From contig NZ_WUQX01000001.1 in the NCBI RefSeq assembly GCF_009830285.1, positions 2,170,501-2,234,500 on the forward strand: 64,000 bases of DNA, in the 5' to 3' direction. The stretch's first letter is position 1, and each line of letters opens with the position of its first letter. Origin of the DNA: Sporofaciens musculi (GTDB lineage Bacteria > Bacillota > Clostridia > Lachnospirales > Lachnospiraceae). Below the pieces are notes generated by a model. It saw only the letters and a program-made list of their open reading frames with translations. It ran no database searches and had not been told where the DNA came from. A program made the position numbers and the translations under genes. Below are positions 1-64,000 of this stretch, piece after piece.

Positions 1-1062
1 AAGGAAGACTATGATTATCTATGGCTGATAAACGACTCTATATCCATAAAAGAAGAAATGCTTGAGTATGTCAGTGGAATATCGGAGGGTGGATATGATT
101 TGATAAGGCTTCCGCTGGCTGGTAAAGGGGCGGCGGAAGATGTTGTAACGACAGATCCCAACGAGTGGTTCCACGAGTGTTCCCAGGGAATGGCCCATAT
201 GGCTTCAACGGTTATGAACTTTTCACTTCTTAGGCAAGCCCGCCATGATTGGGATTGGCTGAGAGAAAAATATGTAGGAAATAATGAGCTGGATGATAAT
301 CACGGATATTTTTTTATGGTAGCGTTTTATCTGGAGCAAATTCTAAAATTGGAGCATTTCACAGGAATATTTATTGGAAATCGGATAAAATGGCGAAGAG
401 ACAGTCCGCTGAAAAAAAGGCAGATATACTGGAGAGATTATGTGTTTCAAGCGTGGGCAAGAAGTTATCCGGAGACAATATTGAAGCTTCCAAAGTGTTA
501 TACAGATAAGGAGGATGTAATAAGGAAATCTGACAATCTTTCGCCGGGAAGATTTTCAAGATCTATGTTAATCCATTACAGACTAAGTGGTTTATATAGT
601 TATTCTGTATACAAAAAGTATAGAAAATATTTCAAATATATTACGAGAGAAGCTTTAAAAAGCTGTTTTGTCCTTGCAGTACTGCCGCAGGCTTTTCTGA
701 GGTGGAAATATGCAAATTTGCTGGCAGTAGAGGAGGAGTGGCAGGAAAATCTGAACCGAATTGAGGAACAGATCAAAGGAAAAAAGATTTTAATTTATGG
801 AGCCGGTCTCTATGGAGAGAAAGTGATACAAAAATTAAAGTCAGATGGATATGGGAATCAGATGATCGGCGTTGCAGTAACAGAAACAAAAGGGAATGTT
901 TCAGAGCTTGAGAAAATCCCAGTTCATGATATTGATTACTTTGTACGGGAAAAAGAAGAAATATTCACCATTGTATGCGCGCTTCCAGCGGCGGCAGATG
1001 AGATGAAAAAAGAATTGAAGAAAAGAAAATTTAAGTATTCTGTTACTTTATTTGGAGTGTAG
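1..1062 (+). CDS. Glycosyltransferase (GT2-like), 5' end outside the window, with C-terminal Rossmann-like module
   Basis: The reading frame is open from base 1, so the gene begins upstream; the ATG at 58 is internal. The first visible residues (YDYLWLINDS) look like the region of GT2/GT-A enzymes just before the metal-binding acidic motif, which suggests a glycosyltransferase, but most of the catalytic domain is missing here. A basic stretch rich in Lys, Arg and Tyr follows. From about base 778 a separate Rossmann-like module begins with KKILIYGAGLYGEKV and ends with a variable strand-rich tail. This module recurs in about fifteen genes of the window. The stop codon lies just before the next gene. 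The transferase call is inference; the module is seen directly. Confidence 0.6.
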   Translation, partial: KEDYDYLWLINDSISIKEEMLEYVSGISEGGYDLIRLPLAGKGAAEDVVTTDPNEWFHECSQGMAHMASTVMNFSLLRQARHDWDWLREKYVGNNELDDNHGYFFMVAFYLEQILKLEHFTGIFIGNRIKWRRDSPLKKRQIYWRDYVFQAWARSYPETILKLPKCYTDKEDVIRKSDNLSPGRFSRSMLIHYRLSGLYSYSVYKKYRKYFKYITREALKSCFVLAVLPQAFLRWKYANLLAVEEEWQENLNRIEEQIKGKKILIYGAGLYGEKVIQKLKSDGYGNQMIGVAVTETKGNVSELEKIPVHDIDYFVREKEEIFTIVCALPAAADEMKKELKKRKFKYSVTLFGV

Positions 1063-1063
1063 C

Positions 1064-2299
1064 ATGAAACATTATAAATATTGGTTTTTAGAGTGGATTT
1101 TGGATGAAAAGGCACAAAAAGCGTACTTTTGCGGAGCGAATTTGAACATGCTCTATCAATATGACTTGGAAAAGAACAGTGTCAAATCGTTAGGGGCGTT
1201 TCCCCATATGCCCGTATCTAACCAGTTGTTTCGCGGAGGCGTGATCTATCAGAATAAACTTTATTTTCCGCCAAGAATGGCAGCAAGAATGGGAATCTAT
1301 GATATAGAAAAAAAGGAGTTTCGGACAAAAGATATTTATGCAGAAATAGCAGGAGAAAAAGAGAGGTTTACACCAAATGATACAGGCTTCATATCTGTAA
1401 AATATCAAGAGAAGAAAGCTTTTTTTGTTTATCGAAGTACACCGTTTTGCGTGGTGATGGATTTAGAGCATGAGAGTATTTCTTACATTACATGTAAAGA
1501 AACAGGGGATGTTTCTTTTCTTGGAATGGATTATTGCATTTTTGGAGATTTCCTCATTTCACCGATTATTAACCGAAACAAAATACTGTTTCTGAATATG
1601 AAGGAGGAGACAATAGAAATCAGAGATTTGCCAATCAATTCAGATGATTCTTGCTGTTCTTTTGATTTAGACGACGATGGCAGACTCTATTTGCTGACCT
1701 GCAAAGAGCCTTTTGTGTTAAGTTGGAATCCGTGGACAAATGAGGCGATAAACGAAACGCAACTTCCATTGGAGTCGATTACATATGAACAAGGGTATTG
1801 GATTAGAAAATCAGGGAATAGCATTCATATTTTTCCGGGATTAGATACCCAGGGAAAAAATGGTAGAGCATTTTGGGTGGATTTATTGACAGGGCAGGTT
1901 AAGGAGATATCAATATTTGAGAAGTATAAGAAATACATTAAATGGAGTTTGATTTCACAAAACGGAAAGCATGTTTATGCAATGGTATCGTCAGGACAGG
2001 ATATTTTTTTCTCTGACGAGCTTATATTTGTCGAATATGATTGGATGCATAACCGTATTTCTGAGAGAGAACTGCCGCTGCCCCAAGATACTTCAGAACA
2101 AAAGATGGCACAGAGCATAATGAGCTATCAGGAATTGGTCCGGTTTCGATATGTGATAGATTATGTTTTGATTTATACAGAAAATGAATATCTCCCATTG
2201 TCAGGCTGGTTGAATGGATTTAAAAGCTTTGACGCGAATAACAGTGATATAAAAGAAATATCTGGTATCGGGGAAAAAATATATATGAGTTTTTTATAA
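1064..2299 (+). CDS. Beta-propeller-like protein, paralogue A of three
   Basis: A cytosolic protein of 411 residues without a signal peptide or membrane segment. It is built from repeated strand-rich units of about 45 residues with the pattern 'aromatic-strand, short loop, LYF, hydrophobic strand, charged turn', for example YQNKLYFPP followed by MGIYDIEKKEF. This is typical of kelch/WD-like propellers. The same layout occurs at 30685 and 54716, so the three genes form a paralogous set unique to this island. ATG 1064 is preferred over the TTG at 1052 because GGAG at 1054-1057 is correctly spaced for it. Nothing shows catalytic residues; a scaffold, sugar-binding or glycan-modifying role are all open. 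Confidence 0.6.
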   Translation: MKHYKYWFLEWILDEKAQKAYFCGANLNMLYQYDLEKNSVKSLGAFPHMPVSNQLFRGGVIYQNKLYFPPRMAARMGIYDIEKKEFRTKDIYAEIAGEKERFTPNDTGFISVKYQEKKAFFVYRSTPFCVVMDLEHESISYITCKETGDVSFLGMDYCIFGDFLISPIINRNKILFLNMKEETIEIRDLPINSDDSCCSFDLDDDGRLYLLTCKEPFVLSWNPWTNEAINETQLPLESITYEQGYWIRKSGNSIHIFPGLDTQGKNGRAFWVDLLTGQVKEISIFEKYKKYIKWSLISQNGKHVYAMVSSGQDIFFSDELIFVEYDWMHNRISERELPLPQDTSEQKMAQSIMSYQELVRFRYVIDYVLIYTENEYLPLSGWLNGFKSFDANNSDIKEISGIGEKIYMSFL

Positions 2300-2325
2300 A
2301 CTGATAAAGAGGAGAGAATACGAAA

Positions 2326-3669
2326 ATGTTTGAGAATATGTTGGAAGAAGCAGCCAGAGAGCAGATTGTCAGGTATGTGAGGGAATATTGCGATACATTT
2401 CACGGTGTAAAAAAGGAATTTCATCCGGGAGAGAAGCTTCCTTATGCATCAAGAGTATATGATCATGAGGAAATGTGTAATCTTGTGGATTCTGCGCTGG
2501 AATTTTGGCTGACATCCGGGAGATACACAAAGAAATTTGAAGCTGATTTTTCTAAGTATCTGGGAGTAAGATATTGTTCTTTGGTAAATTCAGGGTCGTC
2601 TGCCAATCTTTTGGCATTTATGGCGCTTACGTCGCCCTTATTGGGAGAACGCCAGGTATTGCCGGGAGATGAGATGATTACTGTGGCGGCAGGATTTCCC
2701 ACTACAGTTACGCCTGCTATTCAATACGGAGTTGTGCCGGTTTTCATTGACGTCACCATGCCCCAATATAATTTGGATGTGGAGCAATTAGAGAATGCCT
2801 TGTCCCATAAAACGAAACTCGTGATGGCGGCCCATACGCTGGGGAATCCCTTTGATTTAAAAGCAGTAAAGGAATTTTGTGACAGGCATCATTTGTGGCT
2901 GATTGAGGATAACTGTGACGCATTGGGCTCTACATATGAGATGGACGGCAAGGTATATCTGACAGGAACGATAGGGGATATTGGGACATCTTCCTTTTAT
3001 CCGCCTCATCACATGACCATGGGAGAAGGGGGCGCAGTCTATACCAACAATCCTCTCTTGAATAAATGTATTCGTTCATTTCGTGATTGGGGACGCGACT
3101 GCGTATGTGACTCTGGTGAGGACAATCGCTGCGGACGCCGTTTTCAGGGGGTATATGGAGAATTGCCGGAAGGATATGATCACAAATATGTGTATTCTCA
3201 CTTTGGATATAATCTGAAAGCTACAGATATGCAGGCAGCGATAGGGGTTGCTCAACTAAAGAAATTTCCCTTATTCGTAAAACGAAGAAAACATAATTTT
3301 ATGCGTTTATGGAATCATTTGTCAGATTGTACAAAAGAGTTGCTTCTGCCTGAAAAGTGTCCAAATTCTGATCCTAGTTGGTTTGGTTTTTTGCTGACCT
3401 GCAAGGAAAATACGGATAGAAAACATGTTGTCTCTTATATTGAAGAACATGGCATTCAGACGAGAATGCTTTTTGCAGGAAATCTGACCAGACACCCCTG
3501 TTTTAATCAGATGAGGCAAACCGGACGAGGATATCGCATCTCAGGAGATCTAAAAACGACGGATCGCATCATGAGAGATTCTTTCTGGGTTGGAGTATAT
3601 CCAGGAATGACAGACGAAATGTTAGATTATATGGCAAAGACGATTAGGGAGGCTGTTAGACATGAATGA
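2326..3669 (+). CDS. rfbH: CDP-4-dehydro-6-deoxyglucose 3-dehydrase (E1, RfbH/DdhC type)
   Basis: A member of the DegT/DnrJ/EryC1/StrS fold that, with PMP and a 2Fe-2S cluster, removes the 3-hydroxyl of CDP-4-keto-6-deoxyglucose. Two features separate it from ordinary sugar aminotransferases. The usual PLP-binding lysine is replaced by His228 in SFYPPHHMTMGEGG. The iron-sulphur cysteines of RfbH enzymes are present as Cys197, Cys259, Cys261 and Cys269 (C-X1-C-X7-C at the end). At 447 residues it is full length. It overlaps the transketolase gene by 8 bases and belongs to one operon with it. The CDP-glucose 4,6-dehydratase that would make its substrate is at 11911. No reductase partner (E3/AscD type) was recognised in the window. 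Confidence 0.9.
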   Translation: MFENMLEEAAREQIVRYVREYCDTFHGVKKEFHPGEKLPYASRVYDHEEMCNLVDSALEFWLTSGRYTKKFEADFSKYLGVRYCSLVNSGSSANLLAFMALTSPLLGERQVLPGDEMITVAAGFPTTVTPAIQYGVVPVFIDVTMPQYNLDVEQLENALSHKTKLVMAAHTLGNPFDLKAVKEFCDRHHLWLIEDNCDALGSTYEMDGKVYLTGTIGDIGTSSFYPPHHMTMGEGGAVYTNNPLLNKCIRSFRDWGRDCVCDSGEDNRCGRRFQGVYGELPEGYDHKYVYSHFGYNLKATDMQAAIGVAQLKKFPLFVKRRKHNFMRLWNHLSDCTKELLLPEKCPNSDPSWFGFLLTCKENTDRKHVVSYIEEHGIQTRMLFAGNLTRHPCFNQMRQTGRGYRISGDLKTTDRIMRDSFWVGVYPGMTDEMLDYMAKTIREAVRHE

Positions 3670-4456
3670 TATTTCCAGAAAACTCCGTAAGGAGGCGTTG
3701 TATCTTTCACATCAATGCCAAGACGGAAATCTCCAAAGCGTTTTTTCATGTTTAGATATTATATGGACGCTGTACGATAAAGTTATGAATTGGGAGCCGA
3801 CGAGGGCGGAAGATCCGGACAGGGATTTTTTTATTATCAGTAAAGGACAGGCGACGCTGGCTTTATATCCGGTTCTGATTGAAAAAGGTTTTTTTGATAT
3901 GGACGAGCTCGGCAAAGAGATCGGAGCGTTTCACAGCCGCTATTGCATCCAGACAGACCTTACGAAATTTGACGGAGGCATTGAGAATAACGCAGGCTCA
4001 TTGGGACATGGACTTCCTTTTGCAGTAGGGATTGCCAATGCAAATAAGATAAAAAAATCCCCTTCCCAGGTTTATGTATTATGCGGGGACGGTGAGTTTT
4101 GCGAAGGGACTATGTGGGAAGCGTGTATTCTTGCAAGCACCCATCAGTTGGACAATTTGTGCGTCATAATTGACGACAACGCTTCTGTGGGGGCAATGGT
4201 CAATATGCAAAATATGGACCAGAGACTTAAAGCCTTTGGATTTGATACGATGGCCGTCAACGGGCATGACCACAAGGAGCTTAAGGAAGTATTTTTAAAG
4301 CTTAGGGGAATGAAAAACAAAAGACCGAAAGCAGTAATAGCAAAAACTGTTCGAGGATATGGAAGTGATACGATGACACAGCATGATATATGGTTTCATA
4401 AAGCCCCGAATGCTGAGGAGTTAGAAATGCTTCAGAAGGAGGTAGACAGCTTTTGA
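3662..4456 (+). CDS. Transketolase-like protein, N-terminal (TPP-binding) half
   Basis: A 264-residue protein equivalent to the pyrophosphate-binding domain of transketolase. It shows SLGHGLPFAVG near residue 113 and the TPP/metal motif CGDGEFCEG (GDG at 142-144) ending with the conserved Asn173 in IIDDN. The pyrimidine half is the next gene, so the enzyme is a split alpha/beta type. It sits between the CDP-sugar dehydratase and its own partner, with overlapping stop and start codons. This argues for a specialised role, for example transfer of a two-carbon ketol unit to a 4-keto sugar nucleotide to make a branched sugar, rather than the pentose phosphate pathway. The substrate is inference. 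Confidence 0.85.
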   Translation: MNDISRKLRKEALYLSHQCQDGNLQSVFSCLDIIWTLYDKVMNWEPTRAEDPDRDFFIISKGQATLALYPVLIEKGFFDMDELGKEIGAFHSRYCIQTDLTKFDGGIENNAGSLGHGLPFAVGIANANKIKKSPSQVYVLCGDGEFCEGTMWEACILASTHQLDNLCVIIDDNASVGAMVNMQNMDQRLKAFGFDTMAVNGHDHKELKEVFLKLRGMKNKRPKAVIAKTVRGYGSDTMTQHDIWFHKAPNAEELEMLQKEVDSF

Positions 4457-5334
4457 GAAGAACATTTTTGAAGCGTGTTGGAGAAATGATACGAAACGAA
4501 GAGGATACCGTATTTTATACGGTGGATATGGGAATGTGGGCTTTAAGGGAAGAATTAAAAGATTTTCCAGAACGTTGTAAAAATATTGGTATATTTGAAG
4601 ACGGAATGTTAAGTATGGTCGCGGGCATGAGTAAAAGAGGTATTGTTGCAACCATATTTGGTATTCAGCCATATCTGATTGACCGTACTTTGGAGCAGAT
4701 TAAGATGGATTTTGCCTACCAGAAGCTAGGCGTCAATATCGTTGGGACAGGCGCTGCGGTTGATTATTCCAAATATGGATATTCCCATTATTGCCCGGAG
4801 GATGTTCAACTGGTGAAGATGATACCAGGATGCGAGTTTGTGGCTCCTGGATCTGCAAAACAGTTTTTACAACTGTTTAACGCTGCTTATCGTGATGGAA
4901 AACCTACTTTTTATAGAATTTCTGATCATCCCAACAGTGTTTATGATCCAGATGTATGCTTTGGACAAGCAAAAGTTATGAAAGAAGGGAAAAAGGCTAC
5001 GGTTATCGCTGTGTCTGTTATGCTGGATATGGTTATGAGTGTGTGCGCAGATCAGGATGTGACGGTTTTATACTATACAACCTTGGAGCCTTTTGACTAT
5101 GAAACACTTTCTAAGCATTGTCCCAGTAAAAAGATATTGGTTGTGGAACCAGAGTATGAGGGAAGCCTGTTGTATGATATTCATCATGGAATGGGGAGCG
5201 TGCCGCTTCAGATAGATACAGTAGGCTTTCCCCATGAAATATTCAGGAATTACGGGACGTACCAGGAGAAAATGGAGTATTACAGATTGACAGAAAATAG
5301 TATCCGAACCAAATTGGATGATTTGATTAGGTGA
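4453..5334 (+). CDS. Transketolase-like protein, C-terminal (pyrimidine-binding) half
   Basis: A 293-residue partner of the preceding gene. It covers the Pyr domain, including the Glu that activates the thiamine ring (GIFEDGM near residue 49), and the C-terminal domain (VEPEYEGSLL). Translation starts at a TTG whose last bases overlap the TGA stop of the preceding gene; AGGAGG at 4437-4442 supports this start. The overlap indicates coupled translation and equimolar subunits. Together the pair resembles the split TPP enzymes that add two-carbon branches in some deoxysugar pathways; the true acceptor is unknown. Confidence 0.85.
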   Translation: MRRTFLKRVGEMIRNEEDTVFYTVDMGMWALREELKDFPERCKNIGIFEDGMLSMVAGMSKRGIVATIFGIQPYLIDRTLEQIKMDFAYQKLGVNIVGTGAAVDYSKYGYSHYCPEDVQLVKMIPGCEFVAPGSAKQFLQLFNAAYRDGKPTFYRISDHPNSVYDPDVCFGQAKVMKEGKKATVIAVSVMLDMVMSVCADQDVTVLYYTTLEPFDYETLSKHCPSKKILVVEPEYEGSLLYDIHHGMGSVPLQIDTVGFPHEIFRNYGTYQEKMEYYRLTENSIRTKLDDLIR

Positions 5335-5340
5335 AAAGAA

Positions 5341-7683
5341 ATGATGAATCATACGAAAGCAGGAATGTTAAAGTATTTAAAAGAAAACTTATCATCCATA
5401 AATATTCTGCCCTTAATGGTCTTAAGGAGTAGAGATTTTCGGATGGAGGAGGAAAAGGCGGTTAATGCAATCCTTATGTTTGCAGAAAATTGTCCCTTAG
5501 CGATCCGTTCTTCCTCATCAATGGAGGATACCTGGGAATACTCCAATGCAGGAAAGTTTGAGTCTTTTTTAAATGTTTCCCCTACGCATAATGCGGTGAG
5601 GGAGGCAGTTGAAAAGGTATACCAGTCATATCAAACGGATGGGGACGAAGAAATCTTAATCCAGCCCATGCTGGAAAATGTAAAGAAATCGGGCGTAGCC
5701 TTCACTGTAGATATGAATACCTTTGCAGATTATTATACAGTGAATTTTTACGAGGGAGACGACTCTTCTGCAGTAACGTCTGGATATTCTAACGAATTAA
5801 AGACATTTGTGCAGTATAAATACAGTGAAAAGCCAATCAGGGATAGAGATATGAACAGCCTGATTACGGCCTGTCGGCAGATAGAAAAGTTTTTGAAAAA
5901 CGATTCTCTTGACATTGAGTTTGCAGTCAATCGTGAAGGAAAGGTATTTATCTTTCAGGTAAGACCGATTGCAAAGGGAAATCGTGAAGTGGGCGAAAAG
6001 CTTGATTTAAAACCGGCGTTAAACAGGATATATAAAAAGGTAAAAAAACTTTCGGCTGTCCATCCCTTTTTGTTAGGCCGTACCACCTGCTTCGGTGTGA
6101 TGCCTGACTGGAATCCTGCGGAAATTCTTGGAATCAGACCCAAAAAACTTGCGATTTCTTTATACAAGGAGTTGATTACGGATGATGTATGGGCCCATCA
6201 GCGCTACGATTACGGGTATAGGGATTTGACAATGCATCCCCTTATGATTTCATTTTGCGGCGTGCCTTATATTGACACGAGAATCACGTTTAATTCATTT
6301 ATTCCAAAGAACCTGAATACAAAAATATCCGAGAAACTGGTCAATCATTACCTGAGTAAATTATCCAGATATCCCAAATACCACGACAAAATTGAGTTTG
6401 AAATTGTCTATTCCTGTTATTATCTTGGTTTACATGACAAACTAAAAGAACTGCTTGACTGTGGATTTAATGAAAATGAGATTACGAGAATTGAGTTTTC
6501 TCTTTTAGAGCTGACTAATCAGATCATAAATCCTGAAAAGGGCCTGTACAAAGAGGATATAGCAAAAATATCCCTTTTAGAAAAGAATTACAGCAAAATT
6601 GTTCAGTCTGATATTTCGATTATTGATAAGATATATTGGCTGATTGAGGAGTGCAAAGCGTATGGAACACTCCCCTTTGCGGGGGTGGCGCGGGCAGGAT
6701 TTATTGCAGTGCAGTTCCTGAAATCCTTTGTCAATATAGGTATGATAGACAGAAAAGAATATGACGCCTATATGAATTCCCTTGATACAGTGAACAGAAA
6801 AATGAACAGGGATTTGAATAAATTATACAAGGGCGTTCTTACAAAGGAGGAGTTCCTTGAAACATACGGTCATATCCGGCCAGGTACATATGATATCTTA
6901 TCGAAGCGGTATGATGAGGCGTTTGATGAATATTTTGATGGGAATAGTATGGAGGATCTTCCAAAACCTGAGGAGGTATTTTCATTTTCCAAAGAACAGA
7001 TGGAGCGTATGCAGCTTGAACTTGAGGAAAATGGATTGGGGATAACTGCAAACGAGCTGATGGTGTTTATCAGGGAATCGATGGAAGGAAGAGAGTATTT
7101 AAAGTTCGTATTTACAAAGTCTGTCAGTAAGATATTACAGCTTATAGGAGAGCTTGGGGGCAGAGTCGGCATTTCTGAAAAGGATATGGCATATTTGGAT
7201 ATTTCGGTGGTTAAGAGGCTTTATGCGGATTTGTATACAGGCGATATCAAAACTGTATTTGAAGAAAATATTAGGGCTAATCGAGTACAATACCAGAATG
7301 CGATGCAGATTAAATTGCCAAGTATTATTGTAGCGCCGGAAGATATTTATTCCTTTTATTTACTTGGTGAGGAACCTAATTTTATTACACAAAAAAGTAT
7401 CACGTCGGACCTTTTGGTGCTGGATAGCTCTGACGGGCAGGATTTAAAAGGGAAGATTGTGTTTATAAGGGCTGCTGATCCGGGATATGATTTTCTTTTT
7501 TCAAAAGGAATCGCCGGACTTGTTACCCAGTTTGGCGGCGCGAATTCCCATATGGCGGTGAGATGCGCCGAACTGGCAATTCCGGCAGTCATTGGAGTGG
7601 GCGAGCAGAACTATACGGAGTGGAGCAGGTATAAAAAAGTGACGATTGATTGTCTGAAAAAACAGGTCATAAAGATTAAGTAA
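5341..7683 (+). CDS. PEP-synthase-like kinase, probable L-glutamine kinase of phosphoramidate synthesis
   Basis: A 780-residue multi-domain kinase. The N-terminus has the PPDK/PEP-synthase ATP-grasp signature (AIRSSSSMEDTWEYSNAG, about residues 55-73). The C-terminus carries the mobile phosphohistidine domain with GGANSHMAVRC, in which His737 is the expected phosphorylated residue. Generic PEP synthases fit, but the neighbours decide: the same operon encodes a CysC-like kinase, a class I amidotransferase and a LicC-like cytidylyltransferase. That is the set used in Campylobacter (Cj1415-Cj1418 families) to make cytidine diphosphoramidate, where the PEP-synthase homologue phosphorylates L-glutamine on its amide. 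The function is inferred from domain plus context. Confidence 0.75.
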   Translation: MMNHTKAGMLKYLKENLSSINILPLMVLRSRDFRMEEEKAVNAILMFAENCPLAIRSSSSMEDTWEYSNAGKFESFLNVSPTHNAVREAVEKVYQSYQTDGDEEILIQPMLENVKKSGVAFTVDMNTFADYYTVNFYEGDDSSAVTSGYSNELKTFVQYKYSEKPIRDRDMNSLITACRQIEKFLKNDSLDIEFAVNREGKVFIFQVRPIAKGNREVGEKLDLKPALNRIYKKVKKLSAVHPFLLGRTTCFGVMPDWNPAEILGIRPKKLAISLYKELITDDVWAHQRYDYGYRDLTMHPLMISFCGVPYIDTRITFNSFIPKNLNTKISEKLVNHYLSKLSRYPKYHDKIEFEIVYSCYYLGLHDKLKELLDCGFNENEITRIEFSLLELTNQIINPEKGLYKEDIAKISLLEKNYSKIVQSDISIIDKIYWLIEECKAYGTLPFAGVARAGFIAVQFLKSFVNIGMIDRKEYDAYMNSLDTVNRKMNRDLNKLYKGVLTKEEFLETYGHIRPGTYDILSKRYDEAFDEYFDGNSMEDLPKPEEVFSFSKEQMERMQLELEENGLGITANELMVFIRESMEGREYLKFVFTKSVSKILQLIGELGGRVGISEKDMAYLDISVVKRLYADLYTGDIKTVFEENIRANRVQYQNAMQIKLPSIIVAPEDIYSFYLLGEEPNFITQKSITSDLLVLDSSDGQDLKGKIVFIRAADPGYDFLFSKGIAGLVTQFGGANSHMAVRCAELAIPAVIGVGEQNYTEWSRYKKVTIDCLKKQVIKIK

Positions 7684-7697
7684 TAAGGAGTCACAGG

Positions 7698-8231
7698 ATG
7701 CAGAACATATTTATGATGTATATGATTGGGCGAAGTGGAAGCGGTAAAACCACCATAGCAGGCGCGCTTGAGGAAAGGCTTGTACAGGAGGGAATAAAGA
7801 ATCTGCAGGTGATCGACGGGGATGTGATTAGGAAGCAATTTGGAGGAATATTTGGATACACGAGAGAGGAACGGTTAAAATGCAATCAGGCGGTGAGGGT
7901 GGTGGTAAGCTACCTGCTGAAGCACCATATTTCCGTAATACTTGCCCAGGTGGCGCCTTATGAGGAAATAAGGAATTTGGTCAGAAGCCAGTTTGAAAAC
8001 GAATATATAGAAGTATATATTAAATGTTCTTATGAAGAATGTGCCCGAAGGGATGTAAAGGGATATTATCAGAAACAGCAGAATGGGAAGATGGAGAATT
8101 TAAATGGTGCGGATGATATTTATGAGATACCGTTAAATAGCGATATTGTGATTGATACGGAAAAGGAATCCGTACATGAGGCAGTTGACCGGATTATGAC
8201 ATATTTGCAGGAGAAGGGTTATGGCGTATAA
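7698..8231 (+). CDS. Adenylylsulfate-kinase-like protein, probable CDP-amidate kinase
   Basis: A 177-residue P-loop kinase of the CysC family, with Walker A GRSGSGKTT at residues 11-19 and the family segment VIDGDVIRKQF. True APS kinases serve sulphate assimilation, but no ATP sulphurylase or sulphate gene is near. In Campylobacter a CysC homologue (Cj1415) phosphorylates the ribose of CDP-phosphoramidate, and here the gene lies between the glutamine kinase and the amidate hydrolase homologues, so that role is preferred. It starts 15 bases after the preceding gene with a good GGAG site and overlaps the next gene. Confidence 0.75.
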   Translation: MQNIFMMYMIGRSGSGKTTIAGALEERLVQEGIKNLQVIDGDVIRKQFGGIFGYTREERLKCNQAVRVVVSYLLKHHISVILAQVAPYEEIRNLVRSQFENEYIEVYIKCSYEECARRDVKGYYQKQQNGKMENLNGADDIYEIPLNSDIVIDTEKESVHEAVDRIMTYLQEKGYGV

Positions 8232-8793
8232 ATACATCACGGAAAATAATCTGTATCATAAACAGTCCTATATGTACAGCGAATATGGAGGAATTGAATT
8301 TTTAAAAGAGTACGTGGCTTCAAGACGGGAATACCTGAATAGGTGGGAGAGGCAAAAGGACAGGGAAATTGAGTGTGTGAAGGAAGCGTCAGGGCTTCAA
8401 GATGCGGGACAAGATTTGCAGAATATAAGACAGGCTTTTATAGAGAATAGGCAGAATGGGAAGACGATAGATTCGGTGAAGGGATATACGAAAAGCTTTG
8501 AAGTGCGAAAACGAATTTACAGGGAATATGATAATAATTGGAAACCAACCGGAAATATGGAGTTTGAGGATTATGAGGCATATATCATATTTGCTGAATG
8601 TTTAGTGTTTACGTTCAGGTATACAAAGTGTTTGAAATATTTCAGTTGTCTGCTGAAGGTTGACGATACCCTTTTGTCTGTACAGGATAAGCTGGATATC
8701 AGGTTAAAGAAAGCCTTGTATAACATTATAAAAAGTGAGCTTGACATTTTTTATCAGTTGGCAGAAGAAAATGGAATTGGTTTGGAGGAATGA
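8221..8793 (+). CDS. Uncharacterised protein in the phosphoramidate-type operon
   Basis: A 190-residue soluble protein, mostly helical by composition, with many Tyr, Glu and Lys residues and no recognisable motif, signal peptide or membrane span. Its start overlaps the CysC-like gene by 11 bases, and its stop (8791-8793) lies one base before the next ATG at 8795, so it is firmly inside the operon. That placement makes it a candidate for a pathway-specific step such as transfer of the activated phosphoramidate, but the sequence itself gives no support for any particular reaction. Confidence 0.6.
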   Translation: MAYKYITENNLYHKQSYMYSEYGGIEFLKEYVASRREYLNRWERQKDREIECVKEASGLQDAGQDLQNIRQAFIENRQNGKTIDSVKGYTKSFEVRKRIYREYDNNWKPTGNMEFEDYEAYIIFAECLVFTFRYTKCLKYFSCLLKVDDTLLSVQDKLDIRLKKALYNIIKSELDIFYQLAEENGIGLEE

Positions 8794-8794
8794 C

Positions 8795-9517
8795 ATGGTA
8801 TTAAAAGACTTTGCGCTGCTTGCAGCAGATACGGCAAGAACAAAAGCCTATCTTCATGCAATGCTTCAAAGGAAGCTGCTGCCGGCAATGTGTATTGTGT
8901 ATTCGGAAAATATTTCTAAGATGCAAAAAGATGCAAAGACGTACTTAAAATGTGGCGTTAAGGAGCAGTACTTTGACCTTCAAAGACCGGTGTTATCCTT
9001 CATACAGGAGGGGGATATTCCATATGTGTTAGTCGAGAATAAGGATATTAACTCGGAGGAGATTAAAAGCGTTATACAGAATTTGCAGCAAAAATACCTT
9101 ATTTATTCGGGATATGGAGGATACATTTTAAGGCCTCATCTGTTTCAGTTCGGTAAAAAATATATCCATGTGCACGCTGGTCTTTTGCCAAAATATCGGG
9201 GAAGCACCACGGCTTATTATAGTTTTTTACAGGAAAGAAGCTTGGGCGCCACTGGAATCTTTTTAAGCGAGGGCATTGATGAGGGGGAGATGCTTGCCTG
9301 GGATACCTTTGAAGCGCCAAGGGCTTCTGTGGATATAGATTATATCTATGAGCCTTATATTCGCTCCAGAGTGCTGATAAAAGTGCTGGAAAAGTATCTT
9401 TCAGACGGTGAACTTACTGGCTGTGCACAGAGTATGGAGGGTGCGGAAACATATTTTATTATTCATCCGGTGCTTAAGCATATTGCGTTACTTGGAATGA
9501 AGAAGGAACAAGTATGA
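8795..9517 (+). CDS. Formyltransferase-fold protein (methionyl-tRNA formyltransferase N-terminal family)
   Basis: A 240-residue protein with the Formyl_trans_N signature HVHAGLLPKYRGSTTAY, including the conserved His after a hydrophobic strand, and later GIFLSEGIDEGEML, matching the Asp-containing loop of the family. Such enzymes transfer a formyl group from N10-formyl-THF to amino groups, often on 4-amino sugars of surface glycans. ATG 8795 is chosen because GGAGG at 8784-8788 fits and the longer in-frame start lies deep in the preceding gene. Its position inside the phosphoramidate-type operon is unusual and suggests an amino or amidate acceptor. The gene overlaps the next by four bases (ATGA). 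Confidence 0.7.
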   Translation: MVLKDFALLAADTARTKAYLHAMLQRKLLPAMCIVYSENISKMQKDAKTYLKCGVKEQYFDLQRPVLSFIQEGDIPYVLVENKDINSEEIKSVIQNLQQKYLIYSGYGGYILRPHLFQFGKKYIHVHAGLLPKYRGSTTAYYSFLQERSLGATGIFLSEGIDEGEMLAWDTFEAPRASVDIDYIYEPYIRSRVLIKVLEKYLSDGELTGCAQSMEGAETYFIIHPVLKHIALLGMKKEQV

Positions 9518-10131
9518 GAGCAGTCATATATACACAGAGGGTGGAAATCGTTGACGCTTATGAGGAGAGAAGGGATTGTGCGGATCAGAGAATCGCTGAT
9601 TTTATCAGGGAATGTGGTTTTCTCCCTCTCCCCCTTCCAAATAAAAGGGAACTGGCAGCAGAGATGGTCAGCAGTATAAAGCCTGCAGGAATTATACTGA
9701 CAGGCGGAAACAGTCTTGAGAAATATGGAGGAAACGCGCCGGAGCGTGACGGTATGGACCGGGCGCTGATTGAGCTTGGCATTAGGCGACGGATACCTCT
9801 TTACGGCTTCTGCAGGGGGATGCAGTCAATTCTGGATTATTTTGGAAACCAGCTTATGGAGGTGAAAGGCCATGTGGCAGTACGCCATTTGGTATATGAA
9901 GGAGAAAAGACATATGAAGTAAACAGTTATCATAATCAGGCATGCGTAGAATTAGAGAGGAGCTGTGGCTTGAGAAGCATGTCGCAGGCAGAGGACGGTG
10001 TCATTGAGGCAGTTTGTCACCAATGTTTGCCGATTGTTGGGACCATGTGGCATCCGGAGCGGGAAAAAGAGTTTGCGGCTCAGGATATAGGAAGGATAAA
10101 AGTATTATTCAGGGGGAGAAAGAATGGATAA
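9514..10131 (+). CDS. Class I glutamine amidotransferase-like hydrolase, probable gamma-glutamyl-CDP-amidate hydrolase
   Basis: A 205-residue stand-alone GATase1/peptidase C26 protein. The catalytic triad is visible: Cys100 in the nucleophile elbow GFCRGMQ, and His179 and Glu181 in MWHPERE. There is no synthetase domain, so it should hydrolyse a gamma-glutamyl bond rather than feed ammonia. In Campylobacter the homologous Cj1417 cleaves gamma-glutamyl-CDP-amidate to release CDP-phosphoramidate, and the three other pathway families flank this gene. A PuuD-like polyamine role is the alternative but lacks context. It has an ATGA overlap with the preceding gene. Confidence 0.78.
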   Translation: MRAVIYTQRVEIVDAYEERRDCADQRIADFIRECGFLPLPLPNKRELAAEMVSSIKPAGIILTGGNSLEKYGGNAPERDGMDRALIELGIRRRIPLYGFCRGMQSILDYFGNQLMEVKGHVAVRHLVYEGEKTYEVNSYHNQACVELERSCGLRSMSQAEDGVIEAVCHQCLPIVGTMWHPEREKEFAAQDIGRIKVLFRGRKNG

Positions 10132-11077
10132 CAGGAAGTATTATGGATGTGAAACTCCGGAATCAGTAAGTTATTTGGAATTTGGTTCGGTTAATCTTGT
10201 AAAGGGCGAGAAGAAAATATGGAATTACTGGCAGGACCAGGATGCGTACGACCTGTATATGTTTGCAAGATATTCAAGGGATTTATTTGCATTCAGGAGG
10301 TTTTTTAAGGAGAAGGAAAAAACAGCGGAAAAGCTGAATGAGTATATATTGAAATCGGCACATAATAAACTTATGGATTATCTGTTTAAGTATGCAGGCA
10401 TGCTTGCTGTAGAGGAAAAGGGGATGGTCTGTGAATGTGGGAGCTCCTTATACGGATGGATTGACGAGGCGTTGGCCTGCGACTATGTATATGCAAAGGG
10501 AGAAAACTTAAGTAAGATTAAGGGATTTCATTATATTGGAAGTGACATTTCAGAGCTGATGAATGAGGGAGCCGCAAATTTTCACAGTGATATTAAAATG
10601 GATTTTTCCACGCAGGATACGATTTTGGGAGTGGTAAAAGAGATAAAGAAAAATTATGGGAAAAAACTGGCGCTTTTTTATGGGCTGAGTGTAAGCGTGC
10701 GATATGCAGTGAGGGGTTCAGAAGACTTAATCGAGGCGGCAGAAGCGTCAGAGTTGTGTGTGTATAACAGATTAAGCATGACTTATGGGGAGGAAACGTT
10801 GGCGACAGTGTATGGAACAGGGAAAAGTGTTTATATTGTTTCACTGCCTAAACTGGTGAAGGGAATCGAAGAAAAAGGGCTTTACGCAAAATACTGCACA
10901 GCGAATATGCAGCATAATAAGGACGGGGAGGGCACAGTAAGGGCGTCGATTGGGATTGCAAAAAGCCAGGAGGTATTGGATGAATTTATAGCCCGGTATG
11001 AGTCGTGTATTGACAAAAGTATCCAGATCGAAGGTATTGAAAAGGGCCAGTGGAAGGAATTGAAGGAATTGCTTTAG
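10124..11077 (+). CDS. Uncharacterised protein, possible SAM-dependent methyltransferase
   Basis: A 317-residue soluble protein. A strand followed by a Gly/Ser loop at VCECGSSLYG (about residues 102-111) and a later acidic strand end (HYIGSDISEL) resemble methyltransferase motifs I and II, but the match is loose. Campylobacter phosphoramidate clusters contain dedicated methyltransferases that O-methylate the group, so this is the natural candidate for that step. It starts 8 bases inside the hydrolase gene and ends 29 bases before the cytidylyltransferase. The function is inferred mostly from position. Confidence 0.5.
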   Translation: MDNRKYYGCETPESVSYLEFGSVNLVKGEKKIWNYWQDQDAYDLYMFARYSRDLFAFRRFFKEKEKTAEKLNEYILKSAHNKLMDYLFKYAGMLAVEEKGMVCECGSSLYGWIDEALACDYVYAKGENLSKIKGFHYIGSDISELMNEGAANFHSDIKMDFSTQDTILGVVKEIKKNYGKKLALFYGLSVSVRYAVRGSEDLIEAAEASELCVYNRLSMTYGEETLATVYGTGKSVYIVSLPKLVKGIEEKGLYAKYCTANMQHNKDGEGTVRASIGIAKSQEVLDEFIARYESCIDKSIQIEGIEKGQWKELKELL

Positions 11078-11106
11078 GAAGGGTCACAGGGAGGAGAAAA
11101 GGATAA

Positions 11107-11895
11107 GTGAAGGCGGTTATTTTGGCAGCGGGCCAGGGGACAAGATTAAAAAAGTACACAGAGAATCTGCCTAAAGGGATGCTGACATTTATGGGAAAGA
11201 CCATTATTTCGCGTCAGATCGAGATGTATCGAAAATGCGGCATAGAGGATATCATTGTAGTGCGTGGATTTGCAGCAGAGAAGATTAGCTATGAAGGAGT
11301 CCGGTATTATACGAATGAGGATTATGCCAATACGAATATGGTGGAATCCTTGATGACGGCGAAAATAGAATTTGATGAGGATATGCTCGTCAGCTATTCG
11401 GACATCTTGTTTGAGGAGGAGATGCTGAGGACAATGATGAAAGCATCAGCAGATTACGTGGTAGCAGTTGACGACAACTGGAAAGAGTACTGGAAAAAGC
11501 GTTATGGAAGAATAGATTATGATACAGAAAGCCTGTCTATTGATGAGAACAATCATATCGTAGAACTGGGGTTAGAGAACCCTAAGGTTCAGGACATAGA
11601 TGCAAGATATGTGGGGCTGCTTAAGTTTTCAAAGGAAGGTCTAAAGAGCATAGAAGCGCTGATGGAAAATGCTTATCGTAAATATGAAGATGAGCCATGG
11701 CAGCAGTCAGGAAAACCAGTGAGGAAAGCCTATATGACGGACTTATTGAACGCGCTTATTGAGTCAGGGAAGAAGGTTGAGGCAAAAAGGTTTTGTAACG
11801 GTTGGATTGAATTTGATACGAATGAGGATTATGAGAAGGCCTGTGAGTGGGCAGAAAACGGAAATATTCAAGAATTGATAGAGTTTACAATATAG
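11107..11895 (+). CDS. LicC-like nucleotidyltransferase, probable CTP:phosphoglutamine cytidylyltransferase
   Basis: A 262-residue NTP-transferase with the family start VILAAGQGTRLKKYTENLPK, where the Gly-rich loop and following Lys bind the nucleotide, and the acidic metal site YSDILFEEE near residue 99. Its length and internal motifs match LicC-type phosphocholine cytidylyltransferases and the Cj1416 family, not the RfbF glucose-1-phosphate cytidylyltransferase. With the glutamine kinase, hydrolase and CysC-like kinase in the same operon it completes the four-enzyme set for CDP-phosphoramidate. It starts at GTG with AGGAG upstream. A phosphocholine role is the alternative, but no choline kinase or LicD is adjacent. 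Confidence 0.75.
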   Translation: MKAVILAAGQGTRLKKYTENLPKGMLTFMGKTIISRQIEMYRKCGIEDIIVVRGFAAEKISYEGVRYYTNEDYANTNMVESLMTAKIEFDEDMLVSYSDILFEEEMLRTMMKASADYVVAVDDNWKEYWKKRYGRIDYDTESLSIDENNHIVELGLENPKVQDIDARYVGLLKFSKEGLKSIEALMENAYRKYEDEPWQQSGKPVRKAYMTDLLNALIESGKKVEAKRFCNGWIEFDTNEDYEKACEWAENGNIQELIEFTI

Positions 11896-11910
11896 GACAA
11901 GGTGAAAGGT

Positions 11911-12966
11911 ATGAAATTTGATATAGGGTGTTATAAAGGAAAAAGAATATTTATAACAGGGCATACGGGGTTTAAGGGAGCATGGCTTTGTAAGCTGCTT
12001 TCTTATGTTGGCGCAGAAGTGATTGGGTATAGCTTGGAGCCGCCTACAAATCCCTCTTTGTTTTCTCTCCTGCAGTTGAACCATGACATTTGTTCCATTA
12101 TTGGTGATATACGCGACAGGGATTACCTTATGAAGGTATTTAATGATTCAAAGCCAGAGATTGTTCTGCATTTGGCTGCTCAGCCCTTGGTAAGAGCTTC
12201 TTATCAGAATCCAGCATATACATATGAAACGAATGTTATGGGAACCGTCAATATTTTAGAGTGCGTCCGTCAAAGCGACAGGACGAAATCCTTTTTAAAT
12301 ATAACTACAGATAAAGTGTATCAAAATAAAGAATGGATATGGGGATACAGAGAGAACGAGGAGCTTAACGGGTATGATCCCTATAGCAATTCAAAATCCT
12401 GCTCCGAGTTAGTTACACATGCCTATAAAAATAGCTTTTTTTCAGCTTGCGGCGTGGGTATCTCAACGGCAAGGGCAGGCAATGTAATAGGCGGCGGTGA
12501 TTTTGCAAACGACCGAATTATACCGGATTGTGTAAAGGCGGCTATGGACCATGATGATATCATTGTGAGGAATCCATATTCTACGCGTCCTTATCAACAT
12601 GTATTAGAACCTCTTTATGCATATCTGATGATTGCAGCTATGCAGGAGGCAAAGCCTAAATATGCAGGGAGTTACAATGTTGGTCCGTCAGATGAAGATT
12701 GCTGTCAGACAGGGGAATTAGTTGATTTGTTTGTAAATAAATGGGGAGAGGGAATAAAATGGATCAGTCAAAAGGATGACGGACCTCACGAAGCAAATTA
12801 CTTGAAGCTTGACTGTAGTAAGCTGAGAAATACATTTGATTGGAGACCTGTTTGGAATTTAAATACTGCTGTAGATAAGGTTGTTGAATGGAGTAAATGC
12901 TGGATAACAGGCGGAGATATCAAAAAGTGTATGGATAAGCAGATATGTGAATTTTTGAATTGTTAG
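11911..12966 (+). CDS. rfbG: CDP-glucose 4,6-dehydratase
   Basis: A short-chain dehydrogenase/epimerase of 351 residues that converts CDP-glucose to CDP-4-keto-6-deoxyglucose. The NAD motif is ITGHTGFKGAW, the variant Gly pattern typical of RfbG, and RfbG-specific segments follow: LAAQPLVRASY, TTDKVYQNKEW and DPYSNSKSCSE with the catalytic Tyr and Lys. ATG 11911 has AAGGTG/GAAAGG upstream; the GTG at 11902 is less likely. The product is the substrate of the RfbH homologue at 2326. A glucose-1-phosphate cytidylyltransferase was not recognised in the window, so it probably lies upstream. Confidence 0.92.
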   Translation: MKFDIGCYKGKRIFITGHTGFKGAWLCKLLSYVGAEVIGYSLEPPTNPSLFSLLQLNHDICSIIGDIRDRDYLMKVFNDSKPEIVLHLAAQPLVRASYQNPAYTYETNVMGTVNILECVRQSDRTKSFLNITTDKVYQNKEWIWGYRENEELNGYDPYSNSKSCSELVTHAYKNSFFSACGVGISTARAGNVIGGGDFANDRIIPDCVKAAMDHDDIIVRNPYSTRPYQHVLEPLYAYLMIAAMQEAKPKYAGSYNVGPSDEDCCQTGELVDLFVNKWGEGIKWISQKDDGPHEANYLKLDCSKLRNTFDWRPVWNLNTAVDKVVEWSKCWITGGDIKKCMDKQICEFLNC

Positions 12967-13016
12967 ATGGGGCAGATGAGAGAAAAAATTAGCAATAATA
13001 AGGTTAGGATAAGAAT

Positions 13017-14102
13017 ATGGAATTAGCAATCTATGGCGCTCAGGGACTGGCGCTTGGAGCTTATCAGGCGATATCCGATTTATTACCATCAAGGGTGATT
13101 AAATGCTTTTTAGTAACAGAACAGGGGATTAATGCGAAGACGCTATTAGGGCTTCCTGTTTTGGAGTTAAAAAATTTTGCACAAACTCTTTCCGATAAAG
13201 AAAAGACAGAAATTGAGATTCTGATTGCAACTCCCGAAGATGTTATGCCAGAGATAGAAAAATGTTTGGATGAAATAGGGCTATGCTGTCATGTTAGATT
13301 AACTTCCCTCCGGTGGGCAGAGCTTATGGGATATCATACTGTAAAAAATAAAAAGTTTATGCCTTTATCAGCGTTTCCCATAGGATATCATAGGGCAAAG
13401 CTGTGTGTTTTTATGGCAAAATCCTGTAAAGACAAGCCATTGTCAAATAAATATGAGTTATCTGAATGGATTAAGCCTATACAAGTTGGAACGGCGTTAT
13501 TAAGCCAATCGGCTTCAGGTTTTTCGGATAATAGCGGAGATCATATATCTTATAAAAATGGAAATTATTCAGAATTGACTGCATTGTATTGGATATGGAA
13601 AAACTGTATTAACAGAGAGGCTGGGGAGGAGAAGCAAGAGTACTATGGATTATGTCATTATAGGAGAATATTAAATCTGTCTGATGACGACGTACTTAGA
13701 TTAACAGACAATGACGTAGATGTGGTTCTGCCTTTTCCAATGCTGTATGAGCCGAATATTGAAGAACATCACAAACGGTATGTAAAGGATGAAGACTGGC
13801 GCACATTAATTGAGATTTTAGAAAGGCTGTATCCTGAAAATATGTCAATGTTTACGGATATAATGCTTCAGCCATATTTTTATAATTACAATATCATAAT
13901 TGCGCGGAAAGAGGTTCTAAACGATTATTGCAGGTGGTTATTTCCTATTTTGGAGAACTTAGAAGAACTAAGTACTCCAAAAGGAACAGACCGAAATGAT
14001 CGATATATTGGTTATATAGGAGAGACGCTGTCTACGTTTTATTTTATGTCAAATAAAAACAAACTCAATATTGTACATACAGGATGCAGATTTCTGTCAT
14101 AG
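13017..14102 (+). CDS. DUF4422 glycan-synthesis protein with N-terminal Rossmann-like module
   Basis: A 361-residue protein of two parts. Residues about 1-105 form the Rossmann-like module (LAIYGAQGLALG, then a strand ending in IATPEDVMP). Residues about 150-361 form the DUF4422 domain, with the hallmark segments SYKNGNYSELTALYW, YGLCHYRR, and YNYNIIIARKEV before DYCRWLFPI. DUF4422 proteins sit in capsule and exopolysaccharide loci and are generally regarded as glycosyltransferases, though a defined activity is not known to me. The closest relatives here are at 21972, 23061 and 41202. It starts 50 bases after rfbG. Confidence 0.8.
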   Translation: MELAIYGAQGLALGAYQAISDLLPSRVIKCFLVTEQGINAKTLLGLPVLELKNFAQTLSDKEKTEIEILIATPEDVMPEIEKCLDEIGLCCHVRLTSLRWAELMGYHTVKNKKFMPLSAFPIGYHRAKLCVFMAKSCKDKPLSNKYELSEWIKPIQVGTALLSQSASGFSDNSGDHISYKNGNYSELTALYWIWKNCINREAGEEKQEYYGLCHYRRILNLSDDDVLRLTDNDVDVVLPFPMLYEPNIEEHHKRYVKDEDWRTLIEILERLYPENMSMFTDIMLQPYFYNYNIIIARKEVLNDYCRWLFPILENLEELSTPKGTDRNDRYIGYIGETLSTFYFMSNKNKLNIVHTGCRFLS

Positions 14103-14170
14103 GAATGTGGAATATTGGAATGAAGACGATATATTACGGCAAGTTTTAGTATTTGGATACAGGAGAATAT

Positions 14171-14380
14171 ATGAAGGCAATTATATGGGGATGCGGAGAT
14201 TTTGGCAGGAGGGTGCTGCCAAATCTAATAGCGCAGGAGGAGTATGAGGTAGTTTTGATGTATTAATGATTGTAGTGAGTAGCTCTTGTTCTGTGAAACA
14301 GATCAAAGACTACGCATTACGGTTAAATATTCCGAAAGAAAAAGTAATAGATGTTTTTTTGTTGACCAAAGGATTTCTTT
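14171..14380 (+). pseudogene. Remnant of a Rossmann-like module, formerly the N-terminus of a TylF-type methyltransferase
   Basis: The ATG at 14171 opens MKAIIWGCGDFGRRVLPNL, a clear copy of the island's Rossmann-like module, but the frame stops after about 31 codons. The second half of the module (LMIVVSSSCSVKQIKDYAL and IPKEKVID) is readable in another frame between about 14260 and 14358, so the middle has been lost or scrambled. A T7 run at 14354-14360 then separates this frame from the TylF frame. Together these marks show a former fusion protein broken by an internal deletion and at least one frameshift. Confidence 0.7.
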
Positions 14381-14381
14381 C

Positions 14382-14942
14382 ATGAAAGGGTATGCAGAAT
14401 GGATAAACAGCAGAAATATAGAAGGAAATGTTGCGGAATGCGGCGTATTCAGAGGTGATTCTGCCAAATTTATAAACCGTTATTTCCCAAACAGAAAGTT
14501 ATATTTATGCGATACTTTTGAGGGATTTGATTATGGTGATCTGCAATATGAAAAAGGAGAGAATAATCAAAGCTTTAATCAAAGCAAATTTGCAGACCAA
14601 TCTTTTTTCGCAGAGACGGGAGTTGATTTTGTCATGAGTAAGATGATATACCCAGAGAAAGTTGTAATAAAAAAGGGATATTTTCCAGAAAGTGTACTTG
14701 ATGTTAAGGATCGCTTCTGTTTTGTGAATCTTGATATGGACTTGTATATTCCAATGCTAAATGGTTTAAGATTTTTTGGGGATAAGATGGTTTATAACGG
14801 CTGTATCTTGCTGCACGATTATTTTTCTGATGTTTTTACAGGAGTCAGACAGGCGGTAGATATGTTTGAACAGGAAAGAGGAATCAATATAATAAAGACT
14901 CCGATTGGAGATGGATGCAGTATGGCGTTAATTCGTAATTAA
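14382..14942 (+). CDS. TylF/MycF-like O-methyltransferase, probably 5'-truncated
   Basis: The frame encodes a TylF-family SAM-dependent methyltransferase: NVAECGVFRGDSAKF (motif I region), YLCDTFEGF and LDMDLYIPMLNGL with the metal-binding aspartates, then CILLHDYF. Such enzymes O-methylate sugars. The open frame extends back to a TTG at 14286, but those residues are unlike the family and overlap the remnant of a Rossmann module in another frame. ATG 14382 is the first ATG at the start of homology; VDQRIS just upstream also looks native, so the original protein began earlier. Whether the truncated product is made or active is uncertain. Confidence 0.6.
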   Translation: MKGYAEWINSRNIEGNVAECGVFRGDSAKFINRYFPNRKLYLCDTFEGFDYGDLQYEKGENNQSFNQSKFADQSFFAETGVDFVMSKMIYPEKVVIKKGYFPESVLDVKDRFCFVNLDMDLYIPMLNGLRFFGDKMVYNGCILLHDYFSDVFTGVRQAVDMFEQERGINIIKTPIGDGCSMALIRN

Positions 14943-15080
14943 TTAGGCTTTAAGCATGACAAAGAAAACCTTATTTTATAGTATACAATGAGCAGCAGAT
15001 AGGCTATAATCGGATATAGATGCAGTACAGATTGAGAAAATCAAGATACAATGTGAAAGCTATAAAAAGGATGTGAATGT

Positions 15081-16781
15081 ATGGACAGAACCGTAGGGAT
15101 TGGACTGCAGGATTTTGAAAAGGTGCGGATGAAGAAAATATTTTATATAGATAAAACGCATTTTATCAAAGAATGGTGGGAAGCAAATGACGATGTGACA
15201 TTGATTGCCCGTCCAAGAAGATTCGGGAAAACTTTGAATATGAGTATGCTGGAGAAGTTTTTTTCTGTTAAATATGCCGGACGAAATGAGTTGTTTGAAG
15301 GGCTGTCCATATGGAAGGAGGAGGAGTACAGGAGGCTGCAGGGAACATATCCTGTGGTGCTTCTTAGTTTTGCCAGTATTAAGGAAAATACCTTTGCAGA
15401 GGCTAGAAAAAGTATATGCCGGACAATAGAAGAACAGTTTAATAAGCATGACTACTTGCTAAAAGGTTGTTTGCTGAATGAAAAAGAGAAGGAATTCTAT
15501 CAGGAAGTTACGGCATATATGTCGGATAGTACTGCTTCTGCGGCGCTGCGTTCACTAACAGATTTTTTGAGCAGATATTATGGAAAAAGGGTGATTATCC
15601 TATTGGATGAATATGACACACCCTTGCAGGAGTCATATGTAAATGGATATTGGGATGAAATGGCCAGCCTAATCAGAAGTATGCTAAATGCTGCGTTTAA
15701 GAGCAATCCATATCTCGAACGGGCGGTTATGACAGGGATTACGAGAGTCAGTAAGGAGTCCATCTTCTCTGATTTGAACAATCTGGAGGTAGTTACGACA
15801 ACCTCAGATAAATATGAAGTCGCCTTTGGCTTTACGGAAGAAGAAGTCTTTGCAGCATTGGATGAATATGGAATGTCAGATAGGCAGGTGGATGTAAAGA
15901 GATGGTATGATGGTTTTACATTTGGAAACAGGACAGATATTTACAACCCATGGTCTGTGATTAATTATCTGAGTAAAGGAAAGCTTCGCGCTTATTGGGC
16001 AAACACCAGCTCAAACAGTCTGGTTGGAAAATTAATCCAGGAGGGAACGAAAGATGTAAAGGTGTCATTTGAGAAGCTTTTTTCCGGTGAGCATTTGTAT
16101 ACACAGATTGATGAGCAGATTGTATATAACATGCTGGATGAAGATGAAGCGGCAATCTGGAGTCTGTTGCTTGCCGGTGGGTATCTGAAGGTCATTAAAG
16201 TGGGAGAACATTCAGAAACAGGATTTAGCAGTACTGCCCTTAACTGCGAGCTGGCAATCACAAATCTTGAAGTAAGGCTGATGTTTGGCGGAATGATACA
16301 TGGGTGGTTTGCTGGAAATCTGTCAAATTATAATGCTTTTATTAAAGCGCTGCTTCTGGGTGATATAGATGCAATGAATGATTATATGAATGAAGTTACA
16401 CAGGCTATGTTTAGTTATTTTGATACGGGCAAAAATCCATCAAAAAAGGAACCGGAGAGATTCTACCATGGATTTGTGTTGGGACTTATGGTAGAGCTTG
16501 CTGATAGATATATCATTACTTCCAACAGGGAGAGCGGTTTTGGACGGTATGATGTTATGATGGAGCCAAAACAGCAAAATGACGACGCAATGATTCTGGA
16601 ATTTAAAGTACAGAATAATAGATATGAAGAAGCTTTGTCAGATACGGTAGAAGCGGCCTTAAAGCAGATTGAAGCTCAAAAGTATGAGGCGGTTTTAGTT
16701 GCTAAGGGGATTGCAAAAGAGCGGATACGCAGGTACGGATTTGCTTTTCGGGGGAGTGAAGTATTGATTGGGGCAAACTAA
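15081..16781 (+). CDS. AAA-ATPase-like / PD-(D/E)XK nuclease family protein (DUF1703 type)
   Basis: A 566-residue protein of a family widespread in gut anaerobes. The N-terminal AAA-ATPase-like domain begins with FEKVRMKKIFYIDKTHFI and has the Walker-A-like ARPRRFGKTLNM (about residues 43-54); Walker B is VIILLDEYDTPL (about 170-181). The C-terminal PD-(D/E)XK-like domain contains GRYDVMMEPK and AMILEFKVQ, with the D...ExK residues, near residues 490-516. The members are of unknown function and often sit as isolated accessory genes. It has its own AGGATG-type ribosome site and no overlap with neighbours. Confidence 0.85.
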   Translation: MDRTVGIGLQDFEKVRMKKIFYIDKTHFIKEWWEANDDVTLIARPRRFGKTLNMSMLEKFFSVKYAGRNELFEGLSIWKEEEYRRLQGTYPVVLLSFASIKENTFAEARKSICRTIEEQFNKHDYLLKGCLLNEKEKEFYQEVTAYMSDSTASAALRSLTDFLSRYYGKRVIILLDEYDTPLQESYVNGYWDEMASLIRSMLNAAFKSNPYLERAVMTGITRVSKESIFSDLNNLEVVTTTSDKYEVAFGFTEEEVFAALDEYGMSDRQVDVKRWYDGFTFGNRTDIYNPWSVINYLSKGKLRAYWANTSSNSLVGKLIQEGTKDVKVSFEKLFSGEHLYTQIDEQIVYNMLDEDEAAIWSLLLAGGYLKVIKVGEHSETGFSSTALNCELAITNLEVRLMFGGMIHGWFAGNLSNYNAFIKALLLGDIDAMNDYMNEVTQAMFSYFDTGKNPSKKEPERFYHGFVLGLMVELADRYIITSNRESGFGRYDVMMEPKQQNDDAMILEFKVQNNRYEEALSDTVEAALKQIEAQKYEAVLVAKGIAKERIRRYGFAFRGSEVLIGAN

Positions 16782-17162
16782 ATATACCGGAGGAAACTAC
16801 AATGAAATCATCCTCCAGGATAAAAATGTAAATGAGGGTATGATTGGCAGCAGTTTGAAACTGTTGTCGGAAATGTTACCTAGAGGACGATGGAGCAAAG
16901 AATATTCTGAAATACAGCTTTGCATGTTATAAAAAAAGCGGTGCAAGGTAATGTTGGAACAAAAATAAATTAAATGAAAATATATGAAAGCTCTGGGGCA
17001 GGTTTGTTTCAGGGCTTTTCATGACCTGATATAAAATGAACCGATATCTGCGGGGAGGTAGAGGAGCATAGATCATACGCTTATGGAGGAATTCCTGCGG
17101 CGTCGTCTATGGTGCTTAAAGTAAGAAAGGCAGTCCGGGAACCCAGGTTTACTTAAGAAGTA
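16782..17162 (+). other. Intergenic stretch with two decayed coding remnants and a hairpin
   Basis: No intact gene. From about 16783 to 16932 a frame reads for 49 codons without a proper start (YTGGNYNEIILQDKNVNEG and so on) and looks like the tail of a lost protein. A second open stretch, about 17040-17155, ends in YGGIPAASSMVLKVRKAV. I recognise neither. Between them an imperfect hairpin at 16982-17022 pairs ATGAAAGCTCTG with CAGGGCTTTTCAT; it lacks a T tract, so it is not a clear terminator. Confidence 0.45.
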
Positions 17163-17168
17163 AAAGAG

Positions 17169-17196
17169 ATTACGAAAATGTATACTTTTTCGTAAT
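17169..17196. repeat. Inverted repeat at the left end of TnpB-like element copy 1
   Basis: ATTACGAAAA (17169-17178) pairs perfectly with TTTTCGTAAT (17187-17196) around an 8-base loop. The same ten bases occur again at 17307-17316, just before the gene, so a direct repeat brackets a segment of about 130 bases. Copy 2 has the same arrangement in slightly degenerate form. It is a candidate element end or protein-binding site. Confidence 0.6.
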
Positions 17197-17222
17197 GGTA
17201 CATTTCACATAAATTCTCAACT

Positions 17223-17251
17223 ATTCTAATATATTATCGACAAAAAGTCAA
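17223..17251 (-). promoter_or_regulatory. Predicted outward-facing promoter in the element leader
   Basis: On the minus strand TTGACT and TAGAAT are separated by exactly 17 bases, close to the sigma-70/sigma-A consensus. The promoter points leftward, away from the tnpB-like gene. It is unchanged in copy 2 (44363-44391) and in the inverted remnant at 40266. A hairpin-forming repeat (TTATCGAC, five A, GTCAATAA) at 17234-17254 overlaps the -35 box and could be an operator. Confidence 0.5.
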
Positions 17252-17349
17252 TAAACTTAATCTCTATTTTTTGTAGTATATGTCTAAATAATTTCCCATG
17301 GAAAAGATTACGAAAAAGTATACCTTACTGGACGGAGTCCGAATAAAAT

Positions 17350-18663
17350 ATGCCAACAGACAGAGTATGTAAGACCATTCATCAGTATAATAAAGAACCG
17401 ATTAAAGAGGCAGATATGGAGAAGCTTCTGGAGATTGCTAAGGATTACAAGAAGGTGAAGAACTATGTATATTCACGCTTTGGAGGTATCAATGGCTTAT
17501 CCAAGCTCTATCCAGGATATACGGTGCAGAATGAAATGACAAACAGTGGATATCGCGAAGCATTAGGGATGCCGTCAGTATACTTCTATCTGGCGATTTT
17601 CGATGCGTTGGGCGATATCAAGCTTCAGTGGACCAGAACAAAAACGAAGATTTCCAAGCTGATGAATCAGAATGAAAGCTTTACAGAGGAGGATAAGCAT
17701 TATCTGAGGTTTTTGATTAAGGTGAGCAATGGGTTTGAAGAAGTTCTGAACCAGAAAACGGTTGAACTGCCCAGGACACTACAGAAGCAGTATAGTGAAT
17801 TGGCGGCGAAAGTTGACGCAGAAAGGCTTAACCGTTATCTGTGCAGGCAGGTGAGAAAGCATCACGTAAAGCTGCATACGGACAGAGCAGACGGCTTCGC
17901 TATAGCGGAGAGGGCTTATCGTTATGCAGATCATGGAATCTATATTTCCATAAAAGAGAAACGGAAAAGAATCTTTGTACCGCTGACAGACCATAACCAG
18001 TATAAAAGTCAGCTCTATATTAAGCTATATCCAAAAGAGAGTTGCATTAAAATTAAAGTACCGGTGAATGTTGCGGTTCGCGAACATGAGGATTACAGGA
18101 ACCAGGTAGGAGTGTCGTTAGGGCTTTATACGATGCTGACAACAGATGAAGGCCATCATTATGGCGATGAGCTGGGAAGGTATCAGATTGAATATGCAGA
18201 CTGGATTCGTGAGCAGACAAGGATTTATAACCGTAACAAGAATGAGAACTGTGGAAGGAAGAAGTACTATGGAAAGAAGAAGCGCTTGGAAGAACAACTG
18301 CACAGTTACATCAATCAAGAGTTAAACCGTTTCCTAAGAGACGAGAAGCCGCGGACCGTCTATATTGTAAAGCTGCCGAAGCCCCAGGCAGGCGGCGTGA
18401 ATAAGAGGATTAATCACTCCATAACGCAGTGGCAGAGAGGCTATATCAGGAAACGCCTGGCACAGAAATGTAAGGAGCATGGGGTAGAGCTGGTACAGGT
18501 TTTGGGTAAGGAGATCAGTAATGAATGCAGCGGGTGCGGCGCAGCAGGAAAAAAGAGAGACGGATATTTTATCTGCTCAAATTGCGGCTGTCGCATAGAA
18601 GAAAAGACGAATACGGCAAGGAATGTGCTGATGAGGGGAGCGTCGGGAAAGACGGTGAATTAA
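17350..18663 (+). CDS. TnpB-like protein lacking the RuvC catalytic acids, copy 1
   Basis: A 437-residue homologue of IS200/IS605-IS607 TnpB. The zinc ribbon is intact (Cys393, Cys396, Cys409, Cys412). The RuvC landmarks can be aligned, but every catalytic acid is replaced: the RuvC-I Asp of VGIDLG is Ser256 in VGVSLGLYTML, the RuvC-II Glu is Lys341 in VYIVKLPKPQ, and the RuvC-III Asp is Lys419 in EEKTNTARNVL. The protein should therefore bind RNA and DNA but not cut. Nuclease-dead TnpB relatives (TldR) act elsewhere as RNA-guided repressors. The open frame has no internal damage, and the second copy at 44546 keeps the same replacements, so this is a maintained protein rather than a decaying transposase. 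The regulator role is inference. Confidence 0.8.
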   Translation: MPTDRVCKTIHQYNKEPIKEADMEKLLEIAKDYKKVKNYVYSRFGGINGLSKLYPGYTVQNEMTNSGYREALGMPSVYFYLAIFDALGDIKLQWTRTKTKISKLMNQNESFTEEDKHYLRFLIKVSNGFEEVLNQKTVELPRTLQKQYSELAAKVDAERLNRYLCRQVRKHHVKLHTDRADGFAIAERAYRYADHGIYISIKEKRKRIFVPLTDHNQYKSQLYIKLYPKESCIKIKVPVNVAVREHEDYRNQVGVSLGLYTMLTTDEGHHYGDELGRYQIEYADWIREQTRIYNRNKNENCGRKKYYGKKKRLEEQLHSYINQELNRFLRDEKPRTVYIVKLPKPQAGGVNKRINHSITQWQRGYIRKRLAQKCKEHGVELVQVLGKEISNECSGCGAAGKKRDGYFICSNCGCRIEEKTNTARNVLMRGASGKTVN

Positions 18664-18876
18664 GTCATAAGAACATTGATTCAGATAAATGCCGGTGATG
18701 AGCCGGAATTTTACCTGTGTGAAGTATGAGGACTGAAGAAAATGTTCCTGATATAAAAAATAATGAACGGCATTAGAAGGCAAAAATATTGCGTATTGGG
18801 TATGCCAGGACCTGGGGAACATAGGAGGCTGTGATGTACCTGGGAGCGAAGCAGAAAGAGAAGCTGCATCGTCTGT
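18664..18876 (+). ncRNA. Predicted omega-RNA/guide-RNA-like scaffold downstream of TnpB-like copy 1
   Basis: Starting directly after the stop codon, about 213 bases match copy 2 with about 11 differences, roughly 94 % by eye, while a 150-base sample of the coding region is only about 83 % identical. No open frame explains this. Possible stems are CCGG/CCGG around 18692-18706, AATGCCG (18688-18694) with CGGCATT (18768-18774), and CCAGG with CCTGG near 18808-18840. In TnpB systems the guide RNA lies exactly here, overlapping and following the 3' end of the gene. Transcription is not shown by the sequence. Confidence 0.55.
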
Positions 18877-19087
18877 TATAAAGGCAATAAGATTAAGAGG
18901 GTATGCAAGTATATCCATTTAGAGAATTGCAGGAGTGAACAGATGACCAATGTATCTTATTTAAAAATAGTGCAAGGCATTTAAAGTATATGTGCCTTAT
19001 TTATTAATATTATTTCTGTATAAAGGCGTCGGCGTCTACACAGTTATGAAGGTCAGTATGACTAATAACATATAGGGGGAGAAAAAT
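18877..19087 (+). other. Variable segment and leader before the cytidylyltransferase gene
   Basis: 18877-18941 is unrelated to the corresponding stretch of copy 2, although the flanks on both sides are nearly identical. The final shared block is 18942-18966. Further on, TATATGTGCCTTATT (about 18985-19000) resembles TATATATGCCTTATT before the gene at 46237. I see no convincing sigma-A promoter, but this stretch must contain the start signals of the operon beginning at 19088. Confidence 0.4.
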
Positions 19088-19804
19088 ATGGCAATAGCGT
19101 TAATATTTGCCGGTGGGACGGGAAAAAGAATGAATACCCGTTCAAAGCCGAAACAGTTTTTGGAGATTCACGGGAAACCAGTTATTATATATACCCTGGA
19201 ACATTTTGAATACCATGAAGGTATAGAGAGCATTTTAGTTGTCTGTGTAAAAGAATATATTGAGGAATTAAAAGGATTATTGAAACGGTTTGATATTACA
19301 AAGGTAAAGAAAATCGTTCCAGGAGGAGAGACCGGTCATGATTCAATTTATCAGGGTCTTTTGGCAATGGGAAACTTTACTCAAAAGGACGATATTGTAT
19401 TGATACATGACGGAGTACGTCCATTAATTGATGAAGAACTGATTACATTGAATATTGATACAGTAAGGAAATACGGAAATGCTATTACATGCGAAGCAGA
19501 TAAAGAGAGTCAGATAAGGAGTCTGGATGGAAGAACTGTATTCGAGATGCCGCCAAGGGAGCAGATGTATACAGCCAAGGCGCCGCAGTCATTTTATTAT
19601 GGCGCCATTAAAATGCTGTATGAGATGGCGGAGAAAGACGGGATAAAAAGCATTGATTCTGCGCAGCTTTGCAGTCTGTATCATAAGGAGTTATATATGG
19701 TGAAAAGTACCAGCAATAATATGAAAATAACAGAGCCAGCAGATTTTTATATATGTCGCGCTTTGTATGATGCACAGGAGGGACAGCAGGTATTTGGAAT
19801 ATAG
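19088..19804 (+). CDS. IspD/TarI-like cytidylyltransferase
   Basis: A 238-residue CTP:alditol or methylerythritol phosphate cytidylyltransferase. It shows IFAGGTGKRMN, PKQFLEIHGKPVI, IHDGVRPLIDEEL and TAKAPQSFYYGAI. The usual GG-x-T-R-x-x-S segment reads GGETGHDSIYQGL, with the Arg missing, as a possible sign of altered substrate. As the first gene of a glycan operon (followed by glf and galE) it more likely activates a polyol or sugar phosphate, as TarI does for ribitol-5-phosphate, than serves isoprenoid synthesis. No TarJ-type reductase is adjacent. It has an AGGGGGAG ribosome site just upstream. Confidence 0.8.
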   Translation: MAIALIFAGGTGKRMNTRSKPKQFLEIHGKPVIIYTLEHFEYHEGIESILVVCVKEYIEELKGLLKRFDITKVKKIVPGGETGHDSIYQGLLAMGNFTQKDDIVLIHDGVRPLIDEELITLNIDTVRKYGNAITCEADKESQIRSLDGRTVFEMPPREQMYTAKAPQSFYYGAIKMLYEMAEKDGIKSIDSAQLCSLYHKELYMVKSTSNNMKITEPADFYICRALYDAQEGQQVFGI

Positions 19805-19867
19805 ACAAGTACGATTTGAAAGTGACAGGAGAACCAATTATGATACAGAACTGCGAGGAAATAGAAA

Positions 19868-20998
19868 ATGTATGATTATCTTGTTGTAGGTGCAGGGCTG
19901 GCGGGAAGCGTTTTTGCCAGATTCATGACAGATAAAGGGAAAAAATGCCTTGTGATAGACAGACGGAAACATATAGCAGGGAATATATACAGTGAACAGA
20001 TGGAGGGAATAGAAGTTCACAAATACGGTCCGCATATTTTTCACACGGATAATGATAAAATATGGGAATTTGTAAATCGATTTATATCGTTTAACCATTT
20101 TATATACAGTCCATTGGCAAATTATAAAGGCGAACTTTACAATCTTCCTTTTAACATGAATACTTTCCATGAATTATGGGGTGTACGCACGCCCAAAGAA
20201 GCAAGAGAGAGAATTGAGCTTCATAAGAAGGAAAGTGGAATAAAAACACCGACCAATTTAGAGGAACAGGCAATTATGCTTGTTGGAAGGGATATTTACG
20301 AAAAGCTTGTTAGAGGATATACCGAGAAGCAATGGGGGAGACCATGCAAGGAACTTCCATCATTTATCATAAAAAGGCTTCCAGTACGGTTTACCTTTGA
20401 CAATAATTACTTTAACCATCCCTACCAGGGGATTCCAATTGGCGGATATACAAAAATGGTGGAGAAAATCCTTGCAGGGATTGAAGTTAGACTCGGAACA
20501 GATTATTTGGCAGAGAGAGCGGTATATAAAGGCGCAGCGAAAAAAATTATTTATACGGGTCCTATTGATGAATATTTTGGTTATCGTTTTGGAGAACTGG
20601 AATATAGGAGTTTGCGCTTTGAGACAGAAACGCTTGATACGGACAATTATCAGGGTGTAGCAGGGATGAATTATACAGATGCAATAATACCCTATACAAG
20701 GATTATTGAACATAAACATTTTGAATTTGGAAAAGGTAATCCGAAAAAGACAGTTATTACAAGAGAGTATTCTGAACAGTGGGAGAATGGCAAAGAGCCT
20801 TATTATCCAGTAAATGATGAGAAAAATATCAGGATATATGAAAAATATCTAAAAGAAAGCAAAAAAGATAGACATGTCATTTTTGCAGGGCGATTGGGAA
20901 AATATCAGTATTATGATATGGACAAGGTAATTGCAGACGTTTTAAAGACTGCAGAAAAAGAAGCATATTTAAATTTTGGAAATGGAGAACAGATATGA
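19868..20998 (+). CDS. glf: UDP-galactopyranose mutase
   Basis: A 376-residue FAD enzyme that interconverts UDP-galactopyranose and UDP-galactofuranose. The FAD motif is VVGAGLAGSVFA at the N-terminus; the family segments HKYGPHIFHT, YTEKQWGRP and GRLGKYQYYDMD are all present. Full length. It overlaps galE by 4 bases, so UDP-Gal made by GalE can be turned directly into UDP-Galf. This predicts galactofuranose in the surface glycan. Confidence 0.95.
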   Translation: MYDYLVVGAGLAGSVFARFMTDKGKKCLVIDRRKHIAGNIYSEQMEGIEVHKYGPHIFHTDNDKIWEFVNRFISFNHFIYSPLANYKGELYNLPFNMNTFHELWGVRTPKEARERIELHKKESGIKTPTNLEEQAIMLVGRDIYEKLVRGYTEKQWGRPCKELPSFIIKRLPVRFTFDNNYFNHPYQGIPIGGYTKMVEKILAGIEVRLGTDYLAERAVYKGAAKKIIYTGPIDEYFGYRFGELEYRSLRFETETLDTDNYQGVAGMNYTDAIIPYTRIIEHKHFEFGKGNPKKTVITREYSEQWENGKEPYYPVNDEKNIRIYEKYLKESKKDRHVIFAGRLGKYQYYDMDKVIADVLKTAEKEAYLNFGNGEQI

Positions 20999-21966
20999 TA
21001 CTTGTTACGGGCGGTGCCGGGTATATCGGCAGTCATATTAATAAAAAGCTTCATCAGAATGGGTATGGAACAGTAGTGTTTGATAATTTGGTTTATGGAC
21101 ATAGGGAAGCCGTAAAGTGGGGAACCCTGGAAGTCGGAGACTTATCGGATACAGACAAGCTGGAAGATATTTTTATGAAATACAATATAGACGCAGTGTT
21201 TCATTTTGCGGCGTATGCTTATGTAGGGGAGTCCGTCAAAAATCCACAGAAGTATTATAACAATAATGTGGTAAACACGCTGCATCTCTTAGATACAATG
21301 GTGAAATATAACGTGAAGCATTTTATTTTTTCATCAACCTGTGCAACATACGGTGTACCAGAAGAACTGCCGATAACTGAGGAAATGAAGCAAATACCTA
21401 TAAATCCTTATGGAGTATCGAAGCTGATGATTGAAAGAATATTGGAAGATTATCATAGAGCATATGAGTTGAATTATTGTTGCCTGCGTTACTTTAATGC
21501 AGCAGGGGCAGATCCTGAGAGCGAAATCGGGGAAAGTCACACACCGGAGACCCATCTGATTCCGCTGATTCTTGCTGCGGCGGCAGGGGACAGAGAGAAT
21601 ATTAGGGTATTCGGTACAGACTATCCTACAAGGGATGGAAGCTGCATAAGGGATTATATTCATGTGACAGATCTTGCTGATGCCCATGTAAAGGCGATGG
21701 ACTATTTAAAAAATGGAGGAGAAAGTACCTGTTTTAATCTTGGTAATTGTACTGGAAACTCTGTTCTGGAAGTGATAGGAGCTGCAAAAGAAATAACAGG
21801 AAAGGATATTCCTGCGGTATTTGATGAAAGGCGTCAGGGTGATCCGCCGATATTGGTTGGTAGTGCAAATAAAGCGGAAAGGGTTTTAGGGTGGAAGCCG
21901 CAGTATAGGGATATAAATACAATCATGGAACATGCATGGAAGTGGTATTGCATTAAAAGGTATTAG
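20995..21966 (+). CDS. galE: UDP-glucose 4-epimerase
   Basis: A 323-residue extended short-chain dehydrogenase with VTGGAGYIGSH at the N-terminus, the catalytic NPYGVSKLM (Tyr and Lys) and the GalE-typical RYFNAAGAD and GSCIRDYIHVTDLA. It converts UDP-glucose to UDP-galactose (or the GlcNAc/GalNAc pair) and supplies glf directly upstream, which it overlaps by four bases. Full length, with no sign of damage. Confidence 0.93.
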   Translation: MILVTGGAGYIGSHINKKLHQNGYGTVVFDNLVYGHREAVKWGTLEVGDLSDTDKLEDIFMKYNIDAVFHFAAYAYVGESVKNPQKYYNNNVVNTLHLLDTMVKYNVKHFIFSSTCATYGVPEELPITEEMKQIPINPYGVSKLMIERILEDYHRAYELNYCCLRYFNAAGADPESEIGESHTPETHLIPLILAAAAGDRENIRVFGTDYPTRDGSCIRDYIHVTDLADAHVKAMDYLKNGGESTCFNLGNCTGNSVLEVIGAAKEITGKDIPAVFDERRQGDPPILVGSANKAERVLGWKPQYRDINTIMEHAWKWYCIKRY

Positions 21967-21971
21967 AGTAA

Positions 21972-23057
21972 ATGGTATATCAAGAATTAATAGATAACTT
22001 CAATAAATTAGATTCAATATATCTTTATGGCGCAGGGGTGGTAGCTTACGGTGCGTATAAGGCGATACAGGAACTTTTTGGAATAAAAGTAAATGGATTT
22101 TTGGTGACAGACAAGGATAATCAGTTGGAGCGAATTGATGATATACCGATTCATGCATTTAAAGAAATGCAGATAGGAAATGACAATTTGATCATGATTG
22201 CCACGCCAGAAGAATATCATGACAGCATCGAACAGGCATTACAGAAACAGGGAATTTTAAATTATATTAAGCTGGATTCCCATATGGAATATGTTCTGAT
22301 GGGTAAGTATATGAAAAAGGTTTGCGGACTCAAGCTGATAGAAGATTATCAGACATACGAGATAGATACTTTCACGTCCATAGGCATATATAAAGTAGTC
22401 AGCCATATGGACAGAAAATTAATCAGAGCATATAGAGAAGCATCCTGGATAAAAGAAATTCAAGTGGGAACTGTCCTGACAAAGGAAAGGCTCGCGGACA
22501 TTACGGACGAAAGATGTGGTAGCCTTTCAGAACAAAATGCGTTATATGGGGAATTGTCAGCAACTTATTATGCATGGAAGTATGGCATATATGATGTGAC
22601 AGGAATATTTCATTACCGGAGGATTCTTAAGGTTACTGGAGAACAGATGCAGTTGCTGAAAGACAGAAAGATAGATGTAATATTGCCGTTGCCATTTGTT
22701 TGTTATCCTGATGCATCAGGTCAATACAGAAGATATCTTCTGCAGGCTGATATTGACATTATGCTGGAAGTAATAAAAGAACGGGATAGAGAGCATTTTA
22801 AAGAAATATTGGATATTTTGAAAATACCTTATCTGTATAATTATAATATGTTGATTGCAAGAAAAGAGGTATTTGATGATTATTGCAGTTGGTTGTTCCC
22901 GATTTTAAAAGAGACGGCATATCGGTGCGAGATGCAAAGGGAAAAACGTCTGTCAAGATATATTGGCAGAATAGGAGAGGTGTTGACATCTCTGTATTTT
23001 ATGCAAAATATGAAGAAATGGAAGATTGCTCATGCTGAAAAGATATGGAGGGTGTGA
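21972..23057 (+). CDS. DUF4422 glycan-synthesis protein with N-terminal Rossmann-like module
   Basis: A 361-residue protein with the same architecture as the one at 13017. The Rossmann-like module is at about residues 15-110 (IYLYGAGVVAYGAY, later IMIATPEEYH), and the DUF4422 domain at about 150-361 has ELSATYYAWKYG, GIFHYRR (in place of GLCHYRR) and YNYNMLIARKEVFDDYC. It starts 5 bases after galE and ends 3 bases before the next DUF4422 gene, so it belongs to the galactofuranose operon and is probably one of its transferases; the sugar specificity is unknown. Confidence 0.78.
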   Translation: MVYQELIDNFNKLDSIYLYGAGVVAYGAYKAIQELFGIKVNGFLVTDKDNQLERIDDIPIHAFKEMQIGNDNLIMIATPEEYHDSIEQALQKQGILNYIKLDSHMEYVLMGKYMKKVCGLKLIEDYQTYEIDTFTSIGIYKVVSHMDRKLIRAYREASWIKEIQVGTVLTKERLADITDERCGSLSEQNALYGELSATYYAWKYGIYDVTGIFHYRRILKVTGEQMQLLKDRKIDVILPLPFVCYPDASGQYRRYLLQADIDIMLEVIKERDREHFKEILDILKIPYLYNYNMLIARKEVFDDYCSWLFPILKETAYRCEMQREKRLSRYIGRIGEVLTSLYFMQNMKKWKIAHAEKIWRV

Positions 23058-23060
23058 GGA

Positions 23061-24377
23061 ATGGAGATGGGAAATACGATATTTAACAAGAAAATAGTAA
23101 AAAAACGTGTAATCATTTATGGTGCGCATCTTGTGGCAAGTGAAGTGTATCAGTGTTTACGGAAACACAGGCCAGACATCAAAGTCGAGACATTTGCGGT
23201 CACAGATGTGGAAGATAATCCGGATGTTTTAGAGGGAATAGTTGTTAAGAGAATTTCAGATTTGGAGGCTCATCCGTATCCATATATATTGATTGCTATG
23301 CCGGAAAAATATCATGAAGAAGCGATTCGCACACTTGAAACTCTGGGCTTTATGGACTTTGAAAAAATTGGCTTGAAGAAGGTTTCAATTTTAAAGGGAA
23401 AAGACATGATACAGGATATAAATAAAAACAGTAAGAAGTTTTTTCTTGCAGAAAGTTTATATGATTATAGTTGGCTGGATATTTTTGAAAAAGATGGATT
23501 TGGAAATAAAAAAGAGGATAGGCATTACAAATTTACGATTCTGACTAGACTGTCAGATACGGGGTTGCTGGAAAAATTGGAAAAACTAGATTTTAGGAAA
23601 GATTACGAGAGGCTTCTTGGTCCGTATCTCAGTCTGGAACAATTAGAAACAGCCGACGACAAAAGTATTGGTCTGGACGAGAGCCATGTGGCTGTTTATA
23701 TGGTAACTTGTCAAAAGGATAAGGCGCTTAAAGCAAAATATCAGCCATATCGGTATGTACATCCTTTGCAGGCTGGGGCGGTATTGGTTGATATACAAAG
23801 AACACGATTGGCAGACGATATGGGAGAGAATATCTCAGAGAAAAATATGTCGTTTGCAGAAATGACAGCTATGTACTGGATTTGGAAGAATGCACCGTCC
23901 ACGAAGTATAAAGGATTGTGTCATTATCGCAGACATTTTGTGATGAATGAGAAACAAGCAGAGGAATTAGAACGAAACAATATTGACGTGGTACTTACTA
24001 CTCCCAGACTTGTATTGAATGGGATAAAGGAAATGTTTCTTTCTGATACGCCGGTAAAGGAGGATGTATTTGAGAATATGATGAATTCGCTGCAAGATAT
24101 GGCGGGGAACACGTATGCGGATTATGCAAAAAGGTACTTTGACGGTTTCTTTTATTATCCTAATAATATGTTAATTGCAAAAGAAAAGATATTTAATGAC
24201 TATTGCAATTGGATTTTTTCAATTTTGTTTTGTATGGAACAAAATGATTTAAAAAATCATGTTGTTAAAAATGACAGGCATATTGCTTTTGCAGCAGAGC
24301 TTTTAACGTCTTTGTATTTTTCCTTTCATAAGGATGATTTAAAAATTGCTGTGACAGATTATCTTTTTTTAGAATAG
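23061..24377 (+). CDS. DUF4422 glycan-synthesis protein with N-terminal Rossmann-like module, longer variant
   Basis: A 438-residue relative of the preceding gene. Residues about 12-110 are the Rossmann-like module (VIIYGAHLVASEVY), about 115-225 are an insert not found in the two shorter relatives, and about 226-438 are the DUF4422 domain with FAEMTAMYWIWKN, KGLCHYRRHF and YYPNNMLIAKEKIFNDYC. A good GGAGGGTGTGAGG ribosome site precedes ATG 23061. The tandem with 21972 suggests two successive transfer steps. Confidence 0.77.
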   Translation: MEMGNTIFNKKIVKKRVIIYGAHLVASEVYQCLRKHRPDIKVETFAVTDVEDNPDVLEGIVVKRISDLEAHPYPYILIAMPEKYHEEAIRTLETLGFMDFEKIGLKKVSILKGKDMIQDINKNSKKFFLAESLYDYSWLDIFEKDGFGNKKEDRHYKFTILTRLSDTGLLEKLEKLDFRKDYERLLGPYLSLEQLETADDKSIGLDESHVAVYMVTCQKDKALKAKYQPYRYVHPLQAGAVLVDIQRTRLADDMGENISEKNMSFAEMTAMYWIWKNAPSTKYKGLCHYRRHFVMNEKQAEELERNNIDVVLTTPRLVLNGIKEMFLSDTPVKEDVFENMMNSLQDMAGNTYADYAKRYFDGFFYYPNNMLIAKEKIFNDYCNWIFSILFCMEQNDLKNHVVKNDRHIAFAAELLTSLYFSFHKDDLKIAVTDYLFLE

Positions 24378-24468
24378 GGCAGATTCTGTTTCAGGTCTGG
24401 AATAAGAAAGGTCTTTGGATTGTGGTAATAAAATATAAATTTTGACGTCATAAACAGAAGGGGTAGAA

Positions 24469-25752
24469 ATGAATATTTGTGTAACGGTTAATTCAAAATA
24501 TATGAAATATACATACGTTATGTTGCAGTCGTTATATGAGAATAATGAGAGAGGGAGTATTGAGCTGTATGTATTACAGAGGGATTTTACTCCAGAGGAT
24601 AAAGAAGCGATAAAAGATATTTCAGTGAAATATGATAATCGGGTACATTTTGTTTGGATGGATCCAGAACAGTTTAATACAATGCCAATAAACCTAATTG
24701 AAGGAACCACTCTTTCGATGGAAATATTTTTTCGTTTGCTGATACCAGAGGTCTTTCCAATGCTGGACAAGGTATTGATGCTGGATGTAGATATTGTAAT
24801 TAATGGAAGCTTGAAAGAGCTGTATGATATGGATTTGGATGGCGTCTGCCTGGCTGCTGCGCCTAATTTATGTACAGGGCAGCAAGTTCCTGTAAGCTTC
24901 CGCTCCTGGTATCCAAAGAGCAGAACCAGGTGGACTCATTTTAATACAGGCATACTTTTGTGGAATTTGAAATATTTCAGGGAGAATTATCCCAGAGAAT
25001 ATATTTTTAAACAAGCGCAAACAAAAAAGATCGAAACCATGGCTTTTGAAGAGGAACTGTTCAATGTATTGTTTGGAGAAGACAAAATTTTGGAATTAGA
25101 TCCGCTTAAATGGAACTATATTACAACGTATGAAGATATTTTTCGTGGAAAGTTCCGTCACCATCTGGAAGAAACAAAGGAAGAACTGCGCAGGAAGCAT
25201 ACAGTCATTCATTTTTTGGCGAGCAATCCCTGGGGTACCGGATTCAAAAATGATAGTTACCGTCTGTGGTGGGAGTACGCAGAGAGAACACCGTATTATC
25301 ATAATTTGTGTAAAGAACAGATTGAGAGAATGGAGTTTGGCCAGTCAAAAGAAAAAATATCTTTGGAATATAAAACGACTGTTCTTGAGAAATTGTTTCG
25401 GTTGAAAGGAACCGGCGAATTAGAAGAAATTATCAGAAAAAGGGGGATTCAGTATATTTATTTGTATGGGGCGGGAGTAATGGCGGAATTGTTTTATGCC
25501 GCATTATGTGCGGAGCAGGCTCAGAATTATGTTGCAGGCGTTTATGATAAGAGAAAGCAAGGTAAATTTCAAGACATGTCTATTGAATATCCAGACGCTA
25601 AATCATTTCAGAACATAGAAGATCTCCATGAAGATAAAGAGATCATTGTCCTTGTCACACCATCCTATGAAGCGGATGAAATAAAAGAAGAATTACTTAA
25701 AAGAATGCAGGGACGGCTAGAGGTGCTTACATTAAAAAACTTGTTGGAATAA
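24469..25752 (+). CDS. GT8 family glycosyltransferase with C-terminal Rossmann-like module
   Basis: A 427-residue protein. The N-terminal 280 residues are a GT8 retaining glycosyltransferase: NICVTVNSKYMKYTYVML at the start, the DxD metal site MLDVDIVING near residue 108, and HFNTGILLWNL. Around residue 325 the Rossmann-like module begins (IYLYGAGVMAELFYAA) and runs to the end. The gene is a close paralogue of 29348. No membrane span, so it is likely a cytosolic or membrane-associated enzyme using a UDP-sugar. Confidence 0.82.
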   Translation: MNICVTVNSKYMKYTYVMLQSLYENNERGSIELYVLQRDFTPEDKEAIKDISVKYDNRVHFVWMDPEQFNTMPINLIEGTTLSMEIFFRLLIPEVFPMLDKVLMLDVDIVINGSLKELYDMDLDGVCLAAAPNLCTGQQVPVSFRSWYPKSRTRWTHFNTGILLWNLKYFRENYPREYIFKQAQTKKIETMAFEEELFNVLFGEDKILELDPLKWNYITTYEDIFRGKFRHHLEETKEELRRKHTVIHFLASNPWGTGFKNDSYRLWWEYAERTPYYHNLCKEQIERMEFGQSKEKISLEYKTTVLEKLFRLKGTGELEEIIRKRGIQYIYLYGAGVMAELFYAALCAEQAQNYVAGVYDKRKQGKFQDMSIEYPDAKSFQNIEDLHEDKEIIVLVTPSYEADEIKEELLKRMQGRLEVLTLKNLLE

Positions 25753-25783
25753 CAAAGTGAAGTTGTTTTGAGAGAGGATTGTA

Positions 25784-26086
25784 ATGTTTCTATTGTTTTT
25801 ATTACAGAATTTTTATAATGAAAATCTGAAATGGTATGTCATTCATTATCTCAGATTTTGTTATCGTTTTAGAGGACTTTTGATTACAAATGAATGGTAT
25901 CAGGATGAGGTGAAAGACAGCATACTGAGATTATCGTTGGAACTGAATGTGGACGAATCAGAATTACATGATACGATTTTTATTCACTATCTGCCAGATC
26001 AATTTTACGAAGATGGAAGGAAGAATTATGGAGGAGACACGGAGTTTTTTCTGCATTTATTTGAAAAAAAGAGATTTAAGATTTGA
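25784..26086 (+). CDS. N-terminal fragment of a frameshifted GT-B-like protein
   Basis: 100 codons beginning with a hydrophobic start and ending IHYLPDQFYEDGRKNYGG and a short tail. The stop is reached just after an A7 run at 26069-26075. Removing one A from that run would join this frame to the next open frame (starting ENYLVPIIEE) and give one protein of about 650 residues. The two open frames therefore represent one gene interrupted by a single-base shift, through true mutation, transcriptional slippage or sequence error. Confidence 0.6.
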   Translation: MFLLFLLQNFYNENLKWYVIHYLRFCYRFRGLLITNEWYQDEVKDSILRLSLELNVDESELHDTIFIHYLPDQFYEDGRKNYGGDTEFFLHLFEKKRFKI

Positions 26087-27731
26087 AAATTATTTGGTTC
26101 CAATTATCGAGGAAGCAGAAAAGAAGATGCCTATCAAAGGAATGATTTGTTTTGGTCAGGGGTATATGAGTTTGAATACCATTGCTGAAAGAAAAGGAAT
26201 TAAAATCATTAAAGAAGATATTTCTCCGATCAGGGAACGGCAAGGGTGTACGCAGACTTTGTTTTGGGCAAATATGGAGGGGAAATTATATCATTCCGAT
26301 GAATGCCAGCGAAGATATGAACGATTTTTAGCGGAAAGATCAGATATCCCGATTTTTTCAAGAGAAGAATTGCTGGCATTGTTCGTGCAAGAAGAAGCGC
26401 TTCCGATGATTCCTTTGATGCGGGCGCAACCGAAGTATGAAATAGGGATCGCGCAGACGGGTATGTCTTTTATTCCGCATATTTTCACGGAGACTAGAAC
26501 AATAGATGAAGATCTTGAGTGGGAATGCGAACGACTCTATGGGCGGGGTGATATTGCAATTCGACCGCACCGGTATAAGTTTTCAGCAGCAGAATCGTTA
26601 GACAACCGTGCAGATATAGATTCCTTTGTCTTAAGCTGCAAACGGGTAACGAGTGTGAGCTCTAATGCTCTGATAACAGCAATGATGTGGAACCGAGTAG
26701 CGTGTTGCAAGGAAAACCTACTGTCTGGCTCCTTTATGGCTGAGAAGGATTTTCAATCGGAGAAGGTTGTGGATTTAAAATTTCTGAACTATTTAATTTT
26801 TGCGTTTCAAGTTCCAGGTTTTGAGTTGTTTTTCAATCAGGACTATTGGGAATGGCGTTTCACCTATCCTGCTGAGAGCGAAATCTATAAAAAGCATTTG
26901 GAAATATGTCTGGAAAAGGCGGGAATTACAAGAGAGATTTTTAAGCTTAGTCATGACGAACGAATGCGGTATCTATTGCGTTTAAGAGGATGCGATGAAT
27001 ATCTGATTAATGATATCTGTACATATAGCGAGAATCAGCAGGTAGACTATTATATGCCTGTATCGCTGCTTCTTTTGGGAGCCAGGAAGTACTATTGCCG
27101 GAATATCAGTCAGGATGGATTCATCCATAGCACTTGGCATGTGGATGCGGCGGATGAGATGCCATATTTTTCCATTGATTTGATGGGAGGAGTGGGAGCA
27201 TATATTCGGAGTTTCAAAATTTGCATTTATGACACAGAGGGTACAGTGGCATATGAGAAGACGATTTCTGGGGTTGAGTATATGCTGCCGTCGGAGATGC
27301 TGAAGGTTTCTTTTCAAATAAAAGGGCAATACACTATTTGTGCAAAATGGAATTATCTTAACACTATGGATTTTTTAAAATACTCGGCACAAGAACGTGG
27401 ATGTTCTTCAGACATAGCAATTTATAGGCCTAAGTTCCCGCAGGCGTATTTTAAGAAAGGTACGCAGATTGTGTTATATGGGGCAGGAGCTGTAGGAAAG
27501 CATTATTATAAACAACTACAACAGATGGGCGACTGCAAGATTATTTTATGGGTCGATCAAAAATATGAGCAGTGTGTACAAAACGGATTACCTGTTTCAG
27601 CAGTTGAGAAGATTCAATCAGTTGAGTTCGATTATGTCTTAGTTGCGGTGAAAGACAGAGGAATTGTTAGGGAAATCATCGAAACGTTAAGCAAATTAGG
27701 AATTGCCAGAGACACGATAGTGTGGACATAG
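25947..27731 (+). CDS. Main part of a frameshifted GT-B/Kdo-transferase-like protein with C-terminal Rossmann-like module
   Basis: The open frame has no credible start of its own; its first 40 codons lie antiphase over the preceding fragment, and homologous coding sequence begins after the A7 run at 26069. The middle has DIAIRPHRYKFSAAES and VSSNALITAMMWNRV, a layout like the nucleotide-binding half of KpsC/WbbB-type Kdo transferases ('RpHP', then Ser-Ser and a hydrophobic helix), but the match is weak. The last 90 residues are the Rossmann-like module (IVLYGAGAVGKHYYKQL, ending DYVLVAVKDRG). It lies between two GT8 genes. Confidence 0.5.
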   Translation: MWTNQNYMIRFLFTICQINFTKMEGRIMEETRSFFCIYLKKRDLRFENYLVPIIEEAEKKMPIKGMICFGQGYMSLNTIAERKGIKIIKEDISPIRERQGCTQTLFWANMEGKLYHSDECQRRYERFLAERSDIPIFSREELLALFVQEEALPMIPLMRAQPKYEIGIAQTGMSFIPHIFTETRTIDEDLEWECERLYGRGDIAIRPHRYKFSAAESLDNRADIDSFVLSCKRVTSVSSNALITAMMWNRVACCKENLLSGSFMAEKDFQSEKVVDLKFLNYLIFAFQVPGFELFFNQDYWEWRFTYPAESEIYKKHLEICLEKAGITREIFKLSHDERMRYLLRLRGCDEYLINDICTYSENQQVDYYMPVSLLLLGARKYYCRNISQDGFIHSTWHVDAADEMPYFSIDLMGGVGAYIRSFKICIYDTEGTVAYEKTISGVEYMLPSEMLKVSFQIKGQYTICAKWNYLNTMDFLKYSAQERGCSSDIAIYRPKFPQAYFKKGTQIVLYGAGAVGKHYYKQLQQMGDCKIILWVDQKYEQCVQNGLPVSAVEKIQSVEFDYVLVAVKDRGIVREIIETLSKLGIARDTIVWT

Positions 27732-27788
27732 GGACAGCTTCTTTGCTGTGCTGCTGTTATAGGGAAACTGTTAAAGGAGTAGAGATAC

Positions 27789-29345
27789 ATGAGTGAAACA
27801 TTCCATTTATTGTTGTCTGCGAATAAATCCTTTATGGAGCAGAGCGTTGTATGTATGAGTTCTATTTTACGGAATAATCAGGGAAGGAATCTTCATTTCC
27901 ATATTTTACACAGTGAAATAGAAAATGAAATATTGGAACAGGTCAAAATTTGGATACAAAGGGAGTCTAATCTGGCGGAAATTTCGTTTTATTTTATTCA
28001 TCCGGATTCTTACTTTTTTCCAGTGAAGCCGGGGGATACCATTTCTTGTGAAACTTATTTCCGAATTCTGGCTGCCGAGCAACTGCCTTGTGAATTGAAT
28101 AAAATTTTATATGTGGACGGTGATACGATTTGCCTTGGAGATCTGACAGAGCTTTGGGAAACAGAGCTCGATGGGTATGCGGCGGCCAGCCGGGAAGCAC
28201 CGGTTCCAGCATACAGGAAGCGTAACTTAGGGATGAAGGAGCAGGACTTTTATTTCCAAGCAGGCGTTATGTTAATTAATCTGGTATGGTGGAGGGAGAA
28301 TGATATTGCAAAGAGAATACTGAATTTCATAAAACTGCATCCGGATATTTTACCAAGATGGGATCAGGATGCATTGAACGCAATACTCTCAGGAAGGGTG
28401 AAAAAATTTCATTCAAAGTGGAATGTATGGCTGGATACGCTATTACCAGAGCAATGGGAAAAAGAGAATCCAATTATTGTGCATTATACAGGTTCGCAAT
28501 TATTCAAGCCTTGGTTTAAAAATTCTATCAGTGAATTCCAATCACTGTATTTGGAGTACAGAAAAGACACCCCATACTATGATAGGGAGATGAAGATAAA
28601 TAAATCATCACGTCTAAGCTTTCCATTCCAACTTGTGCCGTCAAATAGCCGGATTGTGCTTTATGGAGCCGGTCAGTTTGGAAAGGCATATTATCTGCAA
28701 AATATGAGATGCGGTTTTTGCAAGATAGTGTCCTGGGTCGATTATAATTTCGGCAAAGTGATATATGGAGAGCAGGTTCTGCCGCCTGCTGTGCTTTTGG
28801 ACATAGATTATGACTGGATATTGATTGCTGTTTCGGCAAAGTCCATGGCAGATAATATAAAGGAAGAATTGGGGGGAATGGGGATTCCATCCGATAAAAT
28901 TCTATGGAATTGTCCGGTTCTGCCCATGAAGGTCAATAAGTTGGAAACATATGAGCAATGGAAACAATATATCTTAAAAATCGACCGAATGGTGGTCTGT
29001 GGATTAGATAAGGTTACAATGGCATGTCTGATGACTTTTGAGAGACATTCCCTTCAGAAAAAAGTAACAAAGATTTTAATACCTGTGCATTTGAATGAGT
29101 TGAAAGAAATAATGGGAATTGAGATGCAGGCTTTAGATGAGTTTCAGAACAGCGCTCAATCTGTCTTACTTGCTGTGAACGACCGGTTCCATGCCGGTTG
29201 GCTGACGGAGTTATATGACCGGGGCTGCAAAGAGGTTTACTTGCTTACGAATGACTGTTATCTGCAGATTAAGTGCTTGGCATATCCCTGTTATGAGGAA
29301 TTAATACAGGTGAACCGACAAAATATAAAGCAAAAGGAGATTTGA
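27789..29345 (+). CDS. GT8 family glycosyltransferase with two C-terminal Rossmann-like modules
   Basis: A 518-residue protein. GT8 domain at about residues 1-260: HLLLSANKSFMEQSVVCM, metal site LYVDGDTICLGDL (DGD form of the DxD), YFQAGVMLINLVWW and the late VHYTGSQLFKPW. A first Rossmann-like module follows at about residue 282 (RIVLYGAGQFGKAYY) and a more diverged second one at about 398 (RMVVCGLDKVTMACL, later SVLLAVNDRF). The double module is unique in the window and implies tandem duplication of the module inside one gene. Confidence 0.8.
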   Translation: MSETFHLLLSANKSFMEQSVVCMSSILRNNQGRNLHFHILHSEIENEILEQVKIWIQRESNLAEISFYFIHPDSYFFPVKPGDTISCETYFRILAAEQLPCELNKILYVDGDTICLGDLTELWETELDGYAAASREAPVPAYRKRNLGMKEQDFYFQAGVMLINLVWWRENDIAKRILNFIKLHPDILPRWDQDALNAILSGRVKKFHSKWNVWLDTLLPEQWEKENPIIVHYTGSQLFKPWFKNSISEFQSLYLEYRKDTPYYDREMKINKSSRLSFPFQLVPSNSRIVLYGAGQFGKAYYLQNMRCGFCKIVSWVDYNFGKVIYGEQVLPPAVLLDIDYDWILIAVSAKSMADNIKEELGGMGIPSDKILWNCPVLPMKVNKLETYEQWKQYILKIDRMVVCGLDKVTMACLMTFERHSLQKKVTKILIPVHLNELKEIMGIEMQALDEFQNSAQSVLLAVNDRFHAGWLTELYDRGCKEVYLLTNDCYLQIKCLAYPCYEELIQVNRQNIKQKEI

Positions 29346-29347
29346 AG

Positions 29348-30646
29348 ATGGCGGTAATGAATGTTTGTGTAACAGTCAATTCAAAGTATATGAGATACTT
29401 GTATACAATGCTATTGTCTCTGTATAAAAATAATAATAAAGGAAGTATTTTCCTTTATGTGATTCAACGTGATTTTACGGAGAAGGACAAAAAAGATATC
29501 TTGGATTTGACAGAAAAATACGGTAACCACGTGGAATATATCTGGGTAGATGAACACAAGTTTGATTCTATGCCTGCCCATAGGGAAGATAGAGAGAACC
29601 TGTCGCTGGAAATCTATTTTCGGCTGTTGATTCCTGAGCTTATACCCGATACTGTAGACAGGATTTTGATGCTGGATGTTGATGTTGTTGTCAATCACAG
29701 TATAAAAGAATTGTTTGCGATGGATATGGGAGAGAAGTGTTTGGGCGCTGCTCCTAACATGTGCGCTAATTTTATAGTTGATAAAAATTTCAGAAAATGG
29801 TATCCGAAAGAGCGCACACATTGGATTCATTATAATACAGGAATTCTGCTGTGGAATTTGAAAAGAATCAGGGAGATTTATCCAAGAGATTACTTGTTTC
29901 AGATGGCATTTAAGTACAAAATAGAAATCTCTACTTTTGAAGAGGAATTATTTAATATAGAGTTTGGTGAAAAGGATATCCTTGCATTGGATCCTCTTAA
30001 ATGGGATTATATTTCAACTCGTGTGAACAAGTTTATTAAACCTAATTTTAAAAAATATGAATCACTGGAGGAATTAAAGAGTGGCTGTTCGATTGTTCAT
30101 TATGCTGGGCTAAATCCCTGGGAAACGGGGGCAAAGGATAAGAGTTTTTCTCTTTGGTGGGATTATGCAAAGGAGACTCCCTATTACTATGCTTTTTTGG
30201 AAGAACAGCTTGAGAGGACGGAGGCATATATAAGTAAAAAAAGCAAGGATGTGGATCAAGAGATTGACGTGCAGACACTTTCTTTGCTGTTTCGTTTTAA
30301 GGGAACAGAAGATTTGAAACGATTATTAAATGAAGAAAAAGCGGCGCTATATCTGTGGGGGATGGGTGAAATGGGAGAGCGCTTTTACAAGCTACTCAAA
30401 TCTGTAAATTTACAGGGAAAGCTTGTCGGTGTGATTGATGAAAAAAAGAGTGGAATGTTTCATGGCTTAGAAATAATGAAAAAAACGGATGTCTTGGAGC
30501 ATATTGCAGGGAAGAAAAGCAAGATTATTGTGACACCGATAAAGAACCAGTGCGAATTTGTGGATGTCCTTGCTAAATCAATGCCTTTAAATATAGAAGT
30601 TGTAGGTTTGAGAGATTATTTAATAGGGCTATCTAATGAATTATAA
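29348..30646 (+). CDS. GT8 family glycosyltransferase with C-terminal Rossmann-like module, paralogue of 24469
   Basis: A 432-residue protein that follows the 24469 gene closely along its length: NVCVTVNSKYMRYLYTML, MLDVDVVVNHS with the DxD site, HYNTGILLWNL, then the module beginning LYLWGMGEMGERFYKLL near residue 335. ATG 29348 is preferred to TTG 29342 because AGGAG at 29335-29339 is too close to the latter. The pair most likely arose by duplication, with the differences concentrated in the acceptor half. Confidence 0.8.
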   Translation: MAVMNVCVTVNSKYMRYLYTMLLSLYKNNNKGSIFLYVIQRDFTEKDKKDILDLTEKYGNHVEYIWVDEHKFDSMPAHREDRENLSLEIYFRLLIPELIPDTVDRILMLDVDVVVNHSIKELFAMDMGEKCLGAAPNMCANFIVDKNFRKWYPKERTHWIHYNTGILLWNLKRIREIYPRDYLFQMAFKYKIEISTFEEELFNIEFGEKDILALDPLKWDYISTRVNKFIKPNFKKYESLEELKSGCSIVHYAGLNPWETGAKDKSFSLWWDYAKETPYYYAFLEEQLERTEAYISKKSKDVDQEIDVQTLSLLFRFKGTEDLKRLLNEEKAALYLWGMGEMGERFYKLLKSVNLQGKLVGVIDEKKSGMFHGLEIMKKTDVLEHIAGKKSKIIVTPIKNQCEFVDVLAKSMPLNIEVVGLRDYLIGLSNEL

Positions 30647-30684
30647 GAGTAAGTTGAAAATATTGTCTAATGGGTGGATAAAGG

Positions 30685-31860
30685 ATGGAGATGGATATGG
30701 ATGAACATCGGCTGTGGAGTATGGGATATTTTTTAGAACAAGAAAAAGCATGGTTTATTGATTTTCATACGAATGATTTATATGTGTGGAATTTAGAATC
30801 CGGACGGTTATCTTGGATTGTTCGTTTCCCTTTTGAAGAATCAAGTTTTAAGAGCCATCCAACATGTGTGAAATGGAAAAATGATATTTTTGCTTTTCCT
30901 GATATAGGAGAAGATGTATGGGTCTATCATATGGAGTCAAAAGAGTTTTCTAAGATTTCTATTGGAAAGCGTAGAGCAAAGCGGTATGAATCACGCAGTC
31001 CGATGATACAAGGGGATGATATATGGTTTCCTGTATGCGGACGGTTTGGTGTGTTTGAACCACAGATTTTGCATGTGAACGCAAGAACCCATCAGTATGG
31101 ATGGAGCGGAAGTATTATGGAAGGTGGTCTATGTATTGAAACAGTATATAAGGAGGGGTATATTTATATGGCCTCCTCGCAAGATCATATCATTTATGTA
31201 TTTGATACGGGAAGAAACCAATGCGGCTTCTATAATATTGATGAGCTGGACGGAGGCATAGAAACCGTTTGCGATGCAGGAAGGGAGCTCTGGTTAAGTG
31301 ACCGTACTGGAAAAATCGTATGTTGGGATACAGTTTTACGGCATACAACGCGAACGGATATTTTGCCGTTTAGTTCTGCATTGGGCTGTAAGCAGAAAAT
31401 AGACGGTCCTTTTTTGCAGAGCAGATATGTGAATGGATGGGTATGCTATATTCCAGCCTATGCGAATCCTTTGAGGCTGCAGGATGTGATTATGTTTGAA
31501 GAGTCCAGTTTATCGTTTAAGGCAATGCCGTTCATTTCTTCAAAAGATGTGGATGGCAATTATATATTAACGCAGTTTGTAACAAATGATGGAAAAATCG
31601 GGATATGGACTGAAAAGGGTAATAGTATCCTTTTGTTAGACACGAAGCAAGGTCATAGTGCAGAAAAAAAGCAGCTTTTATCAAAAAAAGACAGTAATCT
31701 TCTACGGATACGGTCACGTTCGTTAAGAAGTGAAGAAACAGTAGAATGGGATATTTCATGTTTTTTGGATATGATCAAGGATAAGCGGCTACAATTCGGA
31801 AAAAAGGATGCCCTGGAAGATAGGGTGGGAACAGAAGCTTACAAGACAGCCTGCCTATAG
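30685..31860 (+). CDS. Beta-propeller-like protein, paralogue B
   Basis: A 391-residue soluble protein with repeated strand units such as KNDIFAFPDIGEDVWVYHM and YIYMASSQDHIIYVFDTG, the pattern of a propeller. It is organised like 1064 and 54716. Several ATGs compete at the start (30685, 30691, 30697); GGAG at 30687-30690 best fits 30697, so the true protein may be four residues shorter. It lies between a GT8 gene and a methyltransferase gene. No catalytic motif. Confidence 0.58.
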   Translation: MEMDMDEHRLWSMGYFLEQEKAWFIDFHTNDLYVWNLESGRLSWIVRFPFEESSFKSHPTCVKWKNDIFAFPDIGEDVWVYHMESKEFSKISIGKRRAKRYESRSPMIQGDDIWFPVCGRFGVFEPQILHVNARTHQYGWSGSIMEGGLCIETVYKEGYIYMASSQDHIIYVFDTGRNQCGFYNIDELDGGIETVCDAGRELWLSDRTGKIVCWDTVLRHTTRTDILPFSSALGCKQKIDGPFLQSRYVNGWVCYIPAYANPLRLQDVIMFEESSLSFKAMPFISSKDVDGNYILTQFVTNDGKIGIWTEKGNSILLLDTKQGHSAEKKQLLSKKDSNLLRIRSRSLRSEETVEWDISCFLDMIKDKRLQFGKKDALEDRVGTEAYKTACL

Positions 31861-31879
31861 AATCAGAAAGGAGAGTAAG

Positions 31880-32848
31880 ATGTTCACTTCATTTGATTAT
31901 TACGAACAAGCAGAAAAGCTGGTCCCACCTCTAAAAAATCCATCCCTGTTTGAACGGGAACAGAATATTATAAAGAATTTTGCAGAGAGTGCGCATACAG
32001 TAGAAGATTGGAATACGGGATGTCCTTTTTGCAAAGAGAAGGAATACAAACTCTTTTTTACTAAATGGAAGGTACCCTATTATAAATGTCCCAATTGCTT
32101 CAGTATATATGCTGGTATAGACGGCGAGGAACTAAAGCGATACAAGAAAAATGAGGCGCTGGCCGCCCTTCGCTTGGACTGGGAATATCAGTCGGACACC
32201 AGTAACCGCAGAACGATATTGTGGAATGATTTGCTTGACTGGTATCGCTTTCGGTGTTTCCGATACCTTGGAAAAAATCAGAATCTAAAAATCCTTGATT
32301 TTGGAACGAGATATCGGGAACTGATACGGCTTATAAAGAATTCGGGTCTGGTTCACAGCTATGAGCTTAGAAATTCAATTCTTTCCATCAATGCAGATGA
32401 AAAAACAGAATCTGCGGATGTGGTTTTATGTATGGATTACATACAGATGGAATTTGTTCCTCTGCAATTTCTAAAAGAGGTTCATAAAAGTCTGAAAGAC
32501 AACGGACTCTTATTCTTCAGCATCCGAATGGGCAGCGGAATAGATGTACTGGCCTTAAAAGAAAATAACAAAAGTATATTTCCATATGAGTTCAACTTGC
32601 TTCCAACCCCGAAGGGATTACGTATTCTTTTGGAACAGGCTGGATTCGAGGTTTTAGAACTGACGACTCCCGGAACAATGGATGTGAGCTATCTGCATGA
32701 GCAGGTAAACTCTTTGGAGAATGAGAATGCTTTCCTCTATTATTTCCTGAAAACGGCTGGAGCTGCTGAATTGGCAGAGTTCCAACGCTTTTTACAGAAA
32801 AGCGGCCTGAGTTCTTATGCCCAGTTAGTAGCCAGAAAGGAGAAGTAA
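31880..32848 (+). CDS. Class I SAM-dependent methyltransferase with N-terminal zinc-ribbon-like domain
   Basis: A 322-residue protein. Near residue 43 CPFCKEKEYK and, about 25 residues later, YKCPNCFSIY form a four-cysteine zinc-ribbon-like unit, seen in sugar C- or O-methyltransferases of secondary and surface glycan pathways. NLKILDFGTRYREL is the motif I region (with the first Gly of GxGxG kept), and VLCMDYIQME and the later GLLFFSIRMG complete the fold. ATG 31880 is chosen because AAGGAGA at 31868-31874 precedes it and the longer frame overlaps the propeller gene. It ends directly before the oxidoreductase start. Confidence 0.72.
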   Translation: MFTSFDYYEQAEKLVPPLKNPSLFEREQNIIKNFAESAHTVEDWNTGCPFCKEKEYKLFFTKWKVPYYKCPNCFSIYAGIDGEELKRYKKNEALAALRLDWEYQSDTSNRRTILWNDLLDWYRFRCFRYLGKNQNLKILDFGTRYRELIRLIKNSGLVHSYELRNSILSINADEKTESADVVLCMDYIQMEFVPLQFLKEVHKSLKDNGLLFFSIRMGSGIDVLALKENNKSIFPYEFNLLPTPKGLRILLEQAGFEVLELTTPGTMDVSYLHEQVNSLENENAFLYYFLKTAGAAELAEFQRFLQKSGLSSYAQLVARKEK

Positions 32849-33874
32849 ATGGAGACAAAACTATCAAGCGTGATTATCGGGTTTGGGATAATGGGAAGGA
32901 TCCGGTATCACGCAATGCAGCGGCATGGTGGGTATGAGATAAGGGCTATATGTGATATCAGGTCCGAGGTGAGGGAACAGATGCCAGACGGACTTTTTGT
33001 CTACTCAGATTGGAGGACATGTATAGATGAGCAGGAGCCCAAAGTGGTCATTGTATGCGCGGTCAATAAAATGATACCGGAAATTGTGTGTTATGCGCTG
33101 AAAAGAGGCTGTGCGGTTTTTTCTGAAAAACCTCCCGGAAGGACATTAGAGGACGCGCTTAAGATACAGAAGGTGTATAACGAATGTGGGATAACATTAA
33201 AATTTGGTTTTAACCATCGATATCATAATTCCGTTATCGAGGCGAAAGCTTTGCTCGATTCAGGCTTGCTTGGAGAGGCTGTGTGTGTGCGGGGGGTCTA
33301 TGGAAAGGCAGGCAATGAACATTTTGCCGAGGAATGGAGAAATAATAAGGAGATTTCGGGGGGAGGGATTCTGTTAGATCAGGGAATCCATATGCTTGAC
33401 TTGATGCGTTATCTTCTAGGGAGCGAGTTGTATGTAAAGAGTGGTATAGTAAATAATCTTGTATGGAAAGAATTGGAGACAGAGGATTCGGCTATTGCCT
33501 TATTGGAGACGGAGCGTCATCAGATTGCTTCTATCCATTCCAGCGTCCTGCAGTGGCGTCATAAGTTTGATATGGATATTTTATGCACAAACGGATATAT
33601 AGCGCTGAACGGACTTCTGACGAATTCAAAAAGCTATGGTGAGGAATCTATTACATATTATAAAAAGGATTTGCTGGCGGAGAGCGGAAAGCTGGGAAGG
33701 CCGAAAGAGCATACAATGTGTTTTAATGAGGATTTTTCCTGGGATAAAGAGATGGATGAATTTTATGAGGCTGTGACAAATCAAAAACCAATTGTGCATG
33801 GAACGATGGATGATGCAGTGAAAACCATGCAAATTGTGACAGATATCTATAAACTTGCGGAGAAAAAAGGATAA
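32849..33874 (+). CDS. Gfo/Idh/MocA family oxidoreductase
   Basis: A 341-residue NAD(P)-dependent sugar oxidoreductase: N-terminal VIIGFGIMGRIRYHAM (Rossmann), the FSEKPPGRT motif (EKP, family hallmark) near residue 92, and GGGILLDQGIHMLDLM with the catalytic Asp/His pair. Family members oxidise, reduce or epimerise sugar-nucleotide hydroxyls. Start and stop abut the neighbouring genes, so it is part of the run 31880-36911. The substrate is unknown; the adjacent CMP-sugar-like genes suggest a keto sugar intermediate. Confidence 0.85.
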   Translation: METKLSSVIIGFGIMGRIRYHAMQRHGGYEIRAICDIRSEVREQMPDGLFVYSDWRTCIDEQEPKVVIVCAVNKMIPEIVCYALKRGCAVFSEKPPGRTLEDALKIQKVYNECGITLKFGFNHRYHNSVIEAKALLDSGLLGEAVCVRGVYGKAGNEHFAEEWRNNKEISGGGILLDQGIHMLDLMRYLLGSELYVKSGIVNNLVWKELETEDSAIALLETERHQIASIHSSVLQWRHKFDMDILCTNGYIALNGLLTNSKSYGEESITYYKKDLLAESGKLGRPKEHTMCFNEDFSWDKEMDEFYEAVTNQKPIVHGTMDDAVKTMQIVTDIYKLAEKKG

Positions 33875-33887
33875 CAGGAGGAAAGAA

Positions 33888-34646
33888 ATGGTTGTTGCGT
33901 TGATTTTGGGAAGGGGCGGTAGTGTTGGATTTCCAAATAAAAATGTATACCCTGTAATGGGAAGGGCTATGATGGAATATGTGGTTTTGTCTGCGCTCCA
34001 TACGGAGGAAATTGATGAGATTTATGTATCAACGGATTCGGAGGAAATAAAGGCGATTGCCAGAAAATATGGGGTACATATTATTGACAGGCCGGATTAC
34101 CTGTGTACAAAAGAGGCGCTGCATCAGGATGCAATGGTACATGGATATCATTTCATTAAGAATCAGGGCAAGGAAATCGAATTTATTGTACTGATGCAGT
34201 GCAATGCGCCGTTTATATTACCGGAACAGTTAAAAGAGGGAATCCGTGTTTTGAGAGCCAATGAGGAACTTGATTCGGCAGCCACTGTTTCAAAATACAA
34301 TATGTTTTCGCCAACCAGAGCAAGAAGAATCGGTGAGGATGGTTTGATTCATTCGTTTGCTCCATTAGAATCGCTTTATGACCTTGATAGAATCAATTGC
34401 GATAAGGATTCACAGGGCGCTGTGTATTTTACGGATGGAACCTTTATTGTTCGCCCTCGTTGCCTGGAAAAGATAGAAGAAGGAATGCTCCCTTATCAGT
34501 GGATGGGGCAGAAGTCCTATCCCATCATGAATTGGGCGGGATTGGACGTTGATTTTTCGTGGCAGGTTCCGCAGGTGGAAGTGTGGCTGAAAGAAAGCGG
34601 ATTTACGGAAGATAAGTTGCCATATGAAAGGAATTGCCATGTATGA
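33888..34646 (+). CDS. NeuA/PseF-like cytidylyltransferase
   Basis: A 252-residue enzyme of the acylneuraminate cytidylyltransferase family. It starts VVALILGRGGSVGFPNKN, where the Arg/Lys-rich loop binds CTP, and has EIYVSTDSEEI and the acidic GLDVDFSWQVPQVE at the end. It should activate a sugar acid or related sugar as a CMP or CDP conjugate. No NeuB-type synthase is nearby, so sialic or legionaminic acid is unlikely. ATG 33888 has AGGAGGAAAG directly upstream. It overlaps the next gene by 8 bases. Confidence 0.78.
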   Translation: MVVALILGRGGSVGFPNKNVYPVMGRAMMEYVVLSALHTEEIDEIYVSTDSEEIKAIARKYGVHIIDRPDYLCTKEALHQDAMVHGYHFIKNQGKEIEFIVLMQCNAPFILPEQLKEGIRVLRANEELDSAATVSKYNMFSPTRARRIGEDGLIHSFAPLESLYDLDRINCDKDSQGAVYFTDGTFIVRPRCLEKIEEGMLPYQWMGQKSYPIMNWAGLDVDFSWQVPQVEVWLKESGFTEDKLPYERNCHV

Positions 34647-35403
34647 GAGAGAGTTGGTTCTGGCAAAACAGGCGGCGATAAAGGCAGGAAAAGCTTTGAA
34701 GGAAAAAACATGCATGGGTATCAAGAATTCTATGGACAAAGATTTAAAGACAGTAGCCGATCAGATGAGCGAAAAAATCATCGTAGATATATTGAGAGCG
34801 ACAGACTATTCAATCTTGTCGGAAGAAGCCGGCATAATAGAGGGAAATCAAGACTATCGGTGGATTATTGATCCTTTGGATGGAACTGTGAACTATATAA
34901 AAGGAATGGATGAATTGGCCTGTGTTTCCATCGCACTGTATCAAAATATACAGCCAGTGTTTGGCGTTGTATATCGGTTTATGTCGGATGAGCTTATCTA
35001 TGGGGTTGTTGGTCAAGGTGCGTTTAAGAATGAAGAAAGGATTCTTCCGTCATCAGAAAAAAGGGTGGCTCAGGCAGTGATGGCGACCGGTTTTCCGGTA
35101 AAAAGAGATTACAGCACGAAGAGCCTTTCCTCTTTTATACAACAGGTGCAAAAGTTTAAAAAAGTGCGTATGCTGGGCACAGCGGCGATAATGAGCTCTT
35201 TCGTTGCGGATGGGCGCATAGATGCGTACTTTGAAGATGAGATCATGCTATGGGATGTTGCTGCGGCAAAAGCAATCGTAGATGCGGCAGGCGGAATTAC
35301 GAATCTGGTTTTATTGAATGATAATAAATGTAATTATAAAGCATTTGCAAATAAGGAGCTATGGAATGATTTTTGTAGTCTGGGATTAAATGGAGTTGGG
35401 TAA
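34639..35403 (+). CDS. Inositol monophosphatase-family phosphatase
   Basis: A 254-residue member of the IMPase/FBPase/CysQ superfamily. Both signatures are present: WIIDPLDGTVNYIKG (metal-binding Asp, Pro, Leu, Asp, Gly) and LWDVAAAKAIVDAAGG. It hydrolyses a phosphate ester, probably of a sugar intermediate in this cassette. ATG 34639 is favoured over 34624 because AAAGGA at 34627-34632 is correctly spaced and the 8-base overlap with the cytidylyltransferase stop is typical of coupled genes. Confidence 0.83.
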   Translation: MYERELVLAKQAAIKAGKALKEKTCMGIKNSMDKDLKTVADQMSEKIIVDILRATDYSILSEEAGIIEGNQDYRWIIDPLDGTVNYIKGMDELACVSIALYQNIQPVFGVVYRFMSDELIYGVVGQGAFKNEERILPSSEKRVAQAVMATGFPVKRDYSTKSLSSFIQQVQKFKKVRMLGTAAIMSSFVADGRIDAYFEDEIMLWDVAAAKAIVDAAGGITNLVLLNDNKCNYKAFANKELWNDFCSLGLNGVG

Positions 35404-35409
35404 AGGAGA

Positions 35410-36003
35410 ATGGAAATGGGACAACAATTGCGGGAATATTTTTCGGATATTCATTCGGCGCTTTGTTCGTTGATTGTGACGGACGGGGTGGGGAAAGAGA
35501 TGGCTCAAGATGAAGGGATGAGAAAATGGATTGAGCGTATTAAGAAGGTGAGGGAAGCTTCCGGCTGTATATTTTTGTGTGGGAATGGAGCAAGTGCGGC
35601 GATAGCGGAGCATTTTTCACACGATTTTTTCCAAAATGGAAAAATACGTACAGATACGTGTTCCGAGACGGCTCATATAACGGCGATCAGTAACGATATC
35701 GGTTACGAGAGGGTGTTTGCCTATCGAATTGAACGCCTGATTTGTGAGAAGGATCTATTAATTACAGTATCTTCGTCAGGAAATTCTCCAAGTGTAATAG
35801 AAGCAATAAAAGCGGCAAAGGAAAAAAGCGCGTTTGTAGTGACTCTTTCTGGAAAGAAAAAGGATAATTTGTCAAGGCAGATGGGGAATCTCAATTTTTA
35901 TGTCCCGTTAGACACATATGGAATGGTAGAATCAGCACATGCAGTTCTGCTTCATAGCGCGTTGGATCTATTTTTAGATGAGATGGAAGGAGGGCGGCAT
36001 TGA
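35410..36003 (+). CDS. GmhA-like SIS-domain isomerase
   Basis: A 197-residue SIS protein closest in layout to phosphoheptose isomerase and DiaA: FLCGNGASAAIAEHFSHDF, TAISNDIGYERVF, and LITVSSSGNSPSVIEAI. GmhA converts sedoheptulose-7-phosphate to a heptose phosphate, so a heptose-like sugar is plausible for this cassette. The start at 35410 or the ATG at 35416 are both possible; GGAG upstream does not decide. The 3' end overlaps the next gene by 4 bases. Confidence 0.78.
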   Translation: MEMGQQLREYFSDIHSALCSLIVTDGVGKEMAQDEGMRKWIERIKKVREASGCIFLCGNGASAAIAEHFSHDFFQNGKIRTDTCSETAHITAISNDIGYERVFAYRIERLICEKDLLITVSSSGNSPSVIEAIKAAKEKSAFVVTLSGKKKDNLSRQMGNLNFYVPLDTYGMVESAHAVLLHSALDLFLDEMEGGRH

Positions 36004-36911
36004 TGAAAGTGGCAGTAGGTGCATCATCTTTTTCTCAGAGCAGTGACAGAGCGCTTCGTTTATTGACGGATAAAGGAATTGAGGTTGTAAAAAACCCTTA
36101 TGGAAGAAAAATGACAGTGGATGAGACTATACGGCATCTACAAGGTGCAGATGGACTTTTAGCAGGCTTGGAGCTCCTAAATGAAGATGTGTTAAGCAAA
36201 GCCCCTACGTTGAAAGCCATTGCCAGGATTGGTATCGGAATGGACAATGTGGATATAGAGGCGGTAAAGCGAAGAAAAATCGCACTGTCAAACACTCCGG
36301 ATGCACCGACGGAGGCTGTAGCAGAGATGACTATGGCGGCGTTATTGGCGATTGGCCATAAGCTCATCCAGTGCAATGATGAGATGCACCGCAACATTTG
36401 GAAAAAGCATATCGGATTTTCTCTGAAAAACCTTAACGTGCTGTTGATCGGATATGGGAGGATTGGAAAGCGAGTAAAATGTATGCTGAATGTTTTTGGA
36501 AGTAACATAAAGGCGTATGATGAATACCTGTCGGGATATGATACGGATTTGGAACAAAAATTGGCGTGGGCGGATGTGATTTCACTTCATGCTTCGGGAA
36601 ACAAAGAAGTTCTAACACCAGAGCGATTTGGAAAAATGAAGAATGGCGTTGTGATACTAAATAGTGCGAGGGGAGCATTGCTTAATGAGCAGGCGTTAGT
36701 GGAAGCATTAGAGAGCGGAAGGGTATCCTATTTTTGGGGAGATGTATTTTGGCAGGAGCCTTATGAGGGAAAGCTCCAAAATATAGAGAATGCGATTTTA
36801 ACGCCGCATATTGCGACCTATAACAGCTATTGCAGGGAAACGATGGAAGTGGAGGCAGTAGAAAATCTGCTGTATGATTTGGAAATGGCCTTTGTAAGAA
36901 TGGAGGGTTAA
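36000..36911 (+). CDS. D-isomer-specific 2-hydroxyacid dehydrogenase (SerA-like, short form)
   Basis: A 303-residue NAD-dependent dehydrogenase. NVLLIGYGRIGKRVKCM gives the nucleotide fold, ARIGIGMDNVDIEAVK and the C-terminal ILTPHIATYN supply the conserved Arg and catalytic His regions. There is no C-terminal ACT domain, so it is not a housekeeping serine-synthesis enzyme. It closes the cassette of cytidylyltransferase, phosphatase and isomerase and may make or use a 2-keto acid or a glycerate-like group for the glycan. The substrate is inference. Confidence 0.82.
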   Translation: MMKVAVGASSFSQSSDRALRLLTDKGIEVVKNPYGRKMTVDETIRHLQGADGLLAGLELLNEDVLSKAPTLKAIARIGIGMDNVDIEAVKRRKIALSNTPDAPTEAVAEMTMAALLAIGHKLIQCNDEMHRNIWKKHIGFSLKNLNVLLIGYGRIGKRVKCMLNVFGSNIKAYDEYLSGYDTDLEQKLAWADVISLHASGNKEVLTPERFGKMKNGVVILNSARGALLNEQALVEALESGRVSYFWGDVFWQEPYEGKLQNIENAILTPHIATYNSYCRETMEVEAVENLLYDLEMAFVRMEG

Positions 36912-36977
36912 GAAAAGGGAACGGTTATATGAAAAATAGGAACTTATCGAGTAAGTAAATTGGAGGGAAATAAACAA

Positions 36978-38324
36978 ATGAAAATTGCAGTTATCGGCAC
37001 AGGATATGTTGGACTGGTAACAGGAACTTGCTTTGCAAACATGGGAAATACAGTCTGGTGCGTGGATGTGGATGAAAAGAAAATCGAAAACCTGAAAAGA
37101 GGCATTATCCCGATTTATGAACCAGGATTGTCCGAGATGGTTTTAAATAATTTCAAACAGAGGAATCTAAATTTTACAACAAAAATACAGGAGGCATTGG
37201 AGGTTTGTAATATTTGCTTCATAGCAGTTGGAACGCCAATGGGCGAGGATGGAAGCGCCGACCTGCATTATGTTCTTGACGTAGCTGAGAGTATCGGTAA
37301 ATATATGTCTCATCATATGTATGTTGTAGATAAGTCCACTGTTCCAGTGGGGACTGCAGAGAAGGTGTATACCCGTATACAGGAGGAACTTAGTAAACGG
37401 GAGAGCAATCTGACCTTTGATGTTATTTCTAATCCAGAGTTTTTGAAAGAGGGAAATGCCATTTCTGACTGCATGAAGCCGGATAGAATTGTAATTGGCA
37501 TTAACAATGAAGATGCAGAAGAAATAATGCGTGAATTGTACAAGCCATATCTGATGAATACAGAGAACTTTATCGTAATGGATATTGCAAGCGCTGAAAT
37601 GACAAAGTATGCAGCTAATTCAATGCTTGCCACAAAGATTTCTTTTATGAATGAGATTTCCAATATTTGTGAGCGGGTTGGGGCAGATATTAATAAAATA
37701 CGTAAAGGAATCGGAAGTGATAAACGTATTGGTTATTCTTTCATTTACCCTGGGTGCGGTTATGGAGGAAGCTGTTTCCCAAAAGATGTGAAAGCTCTGA
37801 TTAAAACAGCCGATGAATATGGCTACGGCGCACCGCTATTACAGTCTGTTGAGGAAGTCAACAATACACAAAAACTGGTGCTTGTGGAAAAAGTAAAACA
37901 GCGTTTTAGTACAAATTTATTAGGGAAAGTATTTGCGGTATGGGGCCTTGCCTTTAAGCCAGATACAGATGATATGAGGGAATCAGCAGCAATCACCATT
38001 ATAGAGGAGCTGACGGAACTGGGAGCAGAAATACAGGCTTATGATCCGAAAGCAATGGACGAGGCAAGAGAATGTTATTTAAAGGGCAATGAAAGAGTTA
38101 CATACTGTGAGAGCAAATATGATGCACTGAAAGGTGCGGATGCGCTTGTACTGGTGACAGAATGGAAGGAATTCCGTAGTCCTGATTTTTATGAGATAAA
38201 GGAACGATTAAGGAATCCGGTTATTTTTGATGGAAGAAATCAGTACAGTGCAAAAAGTTTGGCAAAATATGGATTGGATTATTATCAGATTGGTGTGAGA
38301 CCCAGTGTGGAGGTAACAGCATGA
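36978..38324 (+). CDS. ugd: UDP-glucose 6-dehydrogenase
   Basis: A 448-residue enzyme that oxidises UDP-glucose to UDP-glucuronate. It shows [32 protein letters not shown], the catalytic-Cys motif [16 protein letters not shown], and [15 protein letters not shown]. The start at 36978 has GGAGG at 36962-36966. It overlaps the decarboxylase gene by 4 bases, so the pathway UDP-Glc to UDP-GlcA to UDP-Xyl is encoded as a unit. Confidence 0.95.
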
Positions 38325-39268
38325 AACGTATTTTAGTGACAGGAGGCGCGGGATTTATTGGATCTCATCTTTGTAAGAAACTGGCAGATGAGGGAAATGA
38401 TGTCATTTGTCTGGATAACTTTTTTACTGGTTCAAAAGATAATATTTGGAACCTAATGGATTATAAGAATTTTGAATTGATCCGTCATGATGTGACTGAA
38501 AAATTATATGTCGAGGTTGACCAGATTTACAATCTGGCATGTCCTGCCAGCCCCGTGCATTATCAGTATAATCCAATTAAAACAGCAAAGACTTCTGTAT
38601 GGGGAGCAATGAATATGCTTGGACTTGCAAAGAGAGTCAATGCAAAGATACTACAGGCTAGTACCAGTGAAGTGTACGGAGACCCAGAGGTGCATCCGCA
38701 GCCGGAAGTATACCGTGGCTGTGTCAATCCTATTGGTATCCGTTCATGTTACGATGAAGGGAAGCGGATGGCAGAGACACTTTTCTTTGACTATCACAGG
38801 CAGCATAATATAGATATCAAAGTTATACGTATCTTCAATACCTATGGACCAAATATGAACCCAAATGATGGCAGAGTTGTTTCCAATTTTATTGTGCAGG
38901 CTTTGAAAGGGGAGGATATTACCGTTTATGGAGATGGCAGTCAGACACGGAGTTTCTGCTATGTAGATGATTTGGTGGACGGGATGTGCCGGATGATGGA
39001 CAGCAGGGATGGATTTACCGGACCGGTGAATCTTGGAAATCCAGGGGAGTTTACTATGTTGGAACTGGCGAAAAAAGTTATTGACCTTACAGGTAGTAGT
39101 TCAAGGATAGTGCATAGACCGCTGCCATTGGATGACCCGACGCAGAGAAAACCTATTATCGATCTGGCAAAGAAAGAACTTAGTTGGGAGCCCTTTGTCA
39201 TGCTGGAGGATGGATTGAAGCGAACAATAGGTTATTTTGAACAAGTATTGCGGAAGGAAACAGCATGA
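38321..39268 (+). CDS. uxs: UDP-glucuronate decarboxylase (UDP-xylose synthase)
   Basis: A 315-residue short-chain dehydrogenase-type enzyme. Diagnostic segments are [45 protein letters not shown], the catalytic [12 protein letters not shown], and [10 protein letters not shown]. This set separates UXS from dTDP-glucose 4,6-dehydratases. It converts UDP-glucuronate from the preceding gene to UDP-xylose. Xylose, or the glucuronate itself, is thus predicted in the glycan. Confidence 0.93.
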
Positions 39269-40233
39269 ATACATATCTAATTACAGGTGCAGCCGGTTAT
39301 ATAGGCGCTATGATAGTAAAATACATAAGAATGATTGACGAAAAGGCAGATATAACGGCTCTTGTGCGGAACAAAGCGAAAGCGGAGAAAGTACTTCCTT
39401 ATAATGTGCAGATTGCAGAGGTAGATTTAACTGATGGGAAAAAAGCGGCATCGTTAAATCTGGACTGCGATTATCTGATTCACTGCGCTTCTATTACAGG
39501 GTCTGCTGAAATGCTCGCCCATCCTGTAGAGGTTACAGAAAGCATTATCAACACGACGCAGAATGTATTAGAGCTTGCAAGGCGATGTCAGCTTAAAAGT
39601 ATGGTATACCTTTCGAGCATGGAGGTATATGGAAACATTGACTGTCCAATCGGACACCGTGTTACGGAGAAAGAGGTTTCGCGGGGGGCAGTGGAGCTAT
39701 TGGCTTCCCGCAGTTGTTATCCTTTGGGAAAGCGCATGGCGGAAAATATCTGTTATTCTTATTATAAAGAATATGGTGTTCCGGTTAAAATTGCACGTCT
39801 ATCACAGACGTTCGGAGAAGGGGTTCCGTCATCAGACAAACGTGTCTTTTCCCAATTTGCTAAGGCAGTCAGAGAAAATTGTGATATTGTGCTTCATACA
39901 TGGGGACTTTCGATGGGAAATTACTGCGGGATTCATGATGCCATATCAGGAATCATAACTATTTTGGAAAAAGGAACCAGCGGGGAAGCATACAATGTGG
40001 TGAATGAATCCAATACCATGACAATCCGGCAGATGGCAAAGCTTGTAGCGGACAAAATGGCAGATGGCAGGATTAAGGTGGTATACGATGTAGCAGATGA
40101 TGAACGATATGGTTATGCGGCTGACACGGCGCTTCGTCTGTCAGGAGAAAAACTTATGTCTTTGGGGTGGAGGCCTGAGGAGGATTTGGAGGATATGTAT
40201 TCCCAACTCATTAAGGACAGTGCAAGCATTTGA
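39265..40233 (+). CDS. NAD-dependent sugar-nucleotide epimerase/dehydratase
   Basis: A 322-residue extended [19 protein letters not shown] at the N-terminus, [12 protein letters not shown], and [15 protein letters not shown] with the Tyr-x-x-x-Lys pair. The four-base overlap with the UDP-xylose synthase gene implies that its substrate is UDP-xylose or UDP-glucuronate (for example 4-epimerisation to UDP-arabinose), but it differs too much from GalE to name the reaction. It is the last intact gene before the fragment region. Confidence 0.75.
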
Positions 40234-40243
40234 TATCTTATTC

Positions 40244-40345
40244 ATAAATATAGAGATTAAGTTTATTGACTTTTTGTCGATAATATATTAGAATGAACGG
40301 GAATTTATTTAAGATATATCATCATAGGAATGTATACTCTAATGG
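40244..40345 (-). repeat. Inverted, degenerate remnant of the TnpB-element left end
   Basis: 46 bases (about 40249-40294) are the exact reverse complement of the leader core shared by the two TnpB-like elements (17222-17270, 44362-44410). Weaker similarity (GAATTTATTT, GTATAC) continues to about 40345. There is no gene or 3' scaffold, so this is an orphan end in the opposite orientation, showing a third element once lay here or that ends recombined. Confidence 0.75.
40266..40294 (+). promoter_or_regulatory. Predicted promoter carried by the orphan element end
   Basis: TTGACT (40266-40271) and TAGAAT (40289-40294) with a 17-base spacer. Because the end is inverted here, the promoter points rightward into the fragment region and towards the gene at 40852. 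The box is identical in all three element ends. Confidence 0.5.
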
Positions 40346-40499
40346 ATGAAATCTCCCTGGCTGCCTATATATGGAATGCAGACAGCATGTGATACCAGTC
40401 TGATTTTAATTAAAAGCAGGTTTGTAAATATTAGCAATGTGTTTTACGGGTAATGAGCCAGGGAAGCTCCATTTAGAGATAGATTTAAATCTAAAAGTA

Positions 40500-40845
40500 T
40501 ATATATAATATTATATAATGATGGATGTATTGAAATAAATAAGCTTAGTAAAGATTGGAATCAGTCCAGTCGGGATATTTTTAACTTTGTTCGTGCAATT
40601 TGCAGGCCGGGACCTCAGGCAACCTCCTTCATTCGCGGAGAAAAGATATTAATTAATAAGGTTAAAATAGTAGAAGGCGCCCATCCTTACAAGAATACAG
40701 TGGGGCAAGTAGTTGGAAAAAGTGAAAAGGGATTTTTTGTAAATACTTAGGATACTATAGTAGAGGTTATAGAATATACCTATAACGGAAATTTGCAGAA
40801 TGGTATTGATCTAAAAAAGAAATTTTATGACTTGGATATAGGATA
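40500..40845 (+). pseudogene. C-terminal remnant of a sugar N-formyltransferase-like gene
   Basis: From about 40522 a frame reads DGCIEINKLSKDWNQSSRDI, then NFVRAICRPGPQATSFIRG and KKKFYDLDIG, the C-terminal domain of the methionyl-tRNA formyltransferase family (compare AIYNLVRALAKPYVGAHF in the gene at 41202). A TAG at 40748-40750 interrupts it, and there is no N-terminal half. It lies directly before another formyltransferase gene, so two related genes were once in tandem. Confidence 0.7.
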
Positions 40846-40851
40846 AAGACG

Positions 40852-41250
40852 ATGGATGCTGTATTTATAGGATGTGTAAAATCTTCAGAAATCTTTTTGA
40901 AAAAATTGTGTGAATTGGACATAAATATAGTTGGCGTTATTACAAAAGAGCAGTCGAATTATAATTCGGATTTTGCGGATTTAAGCATTTTGTGCAGGGA
41001 GAATGGAATAGATTATATTTTTACAGAAAACATAAATGATAAAGATTGTGTTACATATATAGAAGATAAAAAACCAGACATTATTTTCTGTTTGGGATGG
41101 TCACAGTTAGTTAAGCAGCAAATTCTGAAAATTCCAAAGCGTGGTACTGTGGGATTTCACCCGGCTGCGCTGCCTTACAACAGAGGAAGACATCCGCTTA
41201 TTTGGGCGTTAGCATTGGGCTTGCAGGAAACGGCATCAACATTTTTTTAA
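40852..41250 (+). CDS. N-terminal fragment of a frameshifted formyltransferase
   Basis: 132 codons with the fold of Formyl_trans_N: MDAVFIGCVKSSEIFLKKL, DIIFCLGWSQLVKQQIL and VGFHPAALPYNRGRHPL, the last containing the conserved His. The frame ends TFF-stop at a T7 run (41242-41248). One extra T there would continue into LMNEGADTGDIISQK of the next open frame, restoring the family order. It is therefore the front of one broken gene, or of a gene read by slippage. Confidence 0.7.
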   Translation: MDAVFIGCVKSSEIFLKKLCELDINIVGVITKEQSNYNSDFADLSILCRENGIDYIFTENINDKDCVTYIEDKKPDIIFCLGWSQLVKQQILKIPKRGTVGFHPAALPYNRGRHPLIWALALGLQETASTFF

Positions 41251-42233
41251 TGAATGAGGGAGCAGATACAGGGGATATCATATCACAGAAAAAAATAGCC
41301 ATCAAGTATGAAGATGATGCAGCAGCCTTATATGCGAAGACATTGGAGGCTGGTTGTACGCAGCTTGAAGAAATAGTGAGTGGTTTCAATAATGGGGAGC
41401 TGATTTCATTACAGCAAAACATTTCTGTGGGAAACAGTTGGAGAAAAAGAGGGAAAACAGACGGGAAGATTGACTGGAGAATGTCCGTCAGGGCAATTTA
41501 TAATCTGGTGAGAGCTTTGGCGAAGCCCTATGTTGGTGCACACTTTGAATATCAGGGATTAGAGTATAAGGTCTGGAAGGTAAAGGAAATTGTATTTCCG
41601 ATACAGGTAGGAGCTGATAATTGCAGTACGAGAATAGCAGACCTTTTGGATAACAAAGGCGAGAATATTTCATATAAGAATGGAAATTACTCAGAATTGA
41701 CAGGATTATATTGGATATGGAAAAACAAACTTTGCTGCAGGGGGACTGGTGATGGGGATAATAGGCAATATTATGGATTGGTACAATATCGACGGATGTT
41801 TGACTTCTCGGCGGACGATTTGTTACGTTTGGCTGATAACGATGTAGATGTTGTTCTGCCCTATCCGATGCCCTATGAGCCGAACATTCATGCACATCAT
41901 GAGAGGTATCTCAAAGAGGAGGATTGGAATGCACTGCTTGCTGCTTTGAAAGAATTGCAGCCGGAATATGCGGATGCTTTCTCGGAAATTCTGGAACAAC
42001 AATATTTTTATAATTACAACATAATTCTTGCAAAAAAAAAAATAGTATTACGTGAATATTGCGAGTGGCTGTTTCCGATACTGGAACGAGCAGAGGAATT
42101 ATCGGTGCCAAGGGGAAACGAGAGGAGAGACCGTTATATTGGCTATATGGGAGAGACATTGGAGACACTTTATTTTGTAAAAAAAAGCAAATGTTTAAAT
42201 ATTGTTCATGCAGAATGCCGTTTGATAGTATAA
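41202..42233 (+). CDS. Chimera: formyltransferase C-terminal part fused to a DUF4422 domain, lacking its own start region
   Basis: Coding homology begins after the T7 run with LMNEGADTGDIISQK and proceeds through the formyltransferase C-terminal domain (RMSVRAIYNLVRALAKPY) to about base 41600. The sequence then switches at PIQVGADN to a DUF4422 domain that aligns with the 13017 protein from the same residues on (SYKNGNYSELTGLYW, YGLVQYRR, YNYNIILAKKK). The usual Rossmann-like N-terminus of DUF4422 proteins has been replaced. GLCHYRR has become GLVQYRR, so the domain may be impaired. An A11 run lies in it at 42032-42042. Confidence 0.68.
   Translation: MGVSIGLAGNGINIFLMNEGADTGDIISQKKIAIKYEDDAAALYAKTLEAGCTQLEEIVSGFNNGELISLQQNISVGNSWRKRGKTDGKIDWRMSVRAIYNLVRALAKPYVGAHFEYQGLEYKVWKVKEIVFPIQVGADNCSTRIADLLDNKGENISYKNGNYSELTGLYWIWKNKLCCRGTGDGDNRQYYGLVQYRRMFDFSADDLLRLADNDVDVVLPYPMPYEPNIHAHHERYLKEEDWNALLAALKELQPEYADAFSEILEQQYFYNYNIILAKKKIVLREYCEWLFPILERAEELSVPRGNERRDRYIGYMGETLETLYFVKKSKCLNIVHAECRLIV
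42032..42042 (+). repeat. A11 tract inside the DUF4422 part of the chimera
   Basis: Eleven consecutive A bases within codons for AKKKI, where relatives have ARKEV. The tract is in frame as given. Long A runs are prone to slippage in replication and transcription, so this is a candidate variable site. Confidence 0.7.
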
Positions 42234-42281
42234 AATGAATAATTTGAAAACTGTTACATATAAGGCTTGACGAGGGTGGTA

Positions 42282-42590
42282 TCGATTGGTTATGGCTGTC
42301 AACCCTGGCAATGCAGGGCAGATGTACATGCCGTACACGGGGAAAAGGTGAAACGCTTACTGAGCTTAAAGAATGAGATGAAATTCAGGACTTATTGGTA
42401 CGGTGCGTGCAGCGCAGACAAAATTTTAAAGTTTGCGCCCATGGAAATGGATGGTTTTGTGTTTGGAACAACCCTTTTGTTCGGAAAAGGAAACCTTATA
42501 AGGAAGTCGTAGAGGAAATCCGCCGATATTGTGATAAACCTGGCGGACATGAAATGCAGTGTCAAAGTACAGTAAAAAGGAAATGACTTT
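42282..42590 (+). pseudogene. C-terminal remnant of a ribulose-phosphate 3-epimerase-like gene
   Basis: MAVNPGNAGQMYMPYTGK is read from 42290 until a stop, and YWYGACSADKILKFAP and FGTTLLFGK follow in a second frame. These are the last third of the epimerase encoded intact at 60035 (SVNPGNAGQMFLPYVGK, YWDGACSADKILEFAP, LGTTLLFGK). At least one frameshift is present and the first two thirds are gone. Open frames of 63-81 codons here are by-products of the remnant. Confidence 0.8.
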
Positions 42591-42653
42591 TTGGGCTGTT
42601 TATGTTAAACTATAAAAGAAAACATATAGTTTCCTATTCCAGTAATTGAAAGG

Positions 42654-42953
42654 ATGAACATAGTGTATAAAGTAGAGATAAAATTTGATTCCAGTAATCT
42701 GACACAGCATGATATGGACAAAATATGTGAGCAGACAGATGAGATTTTTGAGAAGGAGGATTTGAATTGCGCAGACAGAACGCCAGGGCGCAGAGTTTAT
42801 CTTGACCGGGGGCATAAACAGGATTACGGGAGATTTTGGGCCGCTATTTTTGCGTTGAAAAGCGCGGCAGGAATTTCAAAGCATCTGCAGGAATGCTTCT
42901 GGTATAATGGAGACGAGAAAGAAAATCTGCTCACTGATTTCATGAGAATTTAA
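42654..42953 (+). CDS. Small protein paired with VapD-like protein, possible antitoxin
   Basis: 99 residues, acidic, soluble, starting YKVEIKFDSSNLTQHDMDKI. I do not recognise a domain. It ends 4 bases before the VapD-like gene and has the size and position of the partner in VapD-type modules (for example VapX with VapD). This makes an antitoxin or regulator role likely, but it rests on position only. Confidence 0.55.
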   Translation: MNIVYKVEIKFDSSNLTQHDMDKICEQTDEIFEKEDLNCADRTPGRRVYLDRGHKQDYGRFWAAIFALKSAAGISKHLQECFWYNGDEKENLLTDFMRI

Positions 42954-42957
42954 ATTA

Positions 42958-43287
42958 ATGGACAGCACGCAGAGAAAAGGTATTAATTTTGACCTTGATA
43001 CAGAGGCTTTGAAAGAATATTATCCGAAAGGGGACTGGCATAACGCTTACTATGACGTCCGTTTATATTTTGAGAAAAATGGATTTGAACATATACAAGG
43101 TTCTGGATATCATTCTGTAAAGGCAATGTCGGAGGCAAAAGCGATGGCAGTTATCTATCAGATGACAAAAGAAATACCGTGGTTAAATTATTGTGTGAAT
43201 GTATGTACAATTTCTGACGTACCAGAGCTTTATGATATCTCGCATGTATTTGAAAGAGAGGCTCAGAAATTATCAGAGCAGAAGTAG
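42958..43287 (+). CDS. VapD-like protein (Cas2-related ribonuclease family)
   Basis: A 109-residue protein with the VapD layout: an early strand ending in acidic residues (INFDLDTEALKEYYPKG), then DVRLYFEKNGFEHIQGSGYHS, matching the FGF-x-R/H-x-QGS-x-Y core. VapD proteins are small ferredoxin-fold RNases related to Cas2. No CRISPR array or other cas gene is present, so this is a toxin-type module, not adaptation machinery. The start region is ATTAATG with a weak ribosome site, suggesting coupling to the preceding gene. Confidence 0.75.
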   Translation: MDSTQRKGINFDLDTEALKEYYPKGDWHNAYYDVRLYFEKNGFEHIQGSGYHSVKAMSEAKAMAVIYQMTKEIPWLNYCVNVCTISDVPELYDISHVFEREAQKLSEQK

Positions 43288-43290
43288 CTA

Positions 43291-43325
43291 GTACAGAATT
43301 ACGTAATTAACAGTGAATTCTGTAC
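43291..43325. repeat. Inverted repeat after the VapD gene
   Basis: GTACAGAATT at 43291-43300 and AATTCTGTAC at 43316-43325 are perfect 10-base arms around a 15-base loop. It starts 4 bases after the VapD stop and lies between two converging coding directions, so it may act as a bidirectional terminator, although there is no T tract. Confidence 0.5.
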
Positions 43326-43351
43326 GCGCGTATATTGGTAAATCATTTATG

Positions 43352-44052
43352 TTATTTTTCTGGTGCTGTTTTCCGTATCTCTCCAGCAGGTTCAACCTCT
43401 TTTTTCAATTCATTGAGGATGGAAACGGCGGGAGCCGGCGCGGTGGCAAGGTCAATACCGCCGAAAATAAACGTTGGATACCTTTTCCGTTGATGATATC
43501 TCCGATATTACCGGTAAAATCGTCTTCGGTAATGATGCCCCCTCAAGAGGCAGTAAGATATCTCCGGATTCCGAGAGAACCGCCTCCTGCGAGTCAAAAT
43601 AAATCTTGGAGACTCTCGGAAGTATGGCAGGGTCCATCTCCTGCATATGATGTTGGTATGCGCCTACGCAGCTGATGGTACAGCCCTTTTTAATTTTTGT
43701 CCCGTCAAATACAGGCTTGGAGGAAGGGTGTGACCGTAATTAGAAGGTCTGCATCATTAATAGCTTCATCTGAGGATTTTACTGCTGTAATCTTTGTTCC
43801 ATAGGATTGTAATTCCTCCTGCATACACGAGGCGAAGCTGGCGGTTCTATTGTAATTGAGGTCATATACCCGTAACGTTTCTAATTTTCTTACCGCTATC
43901 ATTGCTTCTAGCTGTGTGGCGGCCTGTCCTCCGGTGCCGATCAAGGCACCAATCTGATTTCCTCTTAATATTTTAAGTCCGGGCTCATTAAAAAGAGGTT
44001 TCTCCAGAGAATGAATGACCTTATTCTCCAGAGGAGTAACTTTTGCAAGCAG
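43352..44052 (-). pseudogene. Ornithine cyclodeaminase/mu-crystallin family remnant
   Basis: Read on the minus strand, three frames give consecutive parts of one protein: LEKPLFNEPGLKILRGNQIG and ALIGTGGQAATQLEAM (NAD motif), then KKGCTISCVGAYQHH, then NELKKEVEPAGEIRKTAPEK at the end. A one-base change in the CCC near 43730 and another shift near 43530 separate them, and the N-terminal third is absent. It is the only gene on the minus strand that I can support, so it came from elsewhere and has decayed. Confidence 0.78.
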
Positions 44053-44099
44053 TATCTATAAATAAGTTCATATAGATGAAAAGTCAAATAAACTCTTTG

Positions 44100-44275
44100 G
44101 TTTCCTTCTTAATTCTTATCTTGTAGTTCTAAGTAAGGAGGAAACCACATGAATCAAACATCTTAGAGACAAAATGTCTAACCAAATCTTTTACAGGGAA
44201 AAAGAAGGCAGACGTATCTTCCTTCGGAATGAAGCAGAGGATTGGAATCGTGTTGTGAGGGCTTGCCATAACGCT
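44100..44275 (+). pseudogene. Remnant of the leader and gene of a lantibiotic-type ABC ATPase
   Basis: AAGGAGGAAACCACATGAAT and the next 40 bases match the start of the gene at 60801 apart from a lost A, which creates an early stop. After ACCAAATCTTTT the sequence jumps about 315 bases and continues as in 61163-61240 (ABC signature region). The upstream promoter area is also similar. The result is a non-functional deletion derivative of the right-hand boundary operon. Confidence 0.8.
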
Positions 44276-44302
44276 TATGTTATAATATAACTAAATTTGA
44301 AA
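44276..44302 (+). other. Short junction between the ABC remnant and TnpB-like element copy 2
   Basis: AT-rich stretch (ACGCTTATGTTATAATATAAC and so on) with no coding content. A TATAAT box is present at 44281-44286, but no matching -35 was found. Confidence 0.3.
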
Positions 44303-44362
44303 AAAGACGTTACGGAAAAGTATACTTTTTCGTAATGGTACATTTAAAATAAATTCTCAACC

Positions 44363-44391
44363 ATTCTAATATATTATCGACAAAAAGTCAA
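44363..44391 (-). promoter_or_regulatory. Predicted outward-facing promoter, copy 2
   Basis: Same TTGACT, 17-base spacer and TAGAAT on the minus strand as in copy 1, with the overlapping hairpin repeat unchanged. It would transcribe leftward across the ABC remnant and into the ornithine cyclodeaminase remnant, which has the same orientation. Confidence 0.48.
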
Positions 44392-44545
44392 TAAACTTAA
44401 TCTCTATTTTTTGTAGTATATGTCTAAAAAATTTTCCATAAAAATCATTACGAAAATGTATACCTTAATGGACGCAGTCCGCCCGCCCCGCTAGGGGCAT
44501 GGATTACGGGATGCCCTTTGGGTATATCTTATTGGACGGAATCAT

Positions 44546-45859
44546 ATGCCAGTAGACAAAGTATGTAAAACCATTCATCAGTATAGTAAAGAACCGCTCA
44601 AAGAAGCAGATATGCAGAAGCTTTTAGAGATTGCCGAGGATTACAAAAAGGTGAAAAACTATGTATATTCACGCTTCGGAGGACTCCATAGCCTGTCAAA
44701 GCTCTATCCGGGCTACACGGTGCAGAATGAAATGACGGCCAGCGGTTACCGCGAAACATTAGGGATGCCGTCAGTCTACTTCTATCTGGCGATTTTTGAT
44801 GCATTGGGTGAGATTAAGAGCCAGTGGACCAGGACAAAATCGAAGCTAACGAAGCTGATTAACCAGAATAAAGGCTTTACGGAGGAAGATAAACATTATC
44901 TGCGGTTTTTGCTTAAGGTTAGCAGCGCATTTGAAGAAGTTTTAAATCAGAGGCCGGTTGAACTGCCCAAGGCGCTGCAGAAACAGTATCTTGAAGTGGC
45001 GGCGAAGGTTGATACAAAAAAGCTTCACCGTTATCTGTGCAGGCAGGTGAGAAAGCATCACGTAAAGCTGCATACGGACAGAGCAGACGGTTTTGCCATA
45101 GCAGAGAGAGCGTATCGCTATGGGGATCATGGAGTCTATATTTCCGTAAAAGAAAAGCGGAAACGAGTCTTTGTACTGCTGACAGATAATAACCGTTATA
45201 AGAGCCAGCTCTATATCAAGCTGTATCCGAAAGAGAGCAGTATCACCATCAAGGTACCGGTAAATGTCGCGGTCCGCGAACATGCAGATTATCGGAAGCA
45301 GGTAGGGGTTTCAGCAGGGGTTTACACGATGCTGACGACAGATGAAGGCCGTCGTTATGGTGAGGAGTTGGGCAGATATCAGATTGAATACGCAGACTGG
45401 ATTCGTGAGCAGACGAGGATATATAACCGTAACAGGAATGAGAATCCCGGAAGGAAGAAGTACAATGCGAAGAAGAAGCGTCTGGAGGAACACCTGCACA
45501 GCTATATCAATCAGGAATTGAACCGCTTCTTAAGAGAAGAAAAGCCACAGGCCGTTTACATTGTAAAGCTGCCTAAGCCCCAGGCAGGGGGTGTGAATAA
45601 GAAGATTAACCATTCCATGGCACAGTGGCAGAGGGGATATATCCGAAAACGCCTGATGCAGAAATGTAAGGAACAGTCGATAGAGCTGATACAGGTTCTA
45701 GGTAAAGATATCAGTAAAGAATGCAGCGGGTGCGGCCAGGTAGGAAAAAAGAAGGAGGGGTATTTTATCTGCTCTAATTGCGGCTGCCGTATAGAAGAAA
45801 AGACGAATACAGCAAGGAATGTGCTGATGAGGGGAAGGTCTGGAAGGACGGTGAAATAG
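44546..45859 (+). CDS. TnpB-like protein lacking the RuvC catalytic acids, copy 2
   Basis: 437 residues, exactly the length of copy 1. Many codon changes are silent and the frame is intact, which points to selection on the protein. The zinc ribbon CSGCG/CSNCG is kept. The RuvC positions are again non-acidic: Ser256 in VGVSAGVYTML, Lys341 in VYIVKLPKPQ and Lys419 in EEKTNTARNVL. Independent loss in both copies is less likely than an inactive common ancestor. The gene precedes the glycan block beginning at 46237, as copy 1 precedes the block at 19088. Confidence 0.8.
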   Translation: MPVDKVCKTIHQYSKEPLKEADMQKLLEIAEDYKKVKNYVYSRFGGLHSLSKLYPGYTVQNEMTASGYRETLGMPSVYFYLAIFDALGEIKSQWTRTKSKLTKLINQNKGFTEEDKHYLRFLLKVSSAFEEVLNQRPVELPKALQKQYLEVAAKVDTKKLHRYLCRQVRKHHVKLHTDRADGFAIAERAYRYGDHGVYISVKEKRKRVFVLLTDNNRYKSQLYIKLYPKESSITIKVPVNVAVREHADYRKQVGVSAGVYTMLTTDEGRRYGEELGRYQIEYADWIREQTRIYNRNRNENPGRKKYNAKKKRLEEHLHSYINQELNRFLREEKPQAVYIVKLPKPQAGGVNKKINHSMAQWQRGYIRKRLMQKCKEQSIELIQVLGKDISKECSGCGQVGKKKEGYFICSNCGCRIEEKTNTARNVLMRGRSGRTVK

Positions 45860-46072
45860 GTCATAAGAACATTGATTCAGATAAATGCCGGCGATGAGCC
45901 GGGATTTTACCTGTATAGAGTAAGAGGACTGAAGAAGATGTTCCTGATATAAAAAAATAATGAACGGCATTAGAAGGCAAAGAGATTGCGTATTGGGTAT
46001 GCCAGGACCTGGGGAACATGGGAGGCTGTGATGTACCTGGGAGCGAAGCAGAATATATCTGCATCATCTGTT
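45860..46072 (+). ncRNA. Predicted omega-RNA/guide-RNA-like scaffold downstream of TnpB-like copy 2
   Basis: Counterpart of 18664-18876 with the same overall length. Changes between copies avoid the proposed stems CCGG/CCGG, AATGCCG/CGGCATT and CCAGG/CCTGG. The scaffold ends with GCAGA-ATATA-TCTGC followed by ATCATCTG; in copy 1 the hairpin loop differs but GCAG/CTGC still pair, as expected for a structured RNA. Confidence 0.55.
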
Positions 46073-46236
46073 TTTTGGTAGTTGTCCAGGAGACATGAAT
46101 TGTGTCTGGTTGGAGATTATTGTAAGAGAGAATAGATGACCAATGTACCTTATTTAATAATTTATAAATCGTTTTCACAATGAAAGTAGTTTGTTATATA
46201 TGCCTTATTATATAACATAAACAGGAGTCTGATGAT
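46073..46236 (+). promoter_or_regulatory. Variable segment, element end and possible promoter for the second glycan block
   Basis: 46073-46133 differs from the same position in copy 1. After the end block, TTCACA (46174-46179), a 17-base spacer and TATATG (46197-46202) form a weak sigma-A-type promoter. It overlaps a palindrome-like TTATATA...TATATAA at about 46193-46214. AGGAG at 46222-46227 serves the ATG at 46237. Confidence 0.4.
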
Positions 46237-47760
46237 ATGAATTATATTATTGTGCAGGCAGGGGGCAAGGGTACCCGCCTGAAGCATTTAACTGAAAATA
46301 AACCGAAAGCGCTTGTTCCTGTAGGGAATCTGCCGATGCTGTTCTATCTGTTTGGCAGGTATCCGGATAAGCGTTTTGTTATCATAGCAGATTATAAGAA
46401 GGAAGTCATGCACGAATATCTGGAAGCGTTTGCGGCTGTAAAATACCAGATCGTGGACGCAGCAGGGACAGGCACATGCGCAGGAATAAGGCAGGCGGCA
46501 GATTTAATTCCGGACGGAGAGCCTTTCCTGCTGGTATGGTCGGATTTGATACTCCCGGCAGACCTGAAGATGCCAGAGGGATACGATGCCAGCGGAATAA
46601 ATACAACGCTGCAAAAGGATTACATAGGTGTCTCGCAGACATTTCCCTGCCGCTGGTCGTACAGGAATGGACGGTTTATAGAAGAAAGCAGCCTGGAATA
46701 CGGCGTGGCAGGTTTTTTTCTTTTTACGGAAAAAGCAAAGATAGCGGATGTGCCGGAAAGCGGGGAACTGGTACGCTGGATGCAGGGAAGGCAGATGGAA
46801 TTTGAAAAATTCGGGCTTGCAGGGACAAGAGAGTTTGGCTTAATAGAGGAATATGAGAAATTAGAAACCGAAAAATGCCGCCCGTTCAACCGTATAACCA
46901 TAAAGGAAAACCGGGTTATCAAGGAAGGCATTGATGAACAGGGTAAGCGGCTGGCAGCAAGGGAATGTGCATGGTATGGGAAGGCAAAGCAGTTAGGCGT
47001 TAAAGCATTGCCAGAGATATATTCAGTAAACCCCTTAGAAATGGAGCGCATCAATGGGAAAAACATTTACGAATACCAGCCTGCATATGGACAAAAGCAG
47101 GAGATTTTACTGAAGCTGACAGATGCTCTAAAACAGCTTCATGCCTCTGAAAAAATTCCGGCAGACAGCTTTAGCTTAAGGGAGTCATATTTCAACAAGA
47201 CCTTTGAACGGATCATAAAAATCAGGGATTTAGTGCCGTTTGCCAATGAGAAGATCATTGCGGTAAACGGAAGGAAATGCAGGAATGTATTTTTCCATAA
47301 AAGAGAGCTGGAAGAAAAACTGGCAGGGCTGTCTTGTAATAATTTTTGTTTTATCCACGGTGACTGTACCTTTTCAAACCTGATGCTGCGGGAGGACGGA
47401 AGCCCCGTTCTGATTGATCCGAGGGGATATTTTGGTTACAAGGAGCTGTATGGTGATCCGCTGTATGACTGGGCGAAACTGTATTATTCCATTGTCGGAA
47501 ATTATGACCAGTTTAACCTGAAGCGGTTCCGGCTCTCCATCGGGCAGGACGCAGAGGAGGGCGTAGGGCTTCAGATTGAATCGAACCATTGGGAGGATAT
47601 GGAAGCAGACTTCTTTGCAATGACAGGAACGAAACCAGAGGAGATCAGGCTGCTCCATGGGGTTATCTGGCTGTCACTGACAACATATGCGTGGCAGGAC
47701 TATGATTCGATATGCGGCGCATTTTACAACGGGCTATATTATCTGGAGGAAGTGTTATGA
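46237..47760 (+). CDS. Bifunctional nucleotidyltransferase and APH/choline-kinase-like sugar kinase
   Basis: A 507-residue fusion. Residues about 1-215 are an NTP-transferase (IIVQAGGKGTRLKHLTENK, acidic site WSDLILP). Residues about 220-507 are a kinase of the aminoglycoside/choline kinase fold, with the catalytic loop FIHGDCTFSNLM (HxDxxxxN) followed by LIDPRGYFG in place of the usual DFE-like metal motif. Such an arrangement phosphorylates a sugar or alcohol and activates it as a nucleotide conjugate. The next gene, a SIS isomerase, overlaps the stop (ATGA), so the three activities form one sugar-activation pathway of unknown product. Confidence 0.8.
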   Translation: MNYIIVQAGGKGTRLKHLTENKPKALVPVGNLPMLFYLFGRYPDKRFVIIADYKKEVMHEYLEAFAAVKYQIVDAAGTGTCAGIRQAADLIPDGEPFLLVWSDLILPADLKMPEGYDASGINTTLQKDYIGVSQTFPCRWSYRNGRFIEESSLEYGVAGFFLFTEKAKIADVPESGELVRWMQGRQMEFEKFGLAGTREFGLIEEYEKLETEKCRPFNRITIKENRVIKEGIDEQGKRLAARECAWYGKAKQLGVKALPEIYSVNPLEMERINGKNIYEYQPAYGQKQEILLKLTDALKQLHASEKIPADSFSLRESYFNKTFERIIKIRDLVPFANEKIIAVNGRKCRNVFFHKRELEEKLAGLSCNNFCFIHGDCTFSNLMLREDGSPVLIDPRGYFGYKELYGDPLYDWAKLYYSIVGNYDQFNLKRFRLSIGQDAEEGVGLQIESNHWEDMEADFFAMTGTKPEEIRLLHGVIWLSLTTYAWQDYDSICGAFYNGLYYLEEVL

Positions 47761-48335
47761 CAACATACTTTGAACGGCAATTAAAGGAATTTGACCACGC
47801 TATCCATTCTATGGATATGGAACTGTTTGAACGGTGGGTAAAGGAAGGGGCAGAAACCTTAAAAAACGGGCATAAAATTATTGCCTCCGGCTTAGGAAAG
47901 AATGTTCCCGTCTGCGAGAAATTCGTGGGTTCTATGCAGTCGCTTGGGCTAGAGGCATGTTTCCTCAACACCAACTCTGCCGTGCATGGCGATATGGGCG
48001 TAGTAAAGGAAGGGGATATGGTGATTATCCTTACAAAAAGCGGGGAAACGGAGGAATCCATTTACCTTGCAAGGCTTTTACAGGAGAGAAATGTGGATAT
48101 GTGGCTCCTGACTTTTAATAAGGACAGCATACTCACATGCGAGATTCCTAATAGTGTCGTGCTGGATTTACGGCACGAAGGGGATATGTGGAACATCATG
48201 CCAAACAACTCCACGACGCTGAATCTGATTGTGTTGCAGGGGTTGGTGATGAAGATGGCCTCGACACTGGAGATCCCGATTGAGGATTTTAGGAAGAACC
48301 ATCCGGGAGGGGCGATCGGACAGAAATTGAGGTGA
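47757..48335 (+). CDS. SIS-domain sugar-phosphate isomerase (KpsF/GutQ-like core)
   Basis: A 192-residue single SIS domain: IIASGLGKNVPVCEKF, NTNSAVHGDMGVV (the T/S-x-x-A-x-HGD feature of arabinose-5-phosphate isomerases), VIILTKSGETEE and a C-terminal HPGGAIGQKL, a KpsF/GutQ hallmark. The CBS pair usually attached to KpsF is absent. ATG 47757 overlaps the preceding stop and has GGAGGA upstream. It probably makes a ketose or aldose phosphate for the kinase/nucleotidyltransferase. Confidence 0.82.
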   Translation: MTTYFERQLKEFDHAIHSMDMELFERWVKEGAETLKNGHKIIASGLGKNVPVCEKFVGSMQSLGLEACFLNTNSAVHGDMGVVKEGDMVIILTKSGETEESIYLARLLQERNVDMWLLTFNKDSILTCEIPNSVVLDLRHEGDMWNIMPNNSTTLNLIVLQGLVMKMASTLEIPIEDFRKNHPGGAIGQKLR

Positions 48336-48812
48336 ATGGCTATTATGGAATGGCTGATTTGTGCATGGCAGGGAAGGAATATCTGGAGAAGGCTAAAAAT
48401 AAAATATCGGATTAACTATGACTGTGTTGTAATCATTCTGACAGAGCAGGATGAGGAATGGAATAAAACGGCGTTAAAGTATCTTCCAGATTATATGAAA
48501 CGAAAGAGCGCTAAAAAAGCCTTGGTATTTTATACGGAAAATTGCACATTAAAATATTTGGAGCCTTATATGACAGACAATATTCAGACGTTCAAAATGA
48601 AAGAACTGCAAGTACGGCGATTGCTCCGCTATTATTGCCTATATCGTTTCTTTGACAATGTTGTTTTCTTTTCATTGGAAGAACCGAAGGACAATAATAG
48701 CAGGGAGATTCTGTCCCATGAGGAAATCACGAAAGAGGAATTGATATGTCTGGGGTTTTATTGTTTGCGGTGTGTTCCGGACGGCAAAGCGGAGGGAACG
48801 GTCTATGTATGA
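48336..48812 (+). CDS. Uncharacterised small protein
   Basis: 158 residues, soluble, with no domain that I recognise. A strand-like IINYDCVVIILTEQDEEW-type segment near residue 30 and a paired 'ALVFYTENCTLKYLEPY' suggest an alpha/beta fold. It starts at once after the SIS isomerase stop and overlaps the next gene by eight bases, so it is co-translated with the glycan block. Confidence 0.5.
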   Translation: MAIMEWLICAWQGRNIWRRLKIKYRINYDCVVIILTEQDEEWNKTALKYLPDYMKRKSAKKALVFYTENCTLKYLEPYMTDNIQTFKMKELQVRRLLRYYCLYRFFDNVVFFSLEEPKDNNSREILSHEEITKEELICLGFYCLRCVPDGKAEGTVYV

Positions 48813-50106
48813 ATATGAGTGGAAGCTTGTAAAAAAAACGGTGCAAAAGTACGTAGAAACGAAACAAGGACATGGTTCCCTGCATACCCCCGTTTACGTT
48901 TTCGGCGTCAGTGAGCGGACATATCACATCATAAGGGAATTGTCATGGAAGGGAATCAAAGTGAAAGGTGTGCTCGACAATGACAGAAAAAAGCAGGGAA
49001 TGCATTGCTGCGGGATTCCGGTTGTATCAGTGAATGCAATCGAAAAGGAAGGAAAATCCAGAGTGGATGTTTTCATCATGTCCCCATTTTGGCGGGAAAT
49101 GGAAAAACAGCTTATGGAAACAGGCTTACAAAAACGACACATATATGTGATTAAAGCTATCAAGAGAATTCAAACGGTCTTTGTTATGAGGAGTCTACAT
49201 GTCCATATGGGGAAAGCGGTTTATGGAGCGATCAGGAAGAAGTATGGCATCAACGCAAAAATATTTCTCTGCCCCTATACAGGAACGGGTGATATTTACC
49301 TGATCGGGACATTTTTGCAGCAATATATCAGACAAAAGCAAATAGAAAATTACGTGCTTGTTGTTGTCAGTACAGCCTGTAAAAAAGTTGCGGATTTGTT
49401 TGATATAAAAAATATTGAACAGCTTCCTTCCACGGATGTCTGTTCAAGGCTTATTTCCTATTATATGGCGGAACCAGAGCAATGTGATATGGAAATCCTT
49501 AATGACAGTTGGGGAGAAATCTATACAAATCCAACACAGTGGATTCGGGGATATAAGGGACATAATTTTACGGAGATGTTCCGAAAATATGTGTTTCGGC
49601 TTTCGGATGATACAATGCCGCAGCCACCAACATTGAAAAATGCGGACGATCAGATAGACAGAATTTTCACAGGGCAAGGGCTTGTTAGGGGAAAAACCGT
49701 TATCCTCTCTCCTTATGCAATGACTCTTGCGAATTTGCCGAATCCCTTTTGGGAGGAGCTCGTAGTGGCTCTGCAAAAAAAAGGGTATTCTGTATGCACC
49801 AATAGCTGCGGGGAAAAAGAACCTGCCATAGCGGGAACAGATGCAGTTTTTTTCCCATTGAATATTGCCCCGCAAGTGGTGGAGGCAGCGGGAACATTTG
49901 TCGGTGTCAGGAGCGGATTCTGCGATGTGATAAGCCGTGCGAAAGCGAGAAAGGTGATTCTATATGATAAAAATAATTGGTTTTATAATTGCAGCGCATA
50001 TAAATATTTCAGCTTGAATGACATGGGACTGTGCAATGACGCGGTTGAGCTGGAATATGAGGAGGATTTTCAAAGGCTGTGCACTGAAATCATAAATTTA
50101 TTTTAA
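48805..50106 (+). CDS. GT-B-like (heptosyltransferase-like) protein with N-terminal Rossmann-like module
   Basis: 433 residues. The module is at about 27-115 (VYVFGVSERTYHIIREL, VKGVLDNDRKKQG). The remaining 300 residues look like a GT9-type GT-B enzyme: IFLCPYTGTGDIYLI at the start, VILSPYAMTLANLP mid-way, and near the end EAAGTFVGVRSGFCDVIS, resembling the donor-binding 'G-x-R/D-S-G' loop. The paralogues at 57365 and 59082 (decayed) share this order. ATG 48805 has GGAGGG at 48791-48796. The sugar specificity is unknown. Confidence 0.65.
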   Translation: MYEYEWKLVKKTVQKYVETKQGHGSLHTPVYVFGVSERTYHIIRELSWKGIKVKGVLDNDRKKQGMHCCGIPVVSVNAIEKEGKSRVDVFIMSPFWREMEKQLMETGLQKRHIYVIKAIKRIQTVFVMRSLHVHMGKAVYGAIRKKYGINAKIFLCPYTGTGDIYLIGTFLQQYIRQKQIENYVLVVVSTACKKVADLFDIKNIEQLPSTDVCSRLISYYMAEPEQCDMEILNDSWGEIYTNPTQWIRGYKGHNFTEMFRKYVFRLSDDTMPQPPTLKNADDQIDRIFTGQGLVRGKTVILSPYAMTLANLPNPFWEELVVALQKKGYSVCTNSCGEKEPAIAGTDAVFFPLNIAPQVVEAAGTFVGVRSGFCDVISRAKARKVILYDKNNWFYNCSAYKYFSLNDMGLCNDAVELEYEEDFQRLCTEIINLF

Positions 50107-50123
50107 AACGGAGGAATGGGTGA

Positions 50124-51326
50124 ATGAACAGAAAACATTTGCATGTGATTAATGAACTGCCACATATTTACGAACTGGAAGATATGATGGAATTTTGCGG
50201 AAGGTATCAAAAATTGTATATTTATGGATATGCGTTTAATCAGGAAATGCTGCTGAAGTATTTTGATATGTGTGGTATAAGGATTGAAGGATATGTTGCG
50301 ACATGGGCTCCGAAGGAACCTCCCTGTTTTTGTTATAGGGAAATGCCAGTAAAGCTGATGGAGGATGTGATACAGGAGAAAGGAGCAGGGATTATCGTTG
50401 CGTTGTCAGACCGATATTTTAATAGGATTATCCCCAAATTCCGGGAAAAAGGGTTTCAGGATTACTTTATCATGTCGGAGTTCAATAAGCGTGCGATTGC
50501 CAACCAGGTCAGACCGAGAGAACGGGAGGAGATGGCGTTTGAAATCAGTTTGGCGGATCATTGCAATATGTCCTGCCAGATGTGCGACCACTATTCGCAG
50601 CTTTCCGAGCCGCATTTTTTGGATTTTGTACAATTTGAGAAGGATATTCATCGTCTGGGAGAATTGTATGACCATGATTTGGGATACATTGCGCTTTTGG
50701 GCGGCGAACCCTTGCTTAATCATGACATTATCCCCATTATTAAGGCGGTGCGCAGGGAGTTTCCAGACTGTGAACTGATTATACTGACGAACGGTACGCT
50801 CCTGCTGAAATGGGAGGATATGCCGGAAGGAAATCTGTGGCAGGCATGCAGGGATTACAATGTCCATATCACGGTGACGATATATCCCATCCATTTGGAT
50901 TATGAGGCGCTTGAGAGAAAGGCTGCGGAGTATGGAGTGTCTTTAAAGATGTCATCGGATATCCACGCTGCAGATCCGACAAAGATTGTGAAAATTTCCG
51001 ACAAGCATACTCTTGACTTGGGGAAAGGCGTTGATAAGTTTTACTGTGTGAACTGCCTGTATTATAACAAGTTCAATGTATTGAAGGACGGACGGATCTA
51101 TATGTGCCCGGTGGCGGCGCATATTGATATTTTCAACCAAAGCTTTCAGCAGAGCCTTGAGCTTTTGGAGGAAGATTCCATAGACATATACAAGATAGAC
51201 AGTTGGAAAGAGATCGCTGCGTTCAGCTCTAATTATGTGCCGTTTTGCAGCTATTGCGATTTAAAGCATTGGGGGCATGCGTCACAGTGGAAGCCGAGCA
51301 CTAAGCAGATAAATGAATATGTCTGA
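50124..51326 (+). CDS. Radical SAM protein with SPASM-like C-terminus and diverged N-terminal Rossmann-like module
   Basis: 400 residues. Residues about 28-130 follow the island's module pattern in diverged form (LYIYGYAFNQEMLLKYF, IIVALSDRYFN). The radical SAM cluster motif CNMSCQMC (Cx3CxxC) is at about residue 149, and ALLGGEPLLNHDI is the SAM-binding GGE segment. Further Cys residues near the C-terminus (CVNCLYYN, MCPVAAH, CSYCDLKHWG) are SPASM-like and would hold extra iron-sulphur clusters. Such enzymes do radical chemistry on sugars or peptides. The next genes are an aldo/keto reductase and a second radical SAM protein. Confidence 0.82.
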   Translation: MNRKHLHVINELPHIYELEDMMEFCGRYQKLYIYGYAFNQEMLLKYFDMCGIRIEGYVATWAPKEPPCFCYREMPVKLMEDVIQEKGAGIIVALSDRYFNRIIPKFREKGFQDYFIMSEFNKRAIANQVRPREREEMAFEISLADHCNMSCQMCDHYSQLSEPHFLDFVQFEKDIHRLGELYDHDLGYIALLGGEPLLNHDIIPIIKAVRREFPDCELIILTNGTLLLKWEDMPEGNLWQACRDYNVHITVTIYPIHLDYEALERKAAEYGVSLKMSSDIHAADPTKIVKISDKHTLDLGKGVDKFYCVNCLYYNKFNVLKDGRIYMCPVAAHIDIFNQSFQQSLELLEEDSIDIYKIDSWKEIAAFSSNYVPFCSYCDLKHWGHASQWKPSTKQINEYV

Positions 51327-51341
51327 TTTGGAGGGATATCT

Positions 51342-52145
51342 ATGGAATGTTTTGAAACGGGATTGGGGCTTAAAATACCGCAGATTGGTCTGGGAACCTA
51401 TGATTTGAAAGCGGATGCGATATGTAATGCAATCAGGGCGGGCTACACGCTTCTTGATACTGCGTGGCAGTATCGCAATGAGGGTGAAGTTGGCTGCGCG
51501 GTGAGGAAAAGCGGAATTCGGCGGGAGGAGGTTGCTATTTCTACCAAGGTGTGGACAGAGGATATCCGCCGGGGCAGGGTGAGGGAAGAACTAGAGGAAA
51601 GCCTGAAAGCGCTCCAAACAGATTATGTGGATCTGTATTTAATCCACTGGCCAGCCATCGGATTTGAGCGGGCATGGGAAACAATGGCACGGCTCAAGGA
51701 AGAAGGCAAGGTCAGGGAAATCGGTGTGTGTAATTTTGAACCGCACCATTTTGGGGAGTTGGAAAGGGTTTCCGGGATTGTGCCGGTTTTAAACCAAATA
51801 GAATCGCACCCATACTTCCAAAATACAGAGCTGATTCAGTATTGCAAAGGGAGAGGCGTATTAGCGCAGGCATGGTGTCCGTTGGGTGGTTCTTACAGTA
51901 AGCTGACGGAGGAGCCGGTATTTGGAGAGCTTGCTAAAAAGTATGGGAAAACGCCAGCGCAGGTTATATTGAGATGGCATCTGCAGCGCGGCGTGTGGAT
52001 GATCCCGCGCTCCGGGAATCCAGTACGGCAGAGGGATAATAAGGAGCTGTTTGACTTTGCACTGGATGATGCGGATATGGAGAGGATTGGCAGGATGGAT
52101 ACAGGGCATAGGATAGGAGCGGATCCGGATAATTTTACATTTTAG
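51342..52145 (+). CDS. Aldo/keto reductase
   Basis: A 267-residue NADPH-dependent reductase with the complete tetrad: Asp and Tyr in LLDTAWQYRNE, Lys in STKVWTED and His in LIHWPAIGFE. The cofactor-binding MIPRSGNP near residue 224 is also present. In this context, between two radical SAM proteins, it probably reduces a keto or aldehyde group generated on a sugar. AGGG upstream; an independent but close start, 15 bases after the preceding gene. Confidence 0.9.
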   Translation: MECFETGLGLKIPQIGLGTYDLKADAICNAIRAGYTLLDTAWQYRNEGEVGCAVRKSGIRREEVAISTKVWTEDIRRGRVREELEESLKALQTDYVDLYLIHWPAIGFERAWETMARLKEEGKVREIGVCNFEPHHFGELERVSGIVPVLNQIESHPYFQNTELIQYCKGRGVLAQAWCPLGGSYSKLTEEPVFGELAKKYGKTPAQVILRWHLQRGVWMIPRSGNPVRQRDNKELFDFALDDADMERIGRMDTGHRIGADPDNFTF

Positions 52146-52172
52146 AGTCTTAATAGTTTGGGAGGAAAACAC

Positions 52173-53081
52173 ATGATTCATTCTATTGGTTTATTCGTTA
52201 CATTGGTTGATGCCTGTAATCTTGACTGTAGTTTTTGCTTACTTGCAAAACGACCAGATTTTAGGGCAGGAGATGAAATTGATTATGATAAATTTGTTGC
52301 AATGCTTCGGCAGCTTAAAGATTGTCCGCCGCCTATCCCTCTTGGTGCAGTTTGCTTTTGCGGTTCAGGGGAGCCTCTGATTTATCGTCGATTGACAGAG
52401 ATTGTGAGGGAAACTAAGAAATATGTGCCACAGGTGAGCATCGTCACAAACGGCGTTTTACTGACTAAAGATATCTCTCGGCAATTACTGGAAGCAAACA
52501 TTGATCATATTGTGGTCAGTGTTACAGGAAACAGTTCAGATGTGTACAAAAAATACCAAGGAAGTGGGAGGAAAACAGTTAATCCGGAAAATCAATATGA
52601 AACTGTTAAACAGAATGTTGCGGCATTGATAGATGTGCGCAACGAAATGCAATCCGGCACACAGATTGGCATCAGTTATATCCTTGCGGAAAGTTCAAGG
52701 GATGATTATTTTCCGGCATTGTCATACTGGAGGGAGCTGGGTGTGAATTATGTAGACACAAGGATACTTGATAAAGGGTTTTCCCGTCCTAAGCAGGATT
52801 TTCGTACATATATTGATGAAAATGCCCAGCAGTGGTGGGAGAGCTGCTGTACCTGTTTTGGAAAGGTTATGAATGTCTTTACTGACGGCAGGATTGGTTA
52901 TTGCAACTGTGCTTATCAGGAAGAAACAATACTTGGAAATCTCTGGGATAGTTCCCTGAATGAAATTTTAAATTCACCGCGTTTTGTTGAGCTCCACAGG
53001 AGTTTTTCACAGGATTACGATCATATTCCGGAGTTTTGTAAGAGTTGTGATTTGTTGCGCTCACGTCCAATTTTAGCTTAG
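52173..53081 (+). CDS. Radical SAM protein
   Basis: A 302-residue enzyme with the cluster motif CNLDCSFC (Cx3CxxC) near residue 15 and CFCGSGEPLIYRRL as the GGE-like segment. The C-terminal third has CCTCFG, YCNCAY and CKSCDLL, spaced like a SPASM/twitch auxiliary cluster region. ATG 52173 has GGAGG at 52161-52165; the in-frame ATG at 52158 is less well placed. Together with 50124 and the reductase between them it forms an unusual radical-chemistry cassette in a glycan locus. Confidence 0.85.
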   Translation: MIHSIGLFVTLVDACNLDCSFCLLAKRPDFRAGDEIDYDKFVAMLRQLKDCPPPIPLGAVCFCGSGEPLIYRRLTEIVRETKKYVPQVSIVTNGVLLTKDISRQLLEANIDHIVVSVTGNSSDVYKKYQGSGRKTVNPENQYETVKQNVAALIDVRNEMQSGTQIGISYILAESSRDDYFPALSYWRELGVNYVDTRILDKGFSRPKQDFRTYIDENAQQWWESCCTCFGKVMNVFTDGRIGYCNCAYQEETILGNLWDSSLNEILNSPRFVELHRSFSQDYDHIPEFCKSCDLLRSRPILA

Positions 53082-53092
53082 GAGGGATAAGG

Positions 53093-53483
53093 ATGATATC
53101 TGAAAATTTTCATTTTATGCGTAATACAGAGGAGAATTTTATCTCCTGTGTACGGGGGGGGGAATAAAAAACTTGTCTTGTTTGGGGCAGGATATGAAAT
53201 GTCGCAGGCTATGAAAAAAATCATATTGCCGAATTGCTTGGAGGTATCTTATGCAGTTGACAATGATTTTCGTAAATGGTATGCAAGATATTTTGGCATC
53301 AGGATATGCGAGCCGAATAGGCTGGCAACAGAAAATGCGGAGCAGACAGTTGTCCTAATTACAAGTAGGTATCCTTTCCGTATTGAGGAGCAGTTGGAAG
53401 GGATGGGAATCAGTCATTATTATTCCAGTTTCCTTTTTCTGGAAGAGTATATTGGGGAGCATCAGTTTATGGTTACTTTTTAG
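53093..53483 (+). CDS. Stand-alone Rossmann-like module, out of frame at a G9 tract (candidate phase-variable gene)
   Basis: GGAGGG at 53081-53086 is ideally placed for ATG 53093, which opens MISENFHFMRNTEENFISCV and then enters nine G. With nine G the frame stops at 53213. With eight (or eleven) it continues as RGGNKKLVLFGAGYEMSQA and encodes a 129-residue protein ending at 53483, a lone copy of the island's module with the same lead-in as 53518 (GRKLVLFGAG). The GTG at 53148 could start the module with nine G, but it lacks a ribosome site and sits behind a hairpin (AGGAGA/TCTCCT, 53130-53147). Confidence 0.65.
53154..53162 (+). repeat. G9 homopolymer tract
   Basis: Nine consecutive G in an AT-rich region, inside the coding start of the module gene. 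Such tracts change length by slipped-strand mispairing and switch genes on and off in many surface-glycan loci. Confidence 0.8.
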
Positions 53484-53517
53484 TGATTGAATTAGTGTGA
53501 ATAAGGAAGGTATTAAA

Positions 53518-54696
53518 ATGAATGGAATTTATTACAACCAGTATAAGGATTATGTGGAAAGCTATCATCAGGGAAGGAAGCTTGTACTTTTTGGGGCAGG
53601 TAGGAGAGCATTTGAAATAATATATGATTATTATCTGAATGAGGAGATTTCTTTCATATGTGATAATAGTACAGAGAAACAGGGAGGAAGTATTCTGAAT
53701 ATTCCGATTTGCACACCGGAAAAGCTTAGGGAGAATCCGGATGGATATGTGGTACTGATTACGGTAATGGAGGCTTTTGCGGTGAAAAGGATTTCCCAGC
53801 AGTTAGAGGAAATGAAAATCAGGCATTACTATCCGGCGGCAATCTTAGATTTTGTCAATATGATTGAGCGGTATGACACGGATGGAAATAAGAAGTACCA
53901 CGAATTTCATACATTTCAGGTAATACAGGATAATATGGATAAGCTCTTACAGGTCAGGGAGATGCTTTGTGACCAGAAATCCGTAGAAGTCTTTGATGCA
54001 TATATTGAAAAGGTTCAGTACAATGTGAAAAACTACGATGACATTGCGGATAATCTTTATGAGCATTATTTCAGTGATAACATTTTTCGGTATTCGGATC
54101 AGGAGTATTTTGTTGACGGGGGAGCGTATGATGGGGATGATTCCATATGGTTTGCAGAGCAGTTGAAACAGGAAGGAAAACATTTGGAGAAAGCATATTG
54201 TTTTGAACCAGATGGAGGTAATTTCTCAAGGACATGTACGAACTTTCAGAAATACTTTGGCGTCGAGATAAGCGGTAACGGAGATATGGCGCATTGTGGA
54301 CACATGACGGTTTATCGGTCTGGATTGTATGATAAGGACGACAGGGCGGATTTTATTGCATATGGAATGCATTGCTCAAGATTTGAGGAAAACGGATATG
54401 GAGCAGATAAAATTCCAACTATGCGTCTGGATAGTGTCATAGGAGATGAAAAAGTTACATTTATTAAATTTGATTTAGAGGGTGCAGATATTCCAGCGAT
54501 TGTGGGAGCTTCGGAAACAATTAGGAAGAATAAGCCAAAGCTGGCGCTGAGTATTTATCATGATATAGAGGATTTATGGGAAATACCGCTTATGATTAAG
54601 GAACTGGTACCAGAATATAAGCTGTTTGTCCGTCACCATACAAAATTTGAGTGGGATAAAGTTTTGTATGCGGCATTAGACCGTGATTTGAAATAG
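53518..54696 (+). CDS. FkbM-family methyltransferase with N-terminal Rossmann-like module
   Basis: 392 residues. The module is at about residues 15-115 (GRKLVLFGAGRRAFEII, VVLITVMEAFA). The FkbM-type SAM domain follows: YFVDGGAYDGDDSIWF (motif I), AYCFEPDGGNFSR (acidic residue binding the SAM ribose), and VTFIKFDLEGADIPAI, the FkbM hallmark. These proteins O-methylate sugars in glycans. AAGGAAGG at 53502-53509 favours ATG 53518 over the GTG at 53497. Confidence 0.87.
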   Translation: MNGIYYNQYKDYVESYHQGRKLVLFGAGRRAFEIIYDYYLNEEISFICDNSTEKQGGSILNIPICTPEKLRENPDGYVVLITVMEAFAVKRISQQLEEMKIRHYYPAAILDFVNMIERYDTDGNKKYHEFHTFQVIQDNMDKLLQVREMLCDQKSVEVFDAYIEKVQYNVKNYDDIADNLYEHYFSDNIFRYSDQEYFVDGGAYDGDDSIWFAEQLKQEGKHLEKAYCFEPDGGNFSRTCTNFQKYFGVEISGNGDMAHCGHMTVYRSGLYDKDDRADFIAYGMHCSRFEENGYGADKIPTMRLDSVIGDEKVTFIKFDLEGADIPAIVGASETIRKNKPKLALSIYHDIEDLWEIPLMIKELVPEYKLFVRHHTKFEWDKVLYAALDRDLK

Positions 54697-54715
54697 TTGG
54701 GACTGGGAGGTTAGA

Positions 54716-55861
54716 ATGGAGCATTATCTGGAGCTAAGCGATTGTAAGCTGACTTTTGATGGATGCTGTCAGGCAGAAGCGGGAGTATGGTTTGCAGCAA
54801 ACGAATTTAATGCGCTTTGCTGTGTGGATGAAGATGGCAAAACACATTATATGGGTTCAATACCAGACGAGGATATATTTGGGAGGTATTTATATGCGGA
54901 TATCCAGTATTTCCATGGGAAATTGTACCTGACGCCTCTTGGCGCAGAGCATATTGCCGTTTATTGTATTGAAACAGGAGAGTTTCAGACAATTCCATTG
55001 AATAAGCCTTCTTCATTTGCCCCGAATCCATATGTAGCATGGTTGAAATTTATAAAGTCAGTAATTGTCGGTGAAAGTCTGTATATGCTTCCGCGAAGTT
55101 ATCCTGCAATCATTGAAATGGATCTTATTACGCATCAGTTGACGTATCATACGCAGTGGCTTTCTTATATCCAAGGGAAAACTGTGAACAGGGATGCGCT
55201 TTTTTGGTCGGACTGTGTTGTTAAAAGCAATCGCTTAATCTTGCCATCAGCGATTGCCAATATGGTTTTTTCATTTGATATAATTACTAAAAATTTTAGT
55301 CTGATATACAGCGGAAATCAACCAACCTGCTATTCTAGCATATCAGAAATACAGGACGGCATATTGCTGTCTGAACGTAATAGTGGGAGATTGAAACTGC
55401 TGGATTTATTGCAGAACAGACTCATGCCCTATGGGAAGATGCCAGAGGGATTCAAAACAGAGCAGCTAATTGGTTTTTTGGATTTTCTGCAGATGGGAGA
55501 TAGTATCTTTGCAATTCCATTATGGGCCAATATGCTGCTTCGGATTATACCTACGGATGGAGAAATCCTTCTAATAAAAAATTATGACGAAGATCGCGGT
55601 GAAAGCAAGGATATTGCCGTGCGCCGTGCGTGGGTATATAACCGGAAACTGTATTGCATGAATAATTTTACTGGGGAAATAGATGTTTTTCAACAGAATG
55701 GTGTCTTTGAAAAATCATTTGCTGTCACTGTTTCGGAAAATTTTGCCCGTAATATGGGAAAAAATATCGTTCATAATAAAATGCAGATGTTTGCGGAAAG
55801 TAATATTTTTCCATTGAAAGGATATCTAAGTTATATTCTGAAAAAGGTACAATCTTTTTGA
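54716..55861 (+). CDS. Beta-propeller-like protein, paralogue C
   Basis: A 381-residue soluble protein with repeated units such as FHGKLYLTPLGAEHIAVYC and NRKLYCMNNFTGEIDVF. It resembles the proteins at 1064 and 30685 in length, blade spacing and lack of a signal peptide. GGGAGG upstream. It is placed between two methyltransferases, as 30685 is placed beside one, which hints at a shared functional partner. Confidence 0.58.
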   Translation: MEHYLELSDCKLTFDGCCQAEAGVWFAANEFNALCCVDEDGKTHYMGSIPDEDIFGRYLYADIQYFHGKLYLTPLGAEHIAVYCIETGEFQTIPLNKPSSFAPNPYVAWLKFIKSVIVGESLYMLPRSYPAIIEMDLITHQLTYHTQWLSYIQGKTVNRDALFWSDCVVKSNRLILPSAIANMVFSFDIITKNFSLIYSGNQPTCYSSISEIQDGILLSERNSGRLKLLDLLQNRLMPYGKMPEGFKTEQLIGFLDFLQMGDSIFAIPLWANMLLRIIPTDGEILLIKNYDEDRGESKDIAVRRAWVYNRKLYCMNNFTGEIDVFQQNGVFEKSFAVTVSENFARNMGKNIVHNKMQMFAESNIFPLKGYLSYILKKVQSF

Positions 55862-55903
55862 TAATGAAATAATGAAACCAAAACAATTTAGAAAGGAGTA
55901 TGA

Positions 55904-56989
55904 ATGGTGAGAAAGCTTGATGACTATTTGGTAAATTTGAAAGACGATATTTTTTTTGCACATTGGAAGTTGCATAAAAATGGGGCGATTCTGCTTGTCC
56001 TTGATGGAAATGGTGATTTCCAGGGCGTTACTACTTTCCGAGAACTGAGGCGCACCTACGTGGACAGAACATTGCGGAAAGTCGAGGATATTTATAATGC
56101 CAACTGCAAGTACATAGTCCATGAGAATGAGGAATTGGACTTTTTAAAGGCAAGAAGCCTGTTCCTTGATTTTCCGAATATTTTTCATATTCCAATTATC
56201 GATAGGGAAAAACATGTCTGGGACATCATATCGAGGGAACGGGCGTTTTGGAAAACCTATTATGTACAGGCAAGGCTTCCCCGTATGCACTACGCTTATT
56301 GCATCTATAATGCTGCGCAGGAGGCTAAGGCACTGGGATATGATAAATTCAGCGTTCTGGAGTTTGGTGTTGCTGGCGGCAACGGTCTTGTAAATTGTGA
56401 GTTTCATGCAAGGGAGATAGAGAGGCTATTCAATATCGGCATTGAGATATATGGATTTGATTCTGGTGAGGGGCTTCCAGAAAAGAATATGGGTTATAAG
56501 GACATGGTGAATCTCTGGCCGGGAGGAAGCTATAAAATGGATAAAAAGAAGCTGGAGGAACGTCTGCGCAGAGCAAAGCTGGTTTTGGGAAGCTTCCAGG
56601 ATACGACAGAAGATTTTTTGGACAAGTACTGCCCCGCACCGATAGGTTGTGTATTGGTGGATGTTGATTATTATTCATCCACTCTTCCGATACTAAGTTT
56701 TTTGAAAAACCAAGATTCAGCTTTTATGCCCAGAATCTATATGTATTGGGATGATATCATTGTGGGATATGAGTTTCAAGGGGAAAGTCTGGCGATAAAG
56801 GAATTTAATGAAAGCAACAGTCAGATAAAAATCTCCCCTGAGTCGCTCTATTATCAGGATTATCGAGCTAGGATAAAAATATGTCATCGGTTTTCCCACA
56901 TGGATTATAATAGGAAAGCAAGCGTTTTTGATGGCAGGACAATGGACGTTTCGGAATATGAACTCCCATTGGAGCCAAATGTCAATTAA
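55904..56989 (+). CDS. CBS-pair protein fused to a SAM-dependent methyltransferase-like domain
   Basis: 361 residues. The first 115 look like two CBS motifs: AILLVLDGNGDFQGVTTFRE and, about 70 residues on, IFHIPIIDREKHVWDIISR, both with the strand and I/T-S/R ending typical of CBS. From about 145 a methyltransferase-like domain begins (FSVLEFGVAGGNG, YGFDSGEGLPE, VLVDVDYYSSTLPIL), related to the TylF/macrocin type. CBS pairs bind adenine nucleotides, so the enzyme may be regulated by, or recruit, a nucleotide. AAAGGAG precedes ATG 55904. Confidence 0.7.
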   Translation: MVRKLDDYLVNLKDDIFFAHWKLHKNGAILLVLDGNGDFQGVTTFRELRRTYVDRTLRKVEDIYNANCKYIVHENEELDFLKARSLFLDFPNIFHIPIIDREKHVWDIISRERAFWKTYYVQARLPRMHYAYCIYNAAQEAKALGYDKFSVLEFGVAGGNGLVNCEFHAREIERLFNIGIEIYGFDSGEGLPEKNMGYKDMVNLWPGGSYKMDKKKLEERLRRAKLVLGSFQDTTEDFLDKYCPAPIGCVLVDVDYYSSTLPILSFLKNQDSAFMPRIYMYWDDIIVGYEFQGESLAIKEFNESNSQIKISPESLYYQDYRARIKICHRFSHMDYNRKASVFDGRTMDVSEYELPLEPNVN

Positions 56990-57013
56990 CTTAACAGTAA
57001 ATCGGAAAAGAAT

Positions 57014-57346
57014 ATGAGAGTGCATGATATAGAAGATTTATTGCGTGATTATGACAAAGTTTTTTTGATAACAGAGAGCAGATACATAAAGATGTTGGAA
57101 GAAGATGCAGGAGATGCCGGAAAGGTCATTGTATTGCTGCCAATTTCCCCAACGAAAGATATGCAGTTTGATTTCATTACGATTGACGAAATACAATGTG
57201 AGGAACTCTTAAAGCTATACCACACATACGAATTTTCCGACCGTTTTCAGGTTATTATGGAGAATAGCTGCTATGGAGGCCTTGACAATTATGTAAAGAC
57301 AGGGATTTTGACGCCAAAGGAGGCAGAGGAAGCTGCGTTGATGTAG
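57014..57346 (+). CDS. Uncharacterised small protein
   Basis: 110 residues, acidic, soluble; DYDKVFLITESRYIKMLEE and KVIVLLPISPTKDM give two strand-helix units. No known motif. It lies between the CBS-methyltransferase and a GT-B-like gene with short gaps, so it is probably co-transcribed. The ribosome site is weak (GGAAAAG). Confidence 0.45.
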   Translation: MRVHDIEDLLRDYDKVFLITESRYIKMLEEDAGDAGKVIVLLPISPTKDMQFDFITIDEIQCEELLKLYHTYEFSDRFQVIMENSCYGGLDNYVKTGILTPKEAEEAALM

Positions 57347-57364
57347 GAACGATGGGGATATGGT

Positions 57365-58612
57365 ATGGATAAAGCGCATTATGAAGAAATGGTGAAAGCA
57401 ATAGATGGACTGACAGCACATTATTTGCTGCAGGATAGAAAAATTTATGTGTTTGGGCATTGTAATGCCACGGAGGAGCTTGCCGATCTGCTAATGAAGA
57501 AAAATTTTACGGTAAAGGCGATTCTGGATAACAACACGGCGAAGCATGGAAGCAGTTATCGGGGCATACCCATCACTCCGCCAGAAACTATATTGTCGGA
57601 AGATGCCACGCATACGATTGTCTGCATTGTGGCAAGGGCGTATGCGGCGATGAATGCGCAGCTTAGGGAGCTTGGGTTTTCCGGGAATGTGGTAAAGCTG
57701 GTGAATTATAACAGCTATGCAGAATATTCCCTTTCAGGGGATACTATGCTGAGAATGTGGCAGCGTGTGGAGAGGGGAATCCGACTGAAGGAGGAGATGG
57801 AGCAAAAATATCCGGGAGCTTTCAAGGTGCTTTGCCCCTTCTGCGCGTTGGGCGACGTTTTCCTTACCATGTCCTATCTGCCGTATTTTGCGGGGAAGCG
57901 TTGGATAGACGGGAAAGATATTGTCTATTGCGTAATTGGCTCTGCTTGCAGGCAGGTAGTAAGCCTATTTGGGGCGGACAAGCGTGTGGAGTGTTTTTCG
58001 CAGAAGGATATGGATGAGCTGGTGCAGGCGTGCCTGTATACGGAGGACGAGACTTCCTTTATCGCCCATCAGGATCGCCCCTATATGGTAAATCTGCATA
58101 AGGCATTATATTTGAAATGCATTCCGCTTGAAATCATTTATCGATGTGGGGTTTTCGGGCTGCCAATAGGCACGGAGCCGGTAAAGCCGGAAAATCTGCA
58201 AGTATATCCCGGATTGGAGCAGATTAAAAAAGGGAACGCGGTTGTTTTTTCACCTTATGCAAAGTCTGTCACATCATTGCCAAAGGATGTGTGGGCTGCA
58301 ATCGTTTCTTACTATAAAGCCAAGGGATACCAGTGTTTTACAAACGTGGCAGGAGAGGAGAAGCCATTGGCTGGAACGACAGGAATCAGCCCGACGCTGT
58401 CGCAGGTGCAGTCCCTGGTGGAGTGGGCGGGCACGTTTGTGGGAATCCGCAGTGGGCTGTGTGATGTCCTGAAATATGCGGCTTGTGATAAGACGGCGCT
58501 TTTCCCAGATTATCATTACTGTGATACGAAGTGGAAGGCGATTGATATGTATGCCATTGATGGCTGGAGAAATCTTGTTGTAAAGGATGGTTTTTTATGG
58601 GGGAAAAGCTGA
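57365..58612 (+). CDS. GT-B-like (heptosyltransferase-like) protein with N-terminal Rossmann-like module
   Basis: 415 residues, paralogue of 48805. The module is at about residues 25-120 (KIYVFGHCNATEEL, VKAILDNNTAKHG, TIVCIVARAY). The C-terminal part has KVLCPFCALGDVFLTMSYL, AVVFSPYAKSVTSLP and EWAGTFVGIRSGLCDVL, the same three landmarks as the paralogue. A decayed second copy is at 59082. Probably a glycosyltransferase by fold; donor unknown. Confidence 0.66.
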   Translation: MDKAHYEEMVKAIDGLTAHYLLQDRKIYVFGHCNATEELADLLMKKNFTVKAILDNNTAKHGSSYRGIPITPPETILSEDATHTIVCIVARAYAAMNAQLRELGFSGNVVKLVNYNSYAEYSLSGDTMLRMWQRVERGIRLKEEMEQKYPGAFKVLCPFCALGDVFLTMSYLPYFAGKRWIDGKDIVYCVIGSACRQVVSLFGADKRVECFSQKDMDELVQACLYTEDETSFIAHQDRPYMVNLHKALYLKCIPLEIIYRCGVFGLPIGTEPVKPENLQVYPGLEQIKKGNAVVFSPYAKSVTSLPKDVWAAIVSYYKAKGYQCFTNVAGEEKPLAGTTGISPTLSQVQSLVEWAGTFVGIRSGLCDVLKYAACDKTALFPDYHYCDTKWKAIDMYAIDGWRNLVVKDGFLWGKS

Positions 58613-58632
58613 TTTTTTCTTCTCACAAGAGG

Positions 58633-58812
58633 CAGGCTGAATACTTACCTTGCCAACATCAACAGGCAGGCACAGGAACGCTTTGAAAGGCTCATAGTGG
58701 GCATGAAACAGAACGACAGCTAGAGGAAGAAAATGGCTTAGATTAGACAGGAAGAATGAATGACATAAGGGTTTGTGCGAGGGAGGTTGTGAACAGCAAG
58801 ATAATTTATCTA
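58633..58812 (+). pseudogene. TnpV C-terminal remnant
   Basis: GRLNTYLANINRQAQERFER and MKQNDS are followed, after stop codons, by GRMNDIRVCAREVV. This is the order of the C-terminal half of TnpV, a small protein of clostridial transposons. At least two stop codons or shifts interrupt it. Confidence 0.65.
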
Positions 58813-58827
58813 TAAATACAAGATACC

Positions 58828-58866
58828 AAAGGGGAAATCGGCATGAGCCGATTTCCCCTTGTTTTT
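58828..58866 (+). terminator. Intrinsic terminator
   Basis: AAGGGGAAATCGGC pairs perfectly with GCCGATTTCCCCTT around an ATGA loop and is followed by GTTTTT. This is a strong rho-independent terminator, probably ending transcription of the glycan block that starts at 46237, or belonging to the TnpV remnant. Confidence 0.88.
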
Positions 58867-58870
58867 AAAC

Positions 58871-59060
58871 CTTTGATATTGCCCATGAAAACGATCCAGA
58901 TGCAAAGCCTTTATTCCACAGTGACCATGGATACCAATACATCTCAAAATCCTTCCGCAAAAAGTTTAACAAAGCAGGAATGATGCAAAGTATATCAAGA
59001 GTATCCAGATGTATTGATAACGGACCAATGGAAGCGTTCTGGGGGAAGCGGCGGCGTTTT
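58871..59060 (+). mobile_element. IS3-family transposase (OrfB) fragment
   Basis: A frame from about 58871 reads FHSDHGYQYISKSFRKKF and continues RCIDNGPMEAFWG, the C-terminal catalytic region of IS3-type DDE transposases (second Asp in HSDHG, Glu in PMEAFWG). No other part of the IS and no terminal repeats were found. It is fused by chance to the start of the following broken gene. Confidence 0.8.
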
Positions 59061-59081
59061 GGTGTACTATGGACAGGGGGA

Positions 59082-60045
59082 GTGAAATTGGAGATACAAT
59101 ATTATAGAGAAATGACAGAAAGTTATAGTAAACTAAGGCAATGCGGTATTCTTAAAAATAAAAAAATTTTTCTCTTTGGGCATTGTAATGCCACGGAGGA
59201 GCTGGTAAAATGTTTTGCAGAAGGCGGATTTTCTATAACGTCAATTTTAGATAATAACACCTCCAAGCATGGTAAAGTGTATCAGGGAATTCCGATTGCT
59301 CCACCTAATTCAATCTTGTCTGAGAATCCTGAAGAAGTAATTGTATGTATTGCAGCACGGTTTTATGAATCAATGTATTCTCAGCTCAGGAAGCTTGGAT
59401 TTCCAGGTGAAATACGAAAAATGGTTGATTATAATACATATGCTGAATATTCGCTTTCTAATGAAACCATAGGGAGAAAATGGAAACGTATAGAAAAAGG
59501 GCAACGTTTGGTGGCGGCGCTTTTTGCTCATTGTCCGGTTGAAATTATTGAGCAAAAAGAATTAGATGCTGCTATTCAGGCGGAATTATACCTGCAAGAT
59601 GACAAGGCTTTTATTGCCCGTCAGGACAGACCCTATGTTGTGAATTTAGCAAAAGCGCTATATATTAAAAAAATCCCCTTAGAAAAGATATACTGTTGCG
59701 GTGTATTTGGACTTCCAAAAGGAGCAAGGGCGGCAGGTTTTTACAAATGTTGCAGGAGATGAAAAACCCCTTAGAGGAACCATACCCATTAGTCCCTTAA
59801 TCTGTGAGATGAAATCAGTGGTAGAAAGAGCAGGGACTTTTATTGGGATTCGCAGCGGCATGTGTGATGTGATTCGGACGGCAAAGTGCCGAAAGATTGC
59901 ACTTTATCCAGATTACAATTATTGCGATACAAAGTGGAAGGGAATTGATATCTATGAAATTAGCGAGTTTGAAAATATTTTTATAAAGAGTGATTTTGTA
60001 TGGAAGAGGATTTTAGATAAGGAGTGTAGCAGATATGAATTTTGA
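59082..60045 (+). pseudogene. Decayed paralogue of the GT-B-like gene at 57365
   Basis: The module is intact (KIFLFGHCNATEELVKCF, SILDNNTSKHG), but about 65 residues are missing after CPVEIIEQ (the FCALGDVFLTMSYL part). About 75 residues and the frame are lost between VFGLPKGARAA and GRQVFTNVAGDEKP, where reading moves to another frame that ends at 60045. The end still shows ERAGTFIGIRSGMCDVI. Two deletions and a frameshift make function unlikely. It overlaps the start of the epimerase gene. Confidence 0.85.
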
Positions 60046-60697
60046 ATTAACAGCTTCCATGATGTGCGCCGATTTTGGCAATCTGGAGAAGGAAGTAAAA
60101 AATTTGGCAGAGGGAGGTATTGATTCCTTTCATATCGATATTATGGATGGACGTTATGTGCCCAATTTCGCAATGTCATTGAATGATATGAGATACATAG
60201 CTTCAGTGTCTCCAAAGCCTTTGGATGTACATTTAATGATTGAGCATCCGAATAACCGGATTGACTTGTTTCTGAATAATCTGCGCAAAGGAGATACGGT
60301 ATATATCCATCCGGAGGCGGAATATCATCCGTCTACAACGCTGCAGAGTATTATCAATGCGGGAATGATTCCTGGCATTGCAATTAATCCAGGAACCAGT
60401 GTGGAGACTGTGATGGAGATGCTCAGGATTGTTAAAAAGGTGCTTGTGATGTCGGTGAATCCGGGGAATGCAGGACAAATGTTTCTTCCATATGTAGGGA
60501 AGAAGATTACGAAGCTGCTGTCAATGAAGGAAGATATGGATTTTGAATTATACTGGGACGGGGCCTGCAGCGCAGACAAGATTCTTGAATTTGCACCGAA
60601 AGGGGTACGAGGATTTGTCCTTGGAACGACGCTTCTGTTTGGAAAGGCTAAGCCGTATGGAGAGACGCTGCAGAGGATTCGGGAACTGCAGTTTTAA
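60035..60697 (+). CDS. Ribulose-phosphate 3-epimerase family protein
   Basis: A 220-residue TIM-barrel epimerase. Family landmarks are ASMMCADFGNLEKEV, HIDIMDGRYVPNFAM (metal-binding His/Asp), PLDVHLMIEHP and MSVNPGNAGQMF. The last is usually V-N-P-G-F-G-G-Q, so the phosphate loop differs from housekeeping Rpe, and a role on another ketose phosphate in the glycan pathway is likely. A broken copy of its end is at 42282. AAGGAG precedes the start. Confidence 0.87.
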   Translation: MNFELTASMMCADFGNLEKEVKNLAEGGIDSFHIDIMDGRYVPNFAMSLNDMRYIASVSPKPLDVHLMIEHPNNRIDLFLNNLRKGDTVYIHPEAEYHPSTTLQSIINAGMIPGIAINPGTSVETVMEMLRIVKKVLVMSVNPGNAGQMFLPYVGKKITKLLSMKEDMDFELYWDGACSADKILEFAPKGVRGFVLGTTLLFGKAKPYGETLQRIRELQF

Positions 60698-60701
60698 TAC
60701 T

Positions 60702-60732
60702 TTGTTTTAATTCCTTATACTTTCCTTATAAT
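60702..60732 (+). promoter_or_regulatory. Possible promoter of the ABC exporter operon
   Basis: TATAAT at 60727-60732 with TTGTTT 19 bases upstream (60702-60707). The spacing is long and the -35 weak. The same CTTGTAGTTC/GGAGGAA context recurs in the remnant at 44100, supporting a conserved control region. Confidence 0.4.
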
Positions 60733-60800
60733 CCTGCCTTATACTTGTTTTGTAGTTCAGTAAGAGAACATGAACAAGGAGGAAATAAGGAGGAATCAAC

Positions 60801-61532
60801 ATGAATCAAAACATCTTAGAAACAAAATGTCTAACCAAATCTTTTGGAAATCACCATGCTGTTAATCATATTTCTTTGGCAGTACCCAAGCATTGTGTAT
60901 ACGGACTTCTAGGCCCCAACGGCGCAGGAAAATCCACCCTCTTAAAAATGATGACGGGAATCCTGCGCCCCACAGACGGGCAGATTCTCTTTGACGGTCA
61001 TACATGGACCAGGAAAGACCTTGGGGATATTGGAGCCCTAATCGAGACGCCGCCAGTGTACGAGAACCTGTCGGCATGGGAGAACCTAAAAGTCCGCGGG
61101 CTGCTGCTTGGCATACCAGATGAGAGAATCCAGGAAGTATTGGACTTGGTGGATTTGGCAGATACAGGGAAGAAGAAGGCGGGCGCATTTTCCATGGGAA
61201 TGAAGCAGCGGCTTGGAATCGGGATTGCCCTTCTTGCCAATCCAAGGCTTTTAATTCTTGACGAACCCACCAACGGACTTGATCCCATTGGCATTCAGGA
61301 GCTGCGGCAAATGCTTCGTAATTTCCCCGAAGAAGGAATCACGGTCATTGTCTCAAGCCATATCCTAAGCGAGATTGCAAAGACAGCCGACCATATTGGA
61401 ATCATTGTAAACGGTGTGCTGGGATACCAGGGCAGTATGCCAGAGGCCGACCGTCTGGAGGAGTTATTCTTGAAGACTGCGGCGCAGGAAAGCCATGAGA
61501 GTCTGGGAAAAAATCGGAAGGAGGGGAGATAG
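60801..61532 (+). CDS. ABC transporter ATPase, lantibiotic/bacitracin self-protection type
   Basis: A 243-residue ATP-binding subunit: Walker A GPNGAGKST, signature FSMGMKQRLGI, Walker B LLILDEPTNGLDP and the switch His in VSSHILSE. The sequence has the BcrA/LanF layout. With the two permeases and the response regulator/sensor that follow, it forms a typical antimicrobial-peptide resistance operon. GGAGGAA precedes ATG 60801. A deletion derivative of this gene is at 44100. Confidence 0.93.
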   Translation: MNQNILETKCLTKSFGNHHAVNHISLAVPKHCVYGLLGPNGAGKSTLLKMMTGILRPTDGQILFDGHTWTRKDLGDIGALIETPPVYENLSAWENLKVRGLLLGIPDERIQEVLDLVDLADTGKKKAGAFSMGMKQRLGIGIALLANPRLLILDEPTNGLDPIGIQELRQMLRNFPEEGITVIVSSHILSEIAKTADHIGIIVNGVLGYQGSMPEADRLEELFLKTAAQESHESLGKNRKEGR

Positions 61533-62294
61533 ATGAGAGAATATTTTCTTGCAGAAAAGATGAAGAACCGTCATACCTATCTGCAAAAATTGATGGTGCT
61601 CATGCCTGTGGCAGTGGTGTGTCTGTCCGCCTGGCTTGCGACGGATTATTTCATGATTGACAGTTACAACTGGTGGTATATGGTCCTGTTTCCATCAATG
61701 GTTGCTCTTGTTGGCGCCTCTGTAGGAAACCGAGATAAGAAGATGGGAAACCGTACAATCCGTGTACTGCCTGTAAAAATGGGGGCAGTCTGGGATGCAA
61801 AAGTATTGTACGGCATCCAGTGCATGGGGATTGCCCTGCTGGTTTTTTTGGGTATGACGCTTGCAGTCGGCACATGGCTTGAACATATACAACAGGTATT
61901 TCCCATTAATCCATCGGTGGGCGAACAGCTTCTGGCGGTAGTAGTCTTATTTGTGACGTCTCTGTGGCAGATTCCCTTCTGTCTGCTTTTGCAGCAGCTT
62001 ATGGGCGTATTCCCTATGCTGCTGCTTCATATGGGCAGTTATACATTGCTTTCAGTGGAGTTAGCGCTTCACCCATTTTTTATGGCCCTGCCTGGCGGAA
62101 TTACGGCAAGGCTGATGTGTATCATCTTAAAAATACTTCCCAATGGGCTGGTGGCAGAGCCAGGGAACGTGACATTTACACAGGAGTTGTTGGAATGGAG
62201 AGGGCTGCCTGTAGGAATTGCCGCTTCTGCTCTATGGTTCGTGCTGCTTTGGAGGGCAGGCCGTAAGTGGTTTGAGAGGCAGGTGGAAAGATAG
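61533..62294 (+). CDS. ABC transporter permease, MutE/EpiE type
   Basis: A 253-residue integral membrane protein with about six hydrophobic spans (for example VLMPVAVVCLSAWLA, WWYMVLFPSMVALVGASVG, LLVFLGMTLAVGTWL). It begins with the cytosolic YFLAEKMKNRHTY segment seen in lantibiotic-protection permeases. It starts at the base after the ATPase stop, so translation is coupled. It probably exports or expels a peptide antibiotic from the membrane. Confidence 0.85.
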   Translation: MREYFLAEKMKNRHTYLQKLMVLMPVAVVCLSAWLATDYFMIDSYNWWYMVLFPSMVALVGASVGNRDKKMGNRTIRVLPVKMGAVWDAKVLYGIQCMGIALLVFLGMTLAVGTWLEHIQQVFPINPSVGEQLLAVVVLFVTSLWQIPFCLLLQQLMGVFPMLLLHMGSYTLLSVELALHPFFMALPGGITARLMCIILKILPNGLVAEPGNVTFTQELLEWRGLPVGIAASALWFVLLWRAGRKWFERQVER

Positions 62295-62296
62295 AA

Positions 62297-63061
62297 ATGG
62301 AAAACTTAAAGAGAAATGTGGAGGAATTGTACCGGAATATGAGAGGAGAGATGTGGAAAATGCGCCATACTCTGCTTAAATGGCTGCATCTGATGATTCC
62401 CTTGCTCGGAATTTTAGTATTCCTTTCCTACTATTCCTTTTCAGGATGGAGTGACCAGGGGAAAGTGTACGGATACATGGAGGTACTTTCCATTGTGCTG
62501 CCCCTAATCGTCAGCGTGGTCAGCGCAATGTCTGTGGAGTTGGAGGAGAAGGGGCATTTTCAAGCTCTTTTCACAGTGACGGTGTATAAGAGGAATCCCC
62601 TGATTGCCAAGTGGATGGTATTGTGGAGTATGGGATTTGCTGCAATCCTTCTGGCGGTTCTAGGTTTTGGAGTGTGTTTTGGCATCCAGACAGGGAGGAC
62701 GGTGCTCTCAGTGGGAGAGTATTTGGTTTTGGCAGTGGTTTTGTGGCTTGGGAGTATGAACTTATATCTTCTCCATCTCTTTTTGAATCTTGCCTTTTCT
62801 AAGACCATTTCCCTGTGTGTGGGAACTGCACAGTTGGCGGTTTCTGCACTGTTTCTGACAGGGCTTGGGGAGGGAAGGTGGCAGTTTTTTCCCTGCGCAT
62901 GGGGTGGCAGGTGGAGTGGATATCTGTTACAATATTGGAAGGGAAACGAGAGTGTATCAGGAGAATATGTGGCAAACAGCCTGGTTGTGGGAGCAGTTGT
63001 TACAATTCTGTTCTGGTGTGGGGCGCTGCTCTGGTTTCATTACTATGAGGGAAGGCAGTAA
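62297..63061 (+). CDS. ABC transporter permease, MutG/EpiG type
   Basis: A 254-residue second permease with about six membrane spans (MIPLLGILVFLSYYSF, VLSIVLPLIVSVVSAMSV, ILLAVLGFGVCFGI). Two different permeases with one ATPase are characteristic of the LanFEG self-protection exporters. It starts two bases after the first permease and ends next to the regulator start. Confidence 0.85.
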   Translation: MENLKRNVEELYRNMRGEMWKMRHTLLKWLHLMIPLLGILVFLSYYSFSGWSDQGKVYGYMEVLSIVLPLIVSVVSAMSVELEEKGHFQALFTVTVYKRNPLIAKWMVLWSMGFAAILLAVLGFGVCFGIQTGRTVLSVGEYLVLAVVLWLGSMNLYLLHLFLNLAFSKTISLCVGTAQLAVSALFLTGLGEGRWQFFPCAWGGRWSGYLLQYWKGNESVSGEYVANSLVVGAVVTILFWCGALLWFHYYEGRQ

Positions 63062-63062
63062 A

Positions 63063-63719
63063 ATGAGGATATTGGCAGTAGATGATGATGAGCAGATTTT
63101 GAAGCTAATCAGAAATGCATTGGAGAAGGAGGGTTACCAGGTGACGGTGCAAGGTGACCCTCGTAAACTTAAAAACCTGAAGCTTACGGATTACCAGTTA
63201 ATCCTTCTGGATGTAATGATGCCTGGACTTGACGGCTTTGCGCTGTGCGAGGAAATACGTGACAGCGTGGACTGTCCCATCTTATTTTTGACAGCAAAGA
63301 CGAATGAGGCGGATATTATGAAGGGACTTGGCGTCGGCGGGGACGATTATATCACCAAGCCTTTTGGAATCGGGGAATTGCGCGCCAGGGTGGCGGCCCA
63401 TCTGCGAAGGGAGACGAGAGAGAAAAAGCATGCGGTGACCGTAGACGGCGCAATGTTCTATCTGATGGAGAAGAAGGTGCGCTATGGAGAGATGGAGCTT
63501 GGATTTACCAAGAGCGAGTATGCCATCTGCGAGTATCTTGCCATGAATCGCGGACAGGTGTTTTCCAAGGACAGAATCTACGAGCATGTATTCGGGTATG
63601 ACAAGGAGAGCGATCCTTCTGTGATTACAGAGCATGTAAAGAATATTCGGGCAAAATGCCAGAAGGCTGGTTTTCAACCCATTGAGACGGTCTGGGGGAT
63701 TGGATATCGATGGAGATAA
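63063..63719 (+). CDS. OmpR-family response regulator
   Basis: 218 residues. The receiver domain has the acidic pocket VDDDEQ, the phospho-acceptor Asp50 in LILLDVMMPGLDG, Thr in FLTAKT and Lys in YITKPF. The C-terminal winged helix (about 125-218) ends VWGIGYRW, the OmpR/PhoB signature. ATG 63063 follows GAGGGAAGGCAGT; longer in-frame starts lie inside the permease gene. It should control the exporter in response to its sensor kinase. Confidence 0.93.
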   Translation: MRILAVDDDEQILKLIRNALEKEGYQVTVQGDPRKLKNLKLTDYQLILLDVMMPGLDGFALCEEIRDSVDCPILFLTAKTNEADIMKGLGVGGDDYITKPFGIGELRARVAAHLRRETREKKHAVTVDGAMFYLMEKKVRYGEMELGFTKSEYAICEYLAMNRGQVFSKDRIYEHVFGYDKESDPSVITEHVKNIRAKCQKAGFQPIETVWGIGYRWR

Positions 63720-64000
63720 AAGGAAAAAAGAAGACCGTTACGTCGGTGTTTTTCAGGTATGCCTGCTTCTACACAGCCGGCGTCTTATTTTTGATATTTT
63801 TATTGTTCCTTATCTGGTTTGTGCTGGAGGTGACCGGAGAAATCCTTCCGGCGAACCATATGGAGATAAGGCTTAATGAAGCCGCAGATCAAATACGAAA
63901 AGCGCCGAGAATTACAAAGGAAATGCTTCCAGAGGGGTGTATATATGGAGTGTATGAAGGGGATGGCAGTTGGCTTTATGGTACGTTTCCCTCAGAGGAG
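63710..64000 (+). CDS. Sensor histidine kinase, N-terminal part only
   Basis: The frame overlaps the regulator by 10 bases and runs to the window end. It encodes a short basic start (MEIKGKKKTVTSVFFRYA), a membrane span (AGVLFLIFLLFLIWFVLEV) and the beginning of an extracytoplasmic part. The kinase core lies beyond the window. The position after an OmpR regulator makes the call secure in kind, not in ligand. Confidence 0.75.
   Translation, partial: MEIKGKKKTVTSVFFRYACFYTAGVLFLIFLLFLIWFVLEVTGEILPANHMEIRLNEAADQIRKAPRITKEMLPEGCIYGVYEGDGSWLYGTFPSEE

What the first reader, a model, noticed from the sequence alone, without database searches (positions are those of the whole stretch)
17350..18663. 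Nuclease-dead TnpB homologue kept intact in two copies
In both copies (17350 and 44546) the RuvC-I Asp is Ser256, the RuvC-II Glu is Lys341 and the RuvC-III Asp is Lys419, while the zinc ribbon and full 437-residue frame are preserved. A decaying transposon gene would show stops before it lost exactly the three catalytic acids twice. Known dead TnpB relatives (TldR) are RNA-guided DNA-binding repressors. Both copies stand just upstream of a glycan operon (19088 and 46237), so RNA-guided control of surface glycan genes is a testable idea.
Basis: partly seen in the sequence, partly recalled or inferred. Interest (0 to 1): 0.92.

Follow-up and report, generated by a model that had tools for sequence, protein, structure and literature searches.

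The report
Dead TnpB heads phase-variable surface operons
A disarmed RNA-guided DNA-cutting protein, kept intact together with its own structured RNA and often a flippable promoter, sits at the head of several surface-glycan operons in gut Lachnospiraceae and may use RNA guides to decide which surface coat is made.

Summary
The protein has a TnpB/Cas12f fold. Its RuvC acids are gone in both window copies, all 7 full copies of this genome and 79 of 79 full-length relatives kept. The zinc ribbon is invariant; dN/dS is 0.07-0.16. The closest D-E-D relatives place the lost Glu at V340, not K341.

The gene belongs to a module: (1) an invertible promoter at 38 of 77 loci, in the own genome at six of seven copies and two decayed loci; (2) the dead tnpB; (3) a covarying RNA right after the stop codon, ending in a guide-like tail (ATRTRYYTTATTWAA); (4) at 20 of 76 loci, a leader DNA site (AAGTWTAT+RTRYYWTATT) repeating the guide motif before the first surface gene (26 sites seen, 0.2 expected); (5) a surface-glycan or secreted-protein operon.

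Best reading: a TldR-like RNA-guided repressor built into phase-variable surface operons. No guide matches its own site over 10 nt (0 of 25); 6 of 23 sites match a sibling guide in the same genome, not above permutation. Trans-exclusion therefore stays a hypothesis. The closest published parallel is csrA-TldR with hin invertons. No RNA, binding or repression was measured.

The parts
17170..17198 (.). left inverted repeat of the invertible promoter, copy 1 (near-palindrome TTACGAAAATGTATACTTTTTCGTAATGG)
17223..17251 (-). sigma70-like promoter TTGAC-TAGAAT, pointing away from the gene (OFF) in copy 1
17307..17324 (.). right inverted repeat, copy 1
17350..18663 (+). nuclease-dead TnpB homologue, copy 1 (S256, V340/K341, K419)
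18664..18965 (+). structured RNA (omegaRNA-like scaffold plus guide-like 3' tail), copy 1; covariance-model score 172.6 bits
18950..18966 (+). guide-like tail AT-GTATCTTATTTAAAA, copy 1
18984..19007 (+). candidate target site AAGTATAT+GTGCCTTATTTATTAA, copy 1; identical over 10 nt to guides of three sibling loci (L012, L014, L015), 2 mismatches to its own guide
19088..25752 (+). glycan operon after copy 1 (stretch examined): IspD-like, UDP-galactopyranose mutase, epimerase, two DUF4422 proteins, GT8
40263..40295 (+). third copy of the promoter core, toward a formyltransferase-like/DUF4422 remnant; no tnpB found and no RNA-model hit here, right repeat decayed
40498..40512 (+). site-like motif TATATATATAATATT in the leader of that decayed locus
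44310..44338 (.). left inverted repeat, copy 2
44363..44391 (-). promoter pointing away from the gene (OFF), copy 2
44447..44464 (.). right inverted repeat, copy 2
44546..45859 (+). nuclease-dead TnpB homologue, copy 2
45860..46158 (+). structured RNA with guide-like tail, copy 2; 185.4 bits
46143..46160 (+). guide-like tail AT-GTACCTTATTTAATAA, copy 2
46195..46215 (+). candidate target site TATAT+ATGCCTTATTATATAA, copy 2 (flank GTTATAT instead of AAGTATAT); 1 mismatch to GTGCC guides of siblings, 2 to its own
46237..54693 (+). glycan-type operon after copy 2 (stretch examined): nucleotidyltransferase-phosphotransferase, SIS, radical SAM, aldo/keto reductase, FkbM methyltransferase

Best explanation
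A TnpB ancestor lost its nuclease and was kept as an RNA-guided DNA-binding protein at the head of phase-variable surface operons. Steps shown by sequence: a conserved promoter between inverted repeats lies upstream of about half of the loci, mostly pointing away from the gene and sometimes toward it; tnpB and a structured RNA follow in the same direction; the RNA ends in a 12-16-nt guide-like tail; the same motif recurs as a DNA site with a fixed AAGTWTAT flank in the leader of a subset of operons. Steps inferred: when the promoter flips ON the transcript yields protein and guide RNA; the complex reads the flank as a TAM and binds leader sites that match the guide, mostly in sibling operons; bound there it blocks RNA polymerase before the first surface gene, leaving its own tnpB-RNA unit, which lies upstream of the site, unaffected. 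The expected result is restriction of which surface structure is made.
For: Acids lost in 79 of 79, Cys kept in 79 of 79, dN/dS 0.07-0.16. TnpB/Cas12f fold. RNA: 25 of 37 predicted pairs show compensatory double changes over 33 sequences; in 13 genomes 57 RNA hits merge into 52 loci, each beside a tnpB gene or remnant. Guide tail conserved to about nt 16 and then random over 76 loci. Leader sites: 26 in 75 leaders against 0.2 in shuffles (max 2 of 200 shuffles), 26 on the sense strand and 0 on the other. Own genome: TWTATRTGCCTTA occurs 4 times in 5.76 Mb, 3 of them these leaders. Promoter core 8 times in the genome, control 0, all at this module or its remnants. L018 and L019: same operon (97.7% over 3.9 kb) with the promoter segment in opposite orientation. 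Own-genome sites match sibling guides exactly at 3 of 4 loci. Precedents: TldR repression and a seed at nt 1-6 (PMC13418256, passages and section 11); RuvC-inactive Cas12m as transcription roadblock (PMC11013384, passages).
Against: No expression, binding or repression data. Exact matches in trans within a genome (6 of 23 sites) are not above permutation (mean 4.7, p 0.27); no exact match in cis (0 of 25) is not significant alone (mean 1.7, p 0.15). 56 of 76 loci with a guide have no recognisable site. Promoter not recognised at 39 of 77 loci, and 12 of those 39 also pass the loose inverted-repeat test. No dedicated recombinase found. L019 carries an N and a palindromic duplication in the same region, so its assembly may be faulty.
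Confidence: 0.5

Rival explanations
1. Leader-RNA factor acting in cis: the dead TnpB binds the structured RNA in its own nascent operon transcript and acts as an antiterminator or processing factor, with no DNA target (role like UpxY, not homologous).
For: RNA and gene lie in the leader of long surface operons, almost always together; most loci have no recognisable DNA site (56 of 76); guide and site in cis never match exactly.
Against: It does not explain a guide-like tail conserved to about nt 16 nor its repeat with a fixed flank on one strand only. Module and operon can be uncoupled (L018/L019: operon 97.7% identical, tnpB dS 0.72).
Confidence: 0.2
2. Cis autorepression: each complex binds the site in its own leader as a feedback brake.
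For: The site lies 26-203 nt downstream of the guide in the same unit; in L027, L030, L038 and one site of L134 the only mismatch over 10 nt is one C/T at position 5.
Against: 0 of 25 cis pairs match over 10 nt; 21 of 25 have two or more mismatches in the first six positions. Mean cis mismatch 2.84 against 2.36 when guides are shuffled among site-bearing loci (p 0.006, not corrected for phylogeny).
Confidence: 0.12
3. Domesticated remnant with a non-DNA role, or a selfish module spreading between operons without regulating them.
For: Mosaic copies such as L010 (N terminus as in L011, rest as in L009); broken copies exist.
Against: dN/dS 0.07-0.16 without nuclease; RNA covariation; sites in the host operon.
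Confidence: 0.1

Closest known systems
TldR (TnpB-like nuclease-dead repressors), in particular csrA-associated TldRs of Oscillibacter/Flavonifractor
   Same: RuvC-dead TnpB with 3' guide RNA, linked to host surface genes, multi-copy with cross-targeting guides, and ~120-bp promoter inversions upstream (PMC13418256: passages and section 11 read).
   Different: Here the partners are glycan or secreted-protein operons, not flagellin; no csrA or hin was seen in the window genes scanned with Pfam (20 proteins); sites lie in the leader of the module's own operon family. Whether the two clades are sisters was not tested.
Active TnpB elements of other Clostridia (L245, L246)
   Same: Closest relatives with D-E-D found in the class sample; 27-33% identical to the family members compared; element ends in AGAACCAG just before non-homologous flanks, like the GACCAAT scaffold end here. 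IStron-like nature is recalled and not verified (Rfam found nothing).
   Different: Catalytic acids intact and mobile-looking. Weak scaffold similarity only: 12.7 bits at the right place, below an unrelated 16.8-bit hit.
UpxY/UpxZ and invertible capsule promoters of Bacteroides
   Same: Regulators at the head of phase-variable capsule operons; UpxZ represses non-adjacent capsule operons (PMC7315117, passages).
   Different: Protein-based interference with antitermination; no TnpB and no guide RNA.
Cas12m
   Same: RuvC-inactive type V effector that binds DNA and can act as a roadblock (PMC11013384, passages).
   Different: CRISPR array guides and a defence role.

Membership tests
TldR | TnpB-family fold and sequence | tested here: met
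   Pfam Cas12f1-like_TNB above cut-off (33 and 31.5 bits, cut-off 26.3); NCBIfam guided_TnpB E 6e-10 and 9e-11 but below its curated cut-off; Foldseek to Cas12f/TnpB
TldR | RuvC catalytic residues lost, protein under selection | tested here: met
   79 of 79; dN/dS 0.07-0.16
TldR | adjacent guide RNA with conserved scaffold | tested here: met
   sequence and covariation only; expression not testable here
TldR | guide matches a TAM-flanked target at a regulated gene | tested here: inconclusive
   motif sharing 26 against 0.2; exact trans match 6 of 23 sites, p 0.27
TldR | RNA-guided DNA binding and repression | not testable with these tools
   needs RIP-seq, ChIP-seq and reporters
TldR | phylogenetic placement with published TldR clades | not tested
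   the founding TldR paper (recalled, Nature 2024) is not held
active IS200/IS605 or IS607 TnpB | intact D-E-D | tested here: not met
promoter inverton (phase variation) | promoter between inverted repeats, seen in both orientations | tested here: met
   33 away and 5 toward of 77 loci, 34 of 38 with repeats; L018 against L019
promoter inverton (phase variation) | inversion within one strain and its recombinase | not tested
   no reads; only the integrase family (PF00589) was searched: 31 matches, none dedicated; serine recombinases were not searched

The most novel reading that the evidence does not exclude
An RNA-guided allelic-exclusion network for bacterial surface coats: each ON operon makes a dead-TnpB complex whose guide silences a lower tier of sibling operons through leader sites, while mismatches protect its own. 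Loci with the GTGCC guide would be the top tier: 0 of 24 of them carry a site, against 20 of 52 others (p 1.6e-4; among promoter-bearing loci 0 of 14 against 16 of 23, p 2e-5; post hoc, not corrected for phylogeny).
Probability: 0.3. Interest if true: 0.95.

Novelty: new variant of a known kind. Interest (0 to 1): 0.84.

Why it matters
If true, a transposon-derived RNA-guided protein would be built into the switch that chooses a gut commensal's surface glycan, joining two regulatory ideas (promoter inversion and RNA-guided repression) in one module. It would give a natural multi-guide repressor network with readable guides and sites, so that surface-coat choice in Lachnospiraceae, where I found no described mechanism in the library searched, becomes directly testable.

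Tried and rejected
Rfam: nothing at gathering score in the window; with E up to 5 only two matches far below gathering. Pseudoknot between GGTAT of the scaffold and RTRYY of the tail: checked by eye on A2 and not supported (GGATA variants in L045, L152, L231 keep C at position 4). RNAalifold also paired scaffold GGCAT with the tail in A5; I replaced that structure by one that leaves the tail unpaired. Sites about 725 nt downstream in L033, L042, L046, L142 and L148 were taken as coding look-alikes (VYVPYY-type motif, read by eye) and dropped. L037's site is a poor match: it is in the 26 but was dropped; L141, which lost its RNA, has a site and is only as a site without a guide. An apparent orphan RNA (G377:C4) proved to lie beside a truncated tnpB. 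Dedicated recombinase: integrase-family search gave 31 matches; the nearest lies about 1 kb from the one own copy (L015) that lacks the inverton. Inverted-repeat search at 2 mismatches is no better than its control in number (30 against 21); only the 21 hits with 0-1 mismatch were used. The family search and class search scored at most 4 candidates per genome, so copy numbers there are lower bounds. Full-length counts exclude broken, partial or contig-cut copies (for example in G071, G207, G293, G381, G420, and L216).

Full report
Observation. The two 437-aa frames exist and are 83% identical. Pfam gives Cas12f1-like_TNB above cut-off for both; NCBIfam guided_TnpB matches at E 6e-10 and 9e-11, below its curated score. 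An AlphaFold2 model from 36 aligned relatives (mean pLDDT 85.5, pTM 0.66) is closest to Cas12f and TnpB structures (for example 8h1j, TnpB-omegaRNA-DNA, target TM-score 0.68). Against the closest relatives with an intact D-E-D (L245, L246, 27-33% identical to the members compared) the acids align with S256, V340 and K419; the finding's K341 is one off. None of the columns 256, 340, 341 and 419 is acidic in 79 of 79 full-length relatives, and the four Cys are invariant. dN/dS is 0.07-0.16 in ten of twelve pairs; dS was not finite in the other two.

Extent. The own genome holds 7 full copies, 48-100% identical to copy 1, and one fragment. Relatives: 37 loci in named Lachnospiraceae genomes; 9 of 12 genomes of the genus at E 0.001, one of which (G008) is a 24-residue match with stops, so 8 real; 18 of 397 family genomes at E below 1e-30, own genome included; 4 of 391 class genomes at 1e-20, of which two (G607, G766) are the D-E-D relatives outside the family. 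Merging gave 80 distinct loci from 36 genomes; one (L216) is cut by a contig end.

Promoter. A block upstream of six of the seven own copies is more conserved than the gene. It holds a sigma70-like promoter between near-palindromic repeats. In the own genome the repeat word TTACGAAAAAGTATAC occurs 21 times with 0-1 mismatch, always at those six copies or at the fragment L008. The promoter core occurs 8 times within 3 mismatches, control 0: six times pointing away from intact tnpB genes, once toward the fragment L008, and once, without a complete repeat, at window 40263 toward a decayed glycan locus. So here every intact module with an inverton reads OFF, and the two forward promoters belong to loci without an intact tnpB. 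Over 77 loci with enough upstream sequence the core is found in 38, 33 away and 5 toward; 34 of 38 are flanked by inverted repeats, but 12 of the 39 without a core also pass that loose test. L018 and L019 carry the same operon (97.7% over 3.9 kb) with the promoter segment inverted between them; L019 has an N and a palindromic duplication there.

RNA. Right after the stop codon lies a structured RNA. On 33 sequences RNAalifold predicts 37 pairs, 25 of them with changes on both sides that keep the pair. A covariance model finds both window copies at 172.6 and 185.4 bits, and a third, 15-bit hit that I take as chance. In 13 genomes its 57 hits merge into 52 loci, each beside a tnpB gene or remnant. 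In the D-E-D relatives the same place scores only 12.7 bits, below an unrelated 16.8-bit hit, so homology of the scaffolds is suggested and not shown. Guide-like tails were read in 76 of 80 loci; L141 lost the RNA, L155 has only part of it, and L222 and L230 are cut. Conservation runs through ACCAAT-RTRYYTTATT to about nt 16 and then drops.

Sites. The tail motif recurs downstream with another flank, AAGTWTAT. In 75 leaders there are 26 sites in 21 loci, against 0.2 in dinucleotide shuffles (largest of 200: 2); 26 on the sense strand and 0 on the other, with 2 in 50 kb of upstream sequence and 13 in 259 kb of operon sequence, some of the latter coding look-alikes. In the own genome TWTATRTGCCTTA occurs four times, three of them here; the fourth lies between other genes.

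Who targets whom. No guide equals its own site over 10 nt (0 of 25 pairs; permutation mean 1.7, p 0.15). Shuffled only among site-bearing loci, cis mismatches are higher than expected (2.84 against 2.36, p 0.006). Six of 23 testable sites have an exact sibling guide in the same genome, which is not more than permutation gives (4.7, p 0.27). In the own genome the sites of L009 and L010 match the guides of L012, L014 and L015, and the site of L013 matches the guides of L009 and L010; L011 is one mismatch away. Loci with the commonest guide, GTGCC, never carry a site: 0 of 24 against 20 of 52 (p 1.6e-4). This was noticed after looking and is not corrected for shared ancestry. I read it as a possible hierarchy, not as proof.

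Operons. After copy 1: IspD-like, UDP-galactopyranose mutase, epimerase, DUF4422, GT8; after copy 2: nucleotidyltransferase-phosphotransferase, SIS, radical SAM, aldo/keto reductase, FkbM methyltransferase. Over 71 first downstream genes, Pfam finds NTP transferase in 11, IspD in 6 and DegT aminotransferase in 4, families that overlap. Seventeen of 71 are a ~175-aa protein of another kind (32% or more identical to the L022 member), followed in the examples read by secreted proteins with signal peptides. So the module serves surface structures in general, not glycans alone.

Mechanism and odds. I put 0.5 on an RNA-guided repressor acting at leader sites, mainly of siblings; 0.2 on a cis leader-RNA factor; 0.12 on cis autorepression; 0.1 on no regulatory role. 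Steps shown are sequence anatomy only.

Known work. TldRs are RNA-guided repressors; csrA-TldRs with hin invertons and cross-targeting guides are the nearest published design (PMC13418256; passages and section 11 read). Searches in the held library for TnpB with capsular polysaccharide, phase variation or inactivation and for invertible promoters in Lachnospiraceae listed no description of this module; the founding TldR paper is not held, so it may mention this clade.

Noticed in passing
L008 (1350-1640) and L016: A promoter pointing toward a tnpB cut to its first codons and fused at the guide end of the RNA; the operon behind it has a short DegT-like piece, then pyruvyl transferase, glycosyltransferase and RgpF domains.
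   Followed up: partly
window 40263-42233: Promoter core and site-like motif before a decayed formyltransferase-like/DUF4422 glycan gene, without tnpB or RNA: a third, worn copy of the module in the window.
   Followed up: partly
L004 1041-1240 and L005 1094-1249: 57-bp near-perfect tandem repeats inside the RNA region; they look like repeated hairpins.
   Followed up: no
L010 (own copy at C2:2158400): Mosaic gene: N-terminal part as in L011, the rest as in L009; suggests gene conversion between modules.
   Followed up: no
L018 and L019: Operons 97.7% identical but tnpB dS 0.72: the module seems to be exchanged separately from its operon.
   Followed up: partly
L022:8008-9615, L030:7770-9420 and others: A second operon type behind the module: a ~175-aa one-TM protein without a Pfam match, then a secreted protein with a signal peptide.
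   Followed up: partly
L245:7747-9138 and L246:8345-9733: TnpB with intact D-E-D inside an 82-86% shared element in two other Clostridia; its 5' part looks like a group I intron (IStron), which Rfam did not confirm.
   Followed up: partly
L015 copy (C2:927904): The one own copy without the inverton has a consensus promoter TTGACA-17-TATAAT upstream and a tyrosine recombinase about 1 kb away.
   Followed up: no
window 15081-16781: AAA-ATPase-like/PD-(D/E)XK gene just upstream of copy 1.
   Followed up: no
L141: Full dead tnpB that lost its RNA but keeps a leader site ATATCTTATT.
   Followed up: no
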